This document shows positions 1 to 64,000 of a DNA stretch of 64,000 nucleotides, in pieces. The stretch is from Microcoleus sp. CAWBG506. GTDB taxonomy: Bacteria > Cyanobacteriota > Cyanobacteriia > Cyanobacteriales > Microcoleaceae. The notes under the pieces are model-generated. The model did no database searches, was not told the origin of the DNA, and was given only the letters and a program-made list of their open reading frames with translations. Each line of letters begins with the position of its first letter. The first letter of the stretch is position 1. The translations under genes were made by a program, and so were the position numbers. The stretch lies in assembly GCA_020883125.1 (NCBI GenBank), contig JAHREW010000020.1, forward strand, positions 6,298 through 70,297, read 5' to 3'.

Positions 1-656
1 TGGGGTGGGGGCGGGTTTATATCATTTGTCGATGGGTGGCAAATATTTCGGCGAACCCGCCCCTACATCAATGGTAAAATAGGGATGGAAACATATTGCC
101 TAAAATTTGTAGGGGCGGGTTCACCGATCGCTCTTGCCACCTACCGATAATCTTAATAAACCCGCCCTCCCCAACCGATAAGTGCGATCGCCCTTCCTCA
201 ACCGTTAAATTCAATGAATTCTTAATTTCTCGTGGGGTTGGGGCGGGTTTACATAATTTGTCGATGGGTGGCAAATATCTGGGTGAACCCGCCCCTACAT
301 CAATGGTAAAATAGGGATGGAAACATATTGCCTAAAATTTGTAGGGGCGGGTTCACCGATCGCTCTTGCCACCTACCGATAATCTTAATAAACCCGCCCT
401 CCCCAACCGATAAGTGCGATCGCCCTTCCTCAACCGTTAAATTCAATGAATTCTTAATTTCTCGTGGGGTGGGGGCGGGTTTATATCATTTGTCGATGGG
501 TGGCAAATATTTCGGCGAACCCGCCCCTACATCAATGGTAAAATAGGGATGGAAACATATTGCCTAAAATTTGTAGGGGCGGGTTCACCGACCAATTATG
601 TCACCCACCGATAATCTTAATAAACCCGCCCTCCCCAACCGATAAGTACGATCGCC
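1..656. repeat. 232-bp tandem repeat array (about 2.8 copies)
   Basis: The stretch has a strict 232-bp period: the segment starting GTAGGGGCGGGTTCACCGA occurs at 111, 343 and 575, and bases 1-110 match 233-342 and 465-574. Each unit holds two inverted arms of the GTAGGGGCGGG / CCCGCCCCTAC palindrome that is dispersed through this window. The middle copy differs from its neighbours by a few substitutions, and the last copy diverges after about 592. The open frames here are translations of the repeat and show no protein family. The array runs off the left edge. Confidence 0.95.
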
Positions 657-657
657 C

Positions 658-916
658 TTAAAGAAACAAACTAATATCAACTCCGAAAAAATCGGCGAGT
701 TTCCGGGCTTCATCTATTTCGATCGCCCTTCCGCTAACAAAAACTTTCTCAACCTCTGTTTCCGTTCCCAAAACAGGAATCAAATCAGATTTGTCCAAAT
801 CTCTCGCATCCATTAAATGTTGCAACATTGAAGCAGAATCGCCTGCGGGAATTGGATAATTTTCAGATTCAAATTTTTCAATCAGCGTTATCAAAAGCTC
901 CAGAAATAGCTCTTCC
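658..916 (-). pseudogene. Duplicated 3' fragment of higA antitoxin
   Basis: This encodes the C-terminal ~85 residues of a HigA-like XRE antitoxin, nearly identical to the intact higA at 3636-4034 and ending in the same DFFGVDISLFL tail. Homology stops abruptly at 916, after which the frame reads into unrelated DNA. It lies in a 268-bp direct repeat (649-916 versus 3627-3894). It lacks the N-terminal half and has no toxin partner, so it is most likely a recombination remnant. Confidence 0.85.
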
Positions 917-1559
917 ATACGAACGATTGCCGACCGATGACGAGGAGAAAAATCACAATATTGACGCACAAGTTAAATCTTTTTATGGTTATTTACAACA
1001 GCGGGAGAAGTTGCGTTTTCATATAAAGGATGTTGTTCCAACCGTTGCATATGCTGAGTATGAAGATGGGAGAAACGGCTTGATACTTCCTGACGAGGAC
1101 TACCGATGGAATATCACTAAATTAGTTGAAACAATGATCAGATATACGCCAAGAGAAACACGCAGCTCTTTCGCACGAATGGCACACCTTGCAGAGTTTC
1201 AACTCACGGCTGCTAATACAGTTGTTGTCGCCTGTTCTGGCTTGAGTGGCGTTGTCTCCACAATCCCGATACCTGGTGCAGCAATACCAGTGGTTGCGGC
1301 TATTCAAACTTTTATGGTGATGTATATCGGTTGGCTGAGTGGTCGGGAGTTTTCGGAACAAACAGTCAAAGATTTTGCGGTAACTTTGGGAGTAGCTGCT
1401 GGTGCAAATGCTGGAATGGTGGGCATCGCTGACATCGCTTTGAAGTTCATACCTGGTTGGGGTAGCGTGCTGTCTGCGGGAGCTAGTACAATTGCTACAA
1501 AGGGTTTGGGGGATGCAGCAATCGCTTATTTTCTCAATAACGGTAAAACCCACTCTTGA
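917..1559 (+). pseudogene. 5'-truncated GTPase-associated DUF697 protein
   Basis: The open frame gives about 210 residues. The last ~120 (from LAEFQLTAANTVVV on) resemble the membrane-associated DUF697/YcjF domain that follows a GTPase domain in cyanobacterial proteins, with glycine/alanine-rich hydrophobic helices and an IPIPGAAIPV segment. The N-terminal P-loop half is absent. The frame is open leftward into the reversed antitoxin fragment, and the only upstream ATG (828) lies inside that fragment. The joint at 916/917 is therefore a rearrangement breakpoint. A shortened product from an internal start cannot be excluded. Confidence 0.65.
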
Positions 1560-1627
1560 ATGCTACAATAAGGGCGATCGCCTGTGATGATTGTGTTAAA
1601 ATAATGAGGCTCTTAGAGCCAATTCCT

Positions 1628-2794
1628 ATGTCTCAGGTCTTTGACCGTTTACAAATCAGTGGGTATCGCGCCCTTAAATTAGTAAATCTGTCTCAACTAG
1701 GACAGGTGAATATTTTTGTGGGCGATAACAATGCAGGAAAAACTAGCATCCTTGAAGCTGTTTCCATTCTCTGCAATCCACTCGATCCATTTCAATGGCT
1801 TGAAGTTTCACAACGCAGATTATATCTCGGCCGATCGCAACTAATGACACTTCGACCAAACATCGAGGCGTTGAAATGGATTTTTTCTCAAAAAATAACT
1901 GCTTCTAACGACGAATTTTATCAAGCTGAAATTCTGATCGAAGTAAATGGGACTGCACCCATACATGAATTGAGAGCAAAGCTTGGAGAAATTTATGGGA
2001 GTGGAGTAGAAAAAAACAATCAAAACAGATTTGAAGAAGATATATCTTCTGCCGAAGAAGATGTCTCTTCTTCTGAAATTGACTCAGTTAGAGCAGGCAT
2101 AGAATTAGAAATTGTACTCAACTTAGTTCCAGGAAAAATTAGTTTAGGCCAACTTAGTTTATTTCCTTCTGAGCTAAAAAGTGAAATATTTCAGTTTTGG
2201 GAAAACGAGCGATTTGTCCAGCGCCGACGCAATAAACCAATCGTTAAAAATGCAACTATTTTTCCTTCCTATTCTTCTTCAGAGCCAATCTTAGAGCATC
2301 TTTCACGAATCATCTTGCAACAAGAAGATGGTAAAAATGAATTATTAGAACTGATGCAATCGTTTGATGATAACATTCTTGATATTCAAATACTTTCGCC
2401 AACCGCTACAGCAACTATTTACATAAAACATAAAGAGCTGGGTTTGACTCCCCTATATGTATTTGGCGATGGATTGAAGCGAACATTAATTATTGCTCTT
2501 ACATTGTTGACAACAGCTAATGGTGTACTGCTAATTGATGAAATCGAGACATCTATCCATGTTTCAGCTCTTGGTAGCGTATTTTCTTGGCTGATTGAAA
2601 CCTGTCGCCGCCGAGAAATACAGCTTTTTGTAACCACCCATAGTCTTGAAGCTATTGATGCAATGCTACAGCCTGAAATTGCTACAGAAGATGTTGTAGC
2701 TTTTCGGCTAAACCATAATGGACAAGCACCCCAGAGGTTTTCTGGTAATTTGTTACATAGGTTGCGCTCAGAGCGTGGACTGGATGTGAGGTGA
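1628..2794 (+). CDS. AAA/ABC-type ATPase of the OLD/AriA-like class
   Basis: A 388-aa P-loop ATPase of the SMC/OLD type. Walker A is GDNNAGKTS at residues 32-40, just after an LQISGYRALK strand. A Glu/Ser-rich insert (EEDISSAEEDVSSSEID) lies mid-protein. A signature-like FGDGLKRTL precedes Walker B GVLLIDEIETS near residue 300, and an H-loop TTHSLEAID follows. The frame is open to TTG 1556, with ATG 1604 and 1628 as candidates; I chose 1628 because the family fold begins there. The stop overlaps the possible GTG start of the TOPRIM-like gene, so the two are translationally coupled. ATPase/TOPRIM pairs of this kind act in phage defence (OLD, PARIS), which is the likely role here by analogy. 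Confidence 0.8.
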   Translation: MSQVFDRLQISGYRALKLVNLSQLGQVNIFVGDNNAGKTSILEAVSILCNPLDPFQWLEVSQRRLYLGRSQLMTLRPNIEALKWIFSQKITASNDEFYQAEILIEVNGTAPIHELRAKLGEIYGSGVEKNNQNRFEEDISSAEEDVSSSEIDSVRAGIELEIVLNLVPGKISLGQLSLFPSELKSEIFQFWENERFVQRRRNKPIVKNATIFPSYSSSEPILEHLSRIILQQEDGKNELLELMQSFDDNILDIQILSPTATATIYIKHKELGLTPLYVFGDGLKRTLIIALTLLTTANGVLLIDEIETSIHVSALGSVFSWLIETCRRREIQLFVTTHSLEAIDAMLQPEIATEDVVAFRLNHNGQAPQRFSGNLLHRLRSERGLDVR

Positions 2795-2796
2795 TT

Positions 2797-3567
2797 ATGG
2801 TTAGGTACTGTTACATCGTTGCAGAAGGCCCTCAAGATATTGAATTCTTGATTTGCTTTCTCAAATCTTACGGTTTAAAACGAGTTACCCTTTTATCTAA
2901 GCTCGACTCATTTTGGGAGTCATTAGTGCCTAAAACATTCCCCATAAATGGGGACTTGATGAAGCGCGTACCCGTTCCAATCTTTTTGCAAAATGCAGAG
3001 CTATCAGTTGCTTTGCATAGTGCTACTGGAATCACAGGCTTATCAAATACGATCGAGGAAAGCCTTGCTATAGTGCCATCTTCAGAAATTTTTGGGATTG
3101 GTATTTTTCTAGATGCTGATGATATCGAAACACCTCAACAAAGATTCGAGAAACTAATTACTGAGTTGTCTCGACTTGGTTTGTCTTTACCTTCGATACT
3201 GGGGGAAGTGGCGAAAGGTTCCCCTCGATGCGGAATTTTTATCGCGCCGAATAACCGTGACTCAGGAACTTTAGAAGATATTTTGTTAGAATGTGCAAAG
3301 TTAAACTATCCAAATCTACTATTTCTTTCTAATAACTATGTTGCTGGTATTGATATTAATCAATTAACTAAGGATGATTTGAAGCAGTTAAATAAACCCG
3401 CAGGCAAAAATAAAGCAGTGGTTTCAAGTATCAGTAGTATACTAAGACCAGGCAAGACTCTGCAAGTTTCAATACAAGATAATCGATGGATAGATGAGAA
3501 CACAATGGCATTGGATAGCGTCAGGCTAGTCAAAATATTTCTTGATGAAGTTACAGGTTCTACATGA
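2797..3567 (+). CDS. TOPRIM-like DUF3226-type protein, partner of the ATPase
   Basis: A 256-aa protein with the acidic layout of a TOPRIM nuclease: an N-terminal VAEGPQD with the first Glu, LDADD near residues 105-109, and a later NNRDSGTLEDILLE. This resembles DUF3226-type proteins. ATG 2797 sits 2 bases after the ATPase stop; GTG 2791 would overlap it. With the ATPase it forms a two-gene unit like the split class of OLD systems or AriA/AriB of PARIS, although AriB carries a different TOPRIM subfamily (DUF4435). I predict an ATPase-gated nuclease effector; activity and trigger are unknown. Confidence 0.7.
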   Translation: MVRYCYIVAEGPQDIEFLICFLKSYGLKRVTLLSKLDSFWESLVPKTFPINGDLMKRVPVPIFLQNAELSVALHSATGITGLSNTIEESLAIVPSSEIFGIGIFLDADDIETPQQRFEKLITELSRLGLSLPSILGEVAKGSPRCGIFIAPNNRDSGTLEDILLECAKLNYPNLLFLSNNYVAGIDINQLTKDDLKQLNKPAGKNKAVVSSISSILRPGKTLQVSIQDNRWIDENTMALDSVRLVKIFLDEVTGST

Positions 3568-3626
3568 AGGAGGTTTAAATCTATGATTTTATGCGATCGT
3601 CAGTTTTGATTGGGAATACAAGTTAC

Positions 3627-3894
3627 CGATCGCCCTTAAAGAAACAAACTAATATCAACTCCGAAAAAATCGGCGAGTTTCCGGGCTTCATCTATTTCGA
3701 TCGCCCTTCCACTAACAAAAACTTTCTCAACCTCTGTTTCCGTTCCCAAAACAGGAATCAGATCGAATTTTTCCAAATCTCTCGCATCCATTAAATGTTG
3801 CAACATTAAACCAGCATTTCCTGCCGGAATTGGATAATTTTCAGCTTCAAATTTTTCAATCAGCGTTATCAAAAGCTCCAGAAATAGCTCTTCC
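3627..3894. repeat. 268-bp direct repeat, right copy (left copy 649-916)
   Basis: Bases 3627-3894 match 649-916 at a constant offset of 2978 with about fifteen substitutions, starting at CGATCGCCCTTAAAG and ending at AGCTCTTCC. It covers the 3' part of higA. The pair brackets the DUF697 remnant and the ATPase/TOPRIM genes. Confidence 0.95.
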
Positions 3895-4034
3895 TCAAGC
3901 GATCGCATAGGACTATGCTCCAGTTCGCAAGCGAGAGCGATCGCGGCCTCGTTTTCTGCTTCATTTGCGATCGGTTTTGGTTGATAGCGAACAAGTAAAT
4001 CTGTATAAGATTTTGCATCAAAAGTACGGATCAT
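3636..4034 (-). CDS. higA: HigA-family antitoxin (XRE-type)
   Basis: A 132-aa antitoxin. The C-terminal half holds an XRE-like helix-turn-helix region (HLMDARDLEKFDLIPVLG, then SGRAIEIDEARKLADFFGV) typical of HigA proteins encoded after a HigB toxin. In-frame ATGs lie at 4055, 4046 and 4034; I chose 4034 because MIRTFDAKSYTDLL is the usual start of this family. It overlaps the toxin's 3' end by 17 bp, so the pair is translationally coupled. The protein should bind the toxin and repress their shared promoter. Its 3' end is duplicated at 658-916. Confidence 0.85.
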   Translation of the reverse strand: MIRTFDAKSYTDLLVRYQPKPIANEAENEAAIALACELEHSPMRSLEEELFLELLITLIEKFEAENYPIPAGNAGLMLQHLMDARDLEKFDLIPVLGTETEVEKVFVSGRAIEIDEARKLADFFGVDISLFL

Positions 4035-4317
4035 TTTTCCACTCATCCTTATCATACTCAGCGTGAGTCAGAACATATTTGATGTAGATTCTTTGAGAAA
4101 CATAAACCAAATCAACAATCAGCCGATATCGATTTCCCTTAATATTAAATACGGTAAAATTGCCGACTGACTCAGCTTTTGGATAAATCTGCTGAACATC
4201 AATTAAGTTCTGCCATTGGGCTTTACTTGACACTCTATACCAGTCATAAAGTGTATCGCAGGAATCCGCATGGCTTTCACAGAAATCTCGCAGGATTTTT
4301 CGGCTGATAACACGCAT
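4018..4317 (-). CDS. higB: HigB-family mRNA interferase toxin
   Basis: A 99-aa RelE-superfamily toxin of the HigB_toxin type: it begins MRVISRKILRDFCE and contains WQNLIDVQQIYPKA, GNRYRLIVDLVY and the C-terminal IYIKYVLTHAEYDK motif with the conserved His. ATG 4317 is preferred over 4335 because homologues start at MRVIS. Toxin first and antitoxin second is the higBA order. Known members cleave translated mRNA on the ribosome. The gene looks intact. Confidence 0.87.
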   Translation of the reverse strand: MRVISRKILRDFCESHADSCDTLYDWYRVSSKAQWQNLIDVQQIYPKAESVGNFTVFNIKGNRYRLIVDLVYVSQRIYIKYVLTHAEYDKDEWKNDPYF

Positions 4318-4395
4318 TTCACCCTTGTTTTCCAAACTACACCAGATTTTGTTCTGGACTTACGCACTTGTTATATTATAAACATCTGTAAGTCC

Positions 4396-4445
4396 GTAAA
4401 AAACTAAAGCTCTTTTCCGTTGTTGCGGGAAAAGAGCTTTAGTTT
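4396..4445 (-). terminator. Rho-independent terminator of the 5S rRNA gene
   Basis: On the minus strand a long perfect stem (AAACTAAAGCTCTTTTCC paired with its complement around GCAACA) is followed by a run of T residues. It lies just past the 5S rRNA 3' end and separates it from higBA. Confidence 0.85.
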
Positions 4446-4452
4446 ATTATTA

Positions 4453-4570
4453 ACCTGGCACCGAGCTATTTTACCGGGCAGTGACCCGCCGAGTATCTTC
4501 GCCATAGCAACGTTTAACAACCGAGTTCGGGATGGATCGGAGTGGTTCCATTACATCATAAGCACCAGGA
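4453..4570 (-). rRNA. rrf: 5S ribosomal RNA (solitary copy)
   Basis: The minus strand reads CCTGGTGCTTATGATGTAAT, then a GGAACCACTCCGATCC helix, CCATCCCGAACTCGG, and closes with AGCTCGGTGCCAGG, which pairs with the 5' end (helix I). Length is about 117 nt, as expected for bacterial 5S. No 23S or 16S sequence lies upstream; that side holds a repeat and a protein gene. It is thus detached from an rRNA operon and has its own promoter-like site and terminator. Confidence 0.93.
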
Positions 4571-4642
4571 AAGCTTTGAAAACTTTGAATCCTGTGTCTG
4601 CGTTAAGCTTGATGCGCTGCATTTCTTTCGCTCGACTTAATT

Positions 4643-4671
4643 ACATTACCAAGCTTTCCCCAGTTTGTCAA
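4643..4671 (-). promoter_or_regulatory. Sigma-70-type promoter upstream of the solitary 5S gene
   Basis: On the minus strand TTGACA (4671-4666) and TAATGT (4648-4643) are separated by exactly 17 bases. The predicted start, near 4636, lies about 65 bases before the mature 5S end. A second TTGACA lies just upstream. The spacing and match are strong for a housekeeping promoter, but activity is inferred. Confidence 0.65.
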
Positions 4672-4720
4672 GCCCTTTGTCAAAAGTTTTTGACGTTCGC
4701 CCTCAGAACAAGCAAGGTTT

Positions 4721-4823
4721 TGTAGGGGCGGTGCCCCCGTGCCCGCCCAGCCCGGCGATTGGTGGGCATTTCAGGTGTAGGGGCAACCACGGGGGGATTG
4801 CCCCTACAAAGAATGAAACAGCC
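4721..4823. repeat. Dispersed palindromic repeat, type 'TAGGGGCGGTGCCCCC'
   Basis: Inverted arms TGTAGGGGC...GTGCCCCCGTG and CCACGGGGG...GCCCCTACA, followed by AAGAATGAAACAGCC. A second copy of the same family with the same tail lies at 26466-26610. No coding capacity is seen. Confidence 0.8.
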
Positions 4824-4838
4824 GTACCTCAATTAACT

Positions 4839-5246
4839 TCACAAATCCAAAAAAGCAGCATCCACACCCTGCTCTCGGCGAAGCTTCCCGTCCTTTACAA
4901 ACCACGCCACGACCTGCTTAACTGTTAATTGCTCGATCGCACTTTCAGCTTCCACAGCAATTTGCCTCAACGGTCGCAACGACGAAACCACCAAATTCGT
5001 AAAAAAGTCCTCAAAACTAGCATCAAGTTCGATCGACTGTTGAATGCTCTCATCATTTTTAATCCAATCCATCACCTGCTGATTCGACACCTCAGTTATC
5101 GGCAAACCAGTCTCCCCAGCAATTTGCTTGAGCACCCTCAAACCATAAATTGCCAGCCGCGCCGAAAACTTCTCCTTAGACGACAACAGTGCCATATCAA
5201 CTTCCGCACACTCTTCCGGCTTTAAAAAATCAGCTAATGGTTGCAT
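4839..5246 (-). CDS. Conserved hypothetical protein downstream of sufR
   Basis: A 135-aa soluble, largely helical protein; I do not recognise a named family. It has two similar halves: RVLKQIAGETGLPITEVSNQQVMDWI and RPLRQIAVEAESAIEQLTVKQVVAWF share an R-x-L-[KR]-Q-I-A ... Q-x-V-x-x-W pattern, which suggests an internal duplication. It has no signal peptide or membrane segment. It lies in the same direction as sufR, 172 bp further on, and might be cotranscribed, though the repeat-filled gap argues against tight coupling. Confidence 0.6.
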   Translation of the reverse strand: MQPLADFLKPEECAEVDMALLSSKEKFSARLAIYGLRVLKQIAGETGLPITEVSNQQVMDWIKNDESIQQSIELDASFEDFFTNLVVSSLRPLRQIAVEAESAIEQLTVKQVVAWFVKDGKLRREQGVDAAFLDL

Positions 5247-5251
5247 AGTTA

Positions 5252-5440
5252 ATTGTTATTGGTTACTTGTTATTGGTTATTGGTAATTCGTAAAAACATC
5301 TATCCGTGTATCCGTGTCAAAATCCGTGTCGTGCTGTTGTTATTGGTTATTGGTAATTCTTCCAACTGACTAATGACTACTGACTGCTGACTAATGACTA
5401 CTGACTGCTGACTAATGACTAATGACTGCTGACTAATGAC
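5252..5440. repeat. Short tandem repeats between the hypothetical gene and sufR
   Basis: Two simple-sequence types occur: ATTGGTTATTGGTAATTC-like units (5252-5360) and tandem CTGACTAATGACTA / CTGACTGCTGACTAATGACT units (5365-5440). The second block forms the last codons and stop of sufR, so the array has reached the gene's 3' end. Confidence 0.85.
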
Positions 5441-6090
5441 TTCCTCTTAGCAATAGAATAACCACAGCGCTGTTCCCCATCAATAATCCAGTGAGTCCGC
5501 TCTACAATACAATCCGGCAACACAGCCGCAAACATTTCCAACTCATTGCCACAAACACTCGGAAAAGTTTCCGCCACATTAGAAATCGCGCAGTTGTGTT
5601 CCATCAAAACAAATCGATCGCACATTCCCACATCTACAGATTCTACAGGATAACACTCAGCCATATAACCTTCAGCCCTGCGGAGTTCCCCCAACTTAGT
5701 CACCCGCTCTTGTAGCGAACCCGCACCCATCAACCGCCGATAGTCCGTAGCCTTGCGCTGCCATTGTTTTCGCAGGATAGAAATCACTTGCTCGCGGCCA
5801 ACAGTCTCAGCCAAAGTATCCAGAAAAGAAATCGCAAAATCGCCATAACGATTCGGGAAGCGATCGCGCCCCAGACTGGTAAGCTCATAAATGTGTTGTG
5901 GTCTCCCCATCCCAGCCTGAACCGACCGATACTGAATTACGCCCTCCGCTTCCAAATCCTTCAAATGACGGCGAATCGCCTGGGCGCTAATATCCAAAGA
6001 CTCCGCCAACTCAAGAGCCGTCCCTTGACCTCCCTTGAGCAAAAACTGCAAGATGTCTTGTTTAGTGGAAGTCTGCTGAGTCTGCATCAT
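5419..6090 (-). CDS. sufR: SufR, iron-sulfur-responsive repressor of suf genes
   Basis: About 223 aa. An N-terminal DeoR/ArsR-like winged helix (KQDILQFLLKGGQGTALELA, SAQAIRRHLKDLEAEGVIQY) is followed by a C-terminal domain with cysteines in the cyanobacterial SufR layout (MCDRF, EHNCAIS, FPSVCGNE, LPDCIVERTHWI, EQRCGYSI), which bind a 4Fe-4S cluster. The gene is divergent from sufB with a SufR-type operator between them, so it should repress suf when clusters are sufficient. ATG 6090 or 6087 can start it. The last residues (SLVSSH) come from tandem-repeat DNA, so the C-terminus is probably not ancestral. Confidence 0.93.
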   Translation of the reverse strand: MMQTQQTSTKQDILQFLLKGGQGTALELAESLDISAQAIRRHLKDLEAEGVIQYRSVQAGMGRPQHIYELTSLGRDRFPNRYGDFAISFLDTLAETVGREQVISILRKQWQRKATDYRRLMGAGSLQERVTKLGELRRAEGYMAECYPVESVDVGMCDRFVLMEHNCAISNVAETFPSVCGNELEMFAAVLPDCIVERTHWIIDGEQRCGYSIAKRKSLVSSH

Positions 6091-6161
6091 CTTCACAAAA
6101 AAATATTAATTTGACTTTGACAAGATCGCTGTTGTTAATGTAGCTTAAAATAATAGTAAAG

Positions 6162-6175
6162 CAACAGACTTGTTG
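6162..6175. promoter_or_regulatory. SufR operator CAAC-N6-GTTG
   Basis: CAACAGACTTGTTG is a perfect match to the CAAC-N6-GTTG palindrome bound by SufR in Synechocystis. It lies in the 190-bp sufR/sufB gap, 105 bp before sufB and 71 bp before sufR, where it could control both directions. Confidence 0.85.
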
Positions 6176-6280
6176 TTTAACTTAACCGAGCAGTCCAGCA
6201 GAACCCGCTCAAGCCCAGATAGGGATTGCCCCGTCTGCCATCTTTGAGAGAATTATCTAGAACACTGAACACGCAAAATA

Positions 6281-7723
6281 ATGAGTTCTACTACAGCCCA
6301 AACCCTAGTCAACCAGCCCTACAAATACGGTTTCGTCACCGACATCGAGTCAGACACCATCCCCCGCGGCTTGAGCGAAGATGTAGTGCGACTAATTTCC
6401 TCCAAGAAAAACGAACCGGAATTCCTGCTGCAATTTCGCCTCAAAGCATACCGCAAATGGCTGACCATGACCGAGCCGACTTGGCCTCATGTCAACTATC
6501 CCGCGATCGACTACCAAAACATTATCTACTATTCCGCCCCAAAACAAAAGCCCAAAAAGCTCAACAGTTTGGACGAAGTTGATCCGACACTATTAGAAAC
6601 CTTCGAGAAACTCGGCATTCCCCTCTCCGAACAAAGACGACTGGGAAATGTCGCCGTCGATGTTGTTTTCGACAGCGTTTCAATTGCCACAACCTTTAGA
6701 GAAAAGCTAGCCAAAGACGGCGTTATCTTCTGTTCCATCACAGAAGCTGTTAAAGACTATCCCGAACTAATCGAAAAATATCTTGGCACTGTTGTACCAG
6801 TCGGCGACAACTTTTTCGCAGCCCTCAACTCCGCCGTATTCACCGACGGTTCCTTCGTTTTCATTCCCAAAGGCGTCAAATGCCCAATGGAATTGTCAAC
6901 CTATTTCCGCATCAACAACGAAGATTCCGGCCAGTTCGAGCGCACCCTAATTATCGCAGAAGAAAACAGCTCAGTGTCTTACTTGGAAGGCTGCACCGCG
7001 CCCATGTTTGACACCAACCAACTGCACGCCGCCGTCGTGGAATTGGTAACAATGGATAACGCAGATATCAAATATTCGACAGTGCAGAACTGGTACGCAG
7101 GCGATGCCAATGGTAAAGGCGGCATTTACAACTTTGTGACAAAGCGCGGTTTGTGTCAAGGAGTCAATTCTAAGATTTCTTGGACGCAAGTAGAAACCGG
7201 TTCCGCGATTACTTGGAAATATCCCAGTTGCGTCTTAGTCGGCGACAACTCGGTAGGCGAATTCTACTCAGTAGCGCTGACAAACCACAAACAGCAAGCT
7301 GACACCGGAACTAAAATGATCCACGTCGGCAAAAACACTCGCAGCACGATTATTTCCAAGGGAATCTCGGCGGGAAATTCTGCTAACAGCTATCGTGGCT
7401 TGGTAAAAATGGGGCCTAGTGCTAAAGGCGCTCGGAATTATTCTCAGTGCGATTCCATGCTAATTGGGGATAATGCTCAAGCGAATACTTTCCCTTATAT
7501 TCAAGTGCAGAATCATACTGCTAAAGTGGAACACGAAGCTTCGACTTCTAAGATTGGGGAAGAGCAATTGTTCTTCTTCGCCCAGCGGGGAATCTCCGCA
7601 GAAAATGCGATTTCAATGATGATTAGCGGTTTCTGCAAAGATGTTTTCAATCAGTTACCGATGGAATTTGCCGCGGAAGCTGATAAGTTGTTGAGTTTGA
7701 AGTTGGAAGGAAGTGTAGGATAA
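6281..7723 (+). CDS. sufB: SufB, Fe-S cluster assembly scaffold
   Basis: 480 aa, full length for SufB. Typical segments are seen: [67 protein letters not shown] and [16 protein letters not shown]. SufB forms the SufBC2D complex on which clusters are built in the cytosol. It is the first gene of sufBCDS, and its ATG is preceded by the SufR operator region. Confidence 0.97.
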
Positions 7724-7773
7724 TTTATCCTCTTTATTCAAGGGGCAGAGCACATTGCTGGCAACTTAACATC

Positions 7774-7923
7774 AAACCGACAGTCCGGCAAGGGTTGAAA
7801 CCCCTGCCTCAAAGTTAAAGTCCTCTAAAGAGGACTAATGAGTTTTAAAATTTTCTTCTCAGTCCTCTTCAGAGGACTTAAGCTTTGAGACAGGGAATTC
7901 ATTCCCTGGCGGACTATCGGTTT
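7774..7923. repeat. Palindromic repeat element between sufB and sufC
   Basis: A nested inverted repeat. The outer arms AAACCGACAGTCCG and CGGACTATCGGTTT are imperfect complements, the next arms are CCTGCCTCAAAG and CTTTGAGACAGGG, and the inner arms are AGTCCTCTAAAGAGGACT and AGTCCTCTTCAGAGGACT. The whole ~150 bp can fold into a large cruciform. A related GTTTGAAACCCC...GAGGACGG piece lies at 63350-63373. Inside the transcript it could act as a partial terminator or RNA-processing site. Confidence 0.85.
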
Positions 7924-8006
7924 CACGTTAAATTCTCACCAATGGACACAGCCTAGGAACGAGAAGAAAAAACTGTAAAGTGCATTGAGGAAAAGGAAAA
8001 AAAGAG

Positions 8007-8798
8007 ATGATTGTTGAAAATAGTCAAGTGGTGTTATCTGTCCGAGATTTAACTGCGAATGTGGAAGATACTCAAATCCTGAAGGGTTTGAATCTAGAAA
8101 TTAAAGCGGGTGAAATTCACGCGATTATGGGCCCGAATGGTTCAGGGAAAAGTACCTTATCCAAAATATTAGCCGGCCATCCTGCTTATACGGTAACAGG
8201 TGGAGAAGTTACATTTTTGGGACAAAATCTCCTGGAATTGCCGCCGGAAGAACGTTCTTTGGCTGGCGTGTTTCTAGCTTTCCAATATCCTTTAGAAATT
8301 CCCGGCGTTAGCAATGTCGATTTCTTGCGGGTGGCTTACAATGCTCACCGCAAACATCGCGGGTTGGAAGAGTTGGATGCTTTTGATTTCCAAGATTTAA
8401 TCGAGGATAAGCTGGATGTTGTCAAGATGAATCCGACTTTTTTGGGGCGCAGCGTGAATGAGGGTTTTTCCGGCGGTGAGAAAAAGCGGAATGAGATTTT
8501 GCAAATGGCGCTGTTGGAACCGAAGTTGGCTATTTTGGATGAGACTGATTCCGGTTTGGATATCGATGCTCTCAAGATTGTCGCCGGCGGTGTGAATCAG
8601 TTGTCAACTGCTGAAAATTCGATGTTGGTGATTACTCACTATCAACGGTTGTTGAATTACATTATTCCTGATTTTATTCACGTCATGGAAGGCGGCAGAA
8701 TTATCGCGACTGGCCCGAAAGAGTTGGCGCTGGAATTGGAAGAACGCGGTTACGACTGGATTTTAGAAGAAGAAGCAGCAGGAGTTGGCGCGCGATGA
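8007..8798 (+). CDS. sufC: SufC, Fe-S assembly ATPase
   Basis: 263 aa ABC-type ATPase: Walker [10 protein letters not shown] (residues 42-50), Q-loop [11 protein letters not shown], signature [11 protein letters not shown], Walker [13 protein letters not shown] and H-loop VITHYQRLL. The ETDSGLD Walker B is typical of SufC. ATPase of SufBCD, driving scaffold conformational change. A purine-rich AGGAAAAAAAGAG precedes the ATG. The stop overlaps the sufD start by 4 bases. Confidence 0.97.
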
Positions 8799-10117
8799 TG
8801 AATACGCAAGTTGCTACTAGAGAAATGTTTTTGGCGGGTTTGGTAAATCAGTGCGAAAAGTTGGGTGCAGCTAATGCCAAAACAGCCACTTTCGGGTTGC
8901 AGGAATTGCGAGATGCTGCGGCTGAATACGTGCTGGCGGCGAATTTTCCGATGGTGAAGGATGAAGAATGGCGGTTTACTGATTTGTCTCCCCTGTTACC
9001 AATTCAGTTTAATGTGCCCCAGAGTAATCAGTCAGCAATTAAGTTGTCTGATATTACTATGCCTGTGAAAAACAAGGACGATTTACCTTTAAGATTGGTA
9101 TTTGTCAATGGTATTTATGCGCCGGATTTGTCAGCGGTGAATTTGCCGGACTTTTATGTAGGTAATCTATCCAATGCACCGGAAAAATATCAGGCGCGCA
9201 TCGCCGATGTTTTGAGCAAGCACAAACAGCCGAATGAGGTTTTTACTGCTTTAAATATCGCGGGTTTGCTAGATTCTGCGGTGGTGTTCGTGCCGGCCAA
9301 TATGTCGATCGCCCTTCCGATTCATTTGCTGTTCCTGACCGCACCAGGGGCATCTCCCACGATGTGTCAGCCACACTGTGTGGTTATAGCAGAGCCTGGA
9401 AGCAATGTCACGCTAATTGAAGACTACGCCACTATTGGTAATGTGGCGGCATTTACGAATGCTGTCACCGATGTTGTTGTCGGTGAAAATGCTGCGGTGA
9501 ATCATGTTCGACTCCAGCGGGAAGCTGGGGATGTTGTTCATATTGGCAAAAGTGCGATCGACCAATCTCGCAACAGCCGTTATACTTGTCATGCTATCAG
9601 CTTGGGCGGCAAAATATCCAGGCACAATTTAGAAGTGTTCCAGCACGGTGAAGCGACTGAAACAACTCTAAATGGTTTAACTGTAGCCTTTGGCGAACAA
9701 CTATCCGACACTCACAGCTTGATTAATTTCAATCATCCCCACGGTACAAGCCGTCAACTGCACAAGTGCATCATTGGTAACAGAGCTCGTGCTGTATTTA
9801 ACGGCAAAGTTTTCGTTTCCAAAGCCGCCCAATTAACAGATGCGGGACAGTTGAGCCGGAATTTGTTGCTGTCATCAAGAGCCCGCGTAGACACTAAACC
9901 GCAGTTGGAAATTGTCGCCGACAACGTTAAATGTTCCCACGGTGCAACAGTCAGCCAATTAGAAGACGATGAACTTTTCTACTTGCAAAGTCGCGGTTTA
10001 GATTTAGAGAGAAGCCGCTATTTGCTAATCGATGCTTTTGCAGCAGAAATTCTGGATAAATTGCCAATTCTGGGAGTAGCAAAAATGCTTTCTACCTGCG
10101 TGGCTATCCAAAATTAA
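8795..10117 (+). CDS. sufD: SufD, Fe-S assembly scaffold partner
   Basis: 440 aa, normal length. The C-terminal beta-helix domain shares SufB-like motifs ([47 protein letters not shown]), and the conserved His and Cys of KCSHGAT are present. The N-terminal half ([12 protein letters not shown]) is typical of SufD. The ATGA overlap with sufC indicates translational coupling. Confidence 0.96.
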
Positions 10118-10192
10118 CTCATATAGATTAGGACACAGAGGACACAGCAGTGCTGTGTCCCTACGCACATCTTGCACCATTTTCAACAAGCC

Positions 10193-10260
10193 TGTAGGGG
10201 CGGGTTCACCAATCACCCAAAATATGACAAACAGGTTAAATAAACCCGCCCCCACCCCAC
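10193..10260. repeat. Dispersed GTAGGGGCGGG palindromic repeat
   Basis: GTAGGGGCGGGTTCACC ... AAACCCGCCCCCACCCC, the same family as the 1-656 array and the copies at 37409, 42670 and 56251. It lies in the sufD-sufS gap. Confidence 0.85.
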
Positions 10261-10360
10261 GAAAAAAAACCTGACAAATCGAGGTGCAAAATATCATTTA
10301 AAATGGAATTGTACCCTAACCTTGGAAACAATTAACTTCGGATTATTAACGGCGGAAAAT

Positions 10361-11623
10361 ATGACACTTATTCAAGAAAAAACCTTAGCCTCAAAAGTGC
10401 GCGGTGACTTCCCAATTCTGAAGGAAAAAGTCAACGGTAAACCGCTAGTGTATCTCGACAATGCAGCTACTTCTCAAAAACCTTTAGCTGTCATCAACGC
10501 TTGGCGAGAATATTATGAAAAATACAATTCTAATGTTCACCGCGGTGCTCATACTCTCAGTGGAAAAGCCACAGATGCTTACGAAGGCGCTAGAGATAAA
10601 GTGGCTGCTTTTATCAATGCGGCTTCCCGCCAAGAAATTGTTTACACTCGCAATGCTACGGAAGCGATTAATTTAGTTGCTTACTCTTGGGGTTTGAACA
10701 ATCTGCAAGCGGGAGATGAGATTATCCTGTCAGTAATGGAACACCATAGCAATCTCGTTCCTTGGCAAATGATAGCTCAAAAAACTGGTGCCGTACTCAA
10801 GTTTGTGGAACTAACTGAGACTCAACAGTTTGATTTAGAACAGTTTAAAACGCTGATTTCCGATCAAACTAAATTAGTCTCAATAGTTCATGTTTCTAAT
10901 ACTTTGGGCTGCATCAATCCTGTTAAAGAAATCTGCGAAATCGCTCACAGTTACGGCGCAAAAGTTTTAATTGATGCTTGCCAAAGTGTACCACATATGG
11001 TAATAGATGTGCAGGCAATGGATTGCGATTGGCTGGTTGCTTCCGGGCACAAAATGTGTGCTCCCACTGGCATCGGTTTTTTGTATGGCAAGTTGGATTT
11101 ACTCAGAGAAATGCCTCCGTTTTTCGGCGGTGGTGAAATGATTGCTGAGGTGTTTCTAGAATATTCCACCTATGCCGATTTGCCGCACAAGTTTGAAGCG
11201 GGGACACCTGCAATCGGAGAGGCGATCGCCCTTGGTGCCGCGATCGATTATCTTAGTAACATTGGCATGGATAAGATTCATGCTTGCGAAGCCGAATTGA
11301 CGGCTTATCTGTTCCAACAATTGCGCCAAATTCCTGAGCTTAAAATCTCTGGGCCGCAGCCAGACAGCAACGGTGAAGGTAGGGCGGCGTTAGCGGCATT
11401 TACAGCGGGAGAAATTCACCCTCAAGACTTGGCGACCATGTTGGATGAGGAGGGAATCGCCATTCGATCTGGGCATCACTGCACGCAAGCTTTGCACCGC
11501 TATTTGAACCTTTCATCGACGGCGCGGGCAAGTTTATATTTTTACAATACTCGCGAGGAGATTGATGTGTTTGTGAAAGCGTTGAAAGAGACGATCGACT
11601 TTTTCGCCGGGATTATGGGATAA
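10361..11623 (+). CDS. sufS: SufS, cysteine desulfurase
   Basis: 420 aa group II NifS-like desulfurase. The PLP lysine lies in ASGHKMCAPTGIGFLYG, the catalytic cysteine in IRSGHHCTQ, and an NATEAINLVA segment is present. It releases sulfur from cysteine for the SufBCD scaffold. The frame opens at TTG 10322, but ATG 10361 fits homologue N-termini (KVRGDFPIL follows soon after). It is the last gene of the suf operon, separated from sufD by a palindromic repeat, so expression may be partly uncoupled. Confidence 0.96.
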   Translation: MTLIQEKTLASKVRGDFPILKEKVNGKPLVYLDNAATSQKPLAVINAWREYYEKYNSNVHRGAHTLSGKATDAYEGARDKVAAFINAASRQEIVYTRNATEAINLVAYSWGLNNLQAGDEIILSVMEHHSNLVPWQMIAQKTGAVLKFVELTETQQFDLEQFKTLISDQTKLVSIVHVSNTLGCINPVKEICEIAHSYGAKVLIDACQSVPHMVIDVQAMDCDWLVASGHKMCAPTGIGFLYGKLDLLREMPPFFGGGEMIAEVFLEYSTYADLPHKFEAGTPAIGEAIALGAAIDYLSNIGMDKIHACEAELTAYLFQQLRQIPELKISGPQPDSNGEGRAALAAFTAGEIHPQDLATMLDEEGIAIRSGHHCTQALHRYLNLSSTARASLYFYNTREEIDVFVKALKETIDFFAGIMG

Positions 11624-12022
11624 GTTTGTAGATTGGGTATTTCCCCACCTACTTAGTAATCCCATCTGAGATTCGTCAGTGAGAAGAGACTAACAAAATC
11701 TATCTTTAGGGTGATAGCAGCCATCACCTTTGAGATTCCATTATGACACTTTAGGTAATGTAAAAGTTAAATCATTATGGAATTCCTGAAGCGAGCATTG
11801 GCTCTCTCGGATATTTGGTGAAAAATGTAGCCATAGATACTAAATTTTTCAGTTGTCAAAGCTCAAACCCTTGATTTTACAAATTATAAGCATTACTTAT
11901 CACCCTAATTACGAGAGAGCCGATCTGAATACAGGTTTTGATATAATTCAAAAATCCCATGCAGGATATTGGGTACTTTCTGGTGTTATATTTAAATATT
12001 ATTTAACATACAGAGGTTTGTG
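11624..12022. other. Gene-free gap after sufS
   Basis: No reading frame with family features. It contains a short hairpin GGTGATAGCAGCCATCACC (about 11711-11729) that may end suf transcription and a distant inverted pair GGCTCTCTCG/CGAGAGAGCC (about 11800 and 11910). From about 11926 it carries the promoter-proximal segment that is repeated before the second methyltransferase. Confidence 0.6.
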
Positions 12023-12649
12023 ATGAAGCCTTCACAACAGCAATCAACACCATCCAGCGTCTTTGACGAAGTCTTCCGTGAAAATCCAGATCCATGGGGG
12101 TACACAACTAATTTTAATGAAATCAGTAAATTCCGAGCCACAATCAGAGCTTTGCCAAAAGTCCAATTCAAAAATGCTTTTGAAATTGCGTGTGCTATCG
12201 GTGTACTGACAGAAAAACTAGCTCCAAAATGTGACAGACTACTCTCAGTAGATTATTCAGAATTAGGATTAGTGGAAGCGCGGAAACGCTGTAGCCATCT
12301 CCCACAGGTGCGGTTCGAGCAGATGCAGATACCCAAACAGTTCCCCACTGAGAATTTCGATTTAATTTTATTCTCAGAAGTTGGCTTTTTTTTGACGATG
12401 GAAGATTTGCTGGAAACTAAACAAAAAATTATTGACCACTTACTTCCGGGCGGATATCTGTTGATGGTTCATTATCGAGGTACAGCGGGCGATGATTTTA
12501 TCCTGGATGGCGAGACTGTTCACAATACTTTTGTCGAAAATTCTGCATCATCTTTGAAACACCTAGGCGATCCACGTAAAAAGTTTTTGATGCTAGATTT
12601 AGCCCGTCATCACAAACGCTATCGGATGGATTTGTTTCAGCGTTTGTAA
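12023..12649 (+). CDS. NodS-like SAM-dependent methyltransferase, copy 1
   Basis: 208 aa. A Rossmann methyltransferase with motif I degenerate as EIACAIGVLTEKLA, the acidic ribose-binding Asp in LLSVDYSE, FDLILFSEVGFFL and LLPGGYLLMVHYRG. The FDEVFRENPDPWGY start resembles the NodS/SAM methyltransferase group found beside glycosyltransferases. The substrate is not evident. Canonical E-x-G-x-G-x-G is E-I-A-C-A-I-G here, so two motif glycines are alanine, while copy 2 has G-C-A-I-G. ATG 12023 is preferred over the overlapping GTG 12020. Confidence 0.8.
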   Translation: MKPSQQQSTPSSVFDEVFRENPDPWGYTTNFNEISKFRATIRALPKVQFKNAFEIACAIGVLTEKLAPKCDRLLSVDYSELGLVEARKRCSHLPQVRFEQMQIPKQFPTENFDLILFSEVGFFLTMEDLLETKQKIIDHLLPGGYLLMVHYRGTAGDDFILDGETVHNTFVENSASSLKHLGDPRKKFLMLDLARHHKRYRMDLFQRL

Positions 12650-12876
12650 GTCTTATTAGTAGATAAATTGCATCCGGGTGTATCGACTCTATTTAACGGT
12701 CGATCGCCCTTTTTTCATGGGCTAGGAATTATTTAACCGCAGAGAACACTCTTGACACAGAGGGAGAAAATAGAGATATGAATACAGGTTTTGATATAAT
12801 TCAAAAATCCTATGCAGGATATTGGGTACTTTCTGGTATTATATTTAAATATTATTTAAGATACAGAGGTTGACCT

Positions 12877-13500
12877 ATGAAACCTTCAAAGTCAGAATCA
12901 GTGCCATCCAGCTTTTTTGATGAAACCTATCGCCAAAGTACAGATCCTTGGAGATACACCTCCAGCTTTTACGAAACCAGTAAATTCAGAACAACTATCA
13001 GATGTTTGCCAAAAGTCAGATTCAAAAATGCTTTTGAAATCGGATGTGCTATCGGCGTACTGACGGAGAAACTAGCCACAAAATGTGATAGATTGCTGTC
13101 AGTCGATTATTCAGAATTAGGATTAGAGGAAGCCCGGAAACGCTGTAGAAACCTGCCCCAGGTGCGGTTTGAGCAGATGCAAATACCCCAACAGTTCCCT
13201 ACTGAGCAATTCGATTTCATTTTATTCTCAGAAATGGGCTATTATTTGACGAAAGAAGACCTCCAGAAAACCAAGGAAAAAATCATTAATCAATTACTTC
13301 CCGGCGGTTATCTTTTGATGGTTCACTTTAGGTATCCAGTAGAAAGCTTCATCTTGAATGGTGACATAGTTCACGATACTTTTGTCGAAAATTCTGCATC
13401 ATCTTTGAAACACCTAGGCGATCCACGCAAAAAGTTTTTGATGCTAGATTTAGCGCGTCATCACAAACGCTATCGGATGGATTTGTTTCAGCCTCTGTAA
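12877..13500 (+). CDS. NodS-like SAM-dependent methyltransferase, copy 2
   Basis: 207 aa, a close paralogue of the gene before it. Motif I reads EIGCAIGVLTEKLA, with LLSVDYSELGLEEARKRC, FDFILFSEMGYYL and LLPGGYLLMVHFRY. N-terminal FDETYRQSTDPWRY fits the NodS-like group. The C-terminal ~45 residues (VENSASSLKHLGDPRKKFLM onward) are almost identical to copy 1, whereas central residues have diverged. Both copies have an intact frame and their own copy of the upstream region, so each may be expressed separately. Confidence 0.8.
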   Translation: MKPSKSESVPSSFFDETYRQSTDPWRYTSSFYETSKFRTTIRCLPKVRFKNAFEIGCAIGVLTEKLATKCDRLLSVDYSELGLEEARKRCRNLPQVRFEQMQIPQQFPTEQFDFILFSEMGYYLTKEDLQKTKEKIINQLLPGGYLLMVHFRYPVESFILNGDIVHDTFVENSASSLKHLGDPRKKFLMLDLARHHKRYRMDLFQPL

Positions 13501-13636
13501 GTCTTATTAGCAAATAAATTGAATCAGGGTGTATCGACTATTAATGGTCGATCCCGCGTGGCACTGGCATCGGGGATGCCAGAAAATTGTCGTTTCAAAA
13601 GCGTGAATTAAAGCTATCCCAAAGGGAAATTTTTAA

Positions 13637-14464
13637 CTAAAATTCCCGAATTTCAGGATGAATAAATTGATAACCCGCTTCCTTAATCTTGAGATTCGAC
13701 ACCCTAGCATTATAAGGACGGACGCTGGGGCTTCCATCCCAAGTAACTTGAGGCAAATTATTAGCTTCAAAAATGCGATCGAGCAATTGACTACTCGATA
13801 GCGGCACATCTCCGACTAAATTATAAACTCCTTGCAATCGCTGTTCCAAAGCAAAAATTAATCCCCCAACAATATCATCAAGATGTACCCAATTAGTAGC
13901 ATCTTCTCCTCGGCCAGGACGAGTAGTGCCGGCCCAACGTCCAAAGATTTTCACTAATTCTCGTCCAGATCCATAAATTCCACCCAATCGGAGAATGCAA
14001 ACTTTGAGATTTGGACTGGATGCTGCTAATAAAACCCGTTCTGTTTCTGCCAGAATTTCACTATTTCGATTAGCAGGTGCGACTGGTGACTCTTCATTGA
14101 CTACTGCACCTTGGCGATCGCCATATACTGAATAAGTCCCTGTATAAATCACTTGCTTGACTGTGGGGTTCTCCTTTAAAACTGATACCAAAGTAGTTGC
14201 TGTATCTAAGTAACTTTCCTGATAAGCATCAGGATTGGGAGCGCCTACACATAGCATAACAGCATCTTGGTCTTGCAATAAAGCAGCGATCGCCTCTTTG
14301 TCATTTCCCTTAAGCACAGCCACTCGGTGGACAATTGCCTCCAATTGGGCCACTCGTTCCCTGCTGGTGGTAGTCGCAGTCACGGTATAATCAGATTTGG
14401 TGCGTAAATTTTTAGCTACGGTTGTACCCACATACCCACAACCGACGATCGCAACTTTCATCAA
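13637..14464 (-). CDS. NAD(P)-dependent epimerase/dehydratase-like protein
   Basis: 275 aa, an atypical short-chain dehydrogenase. The dinucleotide-binding GCGYVG lies at the N-terminus (KVAIVGCGYVGTTVA), YSVYG resembles the catalytic YxxxK region but with Lys missing at the usual place, then LRLGGIYGSGR and NWVHLDDIVGG. This fits the YeeZ-like extended SDR group. Substrate unknown. Either of two adjacent ATGs (14464, 14461) could start it. Confidence 0.82.
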   Translation of the reverse strand: MMKVAIVGCGYVGTTVAKNLRTKSDYTVTATTTSRERVAQLEAIVHRVAVLKGNDKEAIAALLQDQDAVMLCVGAPNPDAYQESYLDTATTLVSVLKENPTVKQVIYTGTYSVYGDRQGAVVNEESPVAPANRNSEILAETERVLLAASSPNLKVCILRLGGIYGSGRELVKIFGRWAGTTRPGRGEDATNWVHLDDIVGGLIFALEQRLQGVYNLVGDVPLSSSQLLDRIFEANNLPQVTWDGSPSVRPYNARVSNLKIKEAGYQFIHPEIREF

Positions 14465-14573
14465 AAATTCTCCTTGGTTTCATCCTCTCTCAAATTATTA
14501 CCGGTTTCTAGGATATTTTTGAGTTCAGTTTTGTGGTAGAATGTCAAGCGTCGCGATCGACTGGATTAGCATC

Positions 14574-15428
14574 ATGTCTGAAAAAAATATTTTTGCCACA
14601 TCCTCAGAAAGTGAACTGTTAGCCTTTTATGGAGCTTTATTTGCCATCGCAGCCACGGATGGTTCCGTGGATATTGACGAATTAAATCTACTATTTAAAA
14701 CCATAAATTTAGACCAATTTTCTGAATCAGCGAAGACTCAAATTCACTCCTACATAGCTAGTCCCCCCGCCCTCAAAGACTGTTTGGGAACTCTCGCCAA
14801 ATCTGCCGATACACTCCGTTTGGGCATCATGTATTTTGCCGTCAGCATTGCTTGGGCAAATAATACCATTCATCCGAAAGAAAGTGAAGCGATCGCAGTT
14901 GCCCAAACACAGCTAAAAATTTCGGACGAGCAAATTCAAGCTATGCAAGAGTCCATCGCTGATTTCACAAAAATTAGGGAAGTGGCACCGCATCCAACTC
15001 AAGCATCCGCATCTTTCAAGTCAGGTGTTTCCCGACTCAAAACTGCTGGCATTCCTCTAGATTTAATCGATCCAAAATTAACTGCCACAAACATGAGCAA
15101 TGCCAAAACTAATTATTCCGATGAAACCTTTTGGGCCAAACTGAAACAATTTGCTTTAACCGCCGGCAAAGAAGTAGTTGAAAAAGCTTTGATACTATAC
15201 TACACTGCCCAGAATCCCAACGTTCCTGCTTGGGCAAAAGGCGTGGTAATTGGAGCTTTGACTTATTTTATATCTCCGGTCGATGCCATTCCCGATGTAT
15301 TAGTTGGCATCGGATTTACCGATGATTTGGGAGTATTATTAGCAGCCATCGCTACTGTTTCCGTATATATTAATGCTGATACCAAACAACAAGCTAAACA
15401 GAAAATGAAAGATTGGTTTGGTACATAA
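14574..15428 (+). CDS. TerB-like plus DUF1232 membrane protein
   Basis: About 284 aa from ATG 14574 (ATG 14541 would add 11 residues). The N-terminal ~130 residues form a TerB-like helical domain (FYGALFAIAATDGSVDIDE, MYFAVSIAWANNTIHPKE). The C-terminal part is DUF1232, with an amphipathic/hydrophobic KGVVIGALTYFISPVDAIPD hallmark and FTDDLGVLLAAIATV. It is probably inner-membrane attached. Function unknown; TerB domains occur in stress and metal-sensing contexts. Confidence 0.75.
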   Translation: MSEKNIFATSSESELLAFYGALFAIAATDGSVDIDELNLLFKTINLDQFSESAKTQIHSYIASPPALKDCLGTLAKSADTLRLGIMYFAVSIAWANNTIHPKESEAIAVAQTQLKISDEQIQAMQESIADFTKIREVAPHPTQASASFKSGVSRLKTAGIPLDLIDPKLTATNMSNAKTNYSDETFWAKLKQFALTAGKEVVEKALILYYTAQNPNVPAWAKGVVIGALTYFISPVDAIPDVLVGIGFTDDLGVLLAAIATVSVYINADTKQQAKQKMKDWFGT

Positions 15429-15470
15429 TATTAAGTCTGGTTAATCAACTCCAATTAAATTTGTTGCTAA

Positions 15471-15523
15471 TGAGGACTTTAGTCATGATGAACCTAAAGT
15501 TATCAATGGGAATAAAGTCCTCA
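15471..15523. terminator. Perfect 11-bp inverted repeat between convergent genes
   Basis: TGAGGACTTTA (15471-15481) and TAAAGTCCTCA (15513-15523) are perfect complements around a 31-nt loop, between the convergent DUF1232 and zinc-ribbon-like genes. There is no clear T-run, so a bidirectional terminator is only likely. The arms also resemble the AGTCCTC arms of the 7774 repeat. Confidence 0.5.
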
Positions 15524-15548
15524 CTAGGAATGTAATGAGTCTAACGGA

Positions 15549-15863
15549 TCATTCTTTAAGAGGTTTGCCTTCTCGATTTACAATCCGGCTTTCACCATCT
15601 GATGCCGTCACATTTTCATAAACACCTTCATCCCGCTTGACGTACTTGCTGAAGCCCTGATTTTTATATTCCGTGTCGGAAGTGGGCTTCATCAACCTCG
15701 GGGCGCTCAACAATCGGCGCACCGTCGCATCTGCGGGCGTGTCTCCAAGTTCACACTTAGCCAACTCACACAGTTGGCCCCAAGTCGAAACTTCCAGGCT
15801 CATACTGTGCCAAACTTCTAGCTGCTGGTTGTTGCTGGAACAGAAATAATCGTATACAGGCAT
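15549..15863 (-). CDS. Small FmdB-like (zinc-ribbon-type) protein
   Basis: 104 aa. It starts MPVYDYFCSSNNQQLEVWHSM, like FmdB-type putative regulators whose first strand is MPxYdYxC, but the second Cys pair is only loosely kept (CELAKCELGD) and CxxC knuckles are absent, so zinc binding is uncertain. The RRLLSAPRLMK segment matches the usual C-terminal end of FmdB domains. Function not known. Confidence 0.6.
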   Translation of the reverse strand: MPVYDYFCSSNNQQLEVWHSMSLEVSTWGQLCELAKCELGDTPADATVRRLLSAPRLMKPTSDTEYKNQGFSKYVKRDEGVYENVTASDGESRIVNREGKPLKE

Positions 15864-15982
15864 AGCAAAAATCTCGATCGCAACTACTAAAATTATTAAT
15901 TGCCGACTTGTTTAGACTATTTTAGCTCAAAATCACTCTAAATTCAACTGAAATAAGTAAAATTTACTATTTTAAATAGTCG

Positions 15983-16009
15983 TTGACAAACTGCCATCAG
16001 CTATATAAT
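15983..16009 (+). promoter_or_regulatory. Candidate promoter with long structured leader
   Basis: TTGACA (15983-15988) and TATAAT (16004-16009) are 15 bases apart, slightly short of the optimum. Transcription from here would give a ~220-nt leader to the gene at 16235. The leader holds complementary TGGAGATC (16027-16034) and GATCTCCA (16096-16103). The 371-bp gap 15864-16234 has no other visible gene. Confidence 0.5.
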
Positions 16010-16234
16010 TAACCCTGTGCAGTTGGTGGAGATCGTGATGGAGACAAGGCTCTTTCCCGATCCTCACCCGATCGCCGTAGCAGTTTGCACAACTAGATCT
16101 CCATCGACGGCTAGCCAATGACCCCAAACCTGCCTTAATGCCGTCACAGGATCGATCGTAATTTTCTGACAGCACAAAAATCACTGACCATAAGTTTCAA
16201 TTTTATTTATTTACTCACAACCGAGGATTTACGG

Positions 16235-16816
16235 ATGAGCGATTTCAAAGTTACACCAGAAGTAGAGCTAAAAACAGCTCAAATGTTAGAGCGATATCAA
16301 CTGCAAGACGAGGCAATTTTACGACGTTGGGCCAAACTGCACGGCATCAATAGCACTCGCGGTTTCTTCTATCCCAGCGAAGTAGACTTGATCGATCATG
16401 CCCACCATCACATTTACAATTTGGGAATGAGTATTGCTGACTATCAAAGTCTTTTAGATCGCCGTCGCGATTGTTCTCAAAGCCCTGGGTACCAGAACCA
16501 AACAGTGGATAGTCAAGTAGCAAATGAAGCTTATGATGCTATAGAAATGTTGACCGAACAGTATTCTGAAGCTGTTGATTTAATGGGAGAACGTATAGCC
16601 GATCATTTCATCGACGAACTAGATTTATCTGTGATGCGACACCTTTCTAAAAAAGTGAAAGACCGCCGTGTACTCAACGGTCAAAACCCCAACCCGAACC
16701 GTTTTCTGCAAGTAATAAAAGCAGTGCTACAACCTAGCAGTGGTAATACGCTTTTAGTCCCCAAAAAAAGTGACGACCCTAGTTTAGAATTAGAACATCA
16801 CCACCGACTCGGCTAA
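16235..16816 (+). CDS. Conserved hypothetical protein
   Basis: 193 aa, soluble, helical; no family I can name. Features seen: charged N-terminal helix, LHGINSTRGFFYPSEVDLIDHAHHH with a His cluster, and a C-terminal tail ending EHHHRLG. It has no signal peptide or membrane segment. It is a single-gene unit: its own promoter-like site and leader upstream, and a clear terminator hairpin right after the stop. Confidence 0.65.
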   Translation: MSDFKVTPEVELKTAQMLERYQLQDEAILRRWAKLHGINSTRGFFYPSEVDLIDHAHHHIYNLGMSIADYQSLLDRRRDCSQSPGYQNQTVDSQVANEAYDAIEMLTEQYSEAVDLMGERIADHFIDELDLSVMRHLSKKVKDRRVLNGQNPNPNRFLQVIKAVLQPSSGNTLLVPKKSDDPSLELEHHHRLG

Positions 16817-16845
16817 GGAAAAAACCTAAAAAAAAACACCAAAAA

Positions 16846-16876
16846 CCCCGACTTTTGAGAGAAGTCGGGGAGTTTT
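16846..16876 (+). terminator. Rho-independent terminator
   Basis: The stem CCCCGACTT / AAGTCGGGG around TTGAGAG, followed by AGTTTT, lies 30 bases after the stop of the hypothetical gene at 16235. The same GACTTCT/AGAAGTC stem type appears at 44051. Confidence 0.8.
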
Positions 16877-17085
16877 ACCAGCAGGAATAAGGAACACGAA
16901 AGCAGGAAGATGGCAGAAAAAATAAAGAAGAAAATTAAGGGTTTTAGCTATTAAAAACTTCCTCAGCGCCTGGGCAGTTTCTACCATAAAAAATAAATTT
17001 ATGACTACAGAGGGATTTGTTGTCTGCCGAAATCAGAGACAATAATAAGTCGATCGCACCAGTCCAACTCGCTGAAAATAGAGAA

Positions 17086-17559
17086 ATGATTAAATCATGG
17101 ATGGTAATTGGAATTGTTGTTTTGCTAGTAGGATTAGCTTCTAACTTAATCGCCCCCAGCGATATTAAGTGGTTCAATCGACTGCAACGTCCCAGATGGT
17201 TAGTATTTGAAAAAGCAATTCCGTTAATTTGGACGGTAATTTTTATTTGTGGAGCTTGGTCAGCAGTGATTGTTTGGGAAAAATCACCGGCGACGCAGGA
17301 GACTTGGTGGCGGATGGCTTTGTACCTGCTTTTAGAAATAGTTACTATGTCTTACACGTCGGTGATGTGCAAACTTCGCAGCCTGAAAGTTGGCACTATT
17401 ATTGGCGGGACAGGCGCGATTTTAAGCGTCATGCTGGCTTTAAGCGTGTTGCAAGTTTCTGAACCAGCGGCCCTGTTACTACTGCCTTATATACTTTGGA
17501 GTCCGATCGGCACTTACACAACTTGGGCAATGATGCACCTGAATCCGGCGGATGTTTAA
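17086..17559 (+). CDS. TspO/MBR-family membrane protein
   Basis: 157 aa from ATG 17086 (the frame opens at TTG 17017). About five transmembrane helices, with the TspO pattern WFNRLQRPRWLVFEKAIPLIW in segment and LLPYILWSPIGTYTTWAMMHLN at the end. TspO proteins bind tetrapyrroles and related ligands and act in stress signalling; in cyanobacteria a link to bilin or porphyrin handling is plausible. RPRW replaces the usual KPxWxPP with fewer prolines, so it is a divergent member. Confidence 0.75.
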   Translation: MIKSWMVIGIVVLLVGLASNLIAPSDIKWFNRLQRPRWLVFEKAIPLIWTVIFICGAWSAVIVWEKSPATQETWWRMALYLLLEIVTMSYTSVMCKLRSLKVGTIIGGTGAILSVMLALSVLQVSEPAALLLLPYILWSPIGTYTTWAMMHLNPADV

Positions 17560-17568
17560 GATCAACTC

Positions 17569-17650
17569 CGGTAGCATCATCCTGTATTCATCTCTCTTCT
17601 CTCCCTCTGTGTTCTCTGCGCCCTCTGTGGTTAAATCACCTGACGATGCC
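17569..17650. repeat. Dispersed 'AACCGCAGAG...ACAGAGGG' repeat, inverted copy
   Basis: The reverse complement of a family also at 12738-12786, 23619-23704, 44122-44200 and (partial) 52830-52895: TTTAACCGCAGAG, CACAGAGGGAGAGAA, GAGATGAAT and a GGTAGCATC-like tail. It lies between convergent genes. No coding capacity. Confidence 0.75.
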
Positions 17651-17671
17651 ACCGTAAACCAGATCACTAGC

Positions 17672-19735
17672 TTAAAACCGATTTGGAGGTCGAGACGGCT
17701 CACTTTCCGGCGGAACAGGAGGCTCAGATTCAGCAACCGGAGCATTGAGCGACTGTTGCCAAACTTGGATTTGCGATCGCGCCTCATCAGAAGACCGAGT
17801 ACCCGCAGGAATTTTCTTCAAAATGGCGATCGCCCCAGCCAAATCCGACGACGACAGTTCCATCCCCATCGCCAAAATCCGCTGACTCCACTCCTCAATC
17901 GCCTCACTCGCTTGCGATCGCAGAGAACTCCCCTCAGGCACCTGACGAGCCAGGGAAATCGCCGTTTCCAAAGCATCAGGAGTCCCAGCTTGAGCCGCCT
18001 GACGAGCACTCTCCAACCCTTGCTGGCTTTGAGTCTGAACATCCCAAGTCCGAATGTTCGATCGAGCTTGCTCGTACAGCACCCTTCCCGGTCGAATCCG
18101 CCTCGCCATCTCAATAGCCTCGGTCAAATAGCCCTTGGCCGCTAGCTGCTGAGCTCTGTCCAAAAACGGCTGGTCAACCAGTCGCTGTCTCCTGTCAATC
18201 CAAGCTTGAATTTTAGTCTGAGCTTCCCCATACAGAGCTCTACCTTGACCGATCCTCCTAGCTTGAGCAACGGCAGCTTCCAGAGCATTTGGATCGCCTG
18301 TATTCGCCAATTCGTTAGCCTTTTGCAGAAACGGACTGTCTTCGAGCTGCTCGATTTGACGGCCCAAGCGACTAATTTGGGCGCGAGCTTCCCCAGAACG
18401 AGGATTGGCTTCGGGAACTGTTTGCAATTGGGCGATCGCAGCCTTCAAATCCTTCACCCCTCCCGGTGCCGCCAGCCGAGAGGCCAAATCCAAAGTTTTC
18501 ACATCAGCTATTTCCTGTTGCCAACGGTTGACTAAATCTTGAGCTTTTTTGTATAAAGGACGGCTCGAATTCAAATTTTTAGCCATCGCTACAGCCTTCG
18601 ACAAACCATCAACATTACCTGTCAAAGCTTGACCAGTAGCATTAGCCAACTCATTAAAATCTTTGACTTGTTCCTGTAAACTGCCACCGTCAGGAATCTT
18701 ATTGGCGATCGCGATCGCCTGCTGCCAATCACCAGATTCCAAACGCTTTTGAGCAATATCAAAAATTTTATTACTCAACTCCCCAATCAGTTTATTTGCA
18801 GCTTGATACAAATAACTTTTTTGGTCAATTCCCTGAGCCAGCTTAATCCCCGTCACCAGGTTATCCACTCCTCCCTCCTCGGCTTTATTGCGGGCTTTAA
18901 TCAACTTATTACCCTCAGCTTTAGTCGCCTGAATTGCCTGAGTTATTTCCTCATATTTAGTGGACTCCCAGAAAGTATTGCCCGTATCCAATAACAAAGT
19001 TGCTTCACGGAAAGCCAGAACCCACTCTTCCTTACGCAAGTGGTTTTCTGCCGTGCGGTAAATTTTTTCTGCATCGTTCCAACTAGACTGCCACTTTTCA
19101 ATCTGCTTTTCCACCATGGGATAAGCGGGAACATTTTGAGGGACTTTACGGGCGATCGCGATCGCCTCCGCCAGTTGTCCTTCTTGAAAACTCACATTTC
19201 CCAGCCTGAGAAGATCCTCCGCCCACCGATCGATTTGACCGTTAATTCTCGGTCGCATCGGGTGATCCTGTGGCAAAGCATTCACTAATTCGATCGCCCT
19301 GAGCAAATCATCCGCCGTCCGTTTGCTAGCAGATTCTTGAGCACAAAAAAAGCGATCGTTAGCCGAAGCCGTCGGCCAAAAAATCTTCGAGCAATTCGAC
19401 TGAGAAGTCAGGTTGAACAAAGATGCAATTGCCACAAACCCCATACCCACCGACAGCATCAAACTCACCGCCAGCCAAAATTGCCACTTCTTGGACCACC
19501 GCAGCCACCAAGGATTTTTTTCTTCCGGTGGCTGGGAATGTTCCCCCGACGAACTCGGCGGTAATGCCGGATGCTCTCCTGGCATTTGGCCCGAAGTCAA
19601 CATATCGCGGAGTTCTTTTAGTCTCTCAGCGCGGTTTTTCCGTGCGGGAACAGGCACTAACGATGAAGTATCTGGTGTTGGTTCCAAGGATTTTGATGCA
19701 GACCAATGGCCTGGTGTTTTGGGTTCTTGACTCAT
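17672..19735 (-). CDS. Large single-pass membrane protein with repeated helical segments
   Basis: 687 aa from ATG 19735 (MSQEPKTPGHW). The frame is open 61 codons further, but that stretch lacks coding character. A Pro/Ser-rich cytoplasmic N-terminus is followed by one membrane helix (FWLAVSLMLSVGMGFVAIAS) at roughly residues 105-125, then ~500 residues of recurring helical pairs with A-I-A-x-A-R-[KR]-[IV]-P motifs (EAIAIARKVPQN, QAIAIANKIPDG, ETAISLARQVPEG, GAIAILKKIPAG) and a Pro-rich C-terminus. The repeats resemble TPR/SEL1-like solenoids. It is a cyanobacterial protein type of unknown role; a periplasmic scaffold is plausible. Confidence 0.75.
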   Translation of the reverse strand: MSQEPKTPGHWSASKSLEPTPDTSSLVPVPARKNRAERLKELRDMLTSGQMPGEHPALPPSSSGEHSQPPEEKNPWWLRWSKKWQFWLAVSLMLSVGMGFVAIASLFNLTSQSNCSKIFWPTASANDRFFCAQESASKRTADDLLRAIELVNALPQDHPMRPRINGQIDRWAEDLLRLGNVSFQEGQLAEAIAIARKVPQNVPAYPMVEKQIEKWQSSWNDAEKIYRTAENHLRKEEWVLAFREATLLLDTGNTFWESTKYEEITQAIQATKAEGNKLIKARNKAEEGGVDNLVTGIKLAQGIDQKSYLYQAANKLIGELSNKIFDIAQKRLESGDWQQAIAIANKIPDGGSLQEQVKDFNELANATGQALTGNVDGLSKAVAMAKNLNSSRPLYKKAQDLVNRWQQEIADVKTLDLASRLAAPGGVKDLKAAIAQLQTVPEANPRSGEARAQISRLGRQIEQLEDSPFLQKANELANTGDPNALEAAVAQARRIGQGRALYGEAQTKIQAWIDRRQRLVDQPFLDRAQQLAAKGYLTEAIEMARRIRPGRVLYEQARSNIRTWDVQTQSQQGLESARQAAQAGTPDALETAISLARQVPEGSSLRSQASEAIEEWSQRILAMGMELSSSDLAGAIAILKKIPAGTRSSDEARSQIQVWQQSLNAPVAESEPPVPPESEPSRPPNRF

Positions 19736-19886
19736 AGAAGCTAATCTAGCCGACTGATTTATACTAGGCAGAAGACTACCCACAGTCAATATTGTGGAAG
19801 CATCCGGCGATCGATAAATTGGCAATGGGCAATTAGTCAAGAGCCAAAGCCCCATTCCTGCCCATTGCCAATTACACATTATTGCC

Positions 19887-20786
19887 CTAAGAGCCGGACT
19901 GCGATCGCAAATCCCCAATCAATTCAGCCAATTGATCGCTGCTAGCCTTGTACACCTCATTACAGAAATGGCAAGTAGCCTCCGCCCCGTCATCTTTTTC
20001 AATCATGTCTTGAAGTTCCGCCTCGCCCAGCATTTTTAAGGCTCCCAAAACTCGATCGAACGAACAGCTACATTGAAAGCGGACCATTTGAGTTTCCGGG
20101 AAAATTTCCAGCCCCATATCTCCCAGTAGCTGTTCGAGAATCTCGTGCAAAGTTTTACCAGAGCGCAATAGTGGCGTAAAGCCAGAAAGCTCTGCAACTC
20201 GCGACTCCAGAATCGCAACCAGTGCTTCATCCCTCGCCGCCTTGGGCAGAACTTGTAGCAACACACCCCCAGACGCTTGCACCCCATCTGCCCCAACAAA
20301 CACCCCCAACACCAAAGCCGAAGGAGTCTGCTCAGAAGTTGCCAAGTAGTGAGTCAGATCGTCACCAATTTCGCCGGAAACCAACTCCACCGTACTAGAG
20401 TAAGGGTAGCCAAATCCAACATCCCGCACCACATACAAATAGCCATTACCTATGGCCCCACCCACATCAAGTTTGCCTTTAGCATTGGGCGGTAGTTCCA
20501 CCTCTGGATTTTCCACATAACCCCGAACCGTACCATCGAGTCCAGCATCGATCAGCAATCCGCCCAGAGGTCCATCTCCTTTGATCCGAATATTAACCCT
20601 AGATTCAGGCCGCTTCATGCTAGAAACCAGTAACAGTCCCGCAGACATCGTGCGGCCAAGGGCTGCCGTCGCCACGTAGGAAAGTTTGTGCCGCTGTCTG
20701 GCTTCTTCAGTCAGGCGGGTAGTGATGACGGCTACAGCGCGAATTCCGCCGTCTGCTGCTGTAGCGCGAATTAATTGATCTGCCAT
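19887..20786 (-). CDS. hslO: Hsp33 redox-regulated chaperone
   Basis: 299 aa. The N-terminal Hsp33 domain has RVNIRIKGDGPLGGLLIDA and RGYVENPEVELP. The C-terminal zinc switch is present as CSCSFDRV and CHFCNEVY, giving four Cys ligands. Under oxidation these form disulfides and activate holdase function in the cytosol. Intact and of normal length. It lies upstream of the large membrane protein gene in the same direction with a 151-bp gap. Confidence 0.95.
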   Translation of the reverse strand: MADQLIRATAADGGIRAVAVITTRLTEEARQRHKLSYVATAALGRTMSAGLLLVSSMKRPESRVNIRIKGDGPLGGLLIDAGLDGTVRGYVENPEVELPPNAKGKLDVGGAIGNGYLYVVRDVGFGYPYSSTVELVSGEIGDDLTHYLATSEQTPSALVLGVFVGADGVQASGGVLLQVLPKAARDEALVAILESRVAELSGFTPLLRSGKTLHEILEQLLGDMGLEIFPETQMVRFQCSCSFDRVLGALKMLGEAELQDMIEKDDGAEATCHFCNEVYKASSDQLAELIGDLRSQSGS

Positions 20787-21170
20787 GAAAAACCTTACTT
20801 TTGCCTTGTGATCACTGCTTCAATCATTTTAGGAGTTCCTTCAGGTTGGCGTAGCAGGTCATTTAGTTTTGGTAGCAGACTTGTCCGATCGCGCTATTTA
20901 ATTTTTTTAACTCTCAAATCAATATTTTTACGTTGGCGACTTATTTTATAAAATTTAAATGATTTTTTTCAATAAATAACCCCCTGAGCAGTATACACTC
21001 TGAGAGTTCGATCGCAAAAACTGCCGATTCATCAATCAATATACAAAGTTAAAACAATTAACCAAAGCTTATCTTTCCGCTAACCAGAAGATTACCAAGC
21101 CTTTACCTTCATCAGTTAGAGTCAGAGGCATAGGTCTCAAACCACTGTTTTTTAGCTGGAAAAAATAGAT
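20787..21170. other. Gap between divergent hslO and crp/fnr-like genes
   Basis: No coding frame seen. AT-rich DNA should hold the two divergent promoters, including a TTATTTTATAAAATTTAAAT palindromic stretch around 20940-20960. I could not assign a defined regulator site. Confidence 0.5.
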
Positions 21171-21833
21171 ATGCCACTAACTTCTAAGCCACCTTTAGCA
21201 GAAATCCAGCATAGCACAGGGCTCGATCGGAACTTGCATTTTTATGCCAAGGGCGAAACAATTCCTCTGATGTCCCAAGGCCTGTGGCAAGTTTGTCAAG
21301 GTCTAGTGCAATTGACTACCCTTTATCCAAGTGGGGAAGAAGGAATTTTAGGCTGGGCGGGGCCTTCGATGTGCTTCGGTTTATGGTTGACCAGCTTGCA
21401 GACTTACCGAGCTACGGCGACATCTGATGTTTATTTGATGTGGTATTCTATGGTGGAAATAGAAGCTTCTCCTCAATTAGCTCAGGATTTGCTGCCTCAA
21501 ATGGGTAGGCGGCTGCGGCAAATGGAAGCAATTTTGGCGATCGCCGGACAGCGCCGAGTAGAAGACCGTTTATATCAACTTCTGCTATTATTGAAACAAG
21601 AATTCGGTCAGACAGTAGTGGAAGGGACTCGCTTGAATATCCGCTTAACACATCAAGATATTGCCAATGCGATTTGCACTACCCGCGTGACGGTAACGCG
21701 AATGCTGGGAAAATTGCAGCAGCAAGAGTTAATCAGTCGAGACAAAGACCGTCATTTGATTCTCAAAAAAGATGGTTTTGCGTCCGCATCCGATTTGTTT
21801 GGTTACAAACCTCAAGCAGTCATTAGTCATTAG
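21171..21833 (+). CDS. Crp/Fnr-family transcription regulator
   Basis: 220 aa. An N-terminal cyclic-nucleotide-like beta roll (FYAKGETIPLMSQGLWQVCQGLVQL; YPSGEEGILGWAGPS) is followed by a long dimer helix and a C-terminal HTH_Crp (RLTHQDIANAICTTRVTVTR, MLGKLQQQELI). It has no Fnr-type N-terminal cysteine cluster. The cyclic-nucleotide signature RxA/S is not evident, so the ligand may differ. It is not NtcA by its effector domain. Targets unknown. Confidence 0.85.
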   Translation: MPLTSKPPLAEIQHSTGLDRNLHFYAKGETIPLMSQGLWQVCQGLVQLTTLYPSGEEGILGWAGPSMCFGLWLTSLQTYRATATSDVYLMWYSMVEIEASPQLAQDLLPQMGRRLRQMEAILAIAGQRRVEDRLYQLLLLLKQEFGQTVVEGTRLNIRLTHQDIANAICTTRVTVTRMLGKLQQQELISRDKDRHLILKKDGFASASDLFGYKPQAVISH

Positions 21834-21906
21834 TTAGTGGTTATTGGTTATTTGTTGTTGGTTATTGGTTAACAAATAACAAATAACAAATTCAGAAATG
21901 AAAATG

Positions 21907-23106
21907 TTAGTTCGATCGCAACTTAGGCTTTCCAGGCTGTTTCCGGCGTCCATCCAAAGAAACCACCTCAGCCTCCGAACTTTCCCTCGCCACCCGAATC
22001 AGCAGCCCCGACAGCAAAAAACTTGCCACCATCGAAGAACCGCCATAACTAAAAAACGGTAGTGGCAAACCCGTAGTCGGCAAAACCCCCGTCGCCACCC
22101 CAATATTCAGCAGCGACTGTCCCACCATCACCACCATCGCCCCGATCGCCACCAACTGACTCTCAATATTTCGGGCCTTCATCACCACCCTCAAAGCCAC
22201 AGTAGCATAGACCGCCAACATCAGCAACAGCGAGAAACCACCAACTAAACCAAACTCCTCAGCAAACACAGCAAAAATAAAATCGCTGTACTGAATCGGT
22301 AAATAAAACAACTTTTGCTGCGACATCCCCAAACCAACGCCCCAAATGCCGCCCGAACCCACAGCCAGCAGACTTTGAATCAACTGATAGCCATCTTGTA
22401 GAGGATCAGCCCAAGGATTCAGAAAAGACATAATCCGGCGGCGCTGATATTCCCGAAAACTAATACTTAAAACCGCCAACAGCATTCCCCCCATAGCCGT
22501 TGCGCCCAACTGTAAAGCAGGCAAATTAGCCGCCAAAGCCACCAACCACAAAGTCATCCCGCACAAAGCCGTGGTACTCAAATTCGGCTGTAACAAAATA
22601 CCCAACAGCATCGCCCCAAAAATTCCCAACCAAGTCACTCGAACTTTATTCGTTAATCGGGGCCAGTTGCCGAAAATGCGGGCACTTTGGAGTACGAAAA
22701 ACGGTTTAATCAACTCCGAAGGTTGAATAATCGGCACAGGGCCCAGAGATATCCAGCGAGTCGCCCCGTTGATGGTAGTTCCCACTCCCGGAACTAAGGT
22801 CAGCCACAGCACTCCCAGCAGCAACAGAATGCCCAACTGAGCTGTTTTCAGCAGGTAGCGCAGGGGGGAGTATACCATCAAGTTAAAACCAGCCAGCCCG
22901 ATCGCCACTGCGATGAGCTGTCGTTTCATATAATATAGACCGTCTCCAAGTTCTGAATTGGCGATCGGATAGGAAGCCGAGAACAAAGCTGTCAGCCCCA
23001 CAAACAGCCACAAAAAAGTCAGCCAGCGCAGCCAGCGGGCCTCAGCAGCCCATTCAGACACACTGGGGTCAAAAAATGGAATAAAGCGTCGAATATCAGC
23101 AGCCAT
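21907..23106 (-). CDS. ftsW: FtsW-type septal peptidoglycan polymerase
   Basis: 399 aa, about ten transmembrane helices, SEDS family. Characteristic stretches: RWISLGPVPIIQPSELIKP (conserved Pro/Ser-Glu), NPWADPLQDGYQLIQSLLAVGSGG and LPFFSYGGSSM. SEDS enzymes polymerise glycan strands with a class b PBP at the division site. The call FtsW rather than RodA rests on the N-terminal layout and lack of a mreBCD/mrdA neighbourhood; RodA remains a minor alternative. The ATG follows a divergent transporter gene by 36 bp. Confidence 0.88.
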   Translation of the reverse strand: MAADIRRFIPFFDPSVSEWAAEARWLRWLTFLWLFVGLTALFSASYPIANSELGDGLYYMKRQLIAVAIGLAGFNLMVYSPLRYLLKTAQLGILLLLGVLWLTLVPGVGTTINGATRWISLGPVPIIQPSELIKPFFVLQSARIFGNWPRLTNKVRVTWLGIFGAMLLGILLQPNLSTTALCGMTLWLVALAANLPALQLGATAMGGMLLAVLSISFREYQRRRIMSFLNPWADPLQDGYQLIQSLLAVGSGGIWGVGLGMSQQKLFYLPIQYSDFIFAVFAEEFGLVGGFSLLLMLAVYATVALRVVMKARNIESQLVAIGAMVVMVGQSLLNIGVATGVLPTTGLPLPFFSYGGSSMVASFLLSGLLIRVARESSEAEVVSLDGRRKQPGKPKLRSN

Positions 23107-23142
23107 AGGATTTTAGAATGATCTCAATCAACTATAACAAAG

Positions 23143-23564
23143 ATGATTACAGTACCAGATTGGTTGATTTATTCGTTACTCTGTTCTCTATTATATGGTT
23201 TTTGGGGTTTTTTCGGTAATTTAGCGACTAAATATGTTGACTACCAAACTGCTTTTTTTATGAAGCAATTGGTGCTATCTTAATGACTTTATTTATGCTT
23301 ATTCAAAATAAGAGTTTGAGTTTTCAGGGAGATCTGAGGGGAATTTTGTTTGCTGTGTTAGTTGGCATTTGCGGAACTGTGGCATCATTAGTCTTTTTTA
23401 TAGCTGTTGGCAAAGGTAAAGTTGCTAACGTAGTCAGTGTTACGTCAATTTACCCCCTGATTACCATACTATTATCGGCTTTATTCCTGAAAGAGGCTAT
23501 TACATTACCACAAATTATTGGGGTTTTGTTCGCGATAATCGCAGTGATACTTTCGGCTTATTGA
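23143..23564 (+). pseudogene. EamA-type transporter gene with a -1 frameshift
   Basis: From ATG 23143 the frame encodes a hydrophobic N-terminus (LIYSLLCSLLYGFWGFFGNL) up to TKYVDYQTAFF, then falls out of frame at a run of seven T (23233-23239) and stops at 23281. Adding one T restores YEAIGAILMTLF and the remaining open frame to 23564, ending IIGVLFAIIAVILSAY, typical of EamA domains. The reconstructed protein is about 140 aa, four helices, a single-EamA DMT transporter. A real mutation, slippage or a base-calling error in the homopolymer are all possible. Confidence 0.75.
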
Positions 23565-23618
23565 AATATTTGCGATCGGATTATGCACTATTAAGTAGAA
23601 TATCCAGGTCATGATTTA

Positions 23619-23704
23619 ACCGCAGAGAGCGCAGAGGACACAGAGGGAGAGAATAGAGAGATGAATAATTCCGATGCTACCGGATTTGATATCACCTCGG
23701 ATCT
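23619..23704. repeat. Dispersed 'AACCGCAGAG...ACAGAGGG' repeat
   Basis: ATTTAACCGCAGAGAGCGCA ... GACACAGAGGGAGAG ... GAGATGAATAATTCCGATGC, closely matching the copy at 44122-44200. It lies between the transporter remnant and adhE. Confidence 0.75.
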
Positions 23705-23718
23705 TAGGCTGTTTGTCA

Positions 23719-23786
23719 TAAACCGGGTTTTTGGGTAATATTTACGCTTAGTAAATTGCCCATCGGAAAACCCGGTTTTTTGGGTT
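23719..23786 (-). terminator. Inverted repeat after adhE
   Basis: Arms AAACCGGGTTTTT (23720-23732) and AAAACCCGGTTTTTT (23767-23781) flank ~35 bases directly after the adhE stop. They are likely the terminator of adhE, possibly bidirectional. CGGGTTTTTGGG-type repeats are common in these genomes, so a repeat-element origin is also possible. Confidence 0.6.
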
Positions 23787-26399
23787 TTAACGTGTCATGG
23801 CTTCACCTAAATAAGCTTGGATCAGTAACTGCTTCAAATCGGCAATCAGAGGATAGCGGGGATTAGCACCAGTGCACTGATCGTCAAAAGCCCGATCGGC
23901 CATTTCTTCTACATGAGCCAAGAAAAAGTCATCGGCGACACCTTGTTCTAAGAGTACCTCTTGAATTGTGGCTGGAATTTCCACTTGACGTTTTAAATCT
24001 TCCACTGCTTCGATCAATTTTTCAACTTTTTCCTCGTCTGTTTCGCCACCCAAGTTGAGATAGTTGGCAATCTGAGCATAGCGCCACTTGCTATTAGGAT
24101 ACTTGTTCTGCGAGAAAATGGCTTGCTTAAAGGGTACATCCGTCGCATTGTAACGAATTACATGGGAAATCATCAGGGCGTTGGCTAAACCGTGAGCAAT
24201 GTGACAAGTTCCGCCTAACTGGTGGGCGATGGAATGACAAACTCCGAGGAAAGCGTTCGCAAAAGCCATGCCTGCGATCGTAGCAGCATAATGGACTTTT
24301 TCCCGTGCTTTGGGGTCTTTAGCACCATTTTTGTAAGCACTGGGCAGATATTTGAACAACAGACGAATTGCTTCTAAAGCTAATCCGTTGGTATATTCAG
24401 AAGCCAGTACGGAAACGTAAGCTTCGATCGCATGAGTTAACGCATCTATCCCACCATAGGCTGTCAGTCGTTTGGGCATATTCATCGTCAATTCTGGATC
24501 GACGATCGCAATATTTGGAGTCAAAGCATAATCTGCAAGGGGATATTTGATACCAGATTTTTCATCTGTCACCACCGCAAAAGGAGTAACTTCCGAACCA
24601 GTTCCCGATGTGGTAGGAATTGATACCATGATTGCCTTTTCTCCCAAGGGTGGAAGTTCATAAACGCGCTTGCGAATATCCATAAATCGCATCGCCAATC
24701 CTTCAAACTCAATATCGGGATGTTCGTACATTAACCACATCACCTTCGCAGCATCCATCGGAGAACCGCCACCAAAGGCAATAATTACATCGGGATGGAA
24801 GCTATTGCAAATTGCTAAACCTTTACGCACGGTGGCTAAGGAAGGATCGGGTTCCACATCATAAAAAGTATAGTGAGCGATGCCGATTTCTTCCAAACTA
24901 TCAGTAACTTCTTTGGTTAATCCGAGTTCAAATAAAGGGCGATCGGTAACAATTAAAGCCCGTTTTTTCCCCGCCAAATCCCGCAGCGCTACTGGTAAAC
25001 AACCAAATTTGAAATAAATCTTCGGGGGGATGCGGAACCATAGCATATTCTCCCGACGGGAGGCGACAGTTTTGATATTCAACAGATGATGGGGTGTCAC
25101 ATTCGCCGAAACGGAATTACCGCCCCAGCTACCGCAGCCAAGAGTCAAAGAAGGATCGAGACGGAAATTGTAAAGATCCCCGATCGCCCCTTGGGAAGAT
25201 GGAGTATTAATCAGCACCCGCGAAGTTTCGACTTTGGTTTCAAAATAACGAATATGATCCTGATTGCTAGGGGCTGTATAAAGCGCCGAAGTATGTCCGT
25301 GTCCACCGAATAAGATTAAGGCTTCTGCTTTTTCGACAGCATCATGAAAATCAGCGGCGCGATACATCGCCAGAATCGGTGACAGCTTCTCATAAGCAAA
25401 AGGTTCATCTTTGTCGATCGCCTCTACTTCCCCAATCAAAACTCTTGTATTACCTGGTATTTCCAACCCCGCAACTTCGGCAATTTTGCTCACCGTTTGT
25501 CCAACGATTTTCGGATTCAAATGTCCATCGGTTAAAATCACCTGACGAACTCGATCCCGTTCTTCAGCATTCAGGAAATAAGCACCGCGCTTGATAAATT
25601 CCTGTCTCACAGATTCATAAACTGCATCTACCACAACCACCGATTGTTCCGAAGCACAAATCGTGCCATTATCAAAGGTTTTACTTAAAATTATCGAACT
25701 CACCGCCATTTGAATATGGGCAGTTTCATCAATAATTGCCGGAGTATTTCCAGCGCCCACGCCGATCGAAGGATGTCCCGAAGAATAGGCTGCTTTCACC
25801 ATCCCAGGCCCGCCTGTTGCCAAAATCAGCTTGATATCGGGGTTTTGCATCAAAGCTTGGGAAAGTGGCACGGTTGGCTCATCAATCCAGCCAATGATAT
25901 CTCGTGGAGCACCCGCCGCTACCGCCGCATCCAGCACAATTTTTGCTGCTGCGATCGTGCATTCTTTAGCATGGGGATGGGGCGAAAAAATGATCCCATT
26001 TCTAGTTTTAAGGGCAATCAAAGATTTAAAAATTGTAGTAGAAGTGGGATTGGTGACAGGCACAATTCCAGCTAGGAGTCCCACGGGTTCGGCAATGCGT
26101 TCGTAGCCAAAATGTTTGTCTGATTCAATTACGCCACAGGTTTTATCATTTTTGTATTTGTTGTAAATCATTTCTGATGCAAAATGATTTTTGATAGCTT
26201 TATCTTCGATTACGCCCATTCCTGATTCTTTTACCGCTGCTTTGGCTAAGGGAATCCGCGCAGCATTAGCAGCCAAAGCTGCTTGTTTAAAAATGCGATC
26301 GACTTGCTCTTGAGTAAAAGTTGCAAATTCTGCTTGTGCTGCTTTTACGCTTTCAATTAACAGTTTTAATTCATCAATGTTGGTGACTTTCATTGTCAA
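23787..26399 (-). CDS. adhE: AdhE, bifunctional acetaldehyde-CoA/alcohol dehydrogenase
   Basis: 870 aa, full length. The N-terminal CoA-acylating aldehyde dehydrogenase has the catalytic Cys in NGTICASEQS. The C-terminal iron alcohol dehydrogenase has FGGGSPMDAAKVMW, TTSGTGSEVTPFAV and the metal-binding HSIAHQLGGTCHIAHG. It converts acetyl-CoA through acetaldehyde to ethanol, regenerating two NAD+, in the cytosol; family members form spirosomes. It lies downstream of pflB and pflA in the same direction, separated from pflA by a palindromic repeat. This indicates dark anaerobic fermentation. Confidence 0.97.
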   Translation of the reverse strand: MTMKVTNIDELKLLIESVKAAQAEFATFTQEQVDRIFKQAALAANAARIPLAKAAVKESGMGVIEDKAIKNHFASEMIYNKYKNDKTCGVIESDKHFGYERIAEPVGLLAGIVPVTNPTSTTIFKSLIALKTRNGIIFSPHPHAKECTIAAAKIVLDAAVAAGAPRDIIGWIDEPTVPLSQALMQNPDIKLILATGGPGMVKAAYSSGHPSIGVGAGNTPAIIDETAHIQMAVSSIILSKTFDNGTICASEQSVVVVDAVYESVRQEFIKRGAYFLNAEERDRVRQVILTDGHLNPKIVGQTVSKIAEVAGLEIPGNTRVLIGEVEAIDKDEPFAYEKLSPILAMYRAADFHDAVEKAEALILFGGHGHTSALYTAPSNQDHIRYFETKVETSRVLINTPSSQGAIGDLYNFRLDPSLTLGCGSWGGNSVSANVTPHHLLNIKTVASRRENMLWFRIPPKIYFKFGCLPVALRDLAGKKRALIVTDRPLFELGLTKEVTDSLEEIGIAHYTFYDVEPDPSLATVRKGLAICNSFHPDVIIAFGGGSPMDAAKVMWLMYEHPDIEFEGLAMRFMDIRKRVYELPPLGEKAIMVSIPTTSGTGSEVTPFAVVTDEKSGIKYPLADYALTPNIAIVDPELTMNMPKRLTAYGGIDALTHAIEAYVSVLASEYTNGLALEAIRLLFKYLPSAYKNGAKDPKAREKVHYAATIAGMAFANAFLGVCHSIAHQLGGTCHIAHGLANALMISHVIRYNATDVPFKQAIFSQNKYPNSKWRYAQIANYLNLGGETDEEKVEKLIEAVEDLKRQVEIPATIQEVLLEQGVADDFFLAHVEEMADRAFDDQCTGANPRYPLIADLKQLLIQAYLGEAMTR

Positions 26400-26465
26400 T
26401 TCTCCTCGGCTTTATTGTTGTAAAATTAGAAAATTGTAGCTCCCCCTCGCATCCCCCTTAACAAG

Positions 26466-26610
26466 CAGGGCGGTTTCATTCTTGGCGGGAAATCATCGTT
26501 TTGTAGGGGTAGTGCCCCCGTGCCTACCCCCTCCACGGACTATTTGTTAGGTGTTTCAGGGATTGGGGCAACCACGGGGGGTTTGCCCCTACAAAGAATG
26601 AAACAGCCCT
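26466..26610. repeat. MITE-like palindromic repeat between pflA and adhE
   Basis: Outer arms AGGGCGGTTTCATTCTT and AAGAATGAAACAGCCCT are near-perfect complements, and inner arms TTGTAGGGGTAG...TGCCCCCGTG and CCACGGGGG...GCCCCTACAA follow. It is the same family as 4721-4823 but with both outer arms. No coding capacity. Confidence 0.85.
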
Positions 26611-26640
26611 GGGGGCTAGGGGGGATCGAGCCAACTTTAA

Positions 26641-27381
26641 CTAAAGTGCGATCGCCCCGATCGCCTCTACTCCGCGATCGCGAAATAGATCGATGGTTTG
26701 CTGAACCATTTGGGCCGAAGCGGGTGGTGTATCTTTCAGGGAATAGGGAAGTCCTAATTGTTCCCATTTATATTCCCCCATTTTATGAAAAGGCAGAATT
26801 TCTACTCTTTCCACATTGGTGAGCTTGGCCACAAAATCTGCTAATTGAGTGATGTTATCTCTATTATCAGTGAGATGGGGAACTAATACAAACCGAATCC
26901 AGACAGGCTTACCAATATCGCTGAGATATTTTGCCATTGCTAAAGTTGGCTCGATGGAAACATTGGTAACTTTGTAATAGAGTTCAGGAAGGTAGGATTT
27001 GATGTCTAGTAGAACTAGATCGGTCATTTCTAGAACTGGTTTCGCAATTTCTAAACCACAATAGCCAGATGTATCAAGGGCCGTATGCAAGCCTAGTTGA
27101 TGACAGCGATCGAATATTTCTCTGGTGAATTCAGGCTGCATCAAGGGTTCGCCACCGCTGACTGTCACGCCGCCTTTCCGAAGGTAAGATTTACATTTTT
27201 TGATTTCATTAATCAGATAATCAACTGTCACTTCTTTACCATCATGAGCGTTGCGACAATCAGGATTGTGACAATAGAGACAGCGCAGAGGACAGCCCTG
27301 AGTGAAGACAATAAACCTAATTCCTGGCCCGTCAAGAGTACCAAAGGTTTCGATTGAATGAATGCGTCCAATTCCTGACAT
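26641..27381 (-). CDS. pflA: Pyruvate formate-lyase activating enzyme
   Basis: 246 aa radical SAM protein. CPLRCLYCHNPDC provides the CxxxCxxC 4Fe-4S site, then VTVSGGEPLMQPEF (SAM-binding GGE) and DTSGYCGLEI; the N-terminal SIETFGTLDGPGIRFIVFTQ is typical of PflA. It installs the glycyl radical on PflB under anoxia. It lies 100 bp downstream of pflB, with a short palindromic repeat between. Confidence 0.97.
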   Translation of the reverse strand: MSGIGRIHSIETFGTLDGPGIRFIVFTQGCPLRCLYCHNPDCRNAHDGKEVTVDYLINEIKKCKSYLRKGGVTVSGGEPLMQPEFTREIFDRCHQLGLHTALDTSGYCGLEIAKPVLEMTDLVLLDIKSYLPELYYKVTNVSIEPTLAMAKYLSDIGKPVWIRFVLVPHLTDNRDNITQLADFVAKLTNVERVEILPFHKMGEYKWEQLGLPYSLKDTPPASAQMVQQTIDLFRDRGVEAIGAIAL

Positions 27382-27394
27382 TAATTTCGCTTTT

Positions 27395-27463
27395 AGGTAG
27401 GCGGGGCAGGTTTATGAGATGGTTGGTTTTAGGCAATTATGGTTGGTGAACCTGCCCCTACAG
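27395..27463. repeat. Dispersed GTAGGGGCGGG-type repeat, variant copy
   Basis: TAGGTAGGCGGGGCAGGTTT and GGTGAACCTGCCCCTACAG are imperfect complementary arms. It is a diverged copy of the family at 10193 and 42670, in the pflB-pflA gap. Confidence 0.7.
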
Positions 27464-27481
27464 AATTTACGTCTTTGCTAT

Positions 27482-29710
27482 CTAGACACGTTCGTGGAAA
27501 GTCCGTTTAATCACATCTAATTGTTGTTCGCGAGTCAGCTTGATGAAGTTCACTGCATAGCCAGATACGCGAATCGTCAATTGAGGATAGTTTTCGGGAT
27601 GTTCCATCGCATCTAGTAAGGTGGTGCGATCGAGGGCGTTAACATTAATATGATGACCGCCGTCATGGAAATAGCCATCGAGTAAACCAACTAGATTGTT
27701 AGTGCGATCGCTTTCCAATCTTCCCAAGGCCGCGGGCAGAATTGAGAAGGTATTCGAGATACCATCTTGACAGTCACTATAGGGCAATTTTGCCACAGAA
27801 GATAGCGAGGCGATCGCGCCGCAACAATCTCGTCCGTGCATGGGATTAGCACCGGGTGCAAAGGGTTCTCCCGCTTTCCGTCCATCGGGAGTGCTGCCTG
27901 TCTTCTTGCCATAGACTACATTAGAAGTAATCGTAAGCACAGATTGGGTTGGTACTGCGTGGCGATAGGTTTTGTGCTTGCGAATTTCGTTCATGAACCG
28001 TTGCACTAAGTCGATCGCCATGCTATCAACGCGATCGTCATTGTTGCCATACTGCGGATAATCGCCTTCAATCAGATAATCCACCGCCAAACCTTGCTCG
28101 TTGCGAATCACCTTGACTTTGGCGTGTTTAATCGCCGAGAGTGAATCAGCAACCACCGACAAGCCGGCTATGCCACAAGCCATTGTACGGTAAACATCGC
28201 GATCGTGCAGTGCCATTTCCAGCCGTTCGTAGCAATACTTGTCGTGCATATAGTGAATGACGTTCAGCGTGTTGATGTAGGCTTTTGCTAGCCATGCCAT
28301 CATTTGCTGCAACCGTTCATTTACCTCTTTGTATTCCAAATATTCGGCAGTGATTGGTGCAAATAGAGGTGCTATTTGGTCGCCAGATTTTTCATCTTTA
28401 CCACCGTTAATCGCATACAGCAAAGTTTTTGCCAGGTTCACCCTTGCGCCAAAAAACTGCATCTGTTTGCCGATTCGCATCACTGATACGCAACAGGCGA
28501 TCGCATAATCATCGCCATAGGTGGGGCGCATCAAATCATCGTTTTCGTACTGAATCGAACTGGTGTCGCTAGAAATTTTAGCACAGAATTCTTTGAAGCT
28601 TTCTGGCAAATGTTCTGACCATAATACAGTCAGGTTTGGTTCTGGTGCTGGGCCGAGATTTGAGAGTGTGTGCAAGAATCGGTAACTGCTTTTTGTTACC
28701 ATCGTTCTACCGTCTGCACTCATGCCGCCGATCGCTTCCGTTACCCAAGTGGGATCGCCGGAAAACAGCGCATTGTAGTCAGGAGTTCGCAAAAAGCGCA
28801 CCATCCGCAGCTTCATCACAAAATGATCGATCAGTTCTTGCAAGTCAACTTCCGATCTCGCCCCACTGTGTAAATCCCGCTGGAAATATACGTCTAAAAA
28901 CGTGGATACTCGACCCAGGGACATAGCCGCCCCATTCTGCTCTTTGACAGCGCCTAGATAGCCAAAATAGAGCCATTGCACAGCCTCTTGGGAGTTACCC
29001 GCCGGACGACCAATATCAAAGCCATACTTTGCCCCCATTTCCTTGAGTTCAAACAAAGCCCGCACCTGTTCTGATAACTCTTCCCGCAGGCGAATTGTTT
29101 CCTCGTCCATCATGTCGAGTTCCAGGGATTCTTGCTGAGCTTTCTTGTCATCAATCAGGCGATCGACTCCATACAAAGCCACGCGCCGATAATCCCCAAT
29201 AATCCGCCCGCGCCCGTAAGCATCGGGTAAACCAGTAATAATGCCCGATCGCCTCGCCATCCGCATTTCACGAGTATAAACATCGAATACGCCGTCATTA
29301 TGAGTTTTGCGATATTTAGTAAAAACCTCTTCAGTTTGCGGATCTAGTTTATAGCCATAGGCTTCCAAACCAGCTTTCACCACACGAATTCCGCCATAGG
29401 GCATGATAGCGCGTTTCAGAGGTTTATCTGTCTGCAAACCGACAATTTGTTCTAGTTCATGATTAATGTATCCAGCGTCATGAGCTATAATAGATGATGG
29501 TACTTTGGTATCAACATCCAATACACCCTTTTGACGTTCTAGTTTCATCAGTTCCAAGACTTCTTGCCAAAGCTTCTGAGTCCTTGTCGTTGGTCCTACT
29601 AGAAACTCGGCATTCCCTTCATAGGGCGTGTAATTCTTTTGAATAAAATCCCGGACATTGACTTCTTTTGTCCAACTCCCTTCTGTAAAGCCGTACCATT
29701 CTGCATACAT
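27482..29710 (-). CDS. pflB: Pyruvate formate-lyase
   Basis: 742 aa, full length. The catalytic Cys-Cys pair is in [12 protein letters not shown] and the glycyl radical loop is [13 protein letters not shown] near the C-terminus. It cleaves pyruvate with CoA to acetyl-CoA and formate and is oxygen-sensitive in its radical form. The start is fixed by AGGAGG 8 bases before ATG 29710. It is the first gene of pflB-pflA-adhE, with a signalling pair just upstream in the same direction. Confidence 0.97.
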
Positions 29711-29770
29711 AGCTTTAACCTCCTATTTAGGACTTGTTTTCAAGATGTCGCTCTTTCATCTTTTGTATCT

Positions 29771-29776
29771 ATTATA
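29771..29776 (-). promoter_or_regulatory. Candidate -10 element of pflB
   Basis: On the minus strand TATAAT lies about 60 bases before the pflB ATG. The position 17 bases further (CATGGG) is far from TTGACA, so the promoter probably needs an activator, as expected for a gene induced by anoxia. The AGGAGG ribosome binding site is at 29719-29724. Confidence 0.45.
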
Positions 29777-29851
29777 TATCTATCCCATCATCTCCCATGG
29801 AAATGCTGTCAGGTTTTTACAAAAGTTAACTGCTTGATGGTCCGATCGCAA

Positions 29852-31234
29852 TTAATAAAGTCCTGTAGTATATACACAATAGCGATCGCGGCCCTGTTTT
29901 TTTGCTTGATATAGTGCTTGGTCTGCATAAGCAACCAAGGTATCTGGCTCCAATTCTAAGCTAGGGATGAGTGAGGCAATTCCCAAACTAACTGTGAGGA
30001 TATTTTTTACATGAGACTGCTCATGGGGAATCGCCAAACTATGAATTGCTTGCTGAATATTTTGTGCTATCTTAATCCCTCCCTCCAAATCCGTATTCGG
30101 GAGGAGTAACACAAATTCTTCGCCACCGTAACGCGCTGCTAAATCGGCGGGACGATGGACTACGGTTGGTAATGTTTTCCCTATTCTAATTAAGCAATCA
30201 TCACCCGCCAAATGACCATAATAGTCGTTGTAGCTTTTGAAAGTATCAATATCCAATAAAATCAGCGAGAGTGGCTGCTTTTCTCGTGCTAATCGTTGCC
30301 ATTCGCTTTGGAGACTATTGTTGAAACAGCCACGGTTAGCCACCTGAGTTAAAGCATCTAAATTAGCCAATATCTCTAGTTTTTGATTAGTTTCTTGGAA
30401 AGCAATTTCCATTTGTTTACGTGTAGTGATATCGCGGATGGTAATAGCAAAACCATCACCTAATTTTACGGCTACCCAGTGAAACCAAGAAGACTCTTCC
30501 CATTCATAGTAAAAATCCTGCTCTAAAGGTTCCCCGGTTTCCACAATTTCAACGAAACGCTGGAATAGTTCTGGATCAACATTGCTCAAAAACTTTTTCA
30601 GTACCAATTTGCCAATCATCTCTTCACGGGTACGTTTGAAAACTCTAGCAATCACGGGGTTGACAACTAAACAACGAAAATCCTCAATCTCCCCAGTTAG
30701 GTGGTTGCGGACAGCTTGCATTGCTGCAATACCATCCAGGGAACTATTTAAAACACTAGCCAGTAAAGCCCTCGATTGATATAGTACCTCTTCTGCTTCC
30801 CTGCGGATACTAATTTCTTTTTCCAGCAGCCGTTGCTGACGTTGAATAATTAACTGATTTTCCAGACGCGCTACGACTTCTTCGATGTGAAAGGGTTTGG
30901 TAATGTAATCTATGCCCCCTGACTCAAAGGCTTTTACCTTGTCGAAAACAGCATCTAAAGCACTAATAAAAATAACGGGAATGTGGCGTAGATTGTCATC
31001 TGATTTGATGGCTTTACAGACTTCATAACCATTCATTTGTGGCATTTTAACATCTAAAATAATCACATCTGGTCGCTTAAATTTTATGGTTTTCAGTGCG
31101 ATCAGTCCACTGGTGACGCTGCGAACAGTGTAGCCAAGTTTGAAGAGCACATCGCTTAGTAATTGTAAATTTTCGATGATATCGTCTACAATCAGAATAT
31201 TACCTTTATTGTCGCTTTCAGAATTAAGATTCAT
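29852..31234 (-). CDS. Response regulator with PAS-like and GGDEF domains
   Basis: 460 aa. A receiver domain ([12 protein letters not shown]; phospho-acceptor Asp in [16 protein letters not shown] lysine) is followed by a coiled linker, a PAS-like sensor ([11 protein letters not shown] through [13 protein letters not shown]) and GGDEF with an intact RYGGEEF catalytic loop and [14 protein letters not shown]. It should make cyclic di-GMP when phosphorylated. It overlaps the hybrid kinase gene by 11 bp, so the two are one signalling unit. It lies directly upstream of pflB; the regulatory link is inference. Confidence 0.92.
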
Positions 31235-34040
31235 CGCTTATAATGGGTTCGGCTAGGTCGAGAATTTGTTCAAATTGAAATTGACTAACCAGTTTTGTCA
31301 ATGATTGTATCAAACAAGTTTCTGTCTGGGGAATTTCTGCTAGCAGTTTTAAGGCGAGCTTGGTATTTGCTTCAAGAGCAGCTTCGTATAGTTGGGTAAT
31401 CCATTTTTGAGACATACAGGTGAAGTGTTGTGAAGTCAATACGCTTTCTGCTTGCTCGTTTAAACTTGGTGAAGTCGTTTCCGCTAAGATATATTTTACA
31501 CCAAGATGTTTAGCCAGTGCGTCGAAAATTGTATGTTCGGCAAATGGTTTGCGGAGGAAGTCATCGCACCCCGCTGAAAGCACGATCGCTTTTTCTTCCT
31601 CTAAAACACTTGCCGTTAAAGCAATCACCGCCGTAGCATTACCTTTGGTGGTAGATTTAATATATTTTGTAGCTTCATAACCATCCATAACAGGCATTCT
31701 CATATCCATCCAAATTAGGTGAGGTTCCCATTCATCCCAAATTGCGATCGCTTCTTTACCATTACTAGCTTCTTTGACCTCAAATCCTAACGGTGCGAGT
31801 AACTTAATTAATAATTGACAATTAATGGGTTTATCATCTACGGTAAGAATTTTGTAGGTAGGTTGACCGGGAGCAAGTCCCAGCACTCTTGGATGTTCTT
31901 CTGAACTCTTGCTGACTGTTTCTTGACCCAGTTTTGCTTGAATATAGAATTGGAAAAGAGTGCCTTTTCCTAATTCGCTTTCTACCGAAATATCCCCTCC
32001 CATTAGTTGCACGAATTTCTGGCTGATTGCTAAACCTAAACCCGTTCCTTCTTGCATCTCTTTTCCTGCCTGTGCTTGGGAAAAAGCATCAAATAGTTTG
32101 GGCAATTCTGCGGCAGCAATACCCACCCCAGTATCACGGACACGGAAATGGAGATTAAAAACATCTGTGGTTTCTTGCTCTCCCTGAAAGACATAGAGAG
32201 TAATTTGACCCTCTGAGGTAAATTTGATGGCATTACTGAGTAAATTGATTATAACCTGACGCAATTTGACTTGATCGGTGCAGATATAGCGGGGGACATT
32301 TTCAGTACGCTGAAAGAGCAAGTTTAAGCCTGCATTAGTTGCACCTAGATGCAGCATATCTTCTAAATCATCTAGCAAGCGATGTAAGTCAAAGTCTTGA
32401 GGATTGAGGGTAGTTTTACCTGCTTCAATTTTCGATAAATCTAAAACATTATTAATCAGTGTCAATAGGTGATCGCCACTGCGATAGATGATGCCCGCAT
32501 TTTCATGTTGTTCCGATGGCAAGTTTGTGGCGCGTACCATCAATTGGGAAAAACCGAGAATAGCATTGAGAGGCGATCGCAATTCATGGCTCATATTGGC
32601 AATAAAGGTACTTTTAGCTTGGTTAGCTACTTCGGCTTTTTCTTTAGCAATGACTAGCTCTGCTGTTCTTTCTTCTACCCGATGTTCTAAGGTTTCAAAA
32701 GAGGTGTGTAACTGTTCAGCCATACTATTAAAAGAATCAGCCAGATTTGCTACTTCTGTAATACTTTTAATTTCTATAGAGCCATTTTTTATTCCATAAT
32801 TTTGCCATTCTCCTAATGCTAAAGCTTGACTTGCCTGACTTAATCGTAAAATCGGTATAGTAATCCAACGGGCGGTGAGAATACCAATTCCTGTTGTGGC
32901 AACCAGAGTCAAACCACACAATAAAATTGTCCAACGAGCATTTGCCTGAATTTCTGCCATGAAGTCAGTTTCAGGAATAACAATAACTGTTAGCCAATCT
33001 AAATCTTTTTGCCCCTGGAATGGAACAACTTTAACAAAGTAACGTTTACCATTGTCTGTAAAGCTAAGTTCTTGTTTGGTTTTGATATGCTCAAGTCCAC
33101 CGAAATATTCCAGTAATTTTTTAGTGGTTTTTCGAGTCATTTCTTCATGACTATTCACAGCCTTTAATCTGTATTGGTTGGGATCATCTTTCTCTTTATC
33201 GGACTTGAGAGAGCTTACTAAACTTGGATCAAAGGGAGTTTCACCTGTGGAAGTACCGATTAACAATCCCTTGTTTTCTAAGATAAAAGCCTGACCTGTT
33301 TTGCCAATTTTTAATTCTTTGAGGAAATCCCCAAGTTGGAATAGAGAAATGGAGCAACTGGCAACTCCTTGAAGGGTATTATTTTGATCGAAGAAGGGTA
33401 ATACATAAGCCGCTACTAATCTGGGATCATCTAACTTTATTCGTGAAACAACTATCTGCCAAGTCCCACTGGGTGTTTTTTTTCCAACTTCATACCAAGG
33501 ACGATTTTCTGGAGGGGATTTCTGGGGAGGGTCGTTATTTTTTGAATCTTGAATTAAGTTGGTGTGGTTTCCTTGACTGTCAGTTAAGTAATTATTCCAT
33601 TTGTAGTTATTTAACTTGGTTCTTATGCGGACGACACGAGAACCATCATCCAGCTTATTTATAACGAGCATATCTTTTGTTTCGGTGGCGATTACTAAGG
33701 CATTCAATTTATCAAAAATGTGCGATTGCTCCCATAAATAGTGCTCTACTTCTGAAAAATCTTTATAATTTAAAATACCGAGTTTGATCGCAGCAACATT
33801 ATTGCGGGTAACTTCTTTAGGTTTTTGCAAATAATTGTTTAGATTTTGGTCAATGCGATCGCCAATTTCTGCCATCAAAGGTTTTGCTATATCTTCTACT
33901 GCTTTTTGTCCACTGCGGTAAGAAAGATAACCAACCAGACCCACTGCGCCGACAATTTGCACCACAAAGGGGACAATTAGAACTAATCTCAGGGGAATTT
34001 GTCTAATTTTTTTGGATTGATTGGGGCGAGTTTTAATCAT
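31224..34040 (-). CDS. Hybrid sensor histidine kinase (dCache-HAMP-HisKA-HATPase-REC)
   Basis: 938 aa. TM1 ([19 protein letters not shown]) near residues 20-40, an extracytoplasmic double-Cache-like region to ~375, TM2 ([20 protein letters not shown]), HAMP, HisKA with the phospho-His in [17 protein letters not shown], HATPase ([41 protein letters not shown]) and a C-terminal receiver ([19 protein letters not shown]). It is membrane-bound, sensing a small extracellular ligand by family precedent. It is encoded with the GGDEF response regulator. Confidence 0.94.
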
Positions 34041-34537
34041 GGCTTATCAATGCTTCAAGTAAATCAAAAATCTTCAAACGAGGCTTGTAGGGTGCGTCAG
34101 CTAGAACACTTATTAGGCACAAAACGCTTATTTACTGACGCACCCTGCAATAGTCCTTTCAATTTAGAACAGCTTACTTTTGCTATCCAAAGCATCCGGC
34201 GCGAAGCATGTATATAACCTTAAGTATATCTTAATCTGTCGCTGCTCAGAGAGACTATACGAAATCAACTAACTACTCAAAGTTTAAACAATGAATAAGT
34301 TTTGTTAAAGATTGCACTAAGTTTTATTATTTTAACATAGTTAACTAATTTTAAGCTAACGCTATTGTGAAAATTCTCAGGAATGCAATGATTAGCAACA
34401 AAGCTCAAACAATGCAGATTTATTGCCATTGTAGATTAGGTTGCAAATTTTAGAGGATTAGGTTAATCTAGGTGATGAATAGAAAAATTAAAGCTAAAAA
34501 AATAGCGTCGATCGATCGCTAAGATCGGGAGAATGAA
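34041..34537. other. Gap between divergent kinase and acetate-CoA ligase genes
   Basis: No gene seen. It contains a perfect 12-bp inverted repeat, AGGGTGCGTCAG (34089-34100) and CTGACGCACCCT (34135-34146), a type of dispersed repeat common in bacteria. The rest is AT-rich and should contain both divergent promoters. Confidence 0.7.
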
Positions 34538-37279
34538 ATGGAAAAAATTTCAACCAATCCAACATCCCTATGCGATCGGGCCCATGATATTTGGAAAGAA
34601 CAGCGCCATCCCCTCGATGGTATCTTTCATCCCCGCTCTGTGGCGGTGATAGGTGCCAGCGAAAGAGAAGGAAGTGTGGGGCGGACTATACTCTGGAACT
34701 TGATTCGCAATCCCTTTGGGGGCACGGTTTTTCCAGTCAATCCCCAACGTCCCAGCGTATTGGGCATCAAGTCCTATCCTGACATTGCTAGTGTACCTGA
34801 AATTGTGGATTTAGCAGTAATTGCTACACCTGCTGCGACGGTTCCCCAGGTAATTCGAGAATGTGTAGCAGTGGGAGTCAAAGGCGCAATTATTGTTTCT
34901 GCTGGTTTCAAAGAAATTGGGGAGGCGGGTGCGGCTTTAGAGCAACAAGTGCTCGCAGAAGCGCGACGGGGCGGAATGCGAATTATTGGGCCCAATTGTC
35001 TCGGCTTAATGAATCCGATCGCCGGACTCAATGCGACTTTTGCAAGTACGATCGCCCGTGCTGGTAATGTCGCCTTCATTAGTCAAAGTGGAGCGCTCTG
35101 TACTTCAATTTTAGACTGGAGTTTGGGCGAAAATGTGGGATTTAGTGCCTTTGTTTCCATCGGTTCAATGCTGGATGTCAGTTGGGGAGATTTGATTGAA
35201 TATCTGGGTGACGATCCCCATACCCATAGCATCGTTTTGTATATGGAATCCATCGGCGATGCTCGCGCCTTTCTATCCGCCGCCCGCGAAGTCGCAATGG
35301 ATAAACCGATTATTGTACTCAAAGTCGGACAAACTGAGGCTGCGGCTAAAGCTGCTGCTTCCCATACAGGAGCTTTGACTGGTAGTGATGCTGTTTTGAA
35401 TGCCGCTTTCCGTCGCTGTGGTGTATTGCGCGTCCATACGATTTCTGACTTGTTTGATATGGCGGAAATTCTGGCAAAACAACCTAGCCCCAAGGGTAAT
35501 CGGCTCTCGATTGTGACTAATGCTGGGGGCCCAGGGGCGATCGCCACTGATGCGTTAATTAGTGGTGGCGGTGCATTATCGGAACTAGCACCAGAGACTT
35601 TGGAGCAATTAAATCAATTTTTACCGGCTCAATGGAGCCATCATAATCCGATCGATATTTTAGGTGATGCTAGCAGCGATCGCTACGCCCAAACCTTAGA
35701 AGTAGTTGCTAGCGATCCAAATAGTGATGGACTTTTAGTCATCTTGACTCCCCAAGCGATGACTAATCCCACTCTAACCGCAGAAAAACTCAAGGCTTAT
35801 AACAAGTTAGGGAAGCCGATTTTATCGAGTTGGATGGGCGGTGCAGAAATTGCAGCGGGAACGCAAATTCTCAATCAAGCAAATATTCCCACCTTTCCCT
35901 ATCCCGATACTGCTGTCAGATTGTTTAACTATATGTGGCAGTATACCTATAATTTGCGGGGCATTTATGAGACTCCTTCTTTACCTGCGGATTCCGAGAT
36001 TCATGCACCCGATCGCATTTTGGTAGCACAAATTTTAACTAAGGTACGTAAGAGCGATCGCACTCTGTTAACAGAATACGAATCAAAGCAATTACTCGCC
36101 GCCTATGGTATTCCCACAATTGCTACAGAAATTGCTACGAGCGACATAGAAGCTGTGGAAATTGCCGATCGCTTCGGCTATCCGGTAGTTCTGAAACTGC
36201 ATTCGGAAACGATTACTCACAAAACTGATGTGGGCGGCGTGCACTTAAATCTCGCCGATGCGGCGGCTGTGAGTCGAGCATTTGAGGAAATCGAATCAAA
36301 ATTAAGTGCGATCGATCCCGCAGCATTTTTGGGCGTAACTGTACAGCCAATGGTCAAAATGGAGGGCTACGAACTAATTTTGGGTAGCAGTCTCGATCCG
36401 CAGTTTGGGGCGGTAATATTATTTGGTATGGGCGGTCAATTGGTGGAAATCTTTCAAGATAGGGCGCTAGCGTTACCTCCTTTAAATACCACCATTGCGC
36501 GGCGAATGATGGAACAAACCCGCATTTATAAAGCCTTGCAAGGTGTTCGTGGCAGAAAGGCGATCGATCTAGTAAAACTTGAACAATTACTGGTTAGCTT
36601 TAGTCAGTTAATAGTCGAACAGCCACAGATTCGGGAAATTGATATCAATCCTCTGCTGGTTTCTCCCGACGGTATGGTTGCTCTAGATGCGCGGGTTTTG
36701 CTCCACACAACGGCCGATTTCGCCCAGAAGCCACTACCTGCAATTCGTCCCTATCCGACGAAATACGTGCAGGAATGGGAGTCACCCAAGGGCGATCGTT
36801 TAACGATTAGGCCAATTCGCCCGGAAGACGAGCCACTGATGGTCAAGTTCCATCAAAATCTTTCGGAAGAGAGCGTCTATTTGCGCTATGCTCATACTGT
36901 GAAGCTCAAGCAGCGGATTGCTCACGAAAGATTGACTCGAATTTGTTTTATTGATTACGATCGCGAAATGCTCTTAGTTGCCGATCGCCAAGTTCCGAAA
37001 ACCTTAGAACATGAGATTTTGGCAGTAGGAAGGCTGAGTAAATTGCACGGGACCAATGAAGCGGAATTTGCTTTGATTGTGGGGGATAGCTATCAGCATC
37101 AAGGTTTGGGTACTGAAATTTTAAGGCGACTTCTAGAAGTTGGCAAGGACGAACAACTTTCGGCGATCGTGGGTTATATTCTCACCAGTAATTACCAGAT
37201 GCAGAGCCTTTGTCGGAAGTTAGGATTTGAATTTCAGCCCGATCTAGAAACAGGAATGTTGAAGGCTATTTTTGTGTAA
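34538..37279 (+). CDS. ADP-forming acetate-CoA ligase fused to a GNAT acetyltransferase
   Basis: 913 aa. An N-terminal CoA-binding domain ([20 protein letters not shown]) is followed by CoA-ligase domains with the phospho-His in SHTGALTG (H276), an ATP-grasp domain (about 500-715; [19 protein letters not shown]) and a C-terminal GNAT domain (about 751-905; [20 protein letters not shown]). The ligase half interconverts acetyl-CoA, ADP and Pi with acetate, CoA and ATP. With PflB it would yield ATP during fermentation. The GNAT half may acetylate proteins, as in Pat-type fusions, but there the ligase half is inactive; here the catalytic His is kept, so both may work. Confidence 0.9.
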
Positions 37280-37408
37280 GTTCTATAGGTAGAATTAGTT
37301 GGATTTTCCTGGGATATCCTTTGCTCTAGCTTGGCTGCATCTGTGTTTTGTAAACACATTCGTAAGATGCTCTAGCCATTACAAAATCGGGATGCTCCCT
37401 CTAGCTTC

Positions 37409-37536
37409 TATAGCAACCGCCAAGGCGATTAGGGCAGATTTTGTAGGGGCGGGTTCACCGATATCTTTCATCGGTATAGACAAATTCTATAAACCCGCCC
37501 CCACCCCACGACTTAACCACCCTGGCGGTTGCTATA
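37409..37536. repeat. MITE-like element with 14-bp terminal inverted repeats
   Basis: The terminal arms TATAGCAACCGCCA (37409-37422) and TGGCGGTTGCTATA (37523-37536) are perfect complements. Inside lies GATTAGGGCAGATTTTGTAG, then the GTAGGGGCGGG palindrome (inner arms ACCGATATC...TCATCGGT). A near-identical copy at 56251-56351 has only the left terminus. No coding capacity. Confidence 0.85.
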
Positions 37537-37557
37537 CCTTCTGGCTACCAAATCACC

Positions 37558-37587
37558 AAAAAAAAGAGGTCGCGATCGCAACCTCTT
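37558..37587 (-). terminator. Terminator of apcABC
   Basis: On the minus strand AAGAGGTTGCGATCGCGACCTCTT forms a hairpin whose 3' arm runs into a T-rich tract, 28 bases after the apcC stop. It is a classic rho-independent terminator. Confidence 0.85.
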
Positions 37588-37614
37588 AACCCTACACTAA
37601 TCCAGCGCTGGATC

Positions 37615-37818
37615 TTAAAGTAGACCAGTATTAGCACCAACTTTCCCAGTAGCCAGTTGCACTTTAATAATTTTGCCGCCCATTTTCATAATTCTTTGTT
37701 GTTCCCGAAACCAGTTATCGTAAGGAACAAGTTTAGTAAAATAGGTATTTTGCAATTCGCGCTGAGTGCGGATGCGTGTTTGGCTGGGGACGCAAGCAGT
37801 CACTTTAAACATTCTCAT
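37615..37818 (-). CDS. apcC: ApcC, allophycocyanin core linker (small)
   Basis: 67 aa, the usual size of the ~7.8-kDa core linker. It starts MRMFKVTACVPSQTRIRTQR and is related to the CpcD-like fold. It caps the core trimers and tunes energy transfer in the phycobilisome. A good AGGAGG lies before the ATG. It is the last gene of apcA-apcB-apcC, separated from apcB by a 321-bp gap that holds simple repeats. Confidence 0.96.
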   Translation of the reverse strand: MRMFKVTACVPSQTRIRTQRELQNTYFTKLVPYDNWFREQQRIMKMGGKIIKVQLATGKVGANTGLL

Positions 37819-37993
37819 GGGAAACTACCTCCTGAAGTAGGTTTACTGATTTTTAGATGGATTTTTAAAACATTGAAGACAGGGAGTTAAGAATCAAAAC
37901 TAGCTCATTAAAACTCGTCCAGTATTCTCGACAAGCCTTTGACGGTCTAGCAATCACTCGTAACTTCCCTGACTTCTTCCAAAAGAAAAGGCT

Positions 37994-38139
37994 AAAAGTC
38001 TCAAAGTCTCAAAGTCTCAAAGTCTAAAGTTCAAAGAGGTAAAAAATAAATATTTTTCTTTCCTTCTTCCTTCTTCCTTCTTCCTTCTTCCTTCTTCCTT
38101 CTTCCTTCTTCCTTCTTCCTTCTTCCTTCGTCCTTCGTC
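37994..38139. repeat. Short tandem repeats in the apcB-apcC spacer
   Basis: Two arrays: four AAAGTCTC octamers (37994-38026), then about eleven copies of the heptamer TTCTTCC (38057-38132) reaching within about 10 bases of the apcB stop. On the apc mRNA strand the heptamer reads GGAAGAA, a purine-rich tract. No gene lies in the 37819-38139 gap. Such STRRs are typical of filamentous cyanobacteria, but copy number here may vary between strains. Confidence 0.9.
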
Positions 38140-38625
38140 TTAGCTCAAGCCAGAGCAGATGTAGTCGAAGTAGACGCCCATTTCTTTACCAGCGTCAGAA
38201 CCGACCAAACCGGCGGTGACTTCTTTCATTGCTTGGATGGCTTGTACGGTAGAACCGATGGGCACGCCCAAGGAATTGTAGGTTTCTTTCAAACCGTTGA
38301 GCACGCGCTCATCCAGGATGGAAGGGTCGCCAGCTAGCATTGCGTAGGTGGCGTAGCGGAGGTAGTAGTCCAAGTCGCGAATGCAAGCTGCATAACGGCG
38401 AGTGGTGTACATATTGCCACCGGGACGGGTGACATCAGAGTACAACAGAGACTTAGCAACTGCTTCTTTGACGATTGTGGCTGCATTGGCGCTGATGGCT
38501 GTAGCGGCGCGGACGCGCAGTTCACCAGAAGCGAAGTAGTTCTTGAGTTTGTCTAGAGCGCTGATGTCCAGGTACTTACCTTGGACGTCAGAGGAATTGA
38601 TAACGGCGGTAATTGCGTCTTGCAT
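38140..38625 (-). CDS. apcB: ApcB, allophycocyanin beta subunit
   Basis: 161 aa, expected length. The chromophore Cys is in [19 protein letters not shown] (C-x-R-D-x-D motif), with the N-terminal [20 protein letters not shown] typical of ApcB. The methylated-Asn region is kept. It pairs with ApcA in the phycobilisome core, binding phycocyanobilin. The start is preceded by AGGAAAC. Confidence 0.97.
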
Positions 38626-38774
38626 GATGGTCTTGTTTCCTAGAAAGTGGCTGAGTTCAGTCCAATTTTGTAGCTCGGATTTGAGATTTGGGATTTCAGA
38701 TTTATCAGTGGTTGGTTATCTGCAAAAGCTTTTGGCCTGTTGCCGGTAACTCAACAATCTAAAACCTAAAATCT

Positions 38775-39260
38775 TTACTGCATCGCACCGATAACGTAGT
38801 CGAAGTAAGAGGAAGCTTCGGAAGCATCTTCTCCAGAAAGCAACGAAGAAGCTGCATTTTTCATAGCGCGAATTCCTTCGGCTACGGCTTCAATCGGGGT
38901 TCCCAAGGATTTGTACATTTCGCGGACGCCGACAATACCGATTTCTTCGATCGGAGTAATGTCGCCAGCTACGATTCCGTAGGTGATCAAACGCAGGTAG
39001 TAGTCCATGTCGCGCAAGCAAGTTGCGGTCATTTCTTCGCCGTAAGCGTTGCCGCCTGGGGAAACTACGTCAGGGCGTTTTTGGAAAAGTTGGTCGCCTG
39101 CTGTCTTGACGATACGTTCGCGGGATTCGCTCAAAATTTGGGCGATGCGGACGCGGCGTTCACCAGAGGTGACGAAGCTTTTGATCCGGTCTAGTTCGCC
39201 TGGGCTCAGGTAACGAGCTTCAGCGTCTGCGTTGACGATTGATTTGGTGACGATACTCAT
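38775..39260 (-). CDS. apcA: ApcA, allophycocyanin alpha subunit
   Basis: 161 aa from ATG 39260 ([20 protein letters not shown]); the frame is open 25 codons further but known ApcA starts at MSIVTKS. The bilin Cys is in [20 protein letters not shown]. First gene of the apc core operon. The core-membrane linker gene apcE, which often precedes apcA, is not in this window. Confidence 0.97.
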
Positions 39261-39930
39261 CTTGTGTGTACCCGCTGGATATTTTGCTATTGCGAACTGC
39301 TCCACGCTCAGCATGGCGATGGTGGGCGCTTGCATCCCGTTCCTCTGGCTTGTGGCAGGAGCTTTGACGCTTTGGGGAATCTACCTTGCTTCCAACTGTT
39401 GAAGTTGTTGGCTGGTTGCTACCTTGGGCGTTTGACGGCGCTTGTTCTGACGCCGGTGCGCTGTTTTTGGCTGCACTTTGCCTGTCGCTTACGATACCAC
39501 ACATAACTGCTGCTTTCTCTAATTTTGCGATCGAGATGGCAATGATTAGGTGGCGATCGAGTGACTGTCTGGTAGTTGCGGTCGAGATTACTCTTTTGAC
39601 GCAATTACCTCTGGGAAGTATTTTGAGGCATTATGTTCACATTCTGAGTGTTACTGTAATAGTTTGTAATATTCTTTTTCAGTTTTGGGGCTAAGGCACT
39701 GAATTTTGCCTCCCTAAATTAGGCTGCTCAAAACGCTATAATCTTCTGATACCAAGGGTTACGACCGATAAATGTTCGGTATCTTAGCGGTGGCGTGGTG
39801 GTGGAGGCTTCCCCAGTTTAAATTCCTAGGGATAAAAAAACAGGAGGTGAGGGCTCGCTTAGGTGCGATCGGAAATTCCGACTTTCGAGCTTGTAGTCAA
39901 GTTTTGCTGTAATTTTCAACTAGGTGCGCT
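39261..39930. other. Long upstream region of apcA
   Basis: 670 bp without a convincing gene; the small frames show no family features. It should contain the apcA promoter and long 5' leader (minus strand) and the promoter of the gene at 39931. A small hairpin CCGATAAATGTTCGG lies near 39765. I could not place a defined -10/-35. Confidence 0.55.
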
Positions 39931-41139
39931 TTGAAAAGAAATCTATCAGCCATTACAAAAGCTTTACAGTTTGGTGTTAGCGGTGCCGTCGGCGGTTTCG
40001 TGGGTAATTTAATCACCGAACCTTTCATGAAGTTCGATCGCCTGTCGGCTTCGGTATCTTTTTTTGAGAGTGTACTTTCCACCGCCCGCTGGTTTGGATT
40101 GGTAGGCGGTGGCATTGCTACAGCGATTATGTTTGGCTATTATTACTACATCAAAGGCAAGCCTCAAATTAAATCAGCTTTGTTGAATGGGGGATTGTTT
40201 GGTTTAATCGCAGGGGCTGTTTCTGGGGCGATCGCAGAAGCTATTTACAGCGGCCTTGGCCCGAATGAATTATTGCGAGTAATTTGCTGGGGAATAGCTG
40301 GCAGTTTATTAGGACTCGCACTTTCCAAACGGATTCCCAACTTAGGAATGCTGCGTGGCGCGGGCGGAGGCGGTGTTGGGGGCGTGTTGGGCGGATGTTT
40401 GTTTATTTTGTTCGCTTACACTTTATCGGGTACTGTGGGCCGTTTAGCTGGCTGTGGGGCGATCGGCTTTTGGATTGGCATTATGCTAGTTGTGGCTGAA
40501 ACTTTGTTTAACAAAGCTTGGCTGGTAATTAGTTACGATAACGGAGTCAATCGCACTCTGACTATTGGTGCCGAACCGGTGACTTTTGGTAGTGATGATA
40601 ATTTGTCTATTATCTGTATTCCGAATATTTCGCCCTTGGCTATGCGCTTTCAATTGGAGGCTGGACAAATTGTCTGCGAAAATTTTGATAGTGGGGCGGT
40701 GACTTATTTGCGATCGGGCGATCAAAAGAAATTAGGAAATTGTACAATTACCGTCGGTAACTCTGATTTGCCCGTTGCCAATTCTACCAAAATTCCAGCT
40801 ACATATATATCAGCATATCCGGCAGAAAAATCTTTCGTTAATAGCGAATTTTCCCTAAAATTAAGCAGCAAAGTTATCCCTTTGAGTGTAGGGACTCAAT
40901 TGTTTAGTTCCGACATATCTACTTTAAAATCTACTGCATCTAATTGTGTGGTAGCAGTTGTGAATTCTCGTTTTGCAGATGCGCTTTCATTGGGATTGAC
41001 CAATTTATCCGATCGCGCTTGGTGGGCGACAGACACTCAAGGCGACATGAAACTGGTAGAACCAGAAGGTACGCTGACTCTCGCCGTGGGGACTCAAATC
41101 GAGTTCGGCGAAATTAATGGTGAAATTGTTGACGGTTGA
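39931..41139 (+). CDS. Membrane protein with glycine-rich helices and an FHA-like C-terminus
   Basis: 402 aa. The N-terminal half (to ~190) has five or six glycine-rich transmembrane helices (GVSGAVGGFVGNLITEPF; GLVGGGIATAIMFGYYYY; GAGGGGVGGVLGGCLFILFA). The C-terminal part is beta-rich; NRTLTIGAEPVTFGSDDN resembles an FHA/phosphopeptide-like strand order but the core Arg-Ser-His residues are not obvious. An in-frame stop at 39910 leaves TTG 39931 as the first likely start, with AGGTG just upstream. No named function. Confidence 0.65.
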   Translation: MKRNLSAITKALQFGVSGAVGGFVGNLITEPFMKFDRLSASVSFFESVLSTARWFGLVGGGIATAIMFGYYYYIKGKPQIKSALLNGGLFGLIAGAVSGAIAEAIYSGLGPNELLRVICWGIAGSLLGLALSKRIPNLGMLRGAGGGGVGGVLGGCLFILFAYTLSGTVGRLAGCGAIGFWIGIMLVVAETLFNKAWLVISYDNGVNRTLTIGAEPVTFGSDDNLSIICIPNISPLAMRFQLEAGQIVCENFDSGAVTYLRSGDQKKLGNCTITVGNSDLPVANSTKIPATYISAYPAEKSFVNSEFSLKLSSKVIPLSVGTQLFSSDISTLKSTASNCVVAVVNSRFADALSLGLTNLSDRAWWATDTQGDMKLVEPEGTLTLAVGTQIEFGEINGEIVDG

Positions 41140-41233
41140 CAGTTAACTGTCAATAATCATTTTTTGAGTACCACATTCGATCTAATATTATCTAGAGTAG
41201 ATTTTTTAAACCTACCAATAGATAATCGGGCTC

Positions 41234-41593
41234 ATGAACTTGAAAAAAATATGCGCGGGTTTCCTATTAATTCTGACATTGGCATTGGGACTAATTACGA
41301 TTAGTCCCCAAATTGCTTTGGCAGATGCAACTTCAAATCCTGCAACGGCTGCCGAAGTTTTTACCGTCAATTGTGCGGGTTGTCACAGCAATGGCGGAAA
41401 CATCATCAGACGTGGCAAAAATTTGAAACTGAAAGCATTGAAACGATATGGCATGGATTCCATCGCCAATATTGCCAATTTAGTCACCAACGGTAAGAAT
41501 ATCATGCCGTCTTACAAAGATCGTTTGTCTGAACAACAAATTATCGATGTTTCAGCCTACGTGTTGTCGCAAGCTGAAAGTGATTGGAAATGA
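41234..41593 (+). CDS. Cytochrome c6-type protein
   Basis: 119 aa. The Sec signal peptide has cleavage likely after A30 (IALA-DATS). The mature ~89 aa has one haem site CAGCH (47-51) and an axial Met in NIMPSY (M91), with the VTNGKN-x-MP pattern of cytochrome c6. It is a lumenal electron carrier. Residues around the haem (CHSNGGNIIRRGKNL) differ somewhat from the main photosynthetic c6, so it may be a c6B/c6C-like paralogue; petJ is therefore not assigned. It overlaps the DUF3122 gene by 4 bp. Confidence 0.88.
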   Translation: MNLKKICAGFLLILTLALGLITISPQIALADATSNPATAAEVFTVNCAGCHSNGGNIIRRGKNLKLKALKRYGMDSIANIANLVTNGKNIMPSYKDRLSEQQIIDVSAYVLSQAESDWK

Positions 41594-42087
41594 AAAAACA
41601 TGATTGGCGTAAAATCGTAACAATTATTACTTTGTGTCTCGGTCTCACCATCACCAACAACCCACCAGCCTTGGCTTCGATTCACAAATATCCAGAAACC
41701 GGGGACAGAGTAATGTTCAGATCCGTACAAAGCTTGCGGGATAATCAGGACAAAGCGTGGCAGGTGGTTTTGTATAAGCGAGTGCGATCGGGCATAGTAG
41801 ACTCTTTTAACCTGAGATTGGTGGGATTTCCTGGGACGCAATTGGATCACCCGGTGGCGCTGAAGGTGGTGGCGGGGAATCTGGAACTGGCGCTGGCTAA
41901 CGATATTTGGAGTGAATCGGATTTGCCGGTTAATGTGGGAGAGTACGATTTTAAATCAATGGTGGCACAATTGGAGAGCGATCGACCTTTAGGCTTAAAT
42001 TTGCCAGTCCCAGGTAAAAAAGATCTACAAATCTTGGTTCCAACTTTTGCGGTAAGGGAATGGAGGCGGTTGTTAGATAGAAGCTAA
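41590..42087 (+). CDS. DUF3122-type exported protein
   Basis: 165 aa from ATG 41590, which overlaps the cytochrome stop (ATGA). A hydrophobic leader (IVTIITLCLGLTITNNPPALA) suggests export to the lumen or periplasm. The remainder is beta-rich (AWQVVLYKRV; SFNLRLVGFPG; LQILVPTFAVREW) and matches my memory of DUF3122 in cyanobacteria. Coupling to a c-type cytochrome suggests a lumenal role in electron transfer or assembly; this is inference. Confidence 0.75.
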   Translation: MKKHDWRKIVTIITLCLGLTITNNPPALASIHKYPETGDRVMFRSVQSLRDNQDKAWQVVLYKRVRSGIVDSFNLRLVGFPGTQLDHPVALKVVAGNLELALANDIWSESDLPVNVGEYDFKSMVAQLESDRPLGLNLPVPGKKDLQILVPTFAVREWRRLLDRS

Positions 42088-42282
42088 ATTGTGCCTACGG
42101 ATGGCCGTTGAATGTGACAAAGGCTACATTGCTTGGGAGCAAAAGTCAGTATATTTGATCTATCTCAAGGTAGATCTTGGCTATTTTGAACGATAATTGT
42201 GAAACAAACTAAAAGTGAGATTAGTCAGGCTAAAAAAATCGACTGTTTTAGAGTGTGCATATTATTGGAAGGAAAATTTACT

Positions 42283-42501
42283 ATGACATTAATCACTACC
42301 ATTGTCCGAAAAGCTTTAGCTACAGGTTGTCTGACGGTTGACGCGGAAGAACAGTTGCGACAACAGTTGCAGATGACAAAGTACGGTTTGGAAGATTTTG
42401 AGGCTTTTATTACTTTGCAAACAGAGGTAATGGAAGGTAGAGTAAAACACCAAGCTTGGGAATTGTTGCGATCGAATAATTGTTCTGCTGCGGCTGCTTG
42501 A
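42283..42501 (+). CDS. Small conserved hypothetical protein
   Basis: 72 aa from ATG 42283, with GGAAGG 8-10 bases before; the frame is open to GTG 42199 but that part looks non-coding. Soluble and helical: MTLITTIVRKALATGCLTVD, then EEQLRQQLQMTKYGLEDFEA. Similar small proteins occur in cyanobacteria without a known role. Confidence 0.6.
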   Translation: MTLITTIVRKALATGCLTVDAEEQLRQQLQMTKYGLEDFEAFITLQTEVMEGRVKHQAWELLRSNNCSAAAA

Positions 42502-42669
42502 AATTAAGTACGATTCCCTTCGGGATAGCTCCGCACGCGCGTACTTTTGGATAGAATTAAGGGCGATCGATACAAATCATCAATAGGACTTACCCATGGG
42601 TGGTCAGACACCAGGTTTTTTCCGAGATACTTCGTTACACCTGAGATCTTGCACCTTTCTCAATTAGCT

Positions 42670-42738
42670 GTAGGGGCGGGTTCACCGACAGCCTCTCTGG
42701 TTGTAGATAGGTTAAATAAACCCGCCCTCCCCCACCGA
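42670..42738. repeat. Dispersed GTAGGGGCGGG palindromic repeat
   Basis: GTAGGGGCGGGTTCACCGAC ... AAATAAACCCGCCCTCCCCC; the same family and the same internal GGTTAAATAAACCCGCCC as at 10193. Confidence 0.85.
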
Positions 42739-42786
42739 AAATCCCCTTATTGACATTGCTGCAAGATCTCAGTTACACGCCACTTA

Positions 42787-42985
42787 CTCGTTCCCAGGAA
42801 GAGCCTGGTAACGCAGGTCCAGAGGCTCTGCCTCCAATTTTTCTACTCGTTTATACTCGTTCCCAGGAAGAGCCTGGTAACGCAGGTCCAGAGGCTCTGC
42901 CTCCAATTTTCTGTTAGCAAGCAGCAAGCAGCAAGGGAGGCAGAGCCTCTAGACGTTGATTCCCAGGAAGAGCCTGGGAACCAGT
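42787..42985. repeat. 'CTCGTTCCCAGG...GAGGCTCTGCCTCC' repeat, two direct and one inverted copy
   Basis: Two near-identical direct copies (about 42787-42842 and 42856-42910) read CTCGTTCCCAGGAAGAGCCT then CCAGAGGCTCTGCCTCC. A third in inverted order (42937-42982) reads GGAGGCAGAGCCTCTAG then TTCCCAGGAAGAGCCTGGGAA. Each unit can fold on itself (AGAGGCTCTGCCTC; CCCAGG...CCTGGG). A further copy lies at 43979-44028. Confidence 0.85.
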
Positions 42986-43248
42986 TAGCAAATACTTAGT
43001 CCGCGCACCATCCGGACTCCGTTTTTGTAGACGCGGTTTCAACCGCCGACTCACTTGACAAAAATACCAAAATCGCCGATAATCGTAGATTGTCTGTCTA
43101 AATCCGGCTCGGATCAGGTTAAGACATTCCAAAAGCTGAAAAACCGTCAGCCGTCAAAAGTCCACAGCCAAAAGTTCGTAACCAATGACTAAAGACCAAT
43201 GACCAATGACTCATCAGCTACCTGTACGGCAATCTCAACAACCATCCC

Positions 43249-43641
43249 ATGACTTACGCAATTATTGAAACCGGCGGCAAACAATTTCGGGTAGAACCAG
43301 GCCGCTTCTACGACATCGAACTGCTTCACGTCGAAGCTGAATCCAAAGTCACGATCGACAAAGTATTTCTGATCCAGCACGAAAACGATGTTCACATCGG
43401 TCAACCTCTAGTAGAAAATGCCACAGTAGAAGGAACTGTTCTGCGGCATTTCCGGGGCCGTAAAGTCCTCGTCTATAAGATGAAGCCGAAGAAGAAAACT
43501 CGGAAGAAAAAAGGGCACCGTCAAGAAACAACTCGCTTTATGATTGACTCCATCAGCGTCAATGGTGTTGTTTTGGCCGCGAGAGACTTAACTCAAGCTG
43601 TTGTGGAAACTCCCCAAACCGGCGAAAGTGATTCAGAATAA
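43249..43641 (+). CDS. rplU: Ribosomal protein bL21
   Basis: 130 aa. It starts MTYAIIETGGKQFRVEPGRF and ends its conserved core with KMKPKKKTRKKKGHRQETTR, the basic rRNA-binding region. A cyanobacteria-type C-terminal extension follows (AVVETPQTGESDSE). Component of the 50S subunit. It lies 31 bp before rpmA, the usual rplU-rpmA operon. Confidence 0.97.
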   Translation: MTYAIIETGGKQFRVEPGRFYDIELLHVEAESKVTIDKVFLIQHENDVHIGQPLVENATVEGTVLRHFRGRKVLVYKMKPKKKTRKKKGHRQETTRFMIDSISVNGVVLAARDLTQAVVETPQTGESDSE

Positions 43642-43672
43642 AAAATAGTAAGTAATTAAAGTTGAGGAAATC

Positions 43673-43963
43673 ATGGCCCATAAGAAAGGTACAGGCAGTA
43701 CACGTAACGGACGCGACTCTAATTCTCAGCGTCTTGGTGTTAAAAAGTACGGCGGTCAAGTTGTCAAAGCTGGCAACATTTTGATTCGTCAACGCGGCAC
43801 GAAAGTTCACCCAGGTAATAATGTTGGTATCGGCAGAGATGATACTTTGTTTGCCATGATTGATGGTGTGGTGACTTTTGAAAGAAAGGGCAAAACTCGC
43901 AAGAAACTCAGTGTTTATCCTGTGGTTGTAGCAGCACCTGTGGCTGAACTTGTAGCCGTTTAA
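43673..43963 (+). CDS. rpmA: Ribosomal protein bL27
   Basis: 96 aa. It starts [20 protein letters not shown], without an N-terminal cleavage extension, and carries [20 protein letters not shown]. Located near the peptidyl transferase centre of the 50S subunit. GAGGAAATC upstream of the ATG serves as RBS. Terminator-like hairpin follows at 44051. Confidence 0.97.
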
Positions 43964-43978
43964 TTTTGGATAGTTTCC

Positions 43979-44028
43979 TCGTTCCCAGGATCTGCCTGGG
44001 AACGCATTTCTAGAGGCTCTGCCTCCTG
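43979..44028. repeat. 'CTCGTTCCCAGG' dispersed repeat
   Basis: CTCGTTCCCAGGATCTGCCTGGGAACG then AGAGGCTCTGCCTCC, the same family as 42787-42985 and self-complementary (CGTTCCCAGG/CCTGGGAACG). Confidence 0.85.
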
Positions 44029-44050
44029 ATTTTATATCTCAATATACTCA

Positions 44051-44081
44051 TATCCCTGACTTCTTTAAGAAGTCGGGGATA
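44051..44081. terminator. Hairpin after rplU-rpmA
   Basis: TATCCCTGACTTCT / AGAAGTCGGGGATA form a 14-bp stem with one G-T wobble around TTA. It lies 88 bases after rpmA and probably ends that transcript. There is no strong T-run, so termination efficiency is unsure. Confidence 0.6.
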
Positions 44082-44121
44082 TAAGGTTGGGTAGACAAGT
44101 TTTGTGATAAATTCGGAATGA

Positions 44122-44200
44122 TTTAACCGCAGAGGCCACAGAGGGCACAGAGGAAGAGAAAAGAAGAGAGAGATGAATAATTTCGATACCAAGGGATTTA
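44122..44200. repeat. Dispersed 'AACCGCAGAG...ACAGAGG' repeat
   Basis: GATTTAACCGCAGAGGCCACA ... GAGATGAATAATTTCGATAC, a close match to 23619-23704. It lies between rpmA and thiS (convergent). Confidence 0.75.
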
Positions 44201-44221
44201 ATATGATTGGCTAATTTGTGG

Positions 44222-44434
44222 CTAGCCTCCTCCGACAATGGTCACAATTTCTAAGATGTCGCCTTCTTGGATTTGTGTGGTTTCCCAAAATTGTTTGTGC
44301 AGAATTTCGCCGTTGTATTCGACAGCTACTAATCGCGGATTTAAGCCTAGTTGTTTTAATAATTCTGGTAATGGTGTTTCGATCGCACAATTACGACTTT
44401 CTCCGTTGACTTGTAGCGCAATTTGATTGGTCAT
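44222..44434 (-). CDS. thiS: ThiS, sulfur carrier for thiamine synthesis
   Basis: 70 aa ubiquitin-like protein. It ends in the obligatory Gly-Gly (VTIVGGG-COOH, here one extra Gly) that is adenylated and thiocarboxylated. The N-terminal MTNQIALQVNGESRNCAIET and VAVEYNGEILHK fit ThiS. It donates sulfur for the thiazole ring. It lies downstream of thiE in the same direction with a 142-bp gap. Confidence 0.9.
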   Translation of the reverse strand: MTNQIALQVNGESRNCAIETPLPELLKQLGLNPRLVAVEYNGEILHKQFWETTQIQEGDILEIVTIVGGG

Positions 44435-44457
44435 TCGTTTATTAGTTTAATTATTTG

Positions 44458-44576
44458 AAGGAACCGCGAAGACACGAAGAACACGAAGGAAGAAAAGCAT
44501 TTACTTCTTTCTCTTGCTACCCTTCGGGAACTCCTGCGGGGAACGGGTCCTTGGTGCCTTCGTGGTTCATTTAATC
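44458..44576. repeat. Repeat-filled gap between thiE and thiS
   Basis: The arms GAACCGCGAAGACACGAAG and CTTCGTGGTTC (44561-44572) are imperfect complements around a hairpin GGGAACTCC...GGGGAACGG. It is a dispersed-repeat type similar in flavour to the 'AACCGCAGAG' family. No gene seen. Confidence 0.6.
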
Positions 44577-45659
44577 TTACGACTTATTAGTTATAAGTTT
44601 GTGAGTTTTGAACTTCTGCATCCGAATTAGCTGGGAGATGAAAAATTGGGTGACTAAAGTTGGTTGTTCGGCTTCCATGATCGATCGCACAACTGCTACT
44701 CTGGAAGCTCCGGCATTCAATACTTCGTCGAGGTTGTTGATGTCTATTCCGCCGATCGCAAACCAAGGAATCGGGGACTTAGCAGCAGCATACCGCACAT
44801 AATCCAAACCCGCAGCCTGTTTATCGGGTTTTGTGGGAGTGGAGTAGACTGGGCCAACTCCAATATAATCGGCTCCTTCTTCAATGGCTCGCTGCATTTC
44901 CTCGGCGTTTGTGGTGGAACAGCCGATGATGCGTCCGGGCCCCAGCAACTTGCGCGCTTCGGCTACAGGCAAATCTTGCTGTCCTAAGTGTACGCCGTCG
45001 GCATCCGCTGCGATCGCCAAATCTACGCGATCGTTGATAATCAACAAAGCATCGTAGCGGTGACAAAGTTCCGTCATCTGTCGCACATTCGCCAACTTCA
45101 CCCCATCGTCTGAGGTTTTGTCGCGGTACTGTACTAAAGTCAGTCCGCCTTGCAAAGCAGCTTCCACCACTGCTAACAAGTTGTCTCTGGGCGAAGTTAC
45201 GAGGTATAACTGCGATCGCAATAACTGCTGATAGCGCCGATAAGCCAGCAAATCGCTCTCCAGAGTATAAACCCGATAGCGCATCTGCTTAAAAGCCTTG
45301 CCCATATTCGGATCGTAAACTTTGCCATACTCTTCAAGTACCCGCAGCGCTTCTTCCACCCGACAGAAATTCGCTTCCAGTAGCTGCTGAAGTCCAGAAC
45401 GCTGTTCTTCCTGCGGATGAGTCAGTTCCGTACCGGGGTCTGCGGGCGTATCCCTAGCACTCCGCAATTCTGGGGTGTGCCAAAAAGCCAATTCCTGGCG
45501 CAGTTGCTTACACTCACCAGCTAAATCGGCGCTATTGAGACCAAATCTACACCATTCTTCAATGATTCTCAATCCTTCACGGGCGCGATCGAGATTTGCA
45601 TCTAAAATCCGGCACAGAGCGGGCTGTGCCGATAAAGTTCTGTTTGGTTTTTGCGTCAT
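44577..45659 (-). CDS. thiE: Thiamine-phosphate synthase with N-terminal extension
   Basis: 360 aa. The C-terminal ~210 residues form the ThiE TIM barrel: LVQYRDKTSDDG, INDRVDLAIAADADGVHLGQ, GCSTTNAEEM, DYIGVGPVYSTPTKPD and WFAIGGIDINNL. The N-terminal ~140 residues (RILDANLDRAREGLRIIEEW) form a helical domain fused to ThiE in cyanobacteria and some other bacteria. It joins the pyrimidine and thiazole phosphates into thiamine phosphate. The 206-bp upstream gap contains no recognisable TPP riboswitch. Confidence 0.93.
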   Translation of the reverse strand: MTQKPNRTLSAQPALCRILDANLDRAREGLRIIEEWCRFGLNSADLAGECKQLRQELAFWHTPELRSARDTPADPGTELTHPQEEQRSGLQQLLEANFCRVEEALRVLEEYGKVYDPNMGKAFKQMRYRVYTLESDLLAYRRYQQLLRSQLYLVTSPRDNLLAVVEAALQGGLTLVQYRDKTSDDGVKLANVRQMTELCHRYDALLIINDRVDLAIAADADGVHLGQQDLPVAEARKLLGPGRIIGCSTTNAEEMQRAIEEGADYIGVGPVYSTPTKPDKQAAGLDYVRYAAAKSPIPWFAIGGIDINNLDEVLNAGASRVAVVRSIMEAEQPTLVTQFFISQLIRMQKFKTHKLITNKS

Positions 45660-45865
45660 ATAGAACCACCTTTATCATTAATCCTAGCTTTAACCGCTAC
45701 ATTGTCCCACGCTGTTCTGATTGTAGTAAAGTGCGATCGGGCATTAACCGATTTAATTGAGATTAACAAAGAAACGGAGTAAATGCGAGGGAATCCGAAT
45801 TTTCGCGGATTCTCCGCTACAGCAGATCCCGCCCAAAATTTACAGTGTTGGACGGATGGCATAAT

Positions 45866-47242
45866 TTAATCTTGACAACAATTCTTTACATATTCTTGAA
45901 AAACAGAAGACAATTTAAACAAGATTTTATCCTCTTTTATTTTCGTTACTAAATACCTTTGTTGTAAAGACTGTAAACCATTAATTAAATCCATTGATGA
46001 TAAATCTAAACTCTGTCTCAAATATTCTCTGGATACAGGTTGATTAAACTTACTTAATTCTAAAACAAGTTGCTGTTCTATAGGTGATAGTTTGTTAAAT
46101 AACTGGTTAAAATTATCTTGCATATTTTTGGTAATAATCAAGCTATTCTCCGCTAAAAACTCAGCAACTTCACCATCAAAAATCTTTTTAATTAAAATAG
46201 CAATACTTTTTAAATAAACCGGATTACCCTCATATAAATTAATTAACTTTAACCAACTATCCTCATCTTTCAATCCTGTACCTTTCAGAATTGCTACATC
46301 ATCTAAATCTGACAACTCTAAACATTTTATCGGATATAATTCCTCATCTAAACACTCCATTTCCGCACATTGCTCTTGACTAACTAAAATCACATTACTT
46401 TGATGCTCAGTTTCTGTAATCATGGTAAAAAACTTTTTATAATCTTGATATTCAGATTTATATTGTCCCGCGAATTGAGCATTAGCAAAGATATTATGAA
46501 CATCATCAAGGATAATCAAACATTTTTTGTATGTCAAAACATCTAAGAATTGTTTTAAATTATCATCTATAGTTTCTTTAGCTTCTTGTTTACAAGCATT
46601 CAATAAATCATTAACAAATAACTCTAAAGGTTTAGAGAATTTTAGGCTTCTCCAGATAATTACTTCAAATTGTTTTAGATTGAGATCGACAAACCTTTTA
46701 ACTAGAGTAGTTTTACCAATTCCACTCAATCCCAATACTGAGATTAAACGAGTATTTTGATTTAAAATCGAATTAGAAAGGGTTTTTATTTCAGATTCTC
46801 TTGCGTAAAAATTGATGATTTGAGGAGCTACTGTTAAATCGAAATGTGATGTAAATTGAGTATTTATATCACTTTCGTTGAGTTTATTTCTTGGGCTAAT
46901 TTGATTTGAGATCTGTGTAGGATAAAAATGATTATTACTGCCATTTATATGGTAAATATTATTGGAATTGTCAGATGATTCAATATATACTCTTTCTAAG
47001 TTAGAACGAAAATTAGATTTTTTTATATCCTCATCCAATATTTCAGATAAAAGTTGCCATAATTCAGCCCCCACATCACCTACATGATTTTTACTGACAT
47101 GACACTTCTGGGCGATATCATCATAGGTTTGTCTTTCCCAAGTCCCCTCAACTACAGCCCTTTGAACATCATCTAGGTGCTTTCCAGTTCGTTCAACCAC
47201 TAGCCGATCTACGAATTGTAACAGTTGGCTTACATTCATCAA
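45866..47242 (-). CDS. Compact NB-ARC (STAND) ATPase with N-terminal vMAP-like HTH domain
   Basis: 458 aa. Residues ~1-80 (QLLQFVDRLVVERTGKHLDD; YDDIAQKCHVSKNHVGDVGA) match the N-terminal helix-turn-helix-like domain found on cyanobacterial NB-ARC and vWA-MoxR-associated proteins. A spacer with SNNIYHINGSNNHF is followed by NB-ARC: Walker A GLSGIGKTTL, RNBS-type VIIWRSLKF, Walker B KCLIILDDVHNI, and a winged-helix end. No WD40, TPR or effector domain follows, so it is a short STAND. It is divergent from the RiPP-like operon with a 226-bp gap, is AT-rich like it, and may be its regulator or sensor. Confidence 0.85.
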   Translation of the reverse strand: MMNVSQLLQFVDRLVVERTGKHLDDVQRAVVEGTWERQTYDDIAQKCHVSKNHVGDVGAELWQLLSEILDEDIKKSNFRSNLERVYIESSDNSNNIYHINGSNNHFYPTQISNQISPRNKLNESDINTQFTSHFDLTVAPQIINFYARESEIKTLSNSILNQNTRLISVLGLSGIGKTTLVKRFVDLNLKQFEVIIWRSLKFSKPLELFVNDLLNACKQEAKETIDDNLKQFLDVLTYKKCLIILDDVHNIFANAQFAGQYKSEYQDYKKFFTMITETEHQSNVILVSQEQCAEMECLDEELYPIKCLELSDLDDVAILKGTGLKDEDSWLKLINLYEGNPVYLKSIAILIKKIFDGEVAEFLAENSLIITKNMQDNFNQLFNKLSPIEQQLVLELSKFNQPVSREYLRQSLDLSSMDLINGLQSLQQRYLVTKIKEDKILFKLSSVFQEYVKNCCQD

Positions 47243-47468
47243 AGCTATACATGATAAAGGTTTTAGCCATTATAGCTGAATTCACTCCTATTTTTTCTTA
47301 TCTTTTCCTATTTTTTGCTTAATATTGTGTAACAAAACTCCAGTTGAAATCCGAGTTTTTCCGATCGCAGTCCCATCTTTAATTTTGGTATGCTCTTAAA
47401 TAATAAAGCGTAGGCTTAGAAAGTCGTGCTTTTTCCGTTGTTTATAATTTGTCAGAAGCATTACTAAA

Positions 47469-47693
47469 ATGACACAAGCAAAAGAAAGATTACTCACTGA
47501 TACTTACTCACAAAATGATTGTATTGTTCTTGACCTTGAAGAATTTGACTTGAGTGACTTAGATGCACTCAAAAATACAGCACTTGGTAATATTTTAGAA
47601 ATAAATTTTCAAAATCCAATGGCAATATCTGATAATAATCGACATGAGAGCCATTCTTCTCATGCTGAGTTCCATCAACGTGCTTGGGGGTAA
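47469..47693 (+). CDS. Putative RiPP precursor peptide
   Basis: 74 aa. The N-terminal ~50 residues are acidic and helix-prone (DCIVLDLEEFDLSDLDALKN), fitting a leader for enzyme recognition. The tail from residue ~54 is rich in His and polar residues, HESHSSHAEFHQRAWG, with Phe and Trp able to serve as cyclophane sites and His as oxidation sites. It is the first gene before a radical SAM/SPASM maturase and an HExxH protein. It lacks the C-terminal FxSxx of FxsA peptides. The precursor role is inferred from size, composition and context; I recognise no family. Confidence 0.7.
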   Translation: MTQAKERLLTDTYSQNDCIVLDLEEFDLSDLDALKNTALGNILEINFQNPMAISDNNRHESHSSHAEFHQRAWG

Positions 47694-47720
47694 TCAAGCA
47701 CTGGCTATTACAGAATACTA

Positions 47721-47765
47721 ATTAAATGGCTACTAAGTTACCTCAAGCAATAGTAGCCATTTAAT
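47721..47765 (+). terminator. Perfect 15-bp stem-loop between precursor and maturase
   Basis: ATTAAATGGCTACTA (47721-47735) and TAGTAGCCATTTAAT (47751-47765) are perfect complements around a 15-nt loop, 28 bases after the precursor stop and 41 before the maturase. There is no long T-run. It likely acts as a partial terminator or 3' stabiliser to give more precursor than enzyme mRNA. Confidence 0.75.
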
Positions 47766-47805
47766 TCTGGCATACATAATTTAAGTTTTGAACATATCAT
47801 AATTT

Positions 47806-48966
47806 ATGACTGAGTTTACACCCTTACATTCGCTGGTTTGTAAAGTAGTATCCCGTTGCAACCTTAACTGTGATTATTGCTATATGTATCAGCATAGCGA
47901 TCAAAGTTGGCAACAGCAACCTTTGAAAATGTCCGAAGCAACTATTACACAATTAGGTAAGAGAATTGATGAACATACCACCAAACATCAAGTATCAGAA
48001 TTTTCTGTAATCATGCACGGTGGAGAACCTCTTTTAGCAGGATTAGACTATCTCAAAAAAATTCAAGAAATTATTTCAAAAAATGTGCCTAATGTTAAAC
48101 TAAGATTTGGTATACAAACTAATGGTGTGTTGTTAAACGATGAAATTTTAGACTTCTGCGTTTCTAATAATACAACAATAGGTCTAAGTATGGATGGCTA
48201 TCAAGAAGCCAATGATTTGCATCGCTTAGATCATCAAGGTAAATCTACATTTTCCAGTTTGGAAAAGACTCTTGAATTATTAAGTAGCGATCGAGGACGG
48301 AAAATATGGGCAGGTTTTTTATGTGTGATCGATCTACATAACGATCCTGAAGCTGTATATTCTTATTTATCACAATATAATCCTCCTTCGATTGATTTTT
48401 TGTTACCTTTAAATCACCATGATTTAAGACCTCTTGGTAAAGAACAATCTCTTGATGTAACTCCTTATGCAGACTGGCTACTTAAAATTTTTGATATTTG
48501 GTATCATCAAAAACCTCAAACAATCAAAATTAGGAAATTTAAAGAAATTATTTTGCTAATGCTAGGATTACAAGGAAATTCAGAAGAATGGGGTTTAAAC
48601 CCTGTTGATTTTGCCGTTATTGAAACCAACGGTGATATTGAAGCAGTTGATTCTTTGAAAGTTACTTATCCCGAAGCTACCAAGTTAGGAATGGATATAT
48701 TTACCCACAGTTTTGATGAAATTTTTGAATCACAAAAAGTTATTGAACGTCAAGAAAAGTGGCAATACTTGAGCAAAACTTGTCAAGAATGTAACTTAGT
48801 TAAAGTTTGTGGTGGTGGTTATCTTCCCCATAGATATTCTAGCGAAAATTACTTTCATAATCCATCAGTGTATTGTTCCGATCTCAAAAAAATGATTACT
48901 ACAATTCGCGGACAAGTAATTGAAGATATGCAAACAATAAAAAAGCAAAAAAATCCTGCTGTTTAG
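47806..48966 (+). CDS. Radical SAM/SPASM peptide maturase (FxsB-like)
   Basis: 386 aa. The radical SAM cluster CNLNCDYCY has C18, C22 and C25, followed by FSVIMHGGEPLLAG (SAM site) and RFGIQTNGVLLND. The C-terminal SPASM region has CQECNLVKVCGGGYLPHRYS and NPSVYCSDL, the arrangement of FxsB-type maturases, several of which form cyclophane crosslinks on aromatic residues. It is expected to bind auxiliary clusters and modify the 74-aa peptide. It lies between the precursor and the HExxH gene in a tight same-strand run. Confidence 0.9.
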   Translation: MTEFTPLHSLVCKVVSRCNLNCDYCYMYQHSDQSWQQQPLKMSEATITQLGKRIDEHTTKHQVSEFSVIMHGGEPLLAGLDYLKKIQEIISKNVPNVKLRFGIQTNGVLLNDEILDFCVSNNTTIGLSMDGYQEANDLHRLDHQGKSTFSSLEKTLELLSSDRGRKIWAGFLCVIDLHNDPEAVYSYLSQYNPPSIDFLLPLNHHDLRPLGKEQSLDVTPYADWLLKIFDIWYHQKPQTIKIRKFKEIILLMLGLQGNSEEWGLNPVDFAVIETNGDIEAVDSLKVTYPEATKLGMDIFTHSFDEIFESQKVIERQEKWQYLSKTCQECNLVKVCGGGYLPHRYSSENYFHNPSVYCSDLKKMITTIRGQVIEDMQTIKKQKNPAV

Positions 48967-49000
48967 TCAAACTTCGTCTTATTAAATTAGGGTTAGTGCA

Positions 49001-50842
49001 ATGAAGATCGAGCTGGATATTAATACGATCAAAAACTTTGTTTCTCCTGCCGGGGCTTCCGATCCATTAGTTAAAGTAATTTTTTTGGCAGAATATCATA
49101 GAACTTTGCTAAGGTTAAGTAATCTCAATCAAAAACTGCAATCAGAATCACCTGATTTAATTAATCGTACCAAATTTTATCAATCTTTTGAGTTGGTAAA
49201 ATCTTTTTCTAAAAATGCCCAAAGAAAAATTTTACGCTATCCATCTTTTAGTTTTTGGTTGGATACAGCTTGGCAATTAGTTAACCGAAAAGCTCATATT
49301 CTGTTTCCAGAAATGCACATTAAGTTTCATCTGGAATCTTTCCCAAAGTTTGTTTTAGCAATGGCAACATATGACAATATAGAAAATATTGAATGTTTTT
49401 TATATACCGATCATGCTGGAATTATTGCCATAGCCGGAACCGGAATTTATTTACAGCATCCTCAACACCTTGCCTTTCAAAGATTGCGTTTTGTGACCAC
49501 AACTAATGAGAGTTTTCATATTTATACAGATGGTAATCAAAATTTGGAGATGATTCAAAATGAAATACCTCATCTCAATAATGGCATTGAATTAAATGGT
49601 TTTGATAGTGACTTACATTTAGGAGGTCGCTATAATTTGAATTTTGAGGAATTAACACCAACTTCCACTATTAAATGGTTATCTAGTTTAGAGGAAGCTT
49701 GGTTTTGGATAGATAGTTATTCAACTTTATTAGCAAGTGAAATTCTCATCGGCGTACAATCTTTAGTTCCAGTACATTCTCATGCTATTGATATTCATAG
49801 AAGTCAAACATTTCGAGAAATACCCGGACTTCTAGTTTTATCTTGGATGTCAGACACCTCAGTAATAGTAGAAGCTTTAGTCCATGAATATCATCATCAT
49901 AAACTTAATGCTTTATTAAATTTAGATCCAATCATTGTAGAAGGTAGTTCTGAAGCAATTTATTATTCTCCTTGGCGTGACGATCCTCGACCTCTCAGTG
50001 GTATTTTGCAGGGAATTTATGTCTTTCAAGCTGTTTTAGAATTTGGGCATAAAATTCTGAAAACAGATATACCTCTTTTACAAGAAAAGCGTTTACAACA
50101 AAGAGTATATACTGCTAAAAAACAACTGCTAACTGCACTTAAAGTTTTAAAAACGAATGCAGAATTTTCTTTGATTGGTCAAGGATTGATTGAAGCCATA
50201 GAAGAAAATATCGATCGAGTTGAACCTGAAATTTCTCAAACAGACAAACAACTTATTGACGTTAGATTAAAAGAACATCAGCAGAAATGGGAAGCGGCAA
50301 ATCCTAATTTAATCGAAACACAAATATTGCCAATTCAAGTATCTATTGATTTGGCAAATAATGACAACAATACAATATTGAATCAATCATGTAAATGGCT
50401 AGGAATTACACCAAATATTGATTTACGTCCCTTAACTTATCTGAGACAACCATTCGATCCAATTCTTGAGACTTTAGTGGCTGTTTACCACGATCGAGGC
50501 TTAAAAGAATTAGAAGACATATTAAAAGAAACTCAGTTGGGAACTTCTGTTTTATTGGACTTAATATGTGGACATACTGCTTATCTCAATCACGACTATC
50601 AGCAAGCAGCAGAATTTTATCAAAGTTGTCTTGAGCAACATCCTAATGCTCCTTATTTTTGGCAATGTTTTATGTTTGCATTAAGACATTTAAACCTGTT
50701 AGACGATTACGAGTTAATCTTAATTAATCTAGATAAACTTGTTGCTAATAGTTTAGAAGTCAAAAGATTAATCAGGCAAAACTCAAATTCTGAAAATAAA
50801 GTTCAAATGATGGTTAAATTAGTTCAAACATTAGTTAATTAA
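49001..50842 (+). CDS. HExxH protein, alpha-ketoglutarate peptide-hydroxylase type
   Basis: 613 aa. A central LVHEYHHHKLNALL gives HExxH with H295, E296 and H299, followed by PIIVEGSSEAIYYSPWR, the usual continuation in the HEXXH domain proteins that sit next to FxsB-like enzymes. Members of this group studied recently hydroxylate peptide side chains with Fe(II) and alpha-ketoglutarate rather than cleaving peptides. The C-terminal ~100 residues carry a TPR-like segment (YQQAAEFYQSCLEQHPNAPY). It likely adds hydroxyls to the crosslinked tail of the precursor. It starts 34 bp after the maturase. Confidence 0.8.
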   Translation: MKIELDINTIKNFVSPAGASDPLVKVIFLAEYHRTLLRLSNLNQKLQSESPDLINRTKFYQSFELVKSFSKNAQRKILRYPSFSFWLDTAWQLVNRKAHILFPEMHIKFHLESFPKFVLAMATYDNIENIECFLYTDHAGIIAIAGTGIYLQHPQHLAFQRLRFVTTTNESFHIYTDGNQNLEMIQNEIPHLNNGIELNGFDSDLHLGGRYNLNFEELTPTSTIKWLSSLEEAWFWIDSYSTLLASEILIGVQSLVPVHSHAIDIHRSQTFREIPGLLVLSWMSDTSVIVEALVHEYHHHKLNALLNLDPIIVEGSSEAIYYSPWRDDPRPLSGILQGIYVFQAVLEFGHKILKTDIPLLQEKRLQQRVYTAKKQLLTALKVLKTNAEFSLIGQGLIEAIEENIDRVEPEISQTDKQLIDVRLKEHQQKWEAANPNLIETQILPIQVSIDLANNDNNTILNQSCKWLGITPNIDLRPLTYLRQPFDPILETLVAVYHDRGLKELEDILKETQLGTSVLLDLICGHTAYLNHDYQQAAEFYQSCLEQHPNAPYFWQCFMFALRHLNLLDDYELILINLDKLVANSLEVKRLIRQNSNSENKVQMMVKLVQTLVN

Positions 50843-50849
50843 AAATTTT

Positions 50850-51821
50850 ATGAATATAGCAATTTTGAGCAAATACTTAGTAAATAGTCCTTTTGGCAAA
50901 TACCTTGAGATATTTCCTGATGGGGGACAATTACCTGCTTTTATTGCTACTGTTAAAGGATTAAAATCAGCAACAGATTTATGGGTTCAAAAGCCCAAAT
51001 GGAAATCTTTTTGTGAATTAGCTCAATATTTTGGCTTGTATTATTATGTAGATGCTTATTTCGATCGAGATTTGGGAAAATTAAACAGTTTACCTCAAGA
51101 GTTATTTACTACAACTAAAGCTGTTTTTAGTAAAGATTTTTCTGACCAAGCTCATGTTTTTATTGCTAACTCCCAAGATGCTTTAACCAATGCAATTGCT
51201 TCAGGATGGTATCCTTTAGTTGTCGATGGAAGAGTAATTGAAAAACATTTAGCAGACCATTATACTTTTGGAAAAGCACTAGGTTATCCTCAATGTTGTC
51301 TTGAGTTTTTTCAAAAGCGAAATCATTGGAATTTTTATAATAATTACTATGAAATTTATCGCAATACAATTAACAAGTCTACATATTTATCAAATGGGTT
51401 GTTACGCCATACTCCATTCTCATTGATTCCCCATATACCTTGCTCTTTTAATTGTGAAGCATCTATCGAATATGCTAAAAAAAATCGCATTCTAATTAAT
51501 GAGGAGAGTCCAGAATATTTAGAAGAAATAGAACATCATTTACAAACACCAATTTTATGTCTTTCAGAACTTAAAATTTATCGTTTTGAAGGTAACATTG
51601 TTGCTGAAAATGTAGTCAACTATCAATCTGTAGAGGCAATATTTCCTACATCACAAAATGATTTACTATATCAAATACTTGTTAAAGGTGATACTTGTAT
51701 GGTTGAGGGGAATATTATTAGAGTTTACCGAGACAATACTCAGATAAGTGCTTATTTTGCTAGAGGTGACAAACATGAAGTAGAGATTCCATTTTTAATT
51801 AGTTTTTCCAAAGATACTTAA
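50850..51821 (+). CDS. DUF483-like protein in the RiPP-like operon
   Basis: 323 aa. Its hallmark is KALGYPQCCLEFFQKRNHW with a Cys pair (C149, C150), then HTPFSLIPHIPCSFNCEAS with two more Cys, resembling DUF483. The C-terminal ~100 residues are beta-rich. No signal or membrane segment. The conserved Cys might bind a metal or cluster. It starts 7 bp after the HExxH gene. Its function is unknown; a partner in peptide modification is the simplest guess. Confidence 0.65.
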   Translation: MNIAILSKYLVNSPFGKYLEIFPDGGQLPAFIATVKGLKSATDLWVQKPKWKSFCELAQYFGLYYYVDAYFDRDLGKLNSLPQELFTTTKAVFSKDFSDQAHVFIANSQDALTNAIASGWYPLVVDGRVIEKHLADHYTFGKALGYPQCCLEFFQKRNHWNFYNNYYEIYRNTINKSTYLSNGLLRHTPFSLIPHIPCSFNCEASIEYAKKNRILINEESPEYLEEIEHHLQTPILCLSELKIYRFEGNIVAENVVNYQSVEAIFPTSQNDLLYQILVKGDTCMVEGNIIRVYRDNTQISAYFARGDKHEVEIPFLISFSKDT

Positions 51822-51903
51822 TTGACAAAATAGGTATTATTAAAAACATTCTAGGGGCATATAAAATGTATACTTTAGTTTTAATTAGATGAGGATTAAT
51901 ATC

Positions 51904-52704
51904 ATGAATCTTGCAGAAAAAATTATTAACAATATTCAAGAAAAAGATTTACAATATATTCTTGATTTAGAAAAAGAGATTTTGAATTCTAAATTAACTT
52001 TAGATCGAAATTTGTTAATAGATGTGGAGGATCAAAAAACCGCCCAACGATATTTCTATCTTTATACACTACCTATGTTAGAAGGACTAGGACTTTTAGA
52101 GCAGCAGGAAAATGCTATTTTTTGGGGGACTGTGCAATTATGTTTAGATTTACATCTAAGATATGTGGATTACATCATAGATGATGATAAAATAGACATA
52201 AGCAGATTATTAATTACGCAAAAATCTTATAACTATTTATTCCGAGCGCAAATGCTACTAAATCAAAAAGGCTATTTGTGGGGTTCCGATCAAATGGCTA
52301 TTTATACGCAATATTTTGACTACGAGAAGGAGGCAAATACCGATATGTTTCATGATTTTGGTAGCTTATGGAGACGAGTATCTCCTCTATTCATTGTTTC
52401 TGAAAGTTACTTAAAATTATCTGGTCAAATAGTTGATTTTGATTTTTATTACAAACGGTATATAAGTTCTTGGCTGCTCAAAGCAGATTGCTCGGATATT
52501 ATTAAGGATATTCATAAACAAAAAACTCCGATTACCCATTTAGTATATGATTATGATGCTCAAATTGATAAGAATGTAATGTTGATGGCTAAGACTATTA
52601 ACTGTATTGATGTCAAACTCGATCGAGGTTTAATTCAAATCAAAAACCACATATTTAACAAACTTCCAATATGGACAATAATTATTGAAAGTTTGTTGTC
52701 TTAA
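51904..52704 (+). CDS. Unrecognised protein at the end of the RiPP-like operon
   Basis: 266 aa from ATG 51904, with GAGG 9 bases upstream (ATG 51889 would add five residues). I do not recognise the family. It is helical, with aromatic-rich stretches and an acidic segment LRYVDYIIDDDKID near residues 85-98 that loosely recalls the Asp-rich motif of class I isoprenoid synthases; no second motif is clear. It follows the DUF483-like gene after 82 bp, shares its AT-rich codon use, and is probably the last gene of the unit. Confidence 0.6.
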   Translation: MNLAEKIINNIQEKDLQYILDLEKEILNSKLTLDRNLLIDVEDQKTAQRYFYLYTLPMLEGLGLLEQQENAIFWGTVQLCLDLHLRYVDYIIDDDKIDISRLLITQKSYNYLFRAQMLLNQKGYLWGSDQMAIYTQYFDYEKEANTDMFHDFGSLWRRVSPLFIVSESYLKLSGQIVDFDFYYKRYISSWLLKADCSDIIKDIHKQKTPITHLVYDYDAQIDKNVMLMAKTINCIDVKLDRGLIQIKNHIFNKLPIWTIIIESLLS

Positions 52705-53401
52705 AGTTTCGCTTCCTCATATTCATCAAGAATTACCTGTAAGGGGCATGGAAACTGACAAGCGAGGCGCGCGAATGCTCCTGGTTTCCCGGCAGTCCAA
52801 AAGTCATATCAAATTCCTTCGCATCGTCTGTATTCATCTCTCTGCGCTCGAACTCTGCGGCAAGAGCGGCAAGAGCGGTTAAATCATTCCGAAACAACCG
52901 TAAACTTTATCATTCCGACGTTTTTCATGTCACCGTAGGCGATATTGTCAAAGTTTTTCTCTTCAAGGATATGAAGAGAGTGAGAACAGGATTCTCACAG
53001 CCTCTGCGGGTGAAAACACAGACAACGCAAGGATGTGAGGTTTTGATCGACGACGAAAGATGTAGTTTTAGTTTATTGTAATGATGGGTACGGTTATGAA
53101 GGTTCAAATTATGCTTCACCCTGATTTACTCCGATATGAGGCTACTAGATATTTAGACGAATTTTTAAGTTTTATTGAATTTAAAGAAAACACAGCATAA
53201 TAGATCAAACTTGATTATAGTGGAATCCCTAAGGTGCGATCGCCAAAATCCGACACTAAACACGGGATGCGACACTCGACTCAAAGATAAGTTATGACAA
53301 CCGTTAAGGTTCCACGGAACGTCAATAATTGCTCCAACCATTGTTTTGATTGCATTTTCGTTTTTCTTTACTTACTTATTCCTTAGACTATACATTTTTT
53401 T
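52705..53401. other. 697-bp gap after the island
   Basis: It includes an inverted, decayed copy of the 'AACCGCAGAG' repeat (52830-52895) with a duplicated CAAGAGCGG, and ACAGGATTCTCACAGCC-type sequence near 52985. A 39-codon frame at 53081-53200 (MMGTVMKVQIMLHPDLLRYE) could be a tiny or truncated gene, but has no recognised relatives and no clear RBS. The rest appears non-coding. Confidence 0.5.
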
Positions 53402-55129
53402 ATGTTCATTAACTCCAAACAAATCGGGTGCAAAGAAAATCGATCGCAAAGCAAAGCCTTAAGTTCTTGCCTTTTGCTGATCTGTACCAGTGTCTCATTT
53501 TTCAAGCTTCAACAATCTGTTATTGCCGCCGAAACTCCCATAGTACAGATAATAGCTCAGGCGCAGCAGGCGGGAATCAACATCCTGTACGTCAGCTCAT
53601 CCGGTGGAAGTGATACAGCAGGTAATGGGAGCGATCGATATCCATTCAAAACCATTACCTACGCCTTAAGCGTCGCACCGCCCAACACAGCAATTTTGCT
53701 AGCGCCGGGTACCTACAGCGCTCAAACCGGCGAACAATTTCCGATCGTACTCCAGCCAAACGTGACTCTTCAGGGAAATCCCAATACTCGCGGTCAAAAT
53801 ATTGCGATCAAAGGCGGAGGAGACTTTCTCAGCCCCACTTCGGCTGGTCAAAATATCACCATTTTAGGCGCATCGGGAGCCAGACTCAGCGGGGTGACAG
53901 TGACGAATCCCAACTATCGGGGTTATGCTTTGTGGATTGAATCGAGCTCTCCCACGGTGGTTAACAATACTTTTTTGGGGAGCACTCACGACGGAATTTC
54001 GGTGGTGGGTAATTCTCGCCCGATGATTAGCGGGAATCTGTTCTCGAAAAATGGTGCTAATGGGATGACGATTTATGGCACTTCCCAGCCGGAAGTTCGA
54101 GATAATGTCTTTGAAAACACTGGATTTGGGGTGAATGTAGCGCAACAAGCTTCTCCTTTGTTAATCGGGAATCAGATTACTCGCAATAAGGATGGCGTAG
54201 TGGTACAAGCTGATGCTACACCGGTGCTCCGTAATAATTATATCGAGAAAAATCGGCGAGATGGCATTGTGGCGATCGCCCGTGCTCTCCCCGATTTAGG
54301 AACCATGACGGAACCGGGGGGAAATGTAATTCGCAACAACGGCCAGCATGATGTGAATAATGCTGCCAAAGGTCAATTAATTCAAGCTTATGGCAATCAA
54401 TTGTTGAGCAACCGCACGACGGGACAAGTTCAGGTGGCGGGAACTTTCAACTCTCCTCTATCCATTGGTGGCCATGATTTGGGGTTAGTTGCTCAACCTC
54501 CCAGAAGCGGTGGGCCAGATAGCTCTTTACCTGTTTATACCACAGCTCCCTTAACTCCGAGAGTTCAAAGATCGCCCCAGAGGCTTCTGTCGCCGCCCTC
54601 AGCGAGTCCTGCCCAAAATCGATCGGCATCGGGTCAAACTCGGTTGTCCCCTCTGTTGGCTCCCCCAAGTCCCTCTGCTTCGGCGATCGCCATTCCAGTC
54701 CCAACTCCAGATTCTCGCTCCGTTGCAGAAATTGCTGTGCCGTCGCCAATGTTACCACCTAACTTGGATAGTGCGATTCCGGTTCCTGCTGATGGTAAAT
54801 TACCAGTTCCCAGTCGCAACATTCCTCTGGGAAGGGGTGGCTATGTACCTACTGGGTTAGGGGGTAATTCTGTGGCTAATTCTGGGGAAAATGCGCCATC
54901 ATTCGATCGAGCATTAGCTTTGGGTTTTCGGTATCGGGTGGTAGTTGATGCTCAGAGTCAGAGCGATCGAGTCAGGATGCAATCTCTGGTTCCCGATGCT
55001 TTTCGTACTTTTTCTAACGGGCGCGCCGTCATGCAAGCAGGTGCTTTTCGGGAACAGGAAAAAGCTGAGGAGTTATTACAGATGCTCACTGCTAATGGTT
55101 TGAATGCCAGGATTGAAGAGATAAAATAA
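53402..55129 (+). CDS. Exported DUF1565/beta-helix protein with Pro-rich linker and SPOR-like end
   Basis: 575 aa. The signal-like segment (SCLLLICTSVSFFKLQQSVIAAE) precedes a DUF1565 start (LYVSSSGGSDTAGNGSDRYP, LLAPGTYSAQTGE) and a right-handed parallel beta-helix with repeated NN/GN turns (VVNNTFLGSTHDGISVVGNS; ISGNLFSKNGANGMTIYG). A Pro/Ser-rich linker of ~140 residues follows. The end (GRAVMQAGAFREQEKAEELL) resembles a SPOR domain, which binds denuded septal glycans. A cell-surface polysaccharide-binding role is likely. It abuts a methyltransferase gene by one base. Confidence 0.82.
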   Translation: MFINSKQIGCKENRSQSKALSSCLLLICTSVSFFKLQQSVIAAETPIVQIIAQAQQAGINILYVSSSGGSDTAGNGSDRYPFKTITYALSVAPPNTAILLAPGTYSAQTGEQFPIVLQPNVTLQGNPNTRGQNIAIKGGGDFLSPTSAGQNITILGASGARLSGVTVTNPNYRGYALWIESSSPTVVNNTFLGSTHDGISVVGNSRPMISGNLFSKNGANGMTIYGTSQPEVRDNVFENTGFGVNVAQQASPLLIGNQITRNKDGVVVQADATPVLRNNYIEKNRRDGIVAIARALPDLGTMTEPGGNVIRNNGQHDVNNAAKGQLIQAYGNQLLSNRTTGQVQVAGTFNSPLSIGGHDLGLVAQPPRSGGPDSSLPVYTTAPLTPRVQRSPQRLLSPPSASPAQNRSASGQTRLSPLLAPPSPSASAIAIPVPTPDSRSVAEIAVPSPMLPPNLDSAIPVPADGKLPVPSRNIPLGRGGYVPTGLGGNSVANSGENAPSFDRALALGFRYRVVVDAQSQSDRVRMQSLVPDAFRTFSNGRAVMQAGAFREQEKAEELLQMLTANGLNARIEEIK

Positions 55130-55803
55130 TGAATTTGATGCAGCGAGTTTTGGAACCGGAGGTTATGGATTCCTGGGAAGAGGCCATCGAATACGATTCG
55201 ATGGACTTTACTGAGGTTAATTCTGCTTTTGCGATGGGTGCGGCCGCCTTGGGCCCGGTTTTTGGAAACGTTTTGGATGCGGGGACTGGTACGGCGAGAA
55301 TTCCCATTGCTCTTTGTGCAATACGTCCCCAGTGGCATTTGACTGGCATTGATTTGTCGGCGAATATGCTGAAAGTCGGGGGTGAAAATGTGGAAAAGGC
55401 TGGAGTGCGATCGCAAATTAGTCTTGAATTAATTGATGCCAAGGCAATGCCCTATCCTGACAATTATTTTGACATGGTGATTTCCAATAGCATTATCCAT
55501 CATTTGCCAGATCCGCTGCCATTTTTTCAGGAAGTCCAGCGGGTGTTGAAACCAAAAGGAGCAATATTTTTGCGGGATTTATTGCGGCCGGAAACACCAG
55601 CAATCAGGGATAATTTAGTAGAGATGTATGCGGGAGATTGCAACGCGCATCAACAGCAGTTATTCAGAGATTCCCTACAGGCGGCTTTTACTTTGGATGA
55701 AATTCAGACTATCATAAAAACTGCGGGTTTGGATGGGTTGAGAATTTATGAATCGTCAGACAGACACTGGACGGCTGAACGTGCTTGGTCTGAGTATGAA
55801 TAG
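55129..55803 (+). CDS. Class I SAM-dependent methyltransferase
   Basis: 224 aa. Motif I is NVLDAGTGTARIPIAL, then LTGIDLSANMLKVG, NYFDMVISNSIIHHLPDPL and RVLKPKGAIFLRDLLRP. The overall form resembles UbiE/Coq5-like methyltransferases, but substrate cannot be told. The start overlaps the stop of the beta-helix gene (TAATG), so the two are translationally coupled. Confidence 0.88.
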   Translation: MNLMQRVLEPEVMDSWEEAIEYDSMDFTEVNSAFAMGAAALGPVFGNVLDAGTGTARIPIALCAIRPQWHLTGIDLSANMLKVGGENVEKAGVRSQISLELIDAKAMPYPDNYFDMVISNSIIHHLPDPLPFFQEVQRVLKPKGAIFLRDLLRPETPAIRDNLVEMYAGDCNAHQQQLFRDSLQAAFTLDEIQTIIKTAGLDGLRIYESSDRHWTAERAWSEYE

Positions 55804-56428
55804 AGTGGGTATATCCTTTCTCATAAAAATGAGGTGCGATCGAGAATAGGTAATAGGTAATAGGTAATAGGTAATTGGTAATTAGGTAATTGGTAATTAG
55901 TAATGCCCAATGCCCCAGGCCTCATTACCTAGTACCCACTTATACCAATTTTTTATGAAGCTGCATAGAATTCGATCCCCCCTAACCCCCCTTCCCAAGG
56001 GGGGGACAAGAGTCCAATCTTTCGTCCCCCTTGCTTTCGGGGGATGCGAGGGGGATCGGAATATGTGCAACTTCACATTAAATTGGTATTAACCGAGAAA
56101 GGCTATATTTGCTGCAATTGTTGAAAGCTAAGATTGTACAATGGCGATCGCAAGGGAGCATCCCAATTTTGCATAGGCGAAGCATGACCGCAGATAATTT
56201 ATTAGTGATCACCAGAGATTTACAGCAGTCATGCTTCGCCCCTACGAATATATAGCAACTGCCAAGGCGATTAGGGCAGATTTTGTAGGGGCGGGTTCAC
56301 CGATATCTTTCATCGGTATAGACAAATTCTATAAACCCGCCCCCACCCCACTCATTGAGATGCAGTCTAGACACAAACCCCCACCCTAGCGGTACTCCGC
56401 TTGGTGGTGGGTAATTGACTGAACTTGT
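55804..56428. repeat. 625-bp gap of simple and dispersed repeats
   Basis: Tandem AATAGGTAATAGGTAATTGG units at 55845-55905. An imperfect inverted repeat (GAAGCTGCATAGAATTCGAT ... TGCAACTTCACATTAAATTGG) surrounds TCCCCCCTAACCCCCC/GGGGGATGCGAGGGGG. A truncated MITE-like copy lies at 56251-56351 (left terminus TATAGCAACTGCCA, no right terminus). No gene supported. Confidence 0.8.
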
Positions 56429-56923
56429 TTACCACCCCCAAGTTCCAGGCCCTCCTTTAAACGGGCCGACAATATCTTTAGTAATCCACCCACCATAAAA
56501 AACGCCTTCTTGAGCTTGCACTAATTCTCCATCCACATAACAAGCATCCATCAAACCTGGATAAAAAGCCACATAATCCTTAATAGCCTCAAAGATATTG
56601 GTGGGATTCGGATAAAACCAAGCAGCATTCATGGCTTCCTTTTCTCCCACCTTGACTGTGTAATAGCCTGCTTGTCCTTTCCACTCGCACCAAGAACCCC
56701 GCGAAGTTTTTTGCAAATATTGCATTTCTATATCTTCAGGAGATATATAGTAAAAAGGAGGGTGACTTGTCTCTAATACCCTTTGAGCGCGGTGGGTGTC
56801 GGCAAGTGTCACACCATTAAAAATGATCTTTACGTGTTTGGTCGATTCTTCCAGACGCGGTGGCCGTGGGTAATCCCAAACTGATTCTTGACCGGAACCT
56901 GGTTTAATTCGATCGCTGTTCAC
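56429..56923 (-). CDS. DUF427 domain protein
   Basis: 164 aa from GTG 56923 (GGGAG 9 bases upstream). The frame is open to 57022, but relatives begin near RIKPGSGQESVWDYPRPPR, so the short form is preferred. DUF427 features: VWDYPRPPRLE, ETSHPPFYYISPEDI, SWCEWKGQAGYYTVKV and AAWFYPNPT. It is a small beta-rich soluble protein. The biochemical function is not established; in cyanobacteria such genes are mostly single units, as here. Confidence 0.85.
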   Translation of the reverse strand: MNSDRIKPGSGQESVWDYPRPPRLEESTKHVKIIFNGVTLADTHRAQRVLETSHPPFYYISPEDIEMQYLQKTSRGSWCEWKGQAGYYTVKVGEKEAMNAAWFYPNPTNIFEAIKDYVAFYPGLMDACYVDGELVQAQEGVFYGGWITKDIVGPFKGGPGTWGW

Positions 56924-57343
56924 TGCCAAAATCTCCCTGATAAAACCAAAATTTTTCCACTTAATATCATACTTAAACATTACAAAATAAAAATTAGAGT
57001 AGAGAAAAATTATTTTAACCACTCTGGTAGCTTAACTACAAACCACCAACCTTTTTTAAGATAAATTTCCGAGGATGCAGAATTCTCAAAGCATTCGTCT
57101 GTTAGGAAAAATAAATATTATACCTTGTGTGTTGAGTCTTGAGCCAAGGCTAGGGGGAACTACCATCTTTGACACCTTGAGCATTATCTGATAAGGTTAT
57201 AGCGACTATCAACCATCTTTAACTAAAACCGAAAATTCATGCTCCAGTAGAGTTTGTATGAGTGCCAACCTATAGCACCTGTACTCAAGTCACCCGCGAT
57301 CGCACTTTTAAAACTGAGCGGGCAGCCTACAACAATTATATCT
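56924..57343. other. Gap between the DUF427 and antiporter genes
   Basis: 420 bp between divergent genes. The open stretches at each end are probably 5' leader. I see no repeat element or defined regulator site; the promoters should be AT-rich sequence around 56990 and 57120. Confidence 0.5.
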
Positions 57344-59302
57344 ATGGAAATCCCCTTTAACATCACCCTGTTGATGGTCATGACCGTCACCTGTGGCATT
57401 AGCGCTCAGGTTCTGGCAGCTTACTTAAAAGTTCCAGCGATCGTCTTTTTGCTGTTGTTCGGTATTTTAGCAGGGCCAGACTGTCTGGGACTGCTACACC
57501 CAAATCTCCTCGGCAGTGGTTTGGAAGTTATGGTATCCCTTTCTGTAGCATTAATTTTGTTTGAAGGCGGCTTGAATTTGGAATTGCGAGATTTGGGTCG
57601 AATTTCCGGCAGTATCCGCAATTTAGTTACAGTAGGCACTTTAATTACCCTCATCGGTGGCGGAATGGCCGCCCACTGGCTGGGAGAATTTCCTTGGCCG
57701 ATCGCCTTTTTATATGCTTCTCTAGTAGTTGTCACCGGTCCGACGGTCATCGGCCCTTTGCTCAAACAGGTTTCTGTTGATAAACAAGTCGCCGCCTTGC
57801 TCGAAGCCGAAGGAGTTTTAATCGATCCTGTCGGGGCAATTCTGGCAGTATTGGTACTGAATATTATTTTAAACCGCAATGCAGACTTGCTGGTTTTGTT
57901 CCGAGATTTAATCGTGCGGCTGGGAGTAGGTGCTGTCGTCGGAGTGGCGGGTGGTTGGTTGCTAGGATTCATTCTCAAGCGATCGAATTTTCTGTCAGAA
58001 GACCTCAAAAACCTAGTAGTATTAGCGGGCTTATGGGGATTCTTCGGATTAGCAGAGGAACTGCGGAGCGAATCGGGATTAATGGCAACGGTACTCTCCG
58101 GTATTGTCCTCAGAGCAGCTTCTGTTCCCGAAGAAAGGCTGCTGAGGAGGTTTAAAGGTCAACTCACAGTCCTTGCTATTTCGGTGCTGTTCGTGTTGCT
58201 GGCTGCGGATTTATCCCTCGCTAGTGTAGTTGCGCTCGGTTGGGGCAGTGTGTTCACAGTTTTAGCATTAATGTGGGTGGTGCGACCGATTAACATTTGG
58301 CTGTGCACCCTCAACAGTGGGCTCAATTGGCGACAAAAATTATTTGCTTGTTGGGTAGCGCCTAGGGGAATTGTCTCAGCTTCGATCGCATCTTTATTTG
58401 CCATTTTGCTGACTCAGCGGGGAATCAACGGTGGCGACTCCATTAAAGCCTTGGTGTTCCTGACAATTATGATGACAGTTTTCCTACAAGGACTAACCGC
58501 CGGAGCTATGGCTCAAATATTAGGAGTCACCTCGAAATCCGCCACCGGTGCTGCCATTGTCGGGTCAAATTCTTTGAGTAGATTGATTGCTCGTTTATTT
58601 CAAGAACGCGGCGAATCTGTAGCGATTATAGATACTAACCCGGAAGCTTGTGAACAAGCAGAACGGGAAGGTTTACGAGTTTTTTTGAGCAGTGCCTTGG
58701 ATCACAGTGTTTTGGAAGCCGCCGGACTCGAATCGATGGGAACTTTTTTGGCAATGACCAACAACGGTGAGGTAAACTTAGTGTTAGCTCAAAGAGCAGC
58801 AGAAGAGTTTGCACCACCAAGGGTTTTGGCAATTTTTCCCAAAGATCCGCAAGCTAACAGTGCTGTAAATAATCCCAAAATAAATCAAGCCTTTGTGTCC
58901 GATTTGTCCTTGAAGGATTGGAACGAATATTTGAACGACAAAGAGGTAAAATTGGGAGAAACGGAGTTAAAAACTACTGGATTGGAGTTTCAGTTAGCTC
59001 ACTTGCAGGCTCTAATTCGGGCCGGCGAGTTAGTGCCGCTGTTATTGGAAAGACAGGGATATTTGCAGGTAGTGTCTGCTGCGCAGATTTGGCAAGCAGG
59101 CGATCGAATTATTTATTTGTTACACGATCCCACACCGAAATTGTTAAAAAGATTGTCTGGTTCATCTCAGTCTCACTTAACTTTGGAAAAGCATCCGGTA
59201 GTTGAAGAAGTGCCGATTCCTTCTCCTGTTTTAGATGCGATTGTGGAGGAAGCTATCATCGATAAACCAACGGAAATTTTACAGCCACCAGTTTCTAGAT
59301 AG
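57344..59302 (+). CDS. CPA1-type cation/proton antiporter with TrkA-N domain
   Basis: 652 aa from ATG 57344 (the frame opens at TTG 57254, but those 30 codons lack features). About 12 membrane helices with the Na+/H+ exchanger pattern (LFEGGLNLELRDLGR; VVTGPTVIGPLLKQV; LEAEGVLIDPVGAILAV, including the ion-binding Asp). A cytosolic TrkA-N/RCK-like domain (AAIVGSNSLSRLIARLFQ; VAIIDTNPEACEQAEREG) and a further C-terminal region follow. It likely exchanges Na+ or K+ for H+ under nucleotide control. Confidence 0.92.
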   Translation: MEIPFNITLLMVMTVTCGISAQVLAAYLKVPAIVFLLLFGILAGPDCLGLLHPNLLGSGLEVMVSLSVALILFEGGLNLELRDLGRISGSIRNLVTVGTLITLIGGGMAAHWLGEFPWPIAFLYASLVVVTGPTVIGPLLKQVSVDKQVAALLEAEGVLIDPVGAILAVLVLNIILNRNADLLVLFRDLIVRLGVGAVVGVAGGWLLGFILKRSNFLSEDLKNLVVLAGLWGFFGLAEELRSESGLMATVLSGIVLRAASVPEERLLRRFKGQLTVLAISVLFVLLAADLSLASVVALGWGSVFTVLALMWVVRPINIWLCTLNSGLNWRQKLFACWVAPRGIVSASIASLFAILLTQRGINGGDSIKALVFLTIMMTVFLQGLTAGAMAQILGVTSKSATGAAIVGSNSLSRLIARLFQERGESVAIIDTNPEACEQAEREGLRVFLSSALDHSVLEAAGLESMGTFLAMTNNGEVNLVLAQRAAEEFAPPRVLAIFPKDPQANSAVNNPKINQAFVSDLSLKDWNEYLNDKEVKLGETELKTTGLEFQLAHLQALIRAGELVPLLLERQGYLQVVSAAQIWQAGDRIIYLLHDPTPKLLKRLSGSSQSHLTLEKHPVVEEVPIPSPVLDAIVEEAIIDKPTEILQPPVSR

Positions 59303-59617
59303 TCATAAATCACGGGATGCTGGTGAATTTTTTCTCTAATTTCAACTAAATATTTCCCGAAAGCGGGGAAGTCTCCGGCAAACCCTGGCACTTGCCTGGT
59401 AAGGAGGGCAAATGCTAAACTTCCCCCAGTCTCCGTGGCACGGTGGCACTGTCTCAATTTGAGATTTGAGATGGAAATTGTGACTAAAGTGCTAAAATTA
59501 ACCTCTTGAGTTCAAAAACCCTTGCGGAAGAACCATTTAGGCTGCTAATTTGTTTGCTAACAGTGCCTCATTTCTGTGTGGCTGGTTAAACCTTTTGCTT
59601 GGGGAACATCTACTGCT
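59303..59617. other. Gap before the Nudix gene
   Basis: 315 bp without a gene. It shows a partial inverted arrangement GCGGGGAAGTCTCCGG / CTTCCCCCAGTCTCCG, GGCACTTGCCTGG, and a short perfect palindrome TCTCAATTTGAGA (about 59453-59465). Confidence 0.5.
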
Positions 59618-60097
59618 ATGGCTCGCGAGCCGATTTCTACCTGGTATTTTACCCTAGTTGTCGTTCACTTAGAAAACCGTTTTCTATTGGTACAAGAGCG
59701 CAAGTACCACCAGCAGTGGTATCTCCCGGCAGGACGAGTGGAACAAGGAGAGACATTGTTCGAGGCCGCTATGCGTAACACGGTCGAGGAAGCGGGCGTT
59801 TCTGTGATTATTGAGGGCATTCTCAGGGTAGAGCATACAGTCATGCCTAGAGGGAATGTCCGTTTGAGGGTGATTTTTGTGGCTCGTCCCGAAGACAAAA
59901 CGCCTCCCAAGAGCAAGCCGGACGAATATACTTTGTGCGCTGGCTGGTATTCTCTGAAGGAATTAGACCAGTTGTCCCTGCGGGGAGAGGAAGTTCGGGA
60001 AATTTTTCAATATATGGCCAGTGGTGCTCCCATTTATCCCATCGATTTGCTCAGTATTGAGGGGGCACCTTTTAAGACTCATCGATACCGGTGGTAA
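59618..60097 (+). CDS. Nudix hydrolase
   Basis: 159 aa from ATG 59618 (GTG 59576 would add 14 residues). The Nudix box is GRVEQGETLFEAAMRNTVEE then AGV. It fits Gx5Ex7R-x-x-x-E-E-x-G-U, but the Glu that normally follows Arg (REU) is Asn here. The two central Glu are kept, so metal-dependent pyrophosphatase activity on a nucleoside diphosphate derivative remains possible. The substrate is not evident. Confidence 0.85.
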   Translation: MAREPISTWYFTLVVVHLENRFLLVQERKYHQQWYLPAGRVEQGETLFEAAMRNTVEEAGVSVIIEGILRVEHTVMPRGNVRLRVIFVARPEDKTPPKSKPDEYTLCAGWYSLKELDQLSLRGEEVREIFQYMASGAPIYPIDLLSIEGAPFKTHRYRW

Positions 60098-60497
60098 GTA
60101 GAAGGAAGAGGGAATAGGGAATAGGGAAGAGGGAATAGGGAATAGGGAAGAGGGAATAGGGAAGAAGAACCCTACCCCCCAAGGGGGGAAATTCAGGAAT
60201 GATGCTTATACAGCAAAGCTTTTTAGCCACCTGTATCTTAGGTGTAACCAAATTGGCAACGGGGGTCGATCGCCACCCTGATGGGTGTTTAATCAATTAA
60301 TGGAGCAATTAATAGGTATGGAAGCGGTCGGTTGGCTAGAAGCCGCTGGCGATCGAAGATACTCGATCGCGATAGTGCTATAATTAGGGTTTTGAATTCC
60401 TAAATTTTTATTTTTTACCAGATCCCAATAAAAAAATAGCGTTAAACCAGAACTCATCACCCATCACCCATCACCCATTAACCAATTCCCAGTTGTC
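60098..60497. repeat. Simple repeats and non-coding gap before the Pro-rich gene
   Basis: Tandem GGGAATAGGGAAGAGGGAAT units at 60106-60168, then GGGGG-rich DNA, and a CATCACCCATCACCCATCACC run at 60457-60476 just before the start of the TonB-like gene. No gene seen. Confidence 0.8.
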
Positions 60498-62213
60498 ATG
60501 AATGACTCTTTCTCCCTAGTCAATACCCTCTCAGAACCGCTGCGCCAGCCATTTTGGTGGGCAGCCCTAGCTTCTATAGGTCTTCACGGAGTACTCGGAG
60601 TTAACGCGCCTCGGATCTCAAATCTAATTTATGGTGGCAATTCATCAAAAAACTTACCCGGTTCGGTTGGGTTCGTAGAGCTAACTCCAGCAGAGGTAGG
60701 AAGACTGCCACAAACCATACCCCCACTAGCATCCAAGGCGAAGACACCATTTTCCCTCGTCGCACCAGTTCCCCTACCACGCAACATCACCCCGCCTATG
60801 CCGCCAGCCCCGAACCCCATTAACTTACCAGCCCTCCCACCGGGAATGCCACCTCCAGGATTCTTTGCCCCTGCGCCTCCATCTCCTCTCCCTTCCTTAA
60901 CTCCCCCCATACCTCCGACAGTTTCATCTCCCACCATCAAAAATCCTGCTCCTAAAACACCCGTAGCCATCATACCGCCACAGCCCCCCAGCAATAATCT
61001 CATCCCCCCCCCATCTCCCGGTAATTTCTCTCCGATTACCCCGCCTCCACCACCATCGGACACGCAAACCCCCCAGCCTCCCGGAAGCCTGGTTGATGAA
61101 GGGGAGTCTCTAGAAAAATTGCGAAATGCTCAGGGTAGACTGCCACTGTTTCCAGATGGAGCTGTAGTATACACCCCGCAATTCCCCATTAGAGGTACAA
61201 ATTCGGAGTCCGGTAACTCACCACAATCTACTCAACAAGATCCAAATCAAGAAAATCAAATCATAGAAAGTCCTGAAGAAAGAGCTAGGAGGCAACAATT
61301 TGAGCAGGAACAAAAACAGTTAGAACAGCAGGGAAATCCCGGACAAAACTCATCCAAGGATTCCGACAGAAATCTGGCTGCTGCAACTACATATATTGCT
61401 TTATTTGAAAGATTCAAAAAGGCTTATCCTGACTTGGAAATGACGGGACCGACGCCTGTGAATGTCCCTTATCCCAAAACAGCTTGCTCGCAAAAACTGG
61501 AAGGGAAAGCAGTATTTGGTGCAGTTGTCAACCCCCAAGGGCTGCTGAGGGCAGAACCTCAAACCATTGCCCTGACGGGTTCCAATATTCTCGACGATGC
61601 TGCTAAATTTGCGATTATTAACCCTCAATTCATACTTCCACCAGCCAGCACGTACAAACTTTATCAATTGGCTGTGGCATTTAAATATGATGAAAAGGTT
61701 TGCAGTGGTATTCCTGTAACTCCCTCGGCAACCCCAGCAACGGGACCATTGCCCTCCCCAGCTCCCGCGGCGGTGCCCCCAAGTCCAGGGGGAGTGAAGC
61801 CGCAGTTTGAGAAGCCTCCACGGGACTCCAGCAAACCCAAACCAGGAGTCAAGCCATCGCCTTTACCTCAACCCCAGTCAACGGCTAAACCATCGCCTTC
61901 TGCTCAACCGAAACCAGAAGCGAAGCCATCGGCATCTCCGTCTGCTTCTCCTCAACTGAAACCAGGGGCTAGAGACTTAGTGTTACCTGAACCTGAGCCA
62001 GTCCCTAGAGAGTCACCGACTCCTGAACCGCAGCCAGCGCCTACGGAGTCGGCGACTCCTCAACCTGTTGTTTCTCCGACTACGGAAGCGTCGCCGACAG
62101 CATCTCCATCTCCTGCTGATTCTCCTGTGGCTGAACCGTCGCCGCAGACAGCACCAATGCCGACTACGGAAGCGTCGCCGACAGCATCTCCATCTCCTGC
62201 TGCTTCTCCTTAG
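60498..62213 (+). CDS. Proline-rich TonB-like envelope protein
   Basis: 571 aa. An N-terminal membrane anchor-like segment (PFWWAALASIGLHGVLGV) is followed by a very Pro-rich region (~70-200), a Gln-rich charged stretch, and a conserved globular part (~300-400: GPTPVNVPYPKTACSQKLEG, GAVVNPQGLLRAEPQTIALT, YQLAVAFKYDEKVCSG) that looks like a TonB C-terminal fold with two Cys. A ~160-residue Pro/Ser tail with repeats of PTTEASPTASPSPA follows. It likely spans the periplasm. Unlike canonical TonB it extends beyond the folded domain. Confidence 0.75.
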   Translation: MNDSFSLVNTLSEPLRQPFWWAALASIGLHGVLGVNAPRISNLIYGGNSSKNLPGSVGFVELTPAEVGRLPQTIPPLASKAKTPFSLVAPVPLPRNITPPMPPAPNPINLPALPPGMPPPGFFAPAPPSPLPSLTPPIPPTVSSPTIKNPAPKTPVAIIPPQPPSNNLIPPPSPGNFSPITPPPPPSDTQTPQPPGSLVDEGESLEKLRNAQGRLPLFPDGAVVYTPQFPIRGTNSESGNSPQSTQQDPNQENQIIESPEERARRQQFEQEQKQLEQQGNPGQNSSKDSDRNLAAATTYIALFERFKKAYPDLEMTGPTPVNVPYPKTACSQKLEGKAVFGAVVNPQGLLRAEPQTIALTGSNILDDAAKFAIINPQFILPPASTYKLYQLAVAFKYDEKVCSGIPVTPSATPATGPLPSPAPAAVPPSPGGVKPQFEKPPRDSSKPKPGVKPSPLPQPQSTAKPSPSAQPKPEAKPSASPSASPQLKPGARDLVLPEPEPVPRESPTPEPQPAPTESATPQPVVSPTTEASPTASPSPADSPVAEPSPQTAPMPTTEASPTASPSPAASP

Positions 62214-62309
62214 TTGCGGGGATTTGACGGTTAGTTTCTGATGCTGAAAATCGGTGAGGGAAATAGCTGATTTTGACTATTACCGATCGCATTTGCCTCC
62301 TGGACTGGC

Positions 62310-63047
62310 TCAATTGTATTGCACTTTATACATTTGAAATAAATCGCCACTTTGCTTTTTTACTATCTTTGCACCGGCGGCTTTAATCAGTTTTTCCCAA
62401 TCTTCAATTGCTTCTAAAAATACTTCCCCTGCTCGATAAGTTTCTAAAATTGCCCAATCTTCTGCTAAGGGAGCATTAGGGTTGAGGACATCAAACACGA
62501 AGTGACCTCCTGGCTTTAATACTCGCTTAACTTCTCCCATGACCATAGCCCAATAATCTTTGGGAAAATAGCAACTAAAGCCGGTGGCGATGCACAAATC
62601 GAATTGATCCTCTTCGTAATTTAGGCGATGAGCGGGGGCAAGTTCTACGCCTTTAAATAGTTTAGAATTGAGTTGAGGGCCACGGGCGTTTAAGGCATCT
62701 CGTGCGGCGCTGCTGATTTCTTGACCGTAAAAAAAGGCTTCCCAATCGCGCCAAGGGTAGATCAGAAAGCTGACTCCGCAGCCTATATCTAAACAGCGCT
62801 GATTTTTTTGGGGTTTGGCAATTTGCCAAAAGGGAGAAACTGTTTTGGCTTGGAGGGTGCCGGCGATGGATTCCCGAAAAATCGGCATGGCTTCGACTTC
62901 TTCGGGGAAAGGGAATGGTTCTCCTCGGTATTCGCGATCGAACCGGGAAGCAACTGGCGAGAGTAAAAGTTGCCAGCTATCTGATTTGTCCTTAGTAAAC
63001 CAAGTTGGCTCTGGACTGGCGGCAAGGCGATCGGACTTTTTAGACAT
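62310..63047 (-). CDS. Class I SAM-dependent methyltransferase
   Basis: 245 aa. Motif I is CLDIGCGVSFLIYPW, followed by EISSAARDAL, FDLCIATGFSCYFP and RVLKPGGHFVFDVLNP. An N-terminal ~80-residue extension (TWFTKDKSDSWQLLLSPVAS) is typical of a cyanobacterial group. Substrate unknown. The gene starts 95 bp before the small membrane protein stop and may be cotranscribed with it. Confidence 0.85.
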   Translation of the reverse strand: MSKKSDRLAASPEPTWFTKDKSDSWQLLLSPVASRFDREYRGEPFPFPEEVEAMPIFRESIAGTLQAKTVSPFWQIAKPQKNQRCLDIGCGVSFLIYPWRDWEAFFYGQEISSAARDALNARGPQLNSKLFKGVELAPAHRLNYEEDQFDLCIATGFSCYFPKDYWAMVMGEVKRVLKPGGHFVFDVLNPNAPLAEDWAILETYRAGEVFLEAIEDWEKLIKAAGAKIVKKQSGDLFQMYKVQYN

Positions 63048-63141
63048 TCTTGAATTACACTTTTGGATAGAGATTTGTCGCGATACAAAGGTCGCGATTA
63101 ATCATGAATTAGATTCCCCTACCTTCATGTCGGGCTGTCTC

Positions 63142-63339
63142 TCACCTTTTGGAGGCTTTGAGGGCTTTTGTAAAGTTTTGGCGATAGGGCTTATTAAAAA
63201 TTAATGCTGGCCATAGCAGGGCTAGCTTCAGGCGATTGGAAAAACTTCTGTCGAAGTTAGTGCGATCGAAACCATTCCAAAATTTCCAAATACCTGCACC
63301 GTAAGCGATCAGTAATGCCAAGCTAATTAAGTTACTCAT
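63142..63339 (-). CDS. Small conserved membrane protein
   Basis: 65 aa from ATG 63339 (MSNLISLALLIAYGAGIWKF). The frame is open to 63396 but the extra part falls in a GTTTGAAACCCC repeat. One or two hydrophobic segments (ISLALLIAYGAGIWKF; LKLALLWPALIF) and a basic tail (NKPYRQNFTKALKASKR). Such ~65-aa proteins are widespread in cyanobacteria without a known role. Confidence 0.7.
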   Translation of the reverse strand: MSNLISLALLIAYGAGIWKFWNGFDRTNFDRSFSNRLKLALLWPALIFNKPYRQNFTKALKASKR

Positions 63340-63726
63340 CAACAAAATGGGTTTGAAACCCCGTCCTGTGAGGACGGCTTTTCCACAATTTAACACATCT
63401 CACGAGATCGGTATTATAAAACTGGAGCGATTGAGAGATTGGTTAAAAAGCCTTTAAGTAGCGATTCTATCAGATGCCCCAACCAAAAAGGTCGAGCGCC
63501 CAGATGATAGGCTGTACTCCCCTGGTCTACAACGGTGCCTTGAGAGTTCCCACAGAGGCTTGGTACAAAGACAAGCAACGAGTGGCTACAACAATACTTC
63601 AGCTATATTGACTTTTTGGAATCAGAACCCTGAACTCGAATTCCTGCTAGGCGCTTCTATCTTGTAGATATCAAAAGAATCACATCTATCATCAATTATA
63701 AAAATAATAATTAAGGAGTTTAATCA
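63340..63726. other. Gap before the transposon remnant
   Basis: No gene supported. It begins with the GTTTGAAACCCC...GAGGACGGCTTTTCC piece (63350-63380) related to the 7774 repeat. The rest, with CCAACCAAAAAGGTCGAGCG and a CAACGAGTGGCTACAACAAT stretch, shows no clear coding frame. Confidence 0.5.
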
Positions 63727-64000
63727 GTATATAAGGCTACTAATTTACAAAATTGTGTAATTGCAAATAACAAACAAGTCAGAGCTTTTTGTAAAGATTA
63801 TGATACAGTACGGCTGGCTTATAACTGGGTAAATACTGTAATGAGGGAGGTTTTAAAAGCTCGTGAAAACGTTAAATGTTATATAATTATACCAAAGGGG
63901 TTAAAAAGCTGGGGAAGGTACACGCTAAAGTTTCAAATATCCGTACAGAAATCAGGTTGATGTCAATGTTATGTAGCAGACTCACGGATAATGAATTAAG
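63727..64000 (+). pseudogene. Decayed tnpB/OrfB (IS200/IS605-type) gene
   Basis: One frame from 63727 reads VYKATNLQNCVIANNKQVRA then FCKDYDTVRLAYNWVNTVMRE, which parallels TnpB N-termini (YKAYK...PN...Q...YNW). The frame is closed by a stop near 63957. In another frame KKLGKVHAKVSNIRTEI and SRLTDNEL resemble the later TnpB helix (K-x-H-x-K-V-x-N-x-R). The stretch between these is far shorter than in TnpB, so there is an internal deletion and a frameshift. It continues off the right edge, and no ATG start is seen. Confidence 0.6.

Follow-up and report, generated by a model that had tools for sequence, protein, structure and literature searches.

The closest known system to the Microcoleus locus described here is the chl triceptide pathway, as the maturase of the locus is 38% identical to an apparent ChlB and its HExxH protein resembles ChlH. 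We take G334/L011, L051 and L052 to represent the chl cluster. With the Microcoleus cassette it shares a ChlB-like maturase (the cassette enzyme and the radical SAM-HExxH fusion of G334 are 38% identical across 384 aa), a ChlH-like HExxH domain (31% over 134 aa), a short aromatic-rich precursor and a DUF483-like gene. The chl maturase and hydroxylase are fused (722 aa), while the Microcoleus cassette encodes them separately, and the chl precursor belongs to the YhhA family (53.6 bits, cut-off 36), whose model (NF041705) the cassette precursor did not match. The chl cluster also harbors arginase-like and GNAT-like genes (weak matches) and, divergent from the precursor, a gene that is helicase-like by inspection, and L011, L051 and L052 gave no blastp match (E 1e-5) to the last protein, the phosphatase or the STAND ATPase of the Microcoleus cassettes.

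ChlH is reported to act on a peptide that already contains a cyclophane, hydroxylating its His and Asp residues (PMC12636437). For related enzymes, i/i+2 cyclophanes built on His and Tyr have been documented (PMC11002830). The triceptide systems YhhB, YxdB, HaaB, XncB, OscB and MscB of that article resemble the cassette in aromatic i/i+2 motifs, in radical SAM/SPASM maturases and in having His and Tyr as substrates. The cassette differs from those by four tandem triads, with putative crosslinks, and by aromatics varying between cassettes (H/Y, F/H). In actinobacteria, the excerpted text of PMC7159879 couples a small peptide, a "zincin-like" HExxH-type protein, a radical SAM/SPASM enzyme and an NB-ARC-type AP-ATPase, and proposes a role in conflict. 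Compared with these FxSxx systems, the cyanobacterial cassette lacks FxSxx, its STAND ATPase lacks a TPR match, and the DUF483-like and last proteins are additional. Thermus phages encode a radical SAM protein with a DUF483-domain gene, for which DNA modification was suggested by the authors (PMC11437467); unlike the cassette, no precursor peptide or HExxH gene is named in the accessible part of that article. PMC7112168 was discarded as a source on DUF483, its available text concerning DUF4832.

The first-pass annotation had considered the gene combination undescribed. This did not hold entirely: a DUF483-like gene is present in the apparent chl cluster itself, and the radical SAM, HExxH and NB-ARC association and the radical SAM and DUF483 association are found in PMC7159879 and PMC11437467, respectively. 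Among open-licence literature, the DUF483-like protein in such clusters (chl included), the unclassified last protein and the viral radical SAM/DUF483-like/HExxH groupings are new. A mobile triceptide cassette is probably the best explanation of the locus.

Genes and enzyme families of the cassette

The following features were delineated in the window, i.e., the whole stretch of 64,000 nucleotides of Microcoleus DNA that was analysed:
45863..52713, no strand: whole cassette, the unit common to three other Microcoleus genomes (blastn edges)
45866..47242, minus: STAND (NB-ARC) ATPase, divergent; translation more likely starts at the second codon, the ATG at 47239
47469..47693, plus: precursor peptide, 74 aa, with conserved leader and variable C-terminal tail
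47643..47687, plus: proposed core, residues 59-73, HES-HSS-HAE-FHQ-RAW
47720..47766, plus: hairpin separating the precursor gene from the maturase gene, its 16-bp arms perfectly paired
47806..48966, plus: radical SAM/SPASM maturase, FxsB family, ChlB-like
49001..50842, plus: protein of the alpha-ketoglutarate HExxH-type peptide beta-hydroxylase family, extended at the N-terminus and TPR-like close to the C-terminus
50850..51821, plus: DUF483-like protein (PF04467), four invariant cysteines
51863..51889, plus: 27-bp remnant of a histidine-phosphatase-type gene start, by identity to the G354 gene
51904..52704, plus: last protein, of no accepted family; 266 aa if started at this ATG, 271 aa if started at 51889

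The six open reading frames of the first-pass annotation were all recovered in the window at their coordinates, and the families it had assigned were retrieved by Pfam and NCBIfam scores. From their sequences the six genes look functional, and dN/dS ranged from 0.17 to 0.47 over all pairs for the STAND, maturase, HExxH, DUF483-like and last genes (0.24 to 0.98 for the short precursor gene). G+C content was 0.30-0.33 in three 2-kb steps of 46001-52000 and 0.388-0.494 in the other 29 steps. Promoter-like sites numbered 45 against 35.4 (sd 6.1) in shuffles, and terminator-like sites 2 against 3.4. Rfam gave nothing above its gathering thresholds in 44500-54000, and no tRNA gene was detected in the window.

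The maturase scored above the cut-off of the FxsB model TIGR04269 (428.2 bits, cut-off 370), with the expected cysteines in place (CX3CX2C at 18/22/25; SPASM at 326/329/335/357), in agreement with the FxsB-type assignment made from the sequence. It remained below the cut-off of the YhhB model NF041707 (398 bits, cut-off 445) and matched the ChlB radical SAM domain of PDB 9gm3 at 286.6 bits. The annotation of the next protein as a member of the alpha-ketoglutarate HExxH family was likewise borne out by TIGR04267 (102.5 bits, cut-off 40). This protein matched ChlH (PDB 8s5f) at 47.1 bits and carries HEYHH at residues 295-299; HE..H and a downstream RP were invariant in 8/8 aligned relatives, and its TPR-like stretch scored below the Pfam cut-off.

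The last protein is 84-97% identical in three relatives. Pfam and NCBIfam each returned a single marginal match below cut-off for it, and PHROGs returned no match. The AF2 model of this protein was unusable (mean pLDDT 35.1), and a PDB profile search with its alignment returned one chance-level match. Distant matches in G208 and G120 (32% over ~73 aa) were dropped, their neighbours being unrelated. A class I isoprenoid synthase or ComQ-like role, considered in view of DDKID and DxxxD strings picked out by eye and of the invariant Trp of the precursors, gained no match in Pfam/NCBIfam (E up to 1) or in a PDB sequence search (E up to 10), and stays speculative.

Distribution and edges of the cassette

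The cassette was found in 4 of the 29 genus genomes searched, at three chromosomal sites. The flanks at the other sites do not match those of the window, whose own site was empty in 6/6 relatives checked. Four genomes conserve the set, which occupies three sites between non-matching flanks, and this indicates that it occurs together beyond chance. The six-gene set recurred in the genus, except that in G354 a histidine-phosphatase-type gene replaces the DUF483-like gene. The peptide gene adjoined the maturase gene in all four cassette-bearing genomes; a loss of this adjacency, named beforehand as counting against the proposed system, was not seen.

By blastn, window positions 44001-55200 matched L023 and L024 in one block each, and L010 in a block interrupted at the DUF483/phosphatase swap; a self-complementary hairpin was the only other match in these three comparisons. 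The right edge is common to all four cassettes, and the ends of the unit adjoin the stop codons of the STAND and last genes. No strong inverted repeat marks the cassette edges within 45600-53450, the best candidate (I2, 75% over 28 nt) lying outside the cassette. No integrase or transposase was recognised among the cassette genes, and neither a plasmid DNA match for 47469-52704 nor a plasmid match to the last protein by tblastn was obtained.

The patchy distribution among the genus genomes, the STAND gene inside the mobile unit, a precursor tail evolving faster than its leader (dN 0.649 and 0.133, respectively, for the window-G354 pair) and the fact that neither exporter nor protease was recognised within the cassette would all suit a cassette that is chiefly a STAND-controlled conflict system (anti-phage or self/non-self), with the same triceptide as an intracellular effector instead of an exported metabolite. 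The published coupling of peptide, zincin-like protein, radical SAM/SPASM enzyme and AP-ATPase points the same way (PMC7159879, in part). However, PADLOC run on four cassette proteins returned weak matches for the STAND ATPase only (best 24.6 bits), those flanking genes that can be named look housekeeping, and the STAND ATPase has no TPR or TIR match in Pfam, unlike the AP-ATPases of the available text. A primary role in conflict thus appears somewhat unlikely.

DUF483-like protein and STAND ATPase

The DUF483-like protein scored 30.7 bits against PF04467 (cut-off 25), and C149, C150, C198 and C202 were invariant in a 13-sequence alignment, as anticipated for a DUF483-like protein with paired cysteines. 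Its predicted model was poor (mean pLDDT 40.0), the 12 Foldseek matches included none below E 2.5, and a PDB profile search with the DUF483 alignment gave one chance-level match. G354 carries in its place an open frame of 172 aa of histidine-phosphatase type, and the remnant of the window is identical to the start of that gene (27/27), a value reached in 0/2000 shuffles. The DUF483-like and phosphatase genes are reciprocally lost between cassettes, which is new among open-licence literature.

The absence of the gene from G354 could mean that the DUF483-like protein is dispensable for the product, as an optional add-on, an immunity protein or a cofactor protein. Among the 97 tips of a rough tree built on the core region, the three chl DUF483-like proteins lay farthest from that of the window and did not join it as one group, so the window and chl clusters probably acquired these genes independently, which also favors dispensability. 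On the other side, the gene evolves at dN/dS 0.28-0.44 where present, it occurs in the chl cluster as well, and a radical SAM match lay within the 5-kb flanks of 78/80 viral DUF483-like loci kept, on the same strand in 78/78 (no background rate was measured, and the control with an unrelated viral gene, having only 2 loci, was left unscored). Dispensability is accordingly unlikely. Somewhat tentatively, and with the odds against it, the DUF483-like protein may be the third enzyme of a recurring radical SAM/HExxH/DUF483 toolkit with a common undescribed modification of peptides and proteins, a reading that the distant chl tips in the tree make slightly less probable. The toolkit would act on RiPP precursors both in chl and in the Microcoleus cassette, and on other targets (perhaps tail or structural proteins) in viral and Elusimicrobial modules. 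The cassette would then be its STAND-controlled, site-hopping form, with a product bearing four cyclophanes plus one more change that depends on DUF483.

The divergent gene was confirmed as a compact STAND ATPase by its NB-ARC match (PF00931, 37.7 bits, cut-off 23.5) and occupies the same position in G395, G399 and G354. Residues 22-54 displayed weak HTH-like matches below cut-off, and the FxSxx_TPR model NF040586 gave 18.2 bits (cut-off 300). The family is abundant in the source genome (35 matching stretches), and in 14 paralogue neighbourhoods of 6-9.5 kb no FxsB, HExxH or other cassette proteins appeared among the genes listed up to 3 kb away. Its divergence pattern also differs from that of the enzymes, dS being 0.242 for STAND and 0.101 for the maturase between G000 (the window's genome) and G395, and 0.178 and 0.310 between G000 and G354. 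These observations would fit a hitchhiker from an abundant family, functionally unlinked to the RiPP operon. Against this, the gene stays divergently placed in all four genomes and at each of the three sites, the unit ends next to its stop codon, and another divergent STAND (38% identical) lies beside a different Microcoleus FxsB and HExxH locus in G391, with a maturase 35-36% identical; hitchhiking is therefore quite unlikely. The candidate precursor of the G391-type locus ends in WAD-FSS-HTT-D, and the sister contig in G390 stops before the STAND position.

Precursor tail and proposed product

Searches of Pfam, NCBIfam and PHROGs assigned the precursor to no family. As the first-pass annotation had noted for this His-rich peptide, FxSxx is absent: the tail ends in RAWG, and the FxSxx-COOH model (TIGR04268) found in its own genome only a match below cut-off on another contig (12.1 bits, cut-off 28). 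The substrate motif is deduced here because the precursor fits neither the YhhA nor the FxSxx-COOH model. An aromatic residue occupies every third position in the first twelve core residues (HES-HSS-HAE-FHQ), and the diverged tail of G354 (HSS-YSS-YTK-HSK) exchanges His, Tyr and Phe at the register positions. The three-residue register is kept in 4/4 cassette precursors despite aromatic swaps (H/Y, F/H), in line with the aromatic-X-X pattern of triceptides. Among 200000 shuffled tails, the observed run was reached by 7034 for G000 (run 4), 2409 for G395 (4), 2525 for G399 (4) and 553 for G354 (5), on four sequences that are effectively two independent ones and with tail limits chosen after viewing them; the window tail alone is unremarkable (3.5% of shuffles). 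The X3 residues are Ser, Ser, Glu and Gln here, while the available text of PMC11002830 gives Arg, Asn, Asp, Ser or Ala for triceptide enzymes, with no Glu or Gln. The Trp of the C-terminal region is invariant among precursors. The single Cys is residue 18, outside the core, so no thioether type is expected in the core.

The hairpin at 47720..47766 (fold z -3.65) was seen between precursor and maturase genes in all four genomes. Its covariation was not significant: the 2 distinct sequences differ by 1 two-sided change, a count that 244/500 shuffles matched. It perhaps attenuates read-through, which would yield peptide in excess of enzyme.

The genes, families, conservation, three-residue period, cassette edges and differing sites were established by computation, and the chemistry and the role of the product are inferred. 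The maturase would bind the leader of the 74-aa peptide and join an aromatic residue (His, Tyr, Phe) to the beta-carbon two residues on, like the enzymes of related families that form three-residue cyclophanes, so that HES-HSS-HAE-FHQ could carry as many as four cyclophanes in a row. The HExxH enzyme would then beta-hydroxylate the cyclised tail, perhaps at the middle residues of the triads. The DUF483-like protein could be a further modifying or maturation partner and the last protein another accessory, and the STAND ATPase, judging mainly from its position, may be a sensor that regulates the operon or the switch that activates it. Aromatic crosslinking with hydroxylation, proposed at first pass, stays the best inference for the peptide, which probably matures into a triceptide with several cyclophanes and beta-hydroxylation.

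That the His-rich tail instead binds metal while the enzymes perform another modification (hydroxylation, epimerisation) without cyclophanes is very improbable: HExxH enzymes can work in clusters for which no radical SAM gene is described, e.g., PflC (PMC12636437), but the family in which the maturase exceeds the cut-off is annotated as cyclophane-forming, the register persists in G354 although Tyr stands for His at two positions, contrary to what metal binding predicts, and a thioether type is not expected in the core.

If the triceptide reading is true, the Microcoleus cassettes would provide a small natural set of polycyclophane substrates in which the aromatics (His/Tyr/Phe) vary at fixed positions, and a ready test of DUF483-like function on a defined peptide. 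They would also exemplify, in filamentous cyanobacteria, a RiPP operon and a STAND ATPase that occur together as one delimited unit whose chromosomal site differs between genomes.

Gene content of the cassette and its relation to chl

All six ORFs claimed by the first-pass annotation, spanning 45866..52704, were present where it had placed them. The maturase scored above the cut-off of the FxsB model (428.2 against 370 bits) and below that of the YhhB model (398 against 445 bits), and the protein following it passed the model for alpha-ketoglutarate HExxH peptide beta-hydroxylases (102.5, cut-off 40). The DUF483-like protein and the divergent STAND ATPase reached the DUF483 (30.7, cut-off 25) and NB-ARC (37.7, cut-off 23.5) cut-offs, respectively. 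The precursor had no family match in Pfam, NCBIfam or PHROGs, and the last protein (51904..52704) had only marginal, sub-cut-off matches in Pfam and NCBIfam and none in PHROGs. G+C content was low across the block (0.30-0.33 over 46001-52000).

Among solved structures, the closest to the maturase was the radical SAM domain of ChlB (PDB 9gm3, 286.6 bits), from the triceptide cluster chl, and those closest to the HExxH protein were 22nu, annotated as radical SAM (53.6 bits), and the chl hydroxylase ChlH (8s5f, 47.1 bits). A fusion protein of genome G334 agreed by eye with the printed 9gm3 residues, so chl appears to be present in G334, PCC 7702 (L052) and Fischerella muscicola PCC 7414 (L051). 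The chl cluster also includes arginase-like, GNAT-like and DUF483-like genes, and its precursor belongs to the YhhA family, unlike the window precursor.

Distribution, probable gene loss and chromosomal sites in Microcoleus

Maturase matches were found in 7 of the 29 genus genomes: four strong (at least 87% identity, the window's own genome included), two at 36% (G390, G391) and one weak (G402). The four cassette genomes (the window's, G395, G399 and G354) shared an identical order of STAND, precursor, maturase, HExxH and last protein genes. Three of them carried the DUF483-like gene, whose place was taken in G354 by a histidine-phosphatase-type gene (superfamily matches below cut-off, best 70 bits). 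The HExxH family occurred in one copy each in G395, G399, G354, G391 and G390 (5/5).

A remnant of the 5' end of the phosphatase gene persisted directly before the last gene in the window, G395 and G399 (27/27 bases for the window, with no equally good match in 2000 shuffles), and the start of the DUF483-like gene persisted directly after the HExxH gene in G354 (again 0 of 2000). The simplest reading is an ancestor carrying both genes, each then lost separately.

Comparison of window positions 44001-55200 with the three relatives gave a single shared block, from 45863-45875 to 52712-52713, broken in G354 at the gene swap; outside it, nothing matched except a self-complementary hairpin. The right edge was common to all four cassettes, terminating in AAGTTTCGC. 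Going by gene names read from sequence, the cassette lies between thrB-like and FBPase-like genes in G354 and G395, after a ribosomal-protein-L7/L12-like gene in G399, and between thiE-like and beta-helix-like genes in the window. The window's two flank genes were 358 to about 1,810 bp apart in 6/6 other Microcoleus genomes (G395, G399 and G354 included), a gap too small to hold the cassette. Flank homology in these six stopped between 45665 and 45762 and restarted between 53151 and 53162, leaving about 100 bp left and 440 bp right of the cassette that matched neither cassette relatives nor empty-site flanks. No integrase or transposase was recognised among the cassette genes.

Separately, one short peptide (PGNAGPEALPP...) recurs within ORFs at window positions 42750-43132, a sign of repetitive intergenic DNA. 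In a second Microcoleus FxsB and HExxH locus (L026:1927-7678), a 58-aa candidate precursor is accompanied by a heptosyltransferase-like gene, and a STAND gene runs divergently. In another genus of the family, a short match to the last protein (L029, G320:C164:56806-56931; 55% over 42 aa, one internal stop) is perhaps a decayed copy.

Occurrence and origin of the DUF483-like proteins

Among 386 cyanobacterial genomes, the HExxH family was found in seven (six above cut-off) and PF04467 in two (E up to 0.001; above cut-off only in the window's own). Both of the latter, the window's genome and G334, belonged to the seven, with both families in the same cluster. When the window's genome is left out, PF04467 (1/385) falls within the HExxH set (6/385), so this co-occurrence is suggestive only. 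Protein search added a third genome, G027, with a DUF483-like gene adjoining another radical SAM gene.

A radical SAM profile matched in 10 of 13 DUF483-like loci of the genome collection (exceptions L047, L048 and L053; a neighbouring gene in L048 bears a radical SAM-type cysteine motif). Of 92 viral loci, 80 were kept (62 clusters at 90%), and 78, as a raw count, had a match in the fetched flanks; the match was on the same strand in 78/78 and within 1500 bases in 74/78. Six viral loci (L073, L074, L079, L080, L102, L108; the first two near-duplicates, L080 part of the training set) held HExxH-family proteins together with radical SAM/SPASM and DUF483-like genes, and the Elusimicrobial locus L049 also held an HExxH-family protein. 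The NCBIfam TIGR04267 cut-off was passed by four of five viral proteins submitted (L074 left out) and failed by those of L073 and L049. The viral grouping in L080 (radical SAM/SPASM, DUF483-like, HExxH beta-hydroxylase family) spans 2532-6733.

Four cysteines were invariant among 13 aligned DUF483-like sequences. In a rough 97-tip tree, the window's protein grouped solely with two Microcoleus orthologues and the chl proteins were the farthest tips, a placement that speaks for separate recruitment by the Microcoleus cassette and by chl. The DUF483-like proteins at L080:4668-5936 and L045:7590-9110 carry a C-terminal extension that, read from sequence, resembles a methyltransferase; PMC11437467 refers to such fusions.

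The precursor peptide and the STAND gene

The precursor tails read as follows.

Window: HES-HSS-HAE-FHQ-RAWG
G395 and G399: HES-HSS-HGE-FNQ-RAWG
G354: HSS-YSS-YTK-HSK-GAW

Tail positions 1, 4, 7 and 10 were always aromatic, with His, Tyr and Phe interchanging, and G354 had an additional His three residues upstream. Aromatic runs of 4, 4, 4 and 5 (window, G395, G399, G354) were matched by 7034, 2409, 2525 and 553 of 200000 tail shuffles, for few, related sequences with tail limits chosen by eye. The window-G354 comparison gave dN and dS of 0.133 and 0.400 for the leader and 0.649 and 0.583 for the tail. In related enzymes, the bond formed runs from an aromatic residue at position i to the beta-carbon at i+2; HaaB and YhhB act on His, and YxdB and YhhB on Tyr (PMC11002830). 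A precursor-maturase intergenic hairpin (fold z -3.65) was found in 4/4 cassette genomes; covariation across the four was not significant.

The STAND gene (45866..47242, minus strand) travels with the cassette, and in G391 a STAND 38% identical to it lies divergent to a distinct FxsB and HExxH locus, whose candidate peptide ends WAD-FSS-HTT-D. Against a special link, the NB-ARC STAND family is large, with 35 matching stretches counted in the genome of the window; 14 paralogue neighbourhoods, varied in content, showed no other cassette protein beside the STAND; and the STAND divergence order (window versus the other three cassettes) disagrees with the order seen for the remaining cassette genes, which suggests recombination.

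The core reading of the first-pass annotation stood; its view of an undescribed combination held only in part, as ATPases of this kind have been described alongside peptide-processing genes, to which they are coupled, in actinobacteria (PMC7159879). The cassette, whose chemistry and product role are predictions, is a real, functional-looking, mobile RiPP unit of triceptide type.
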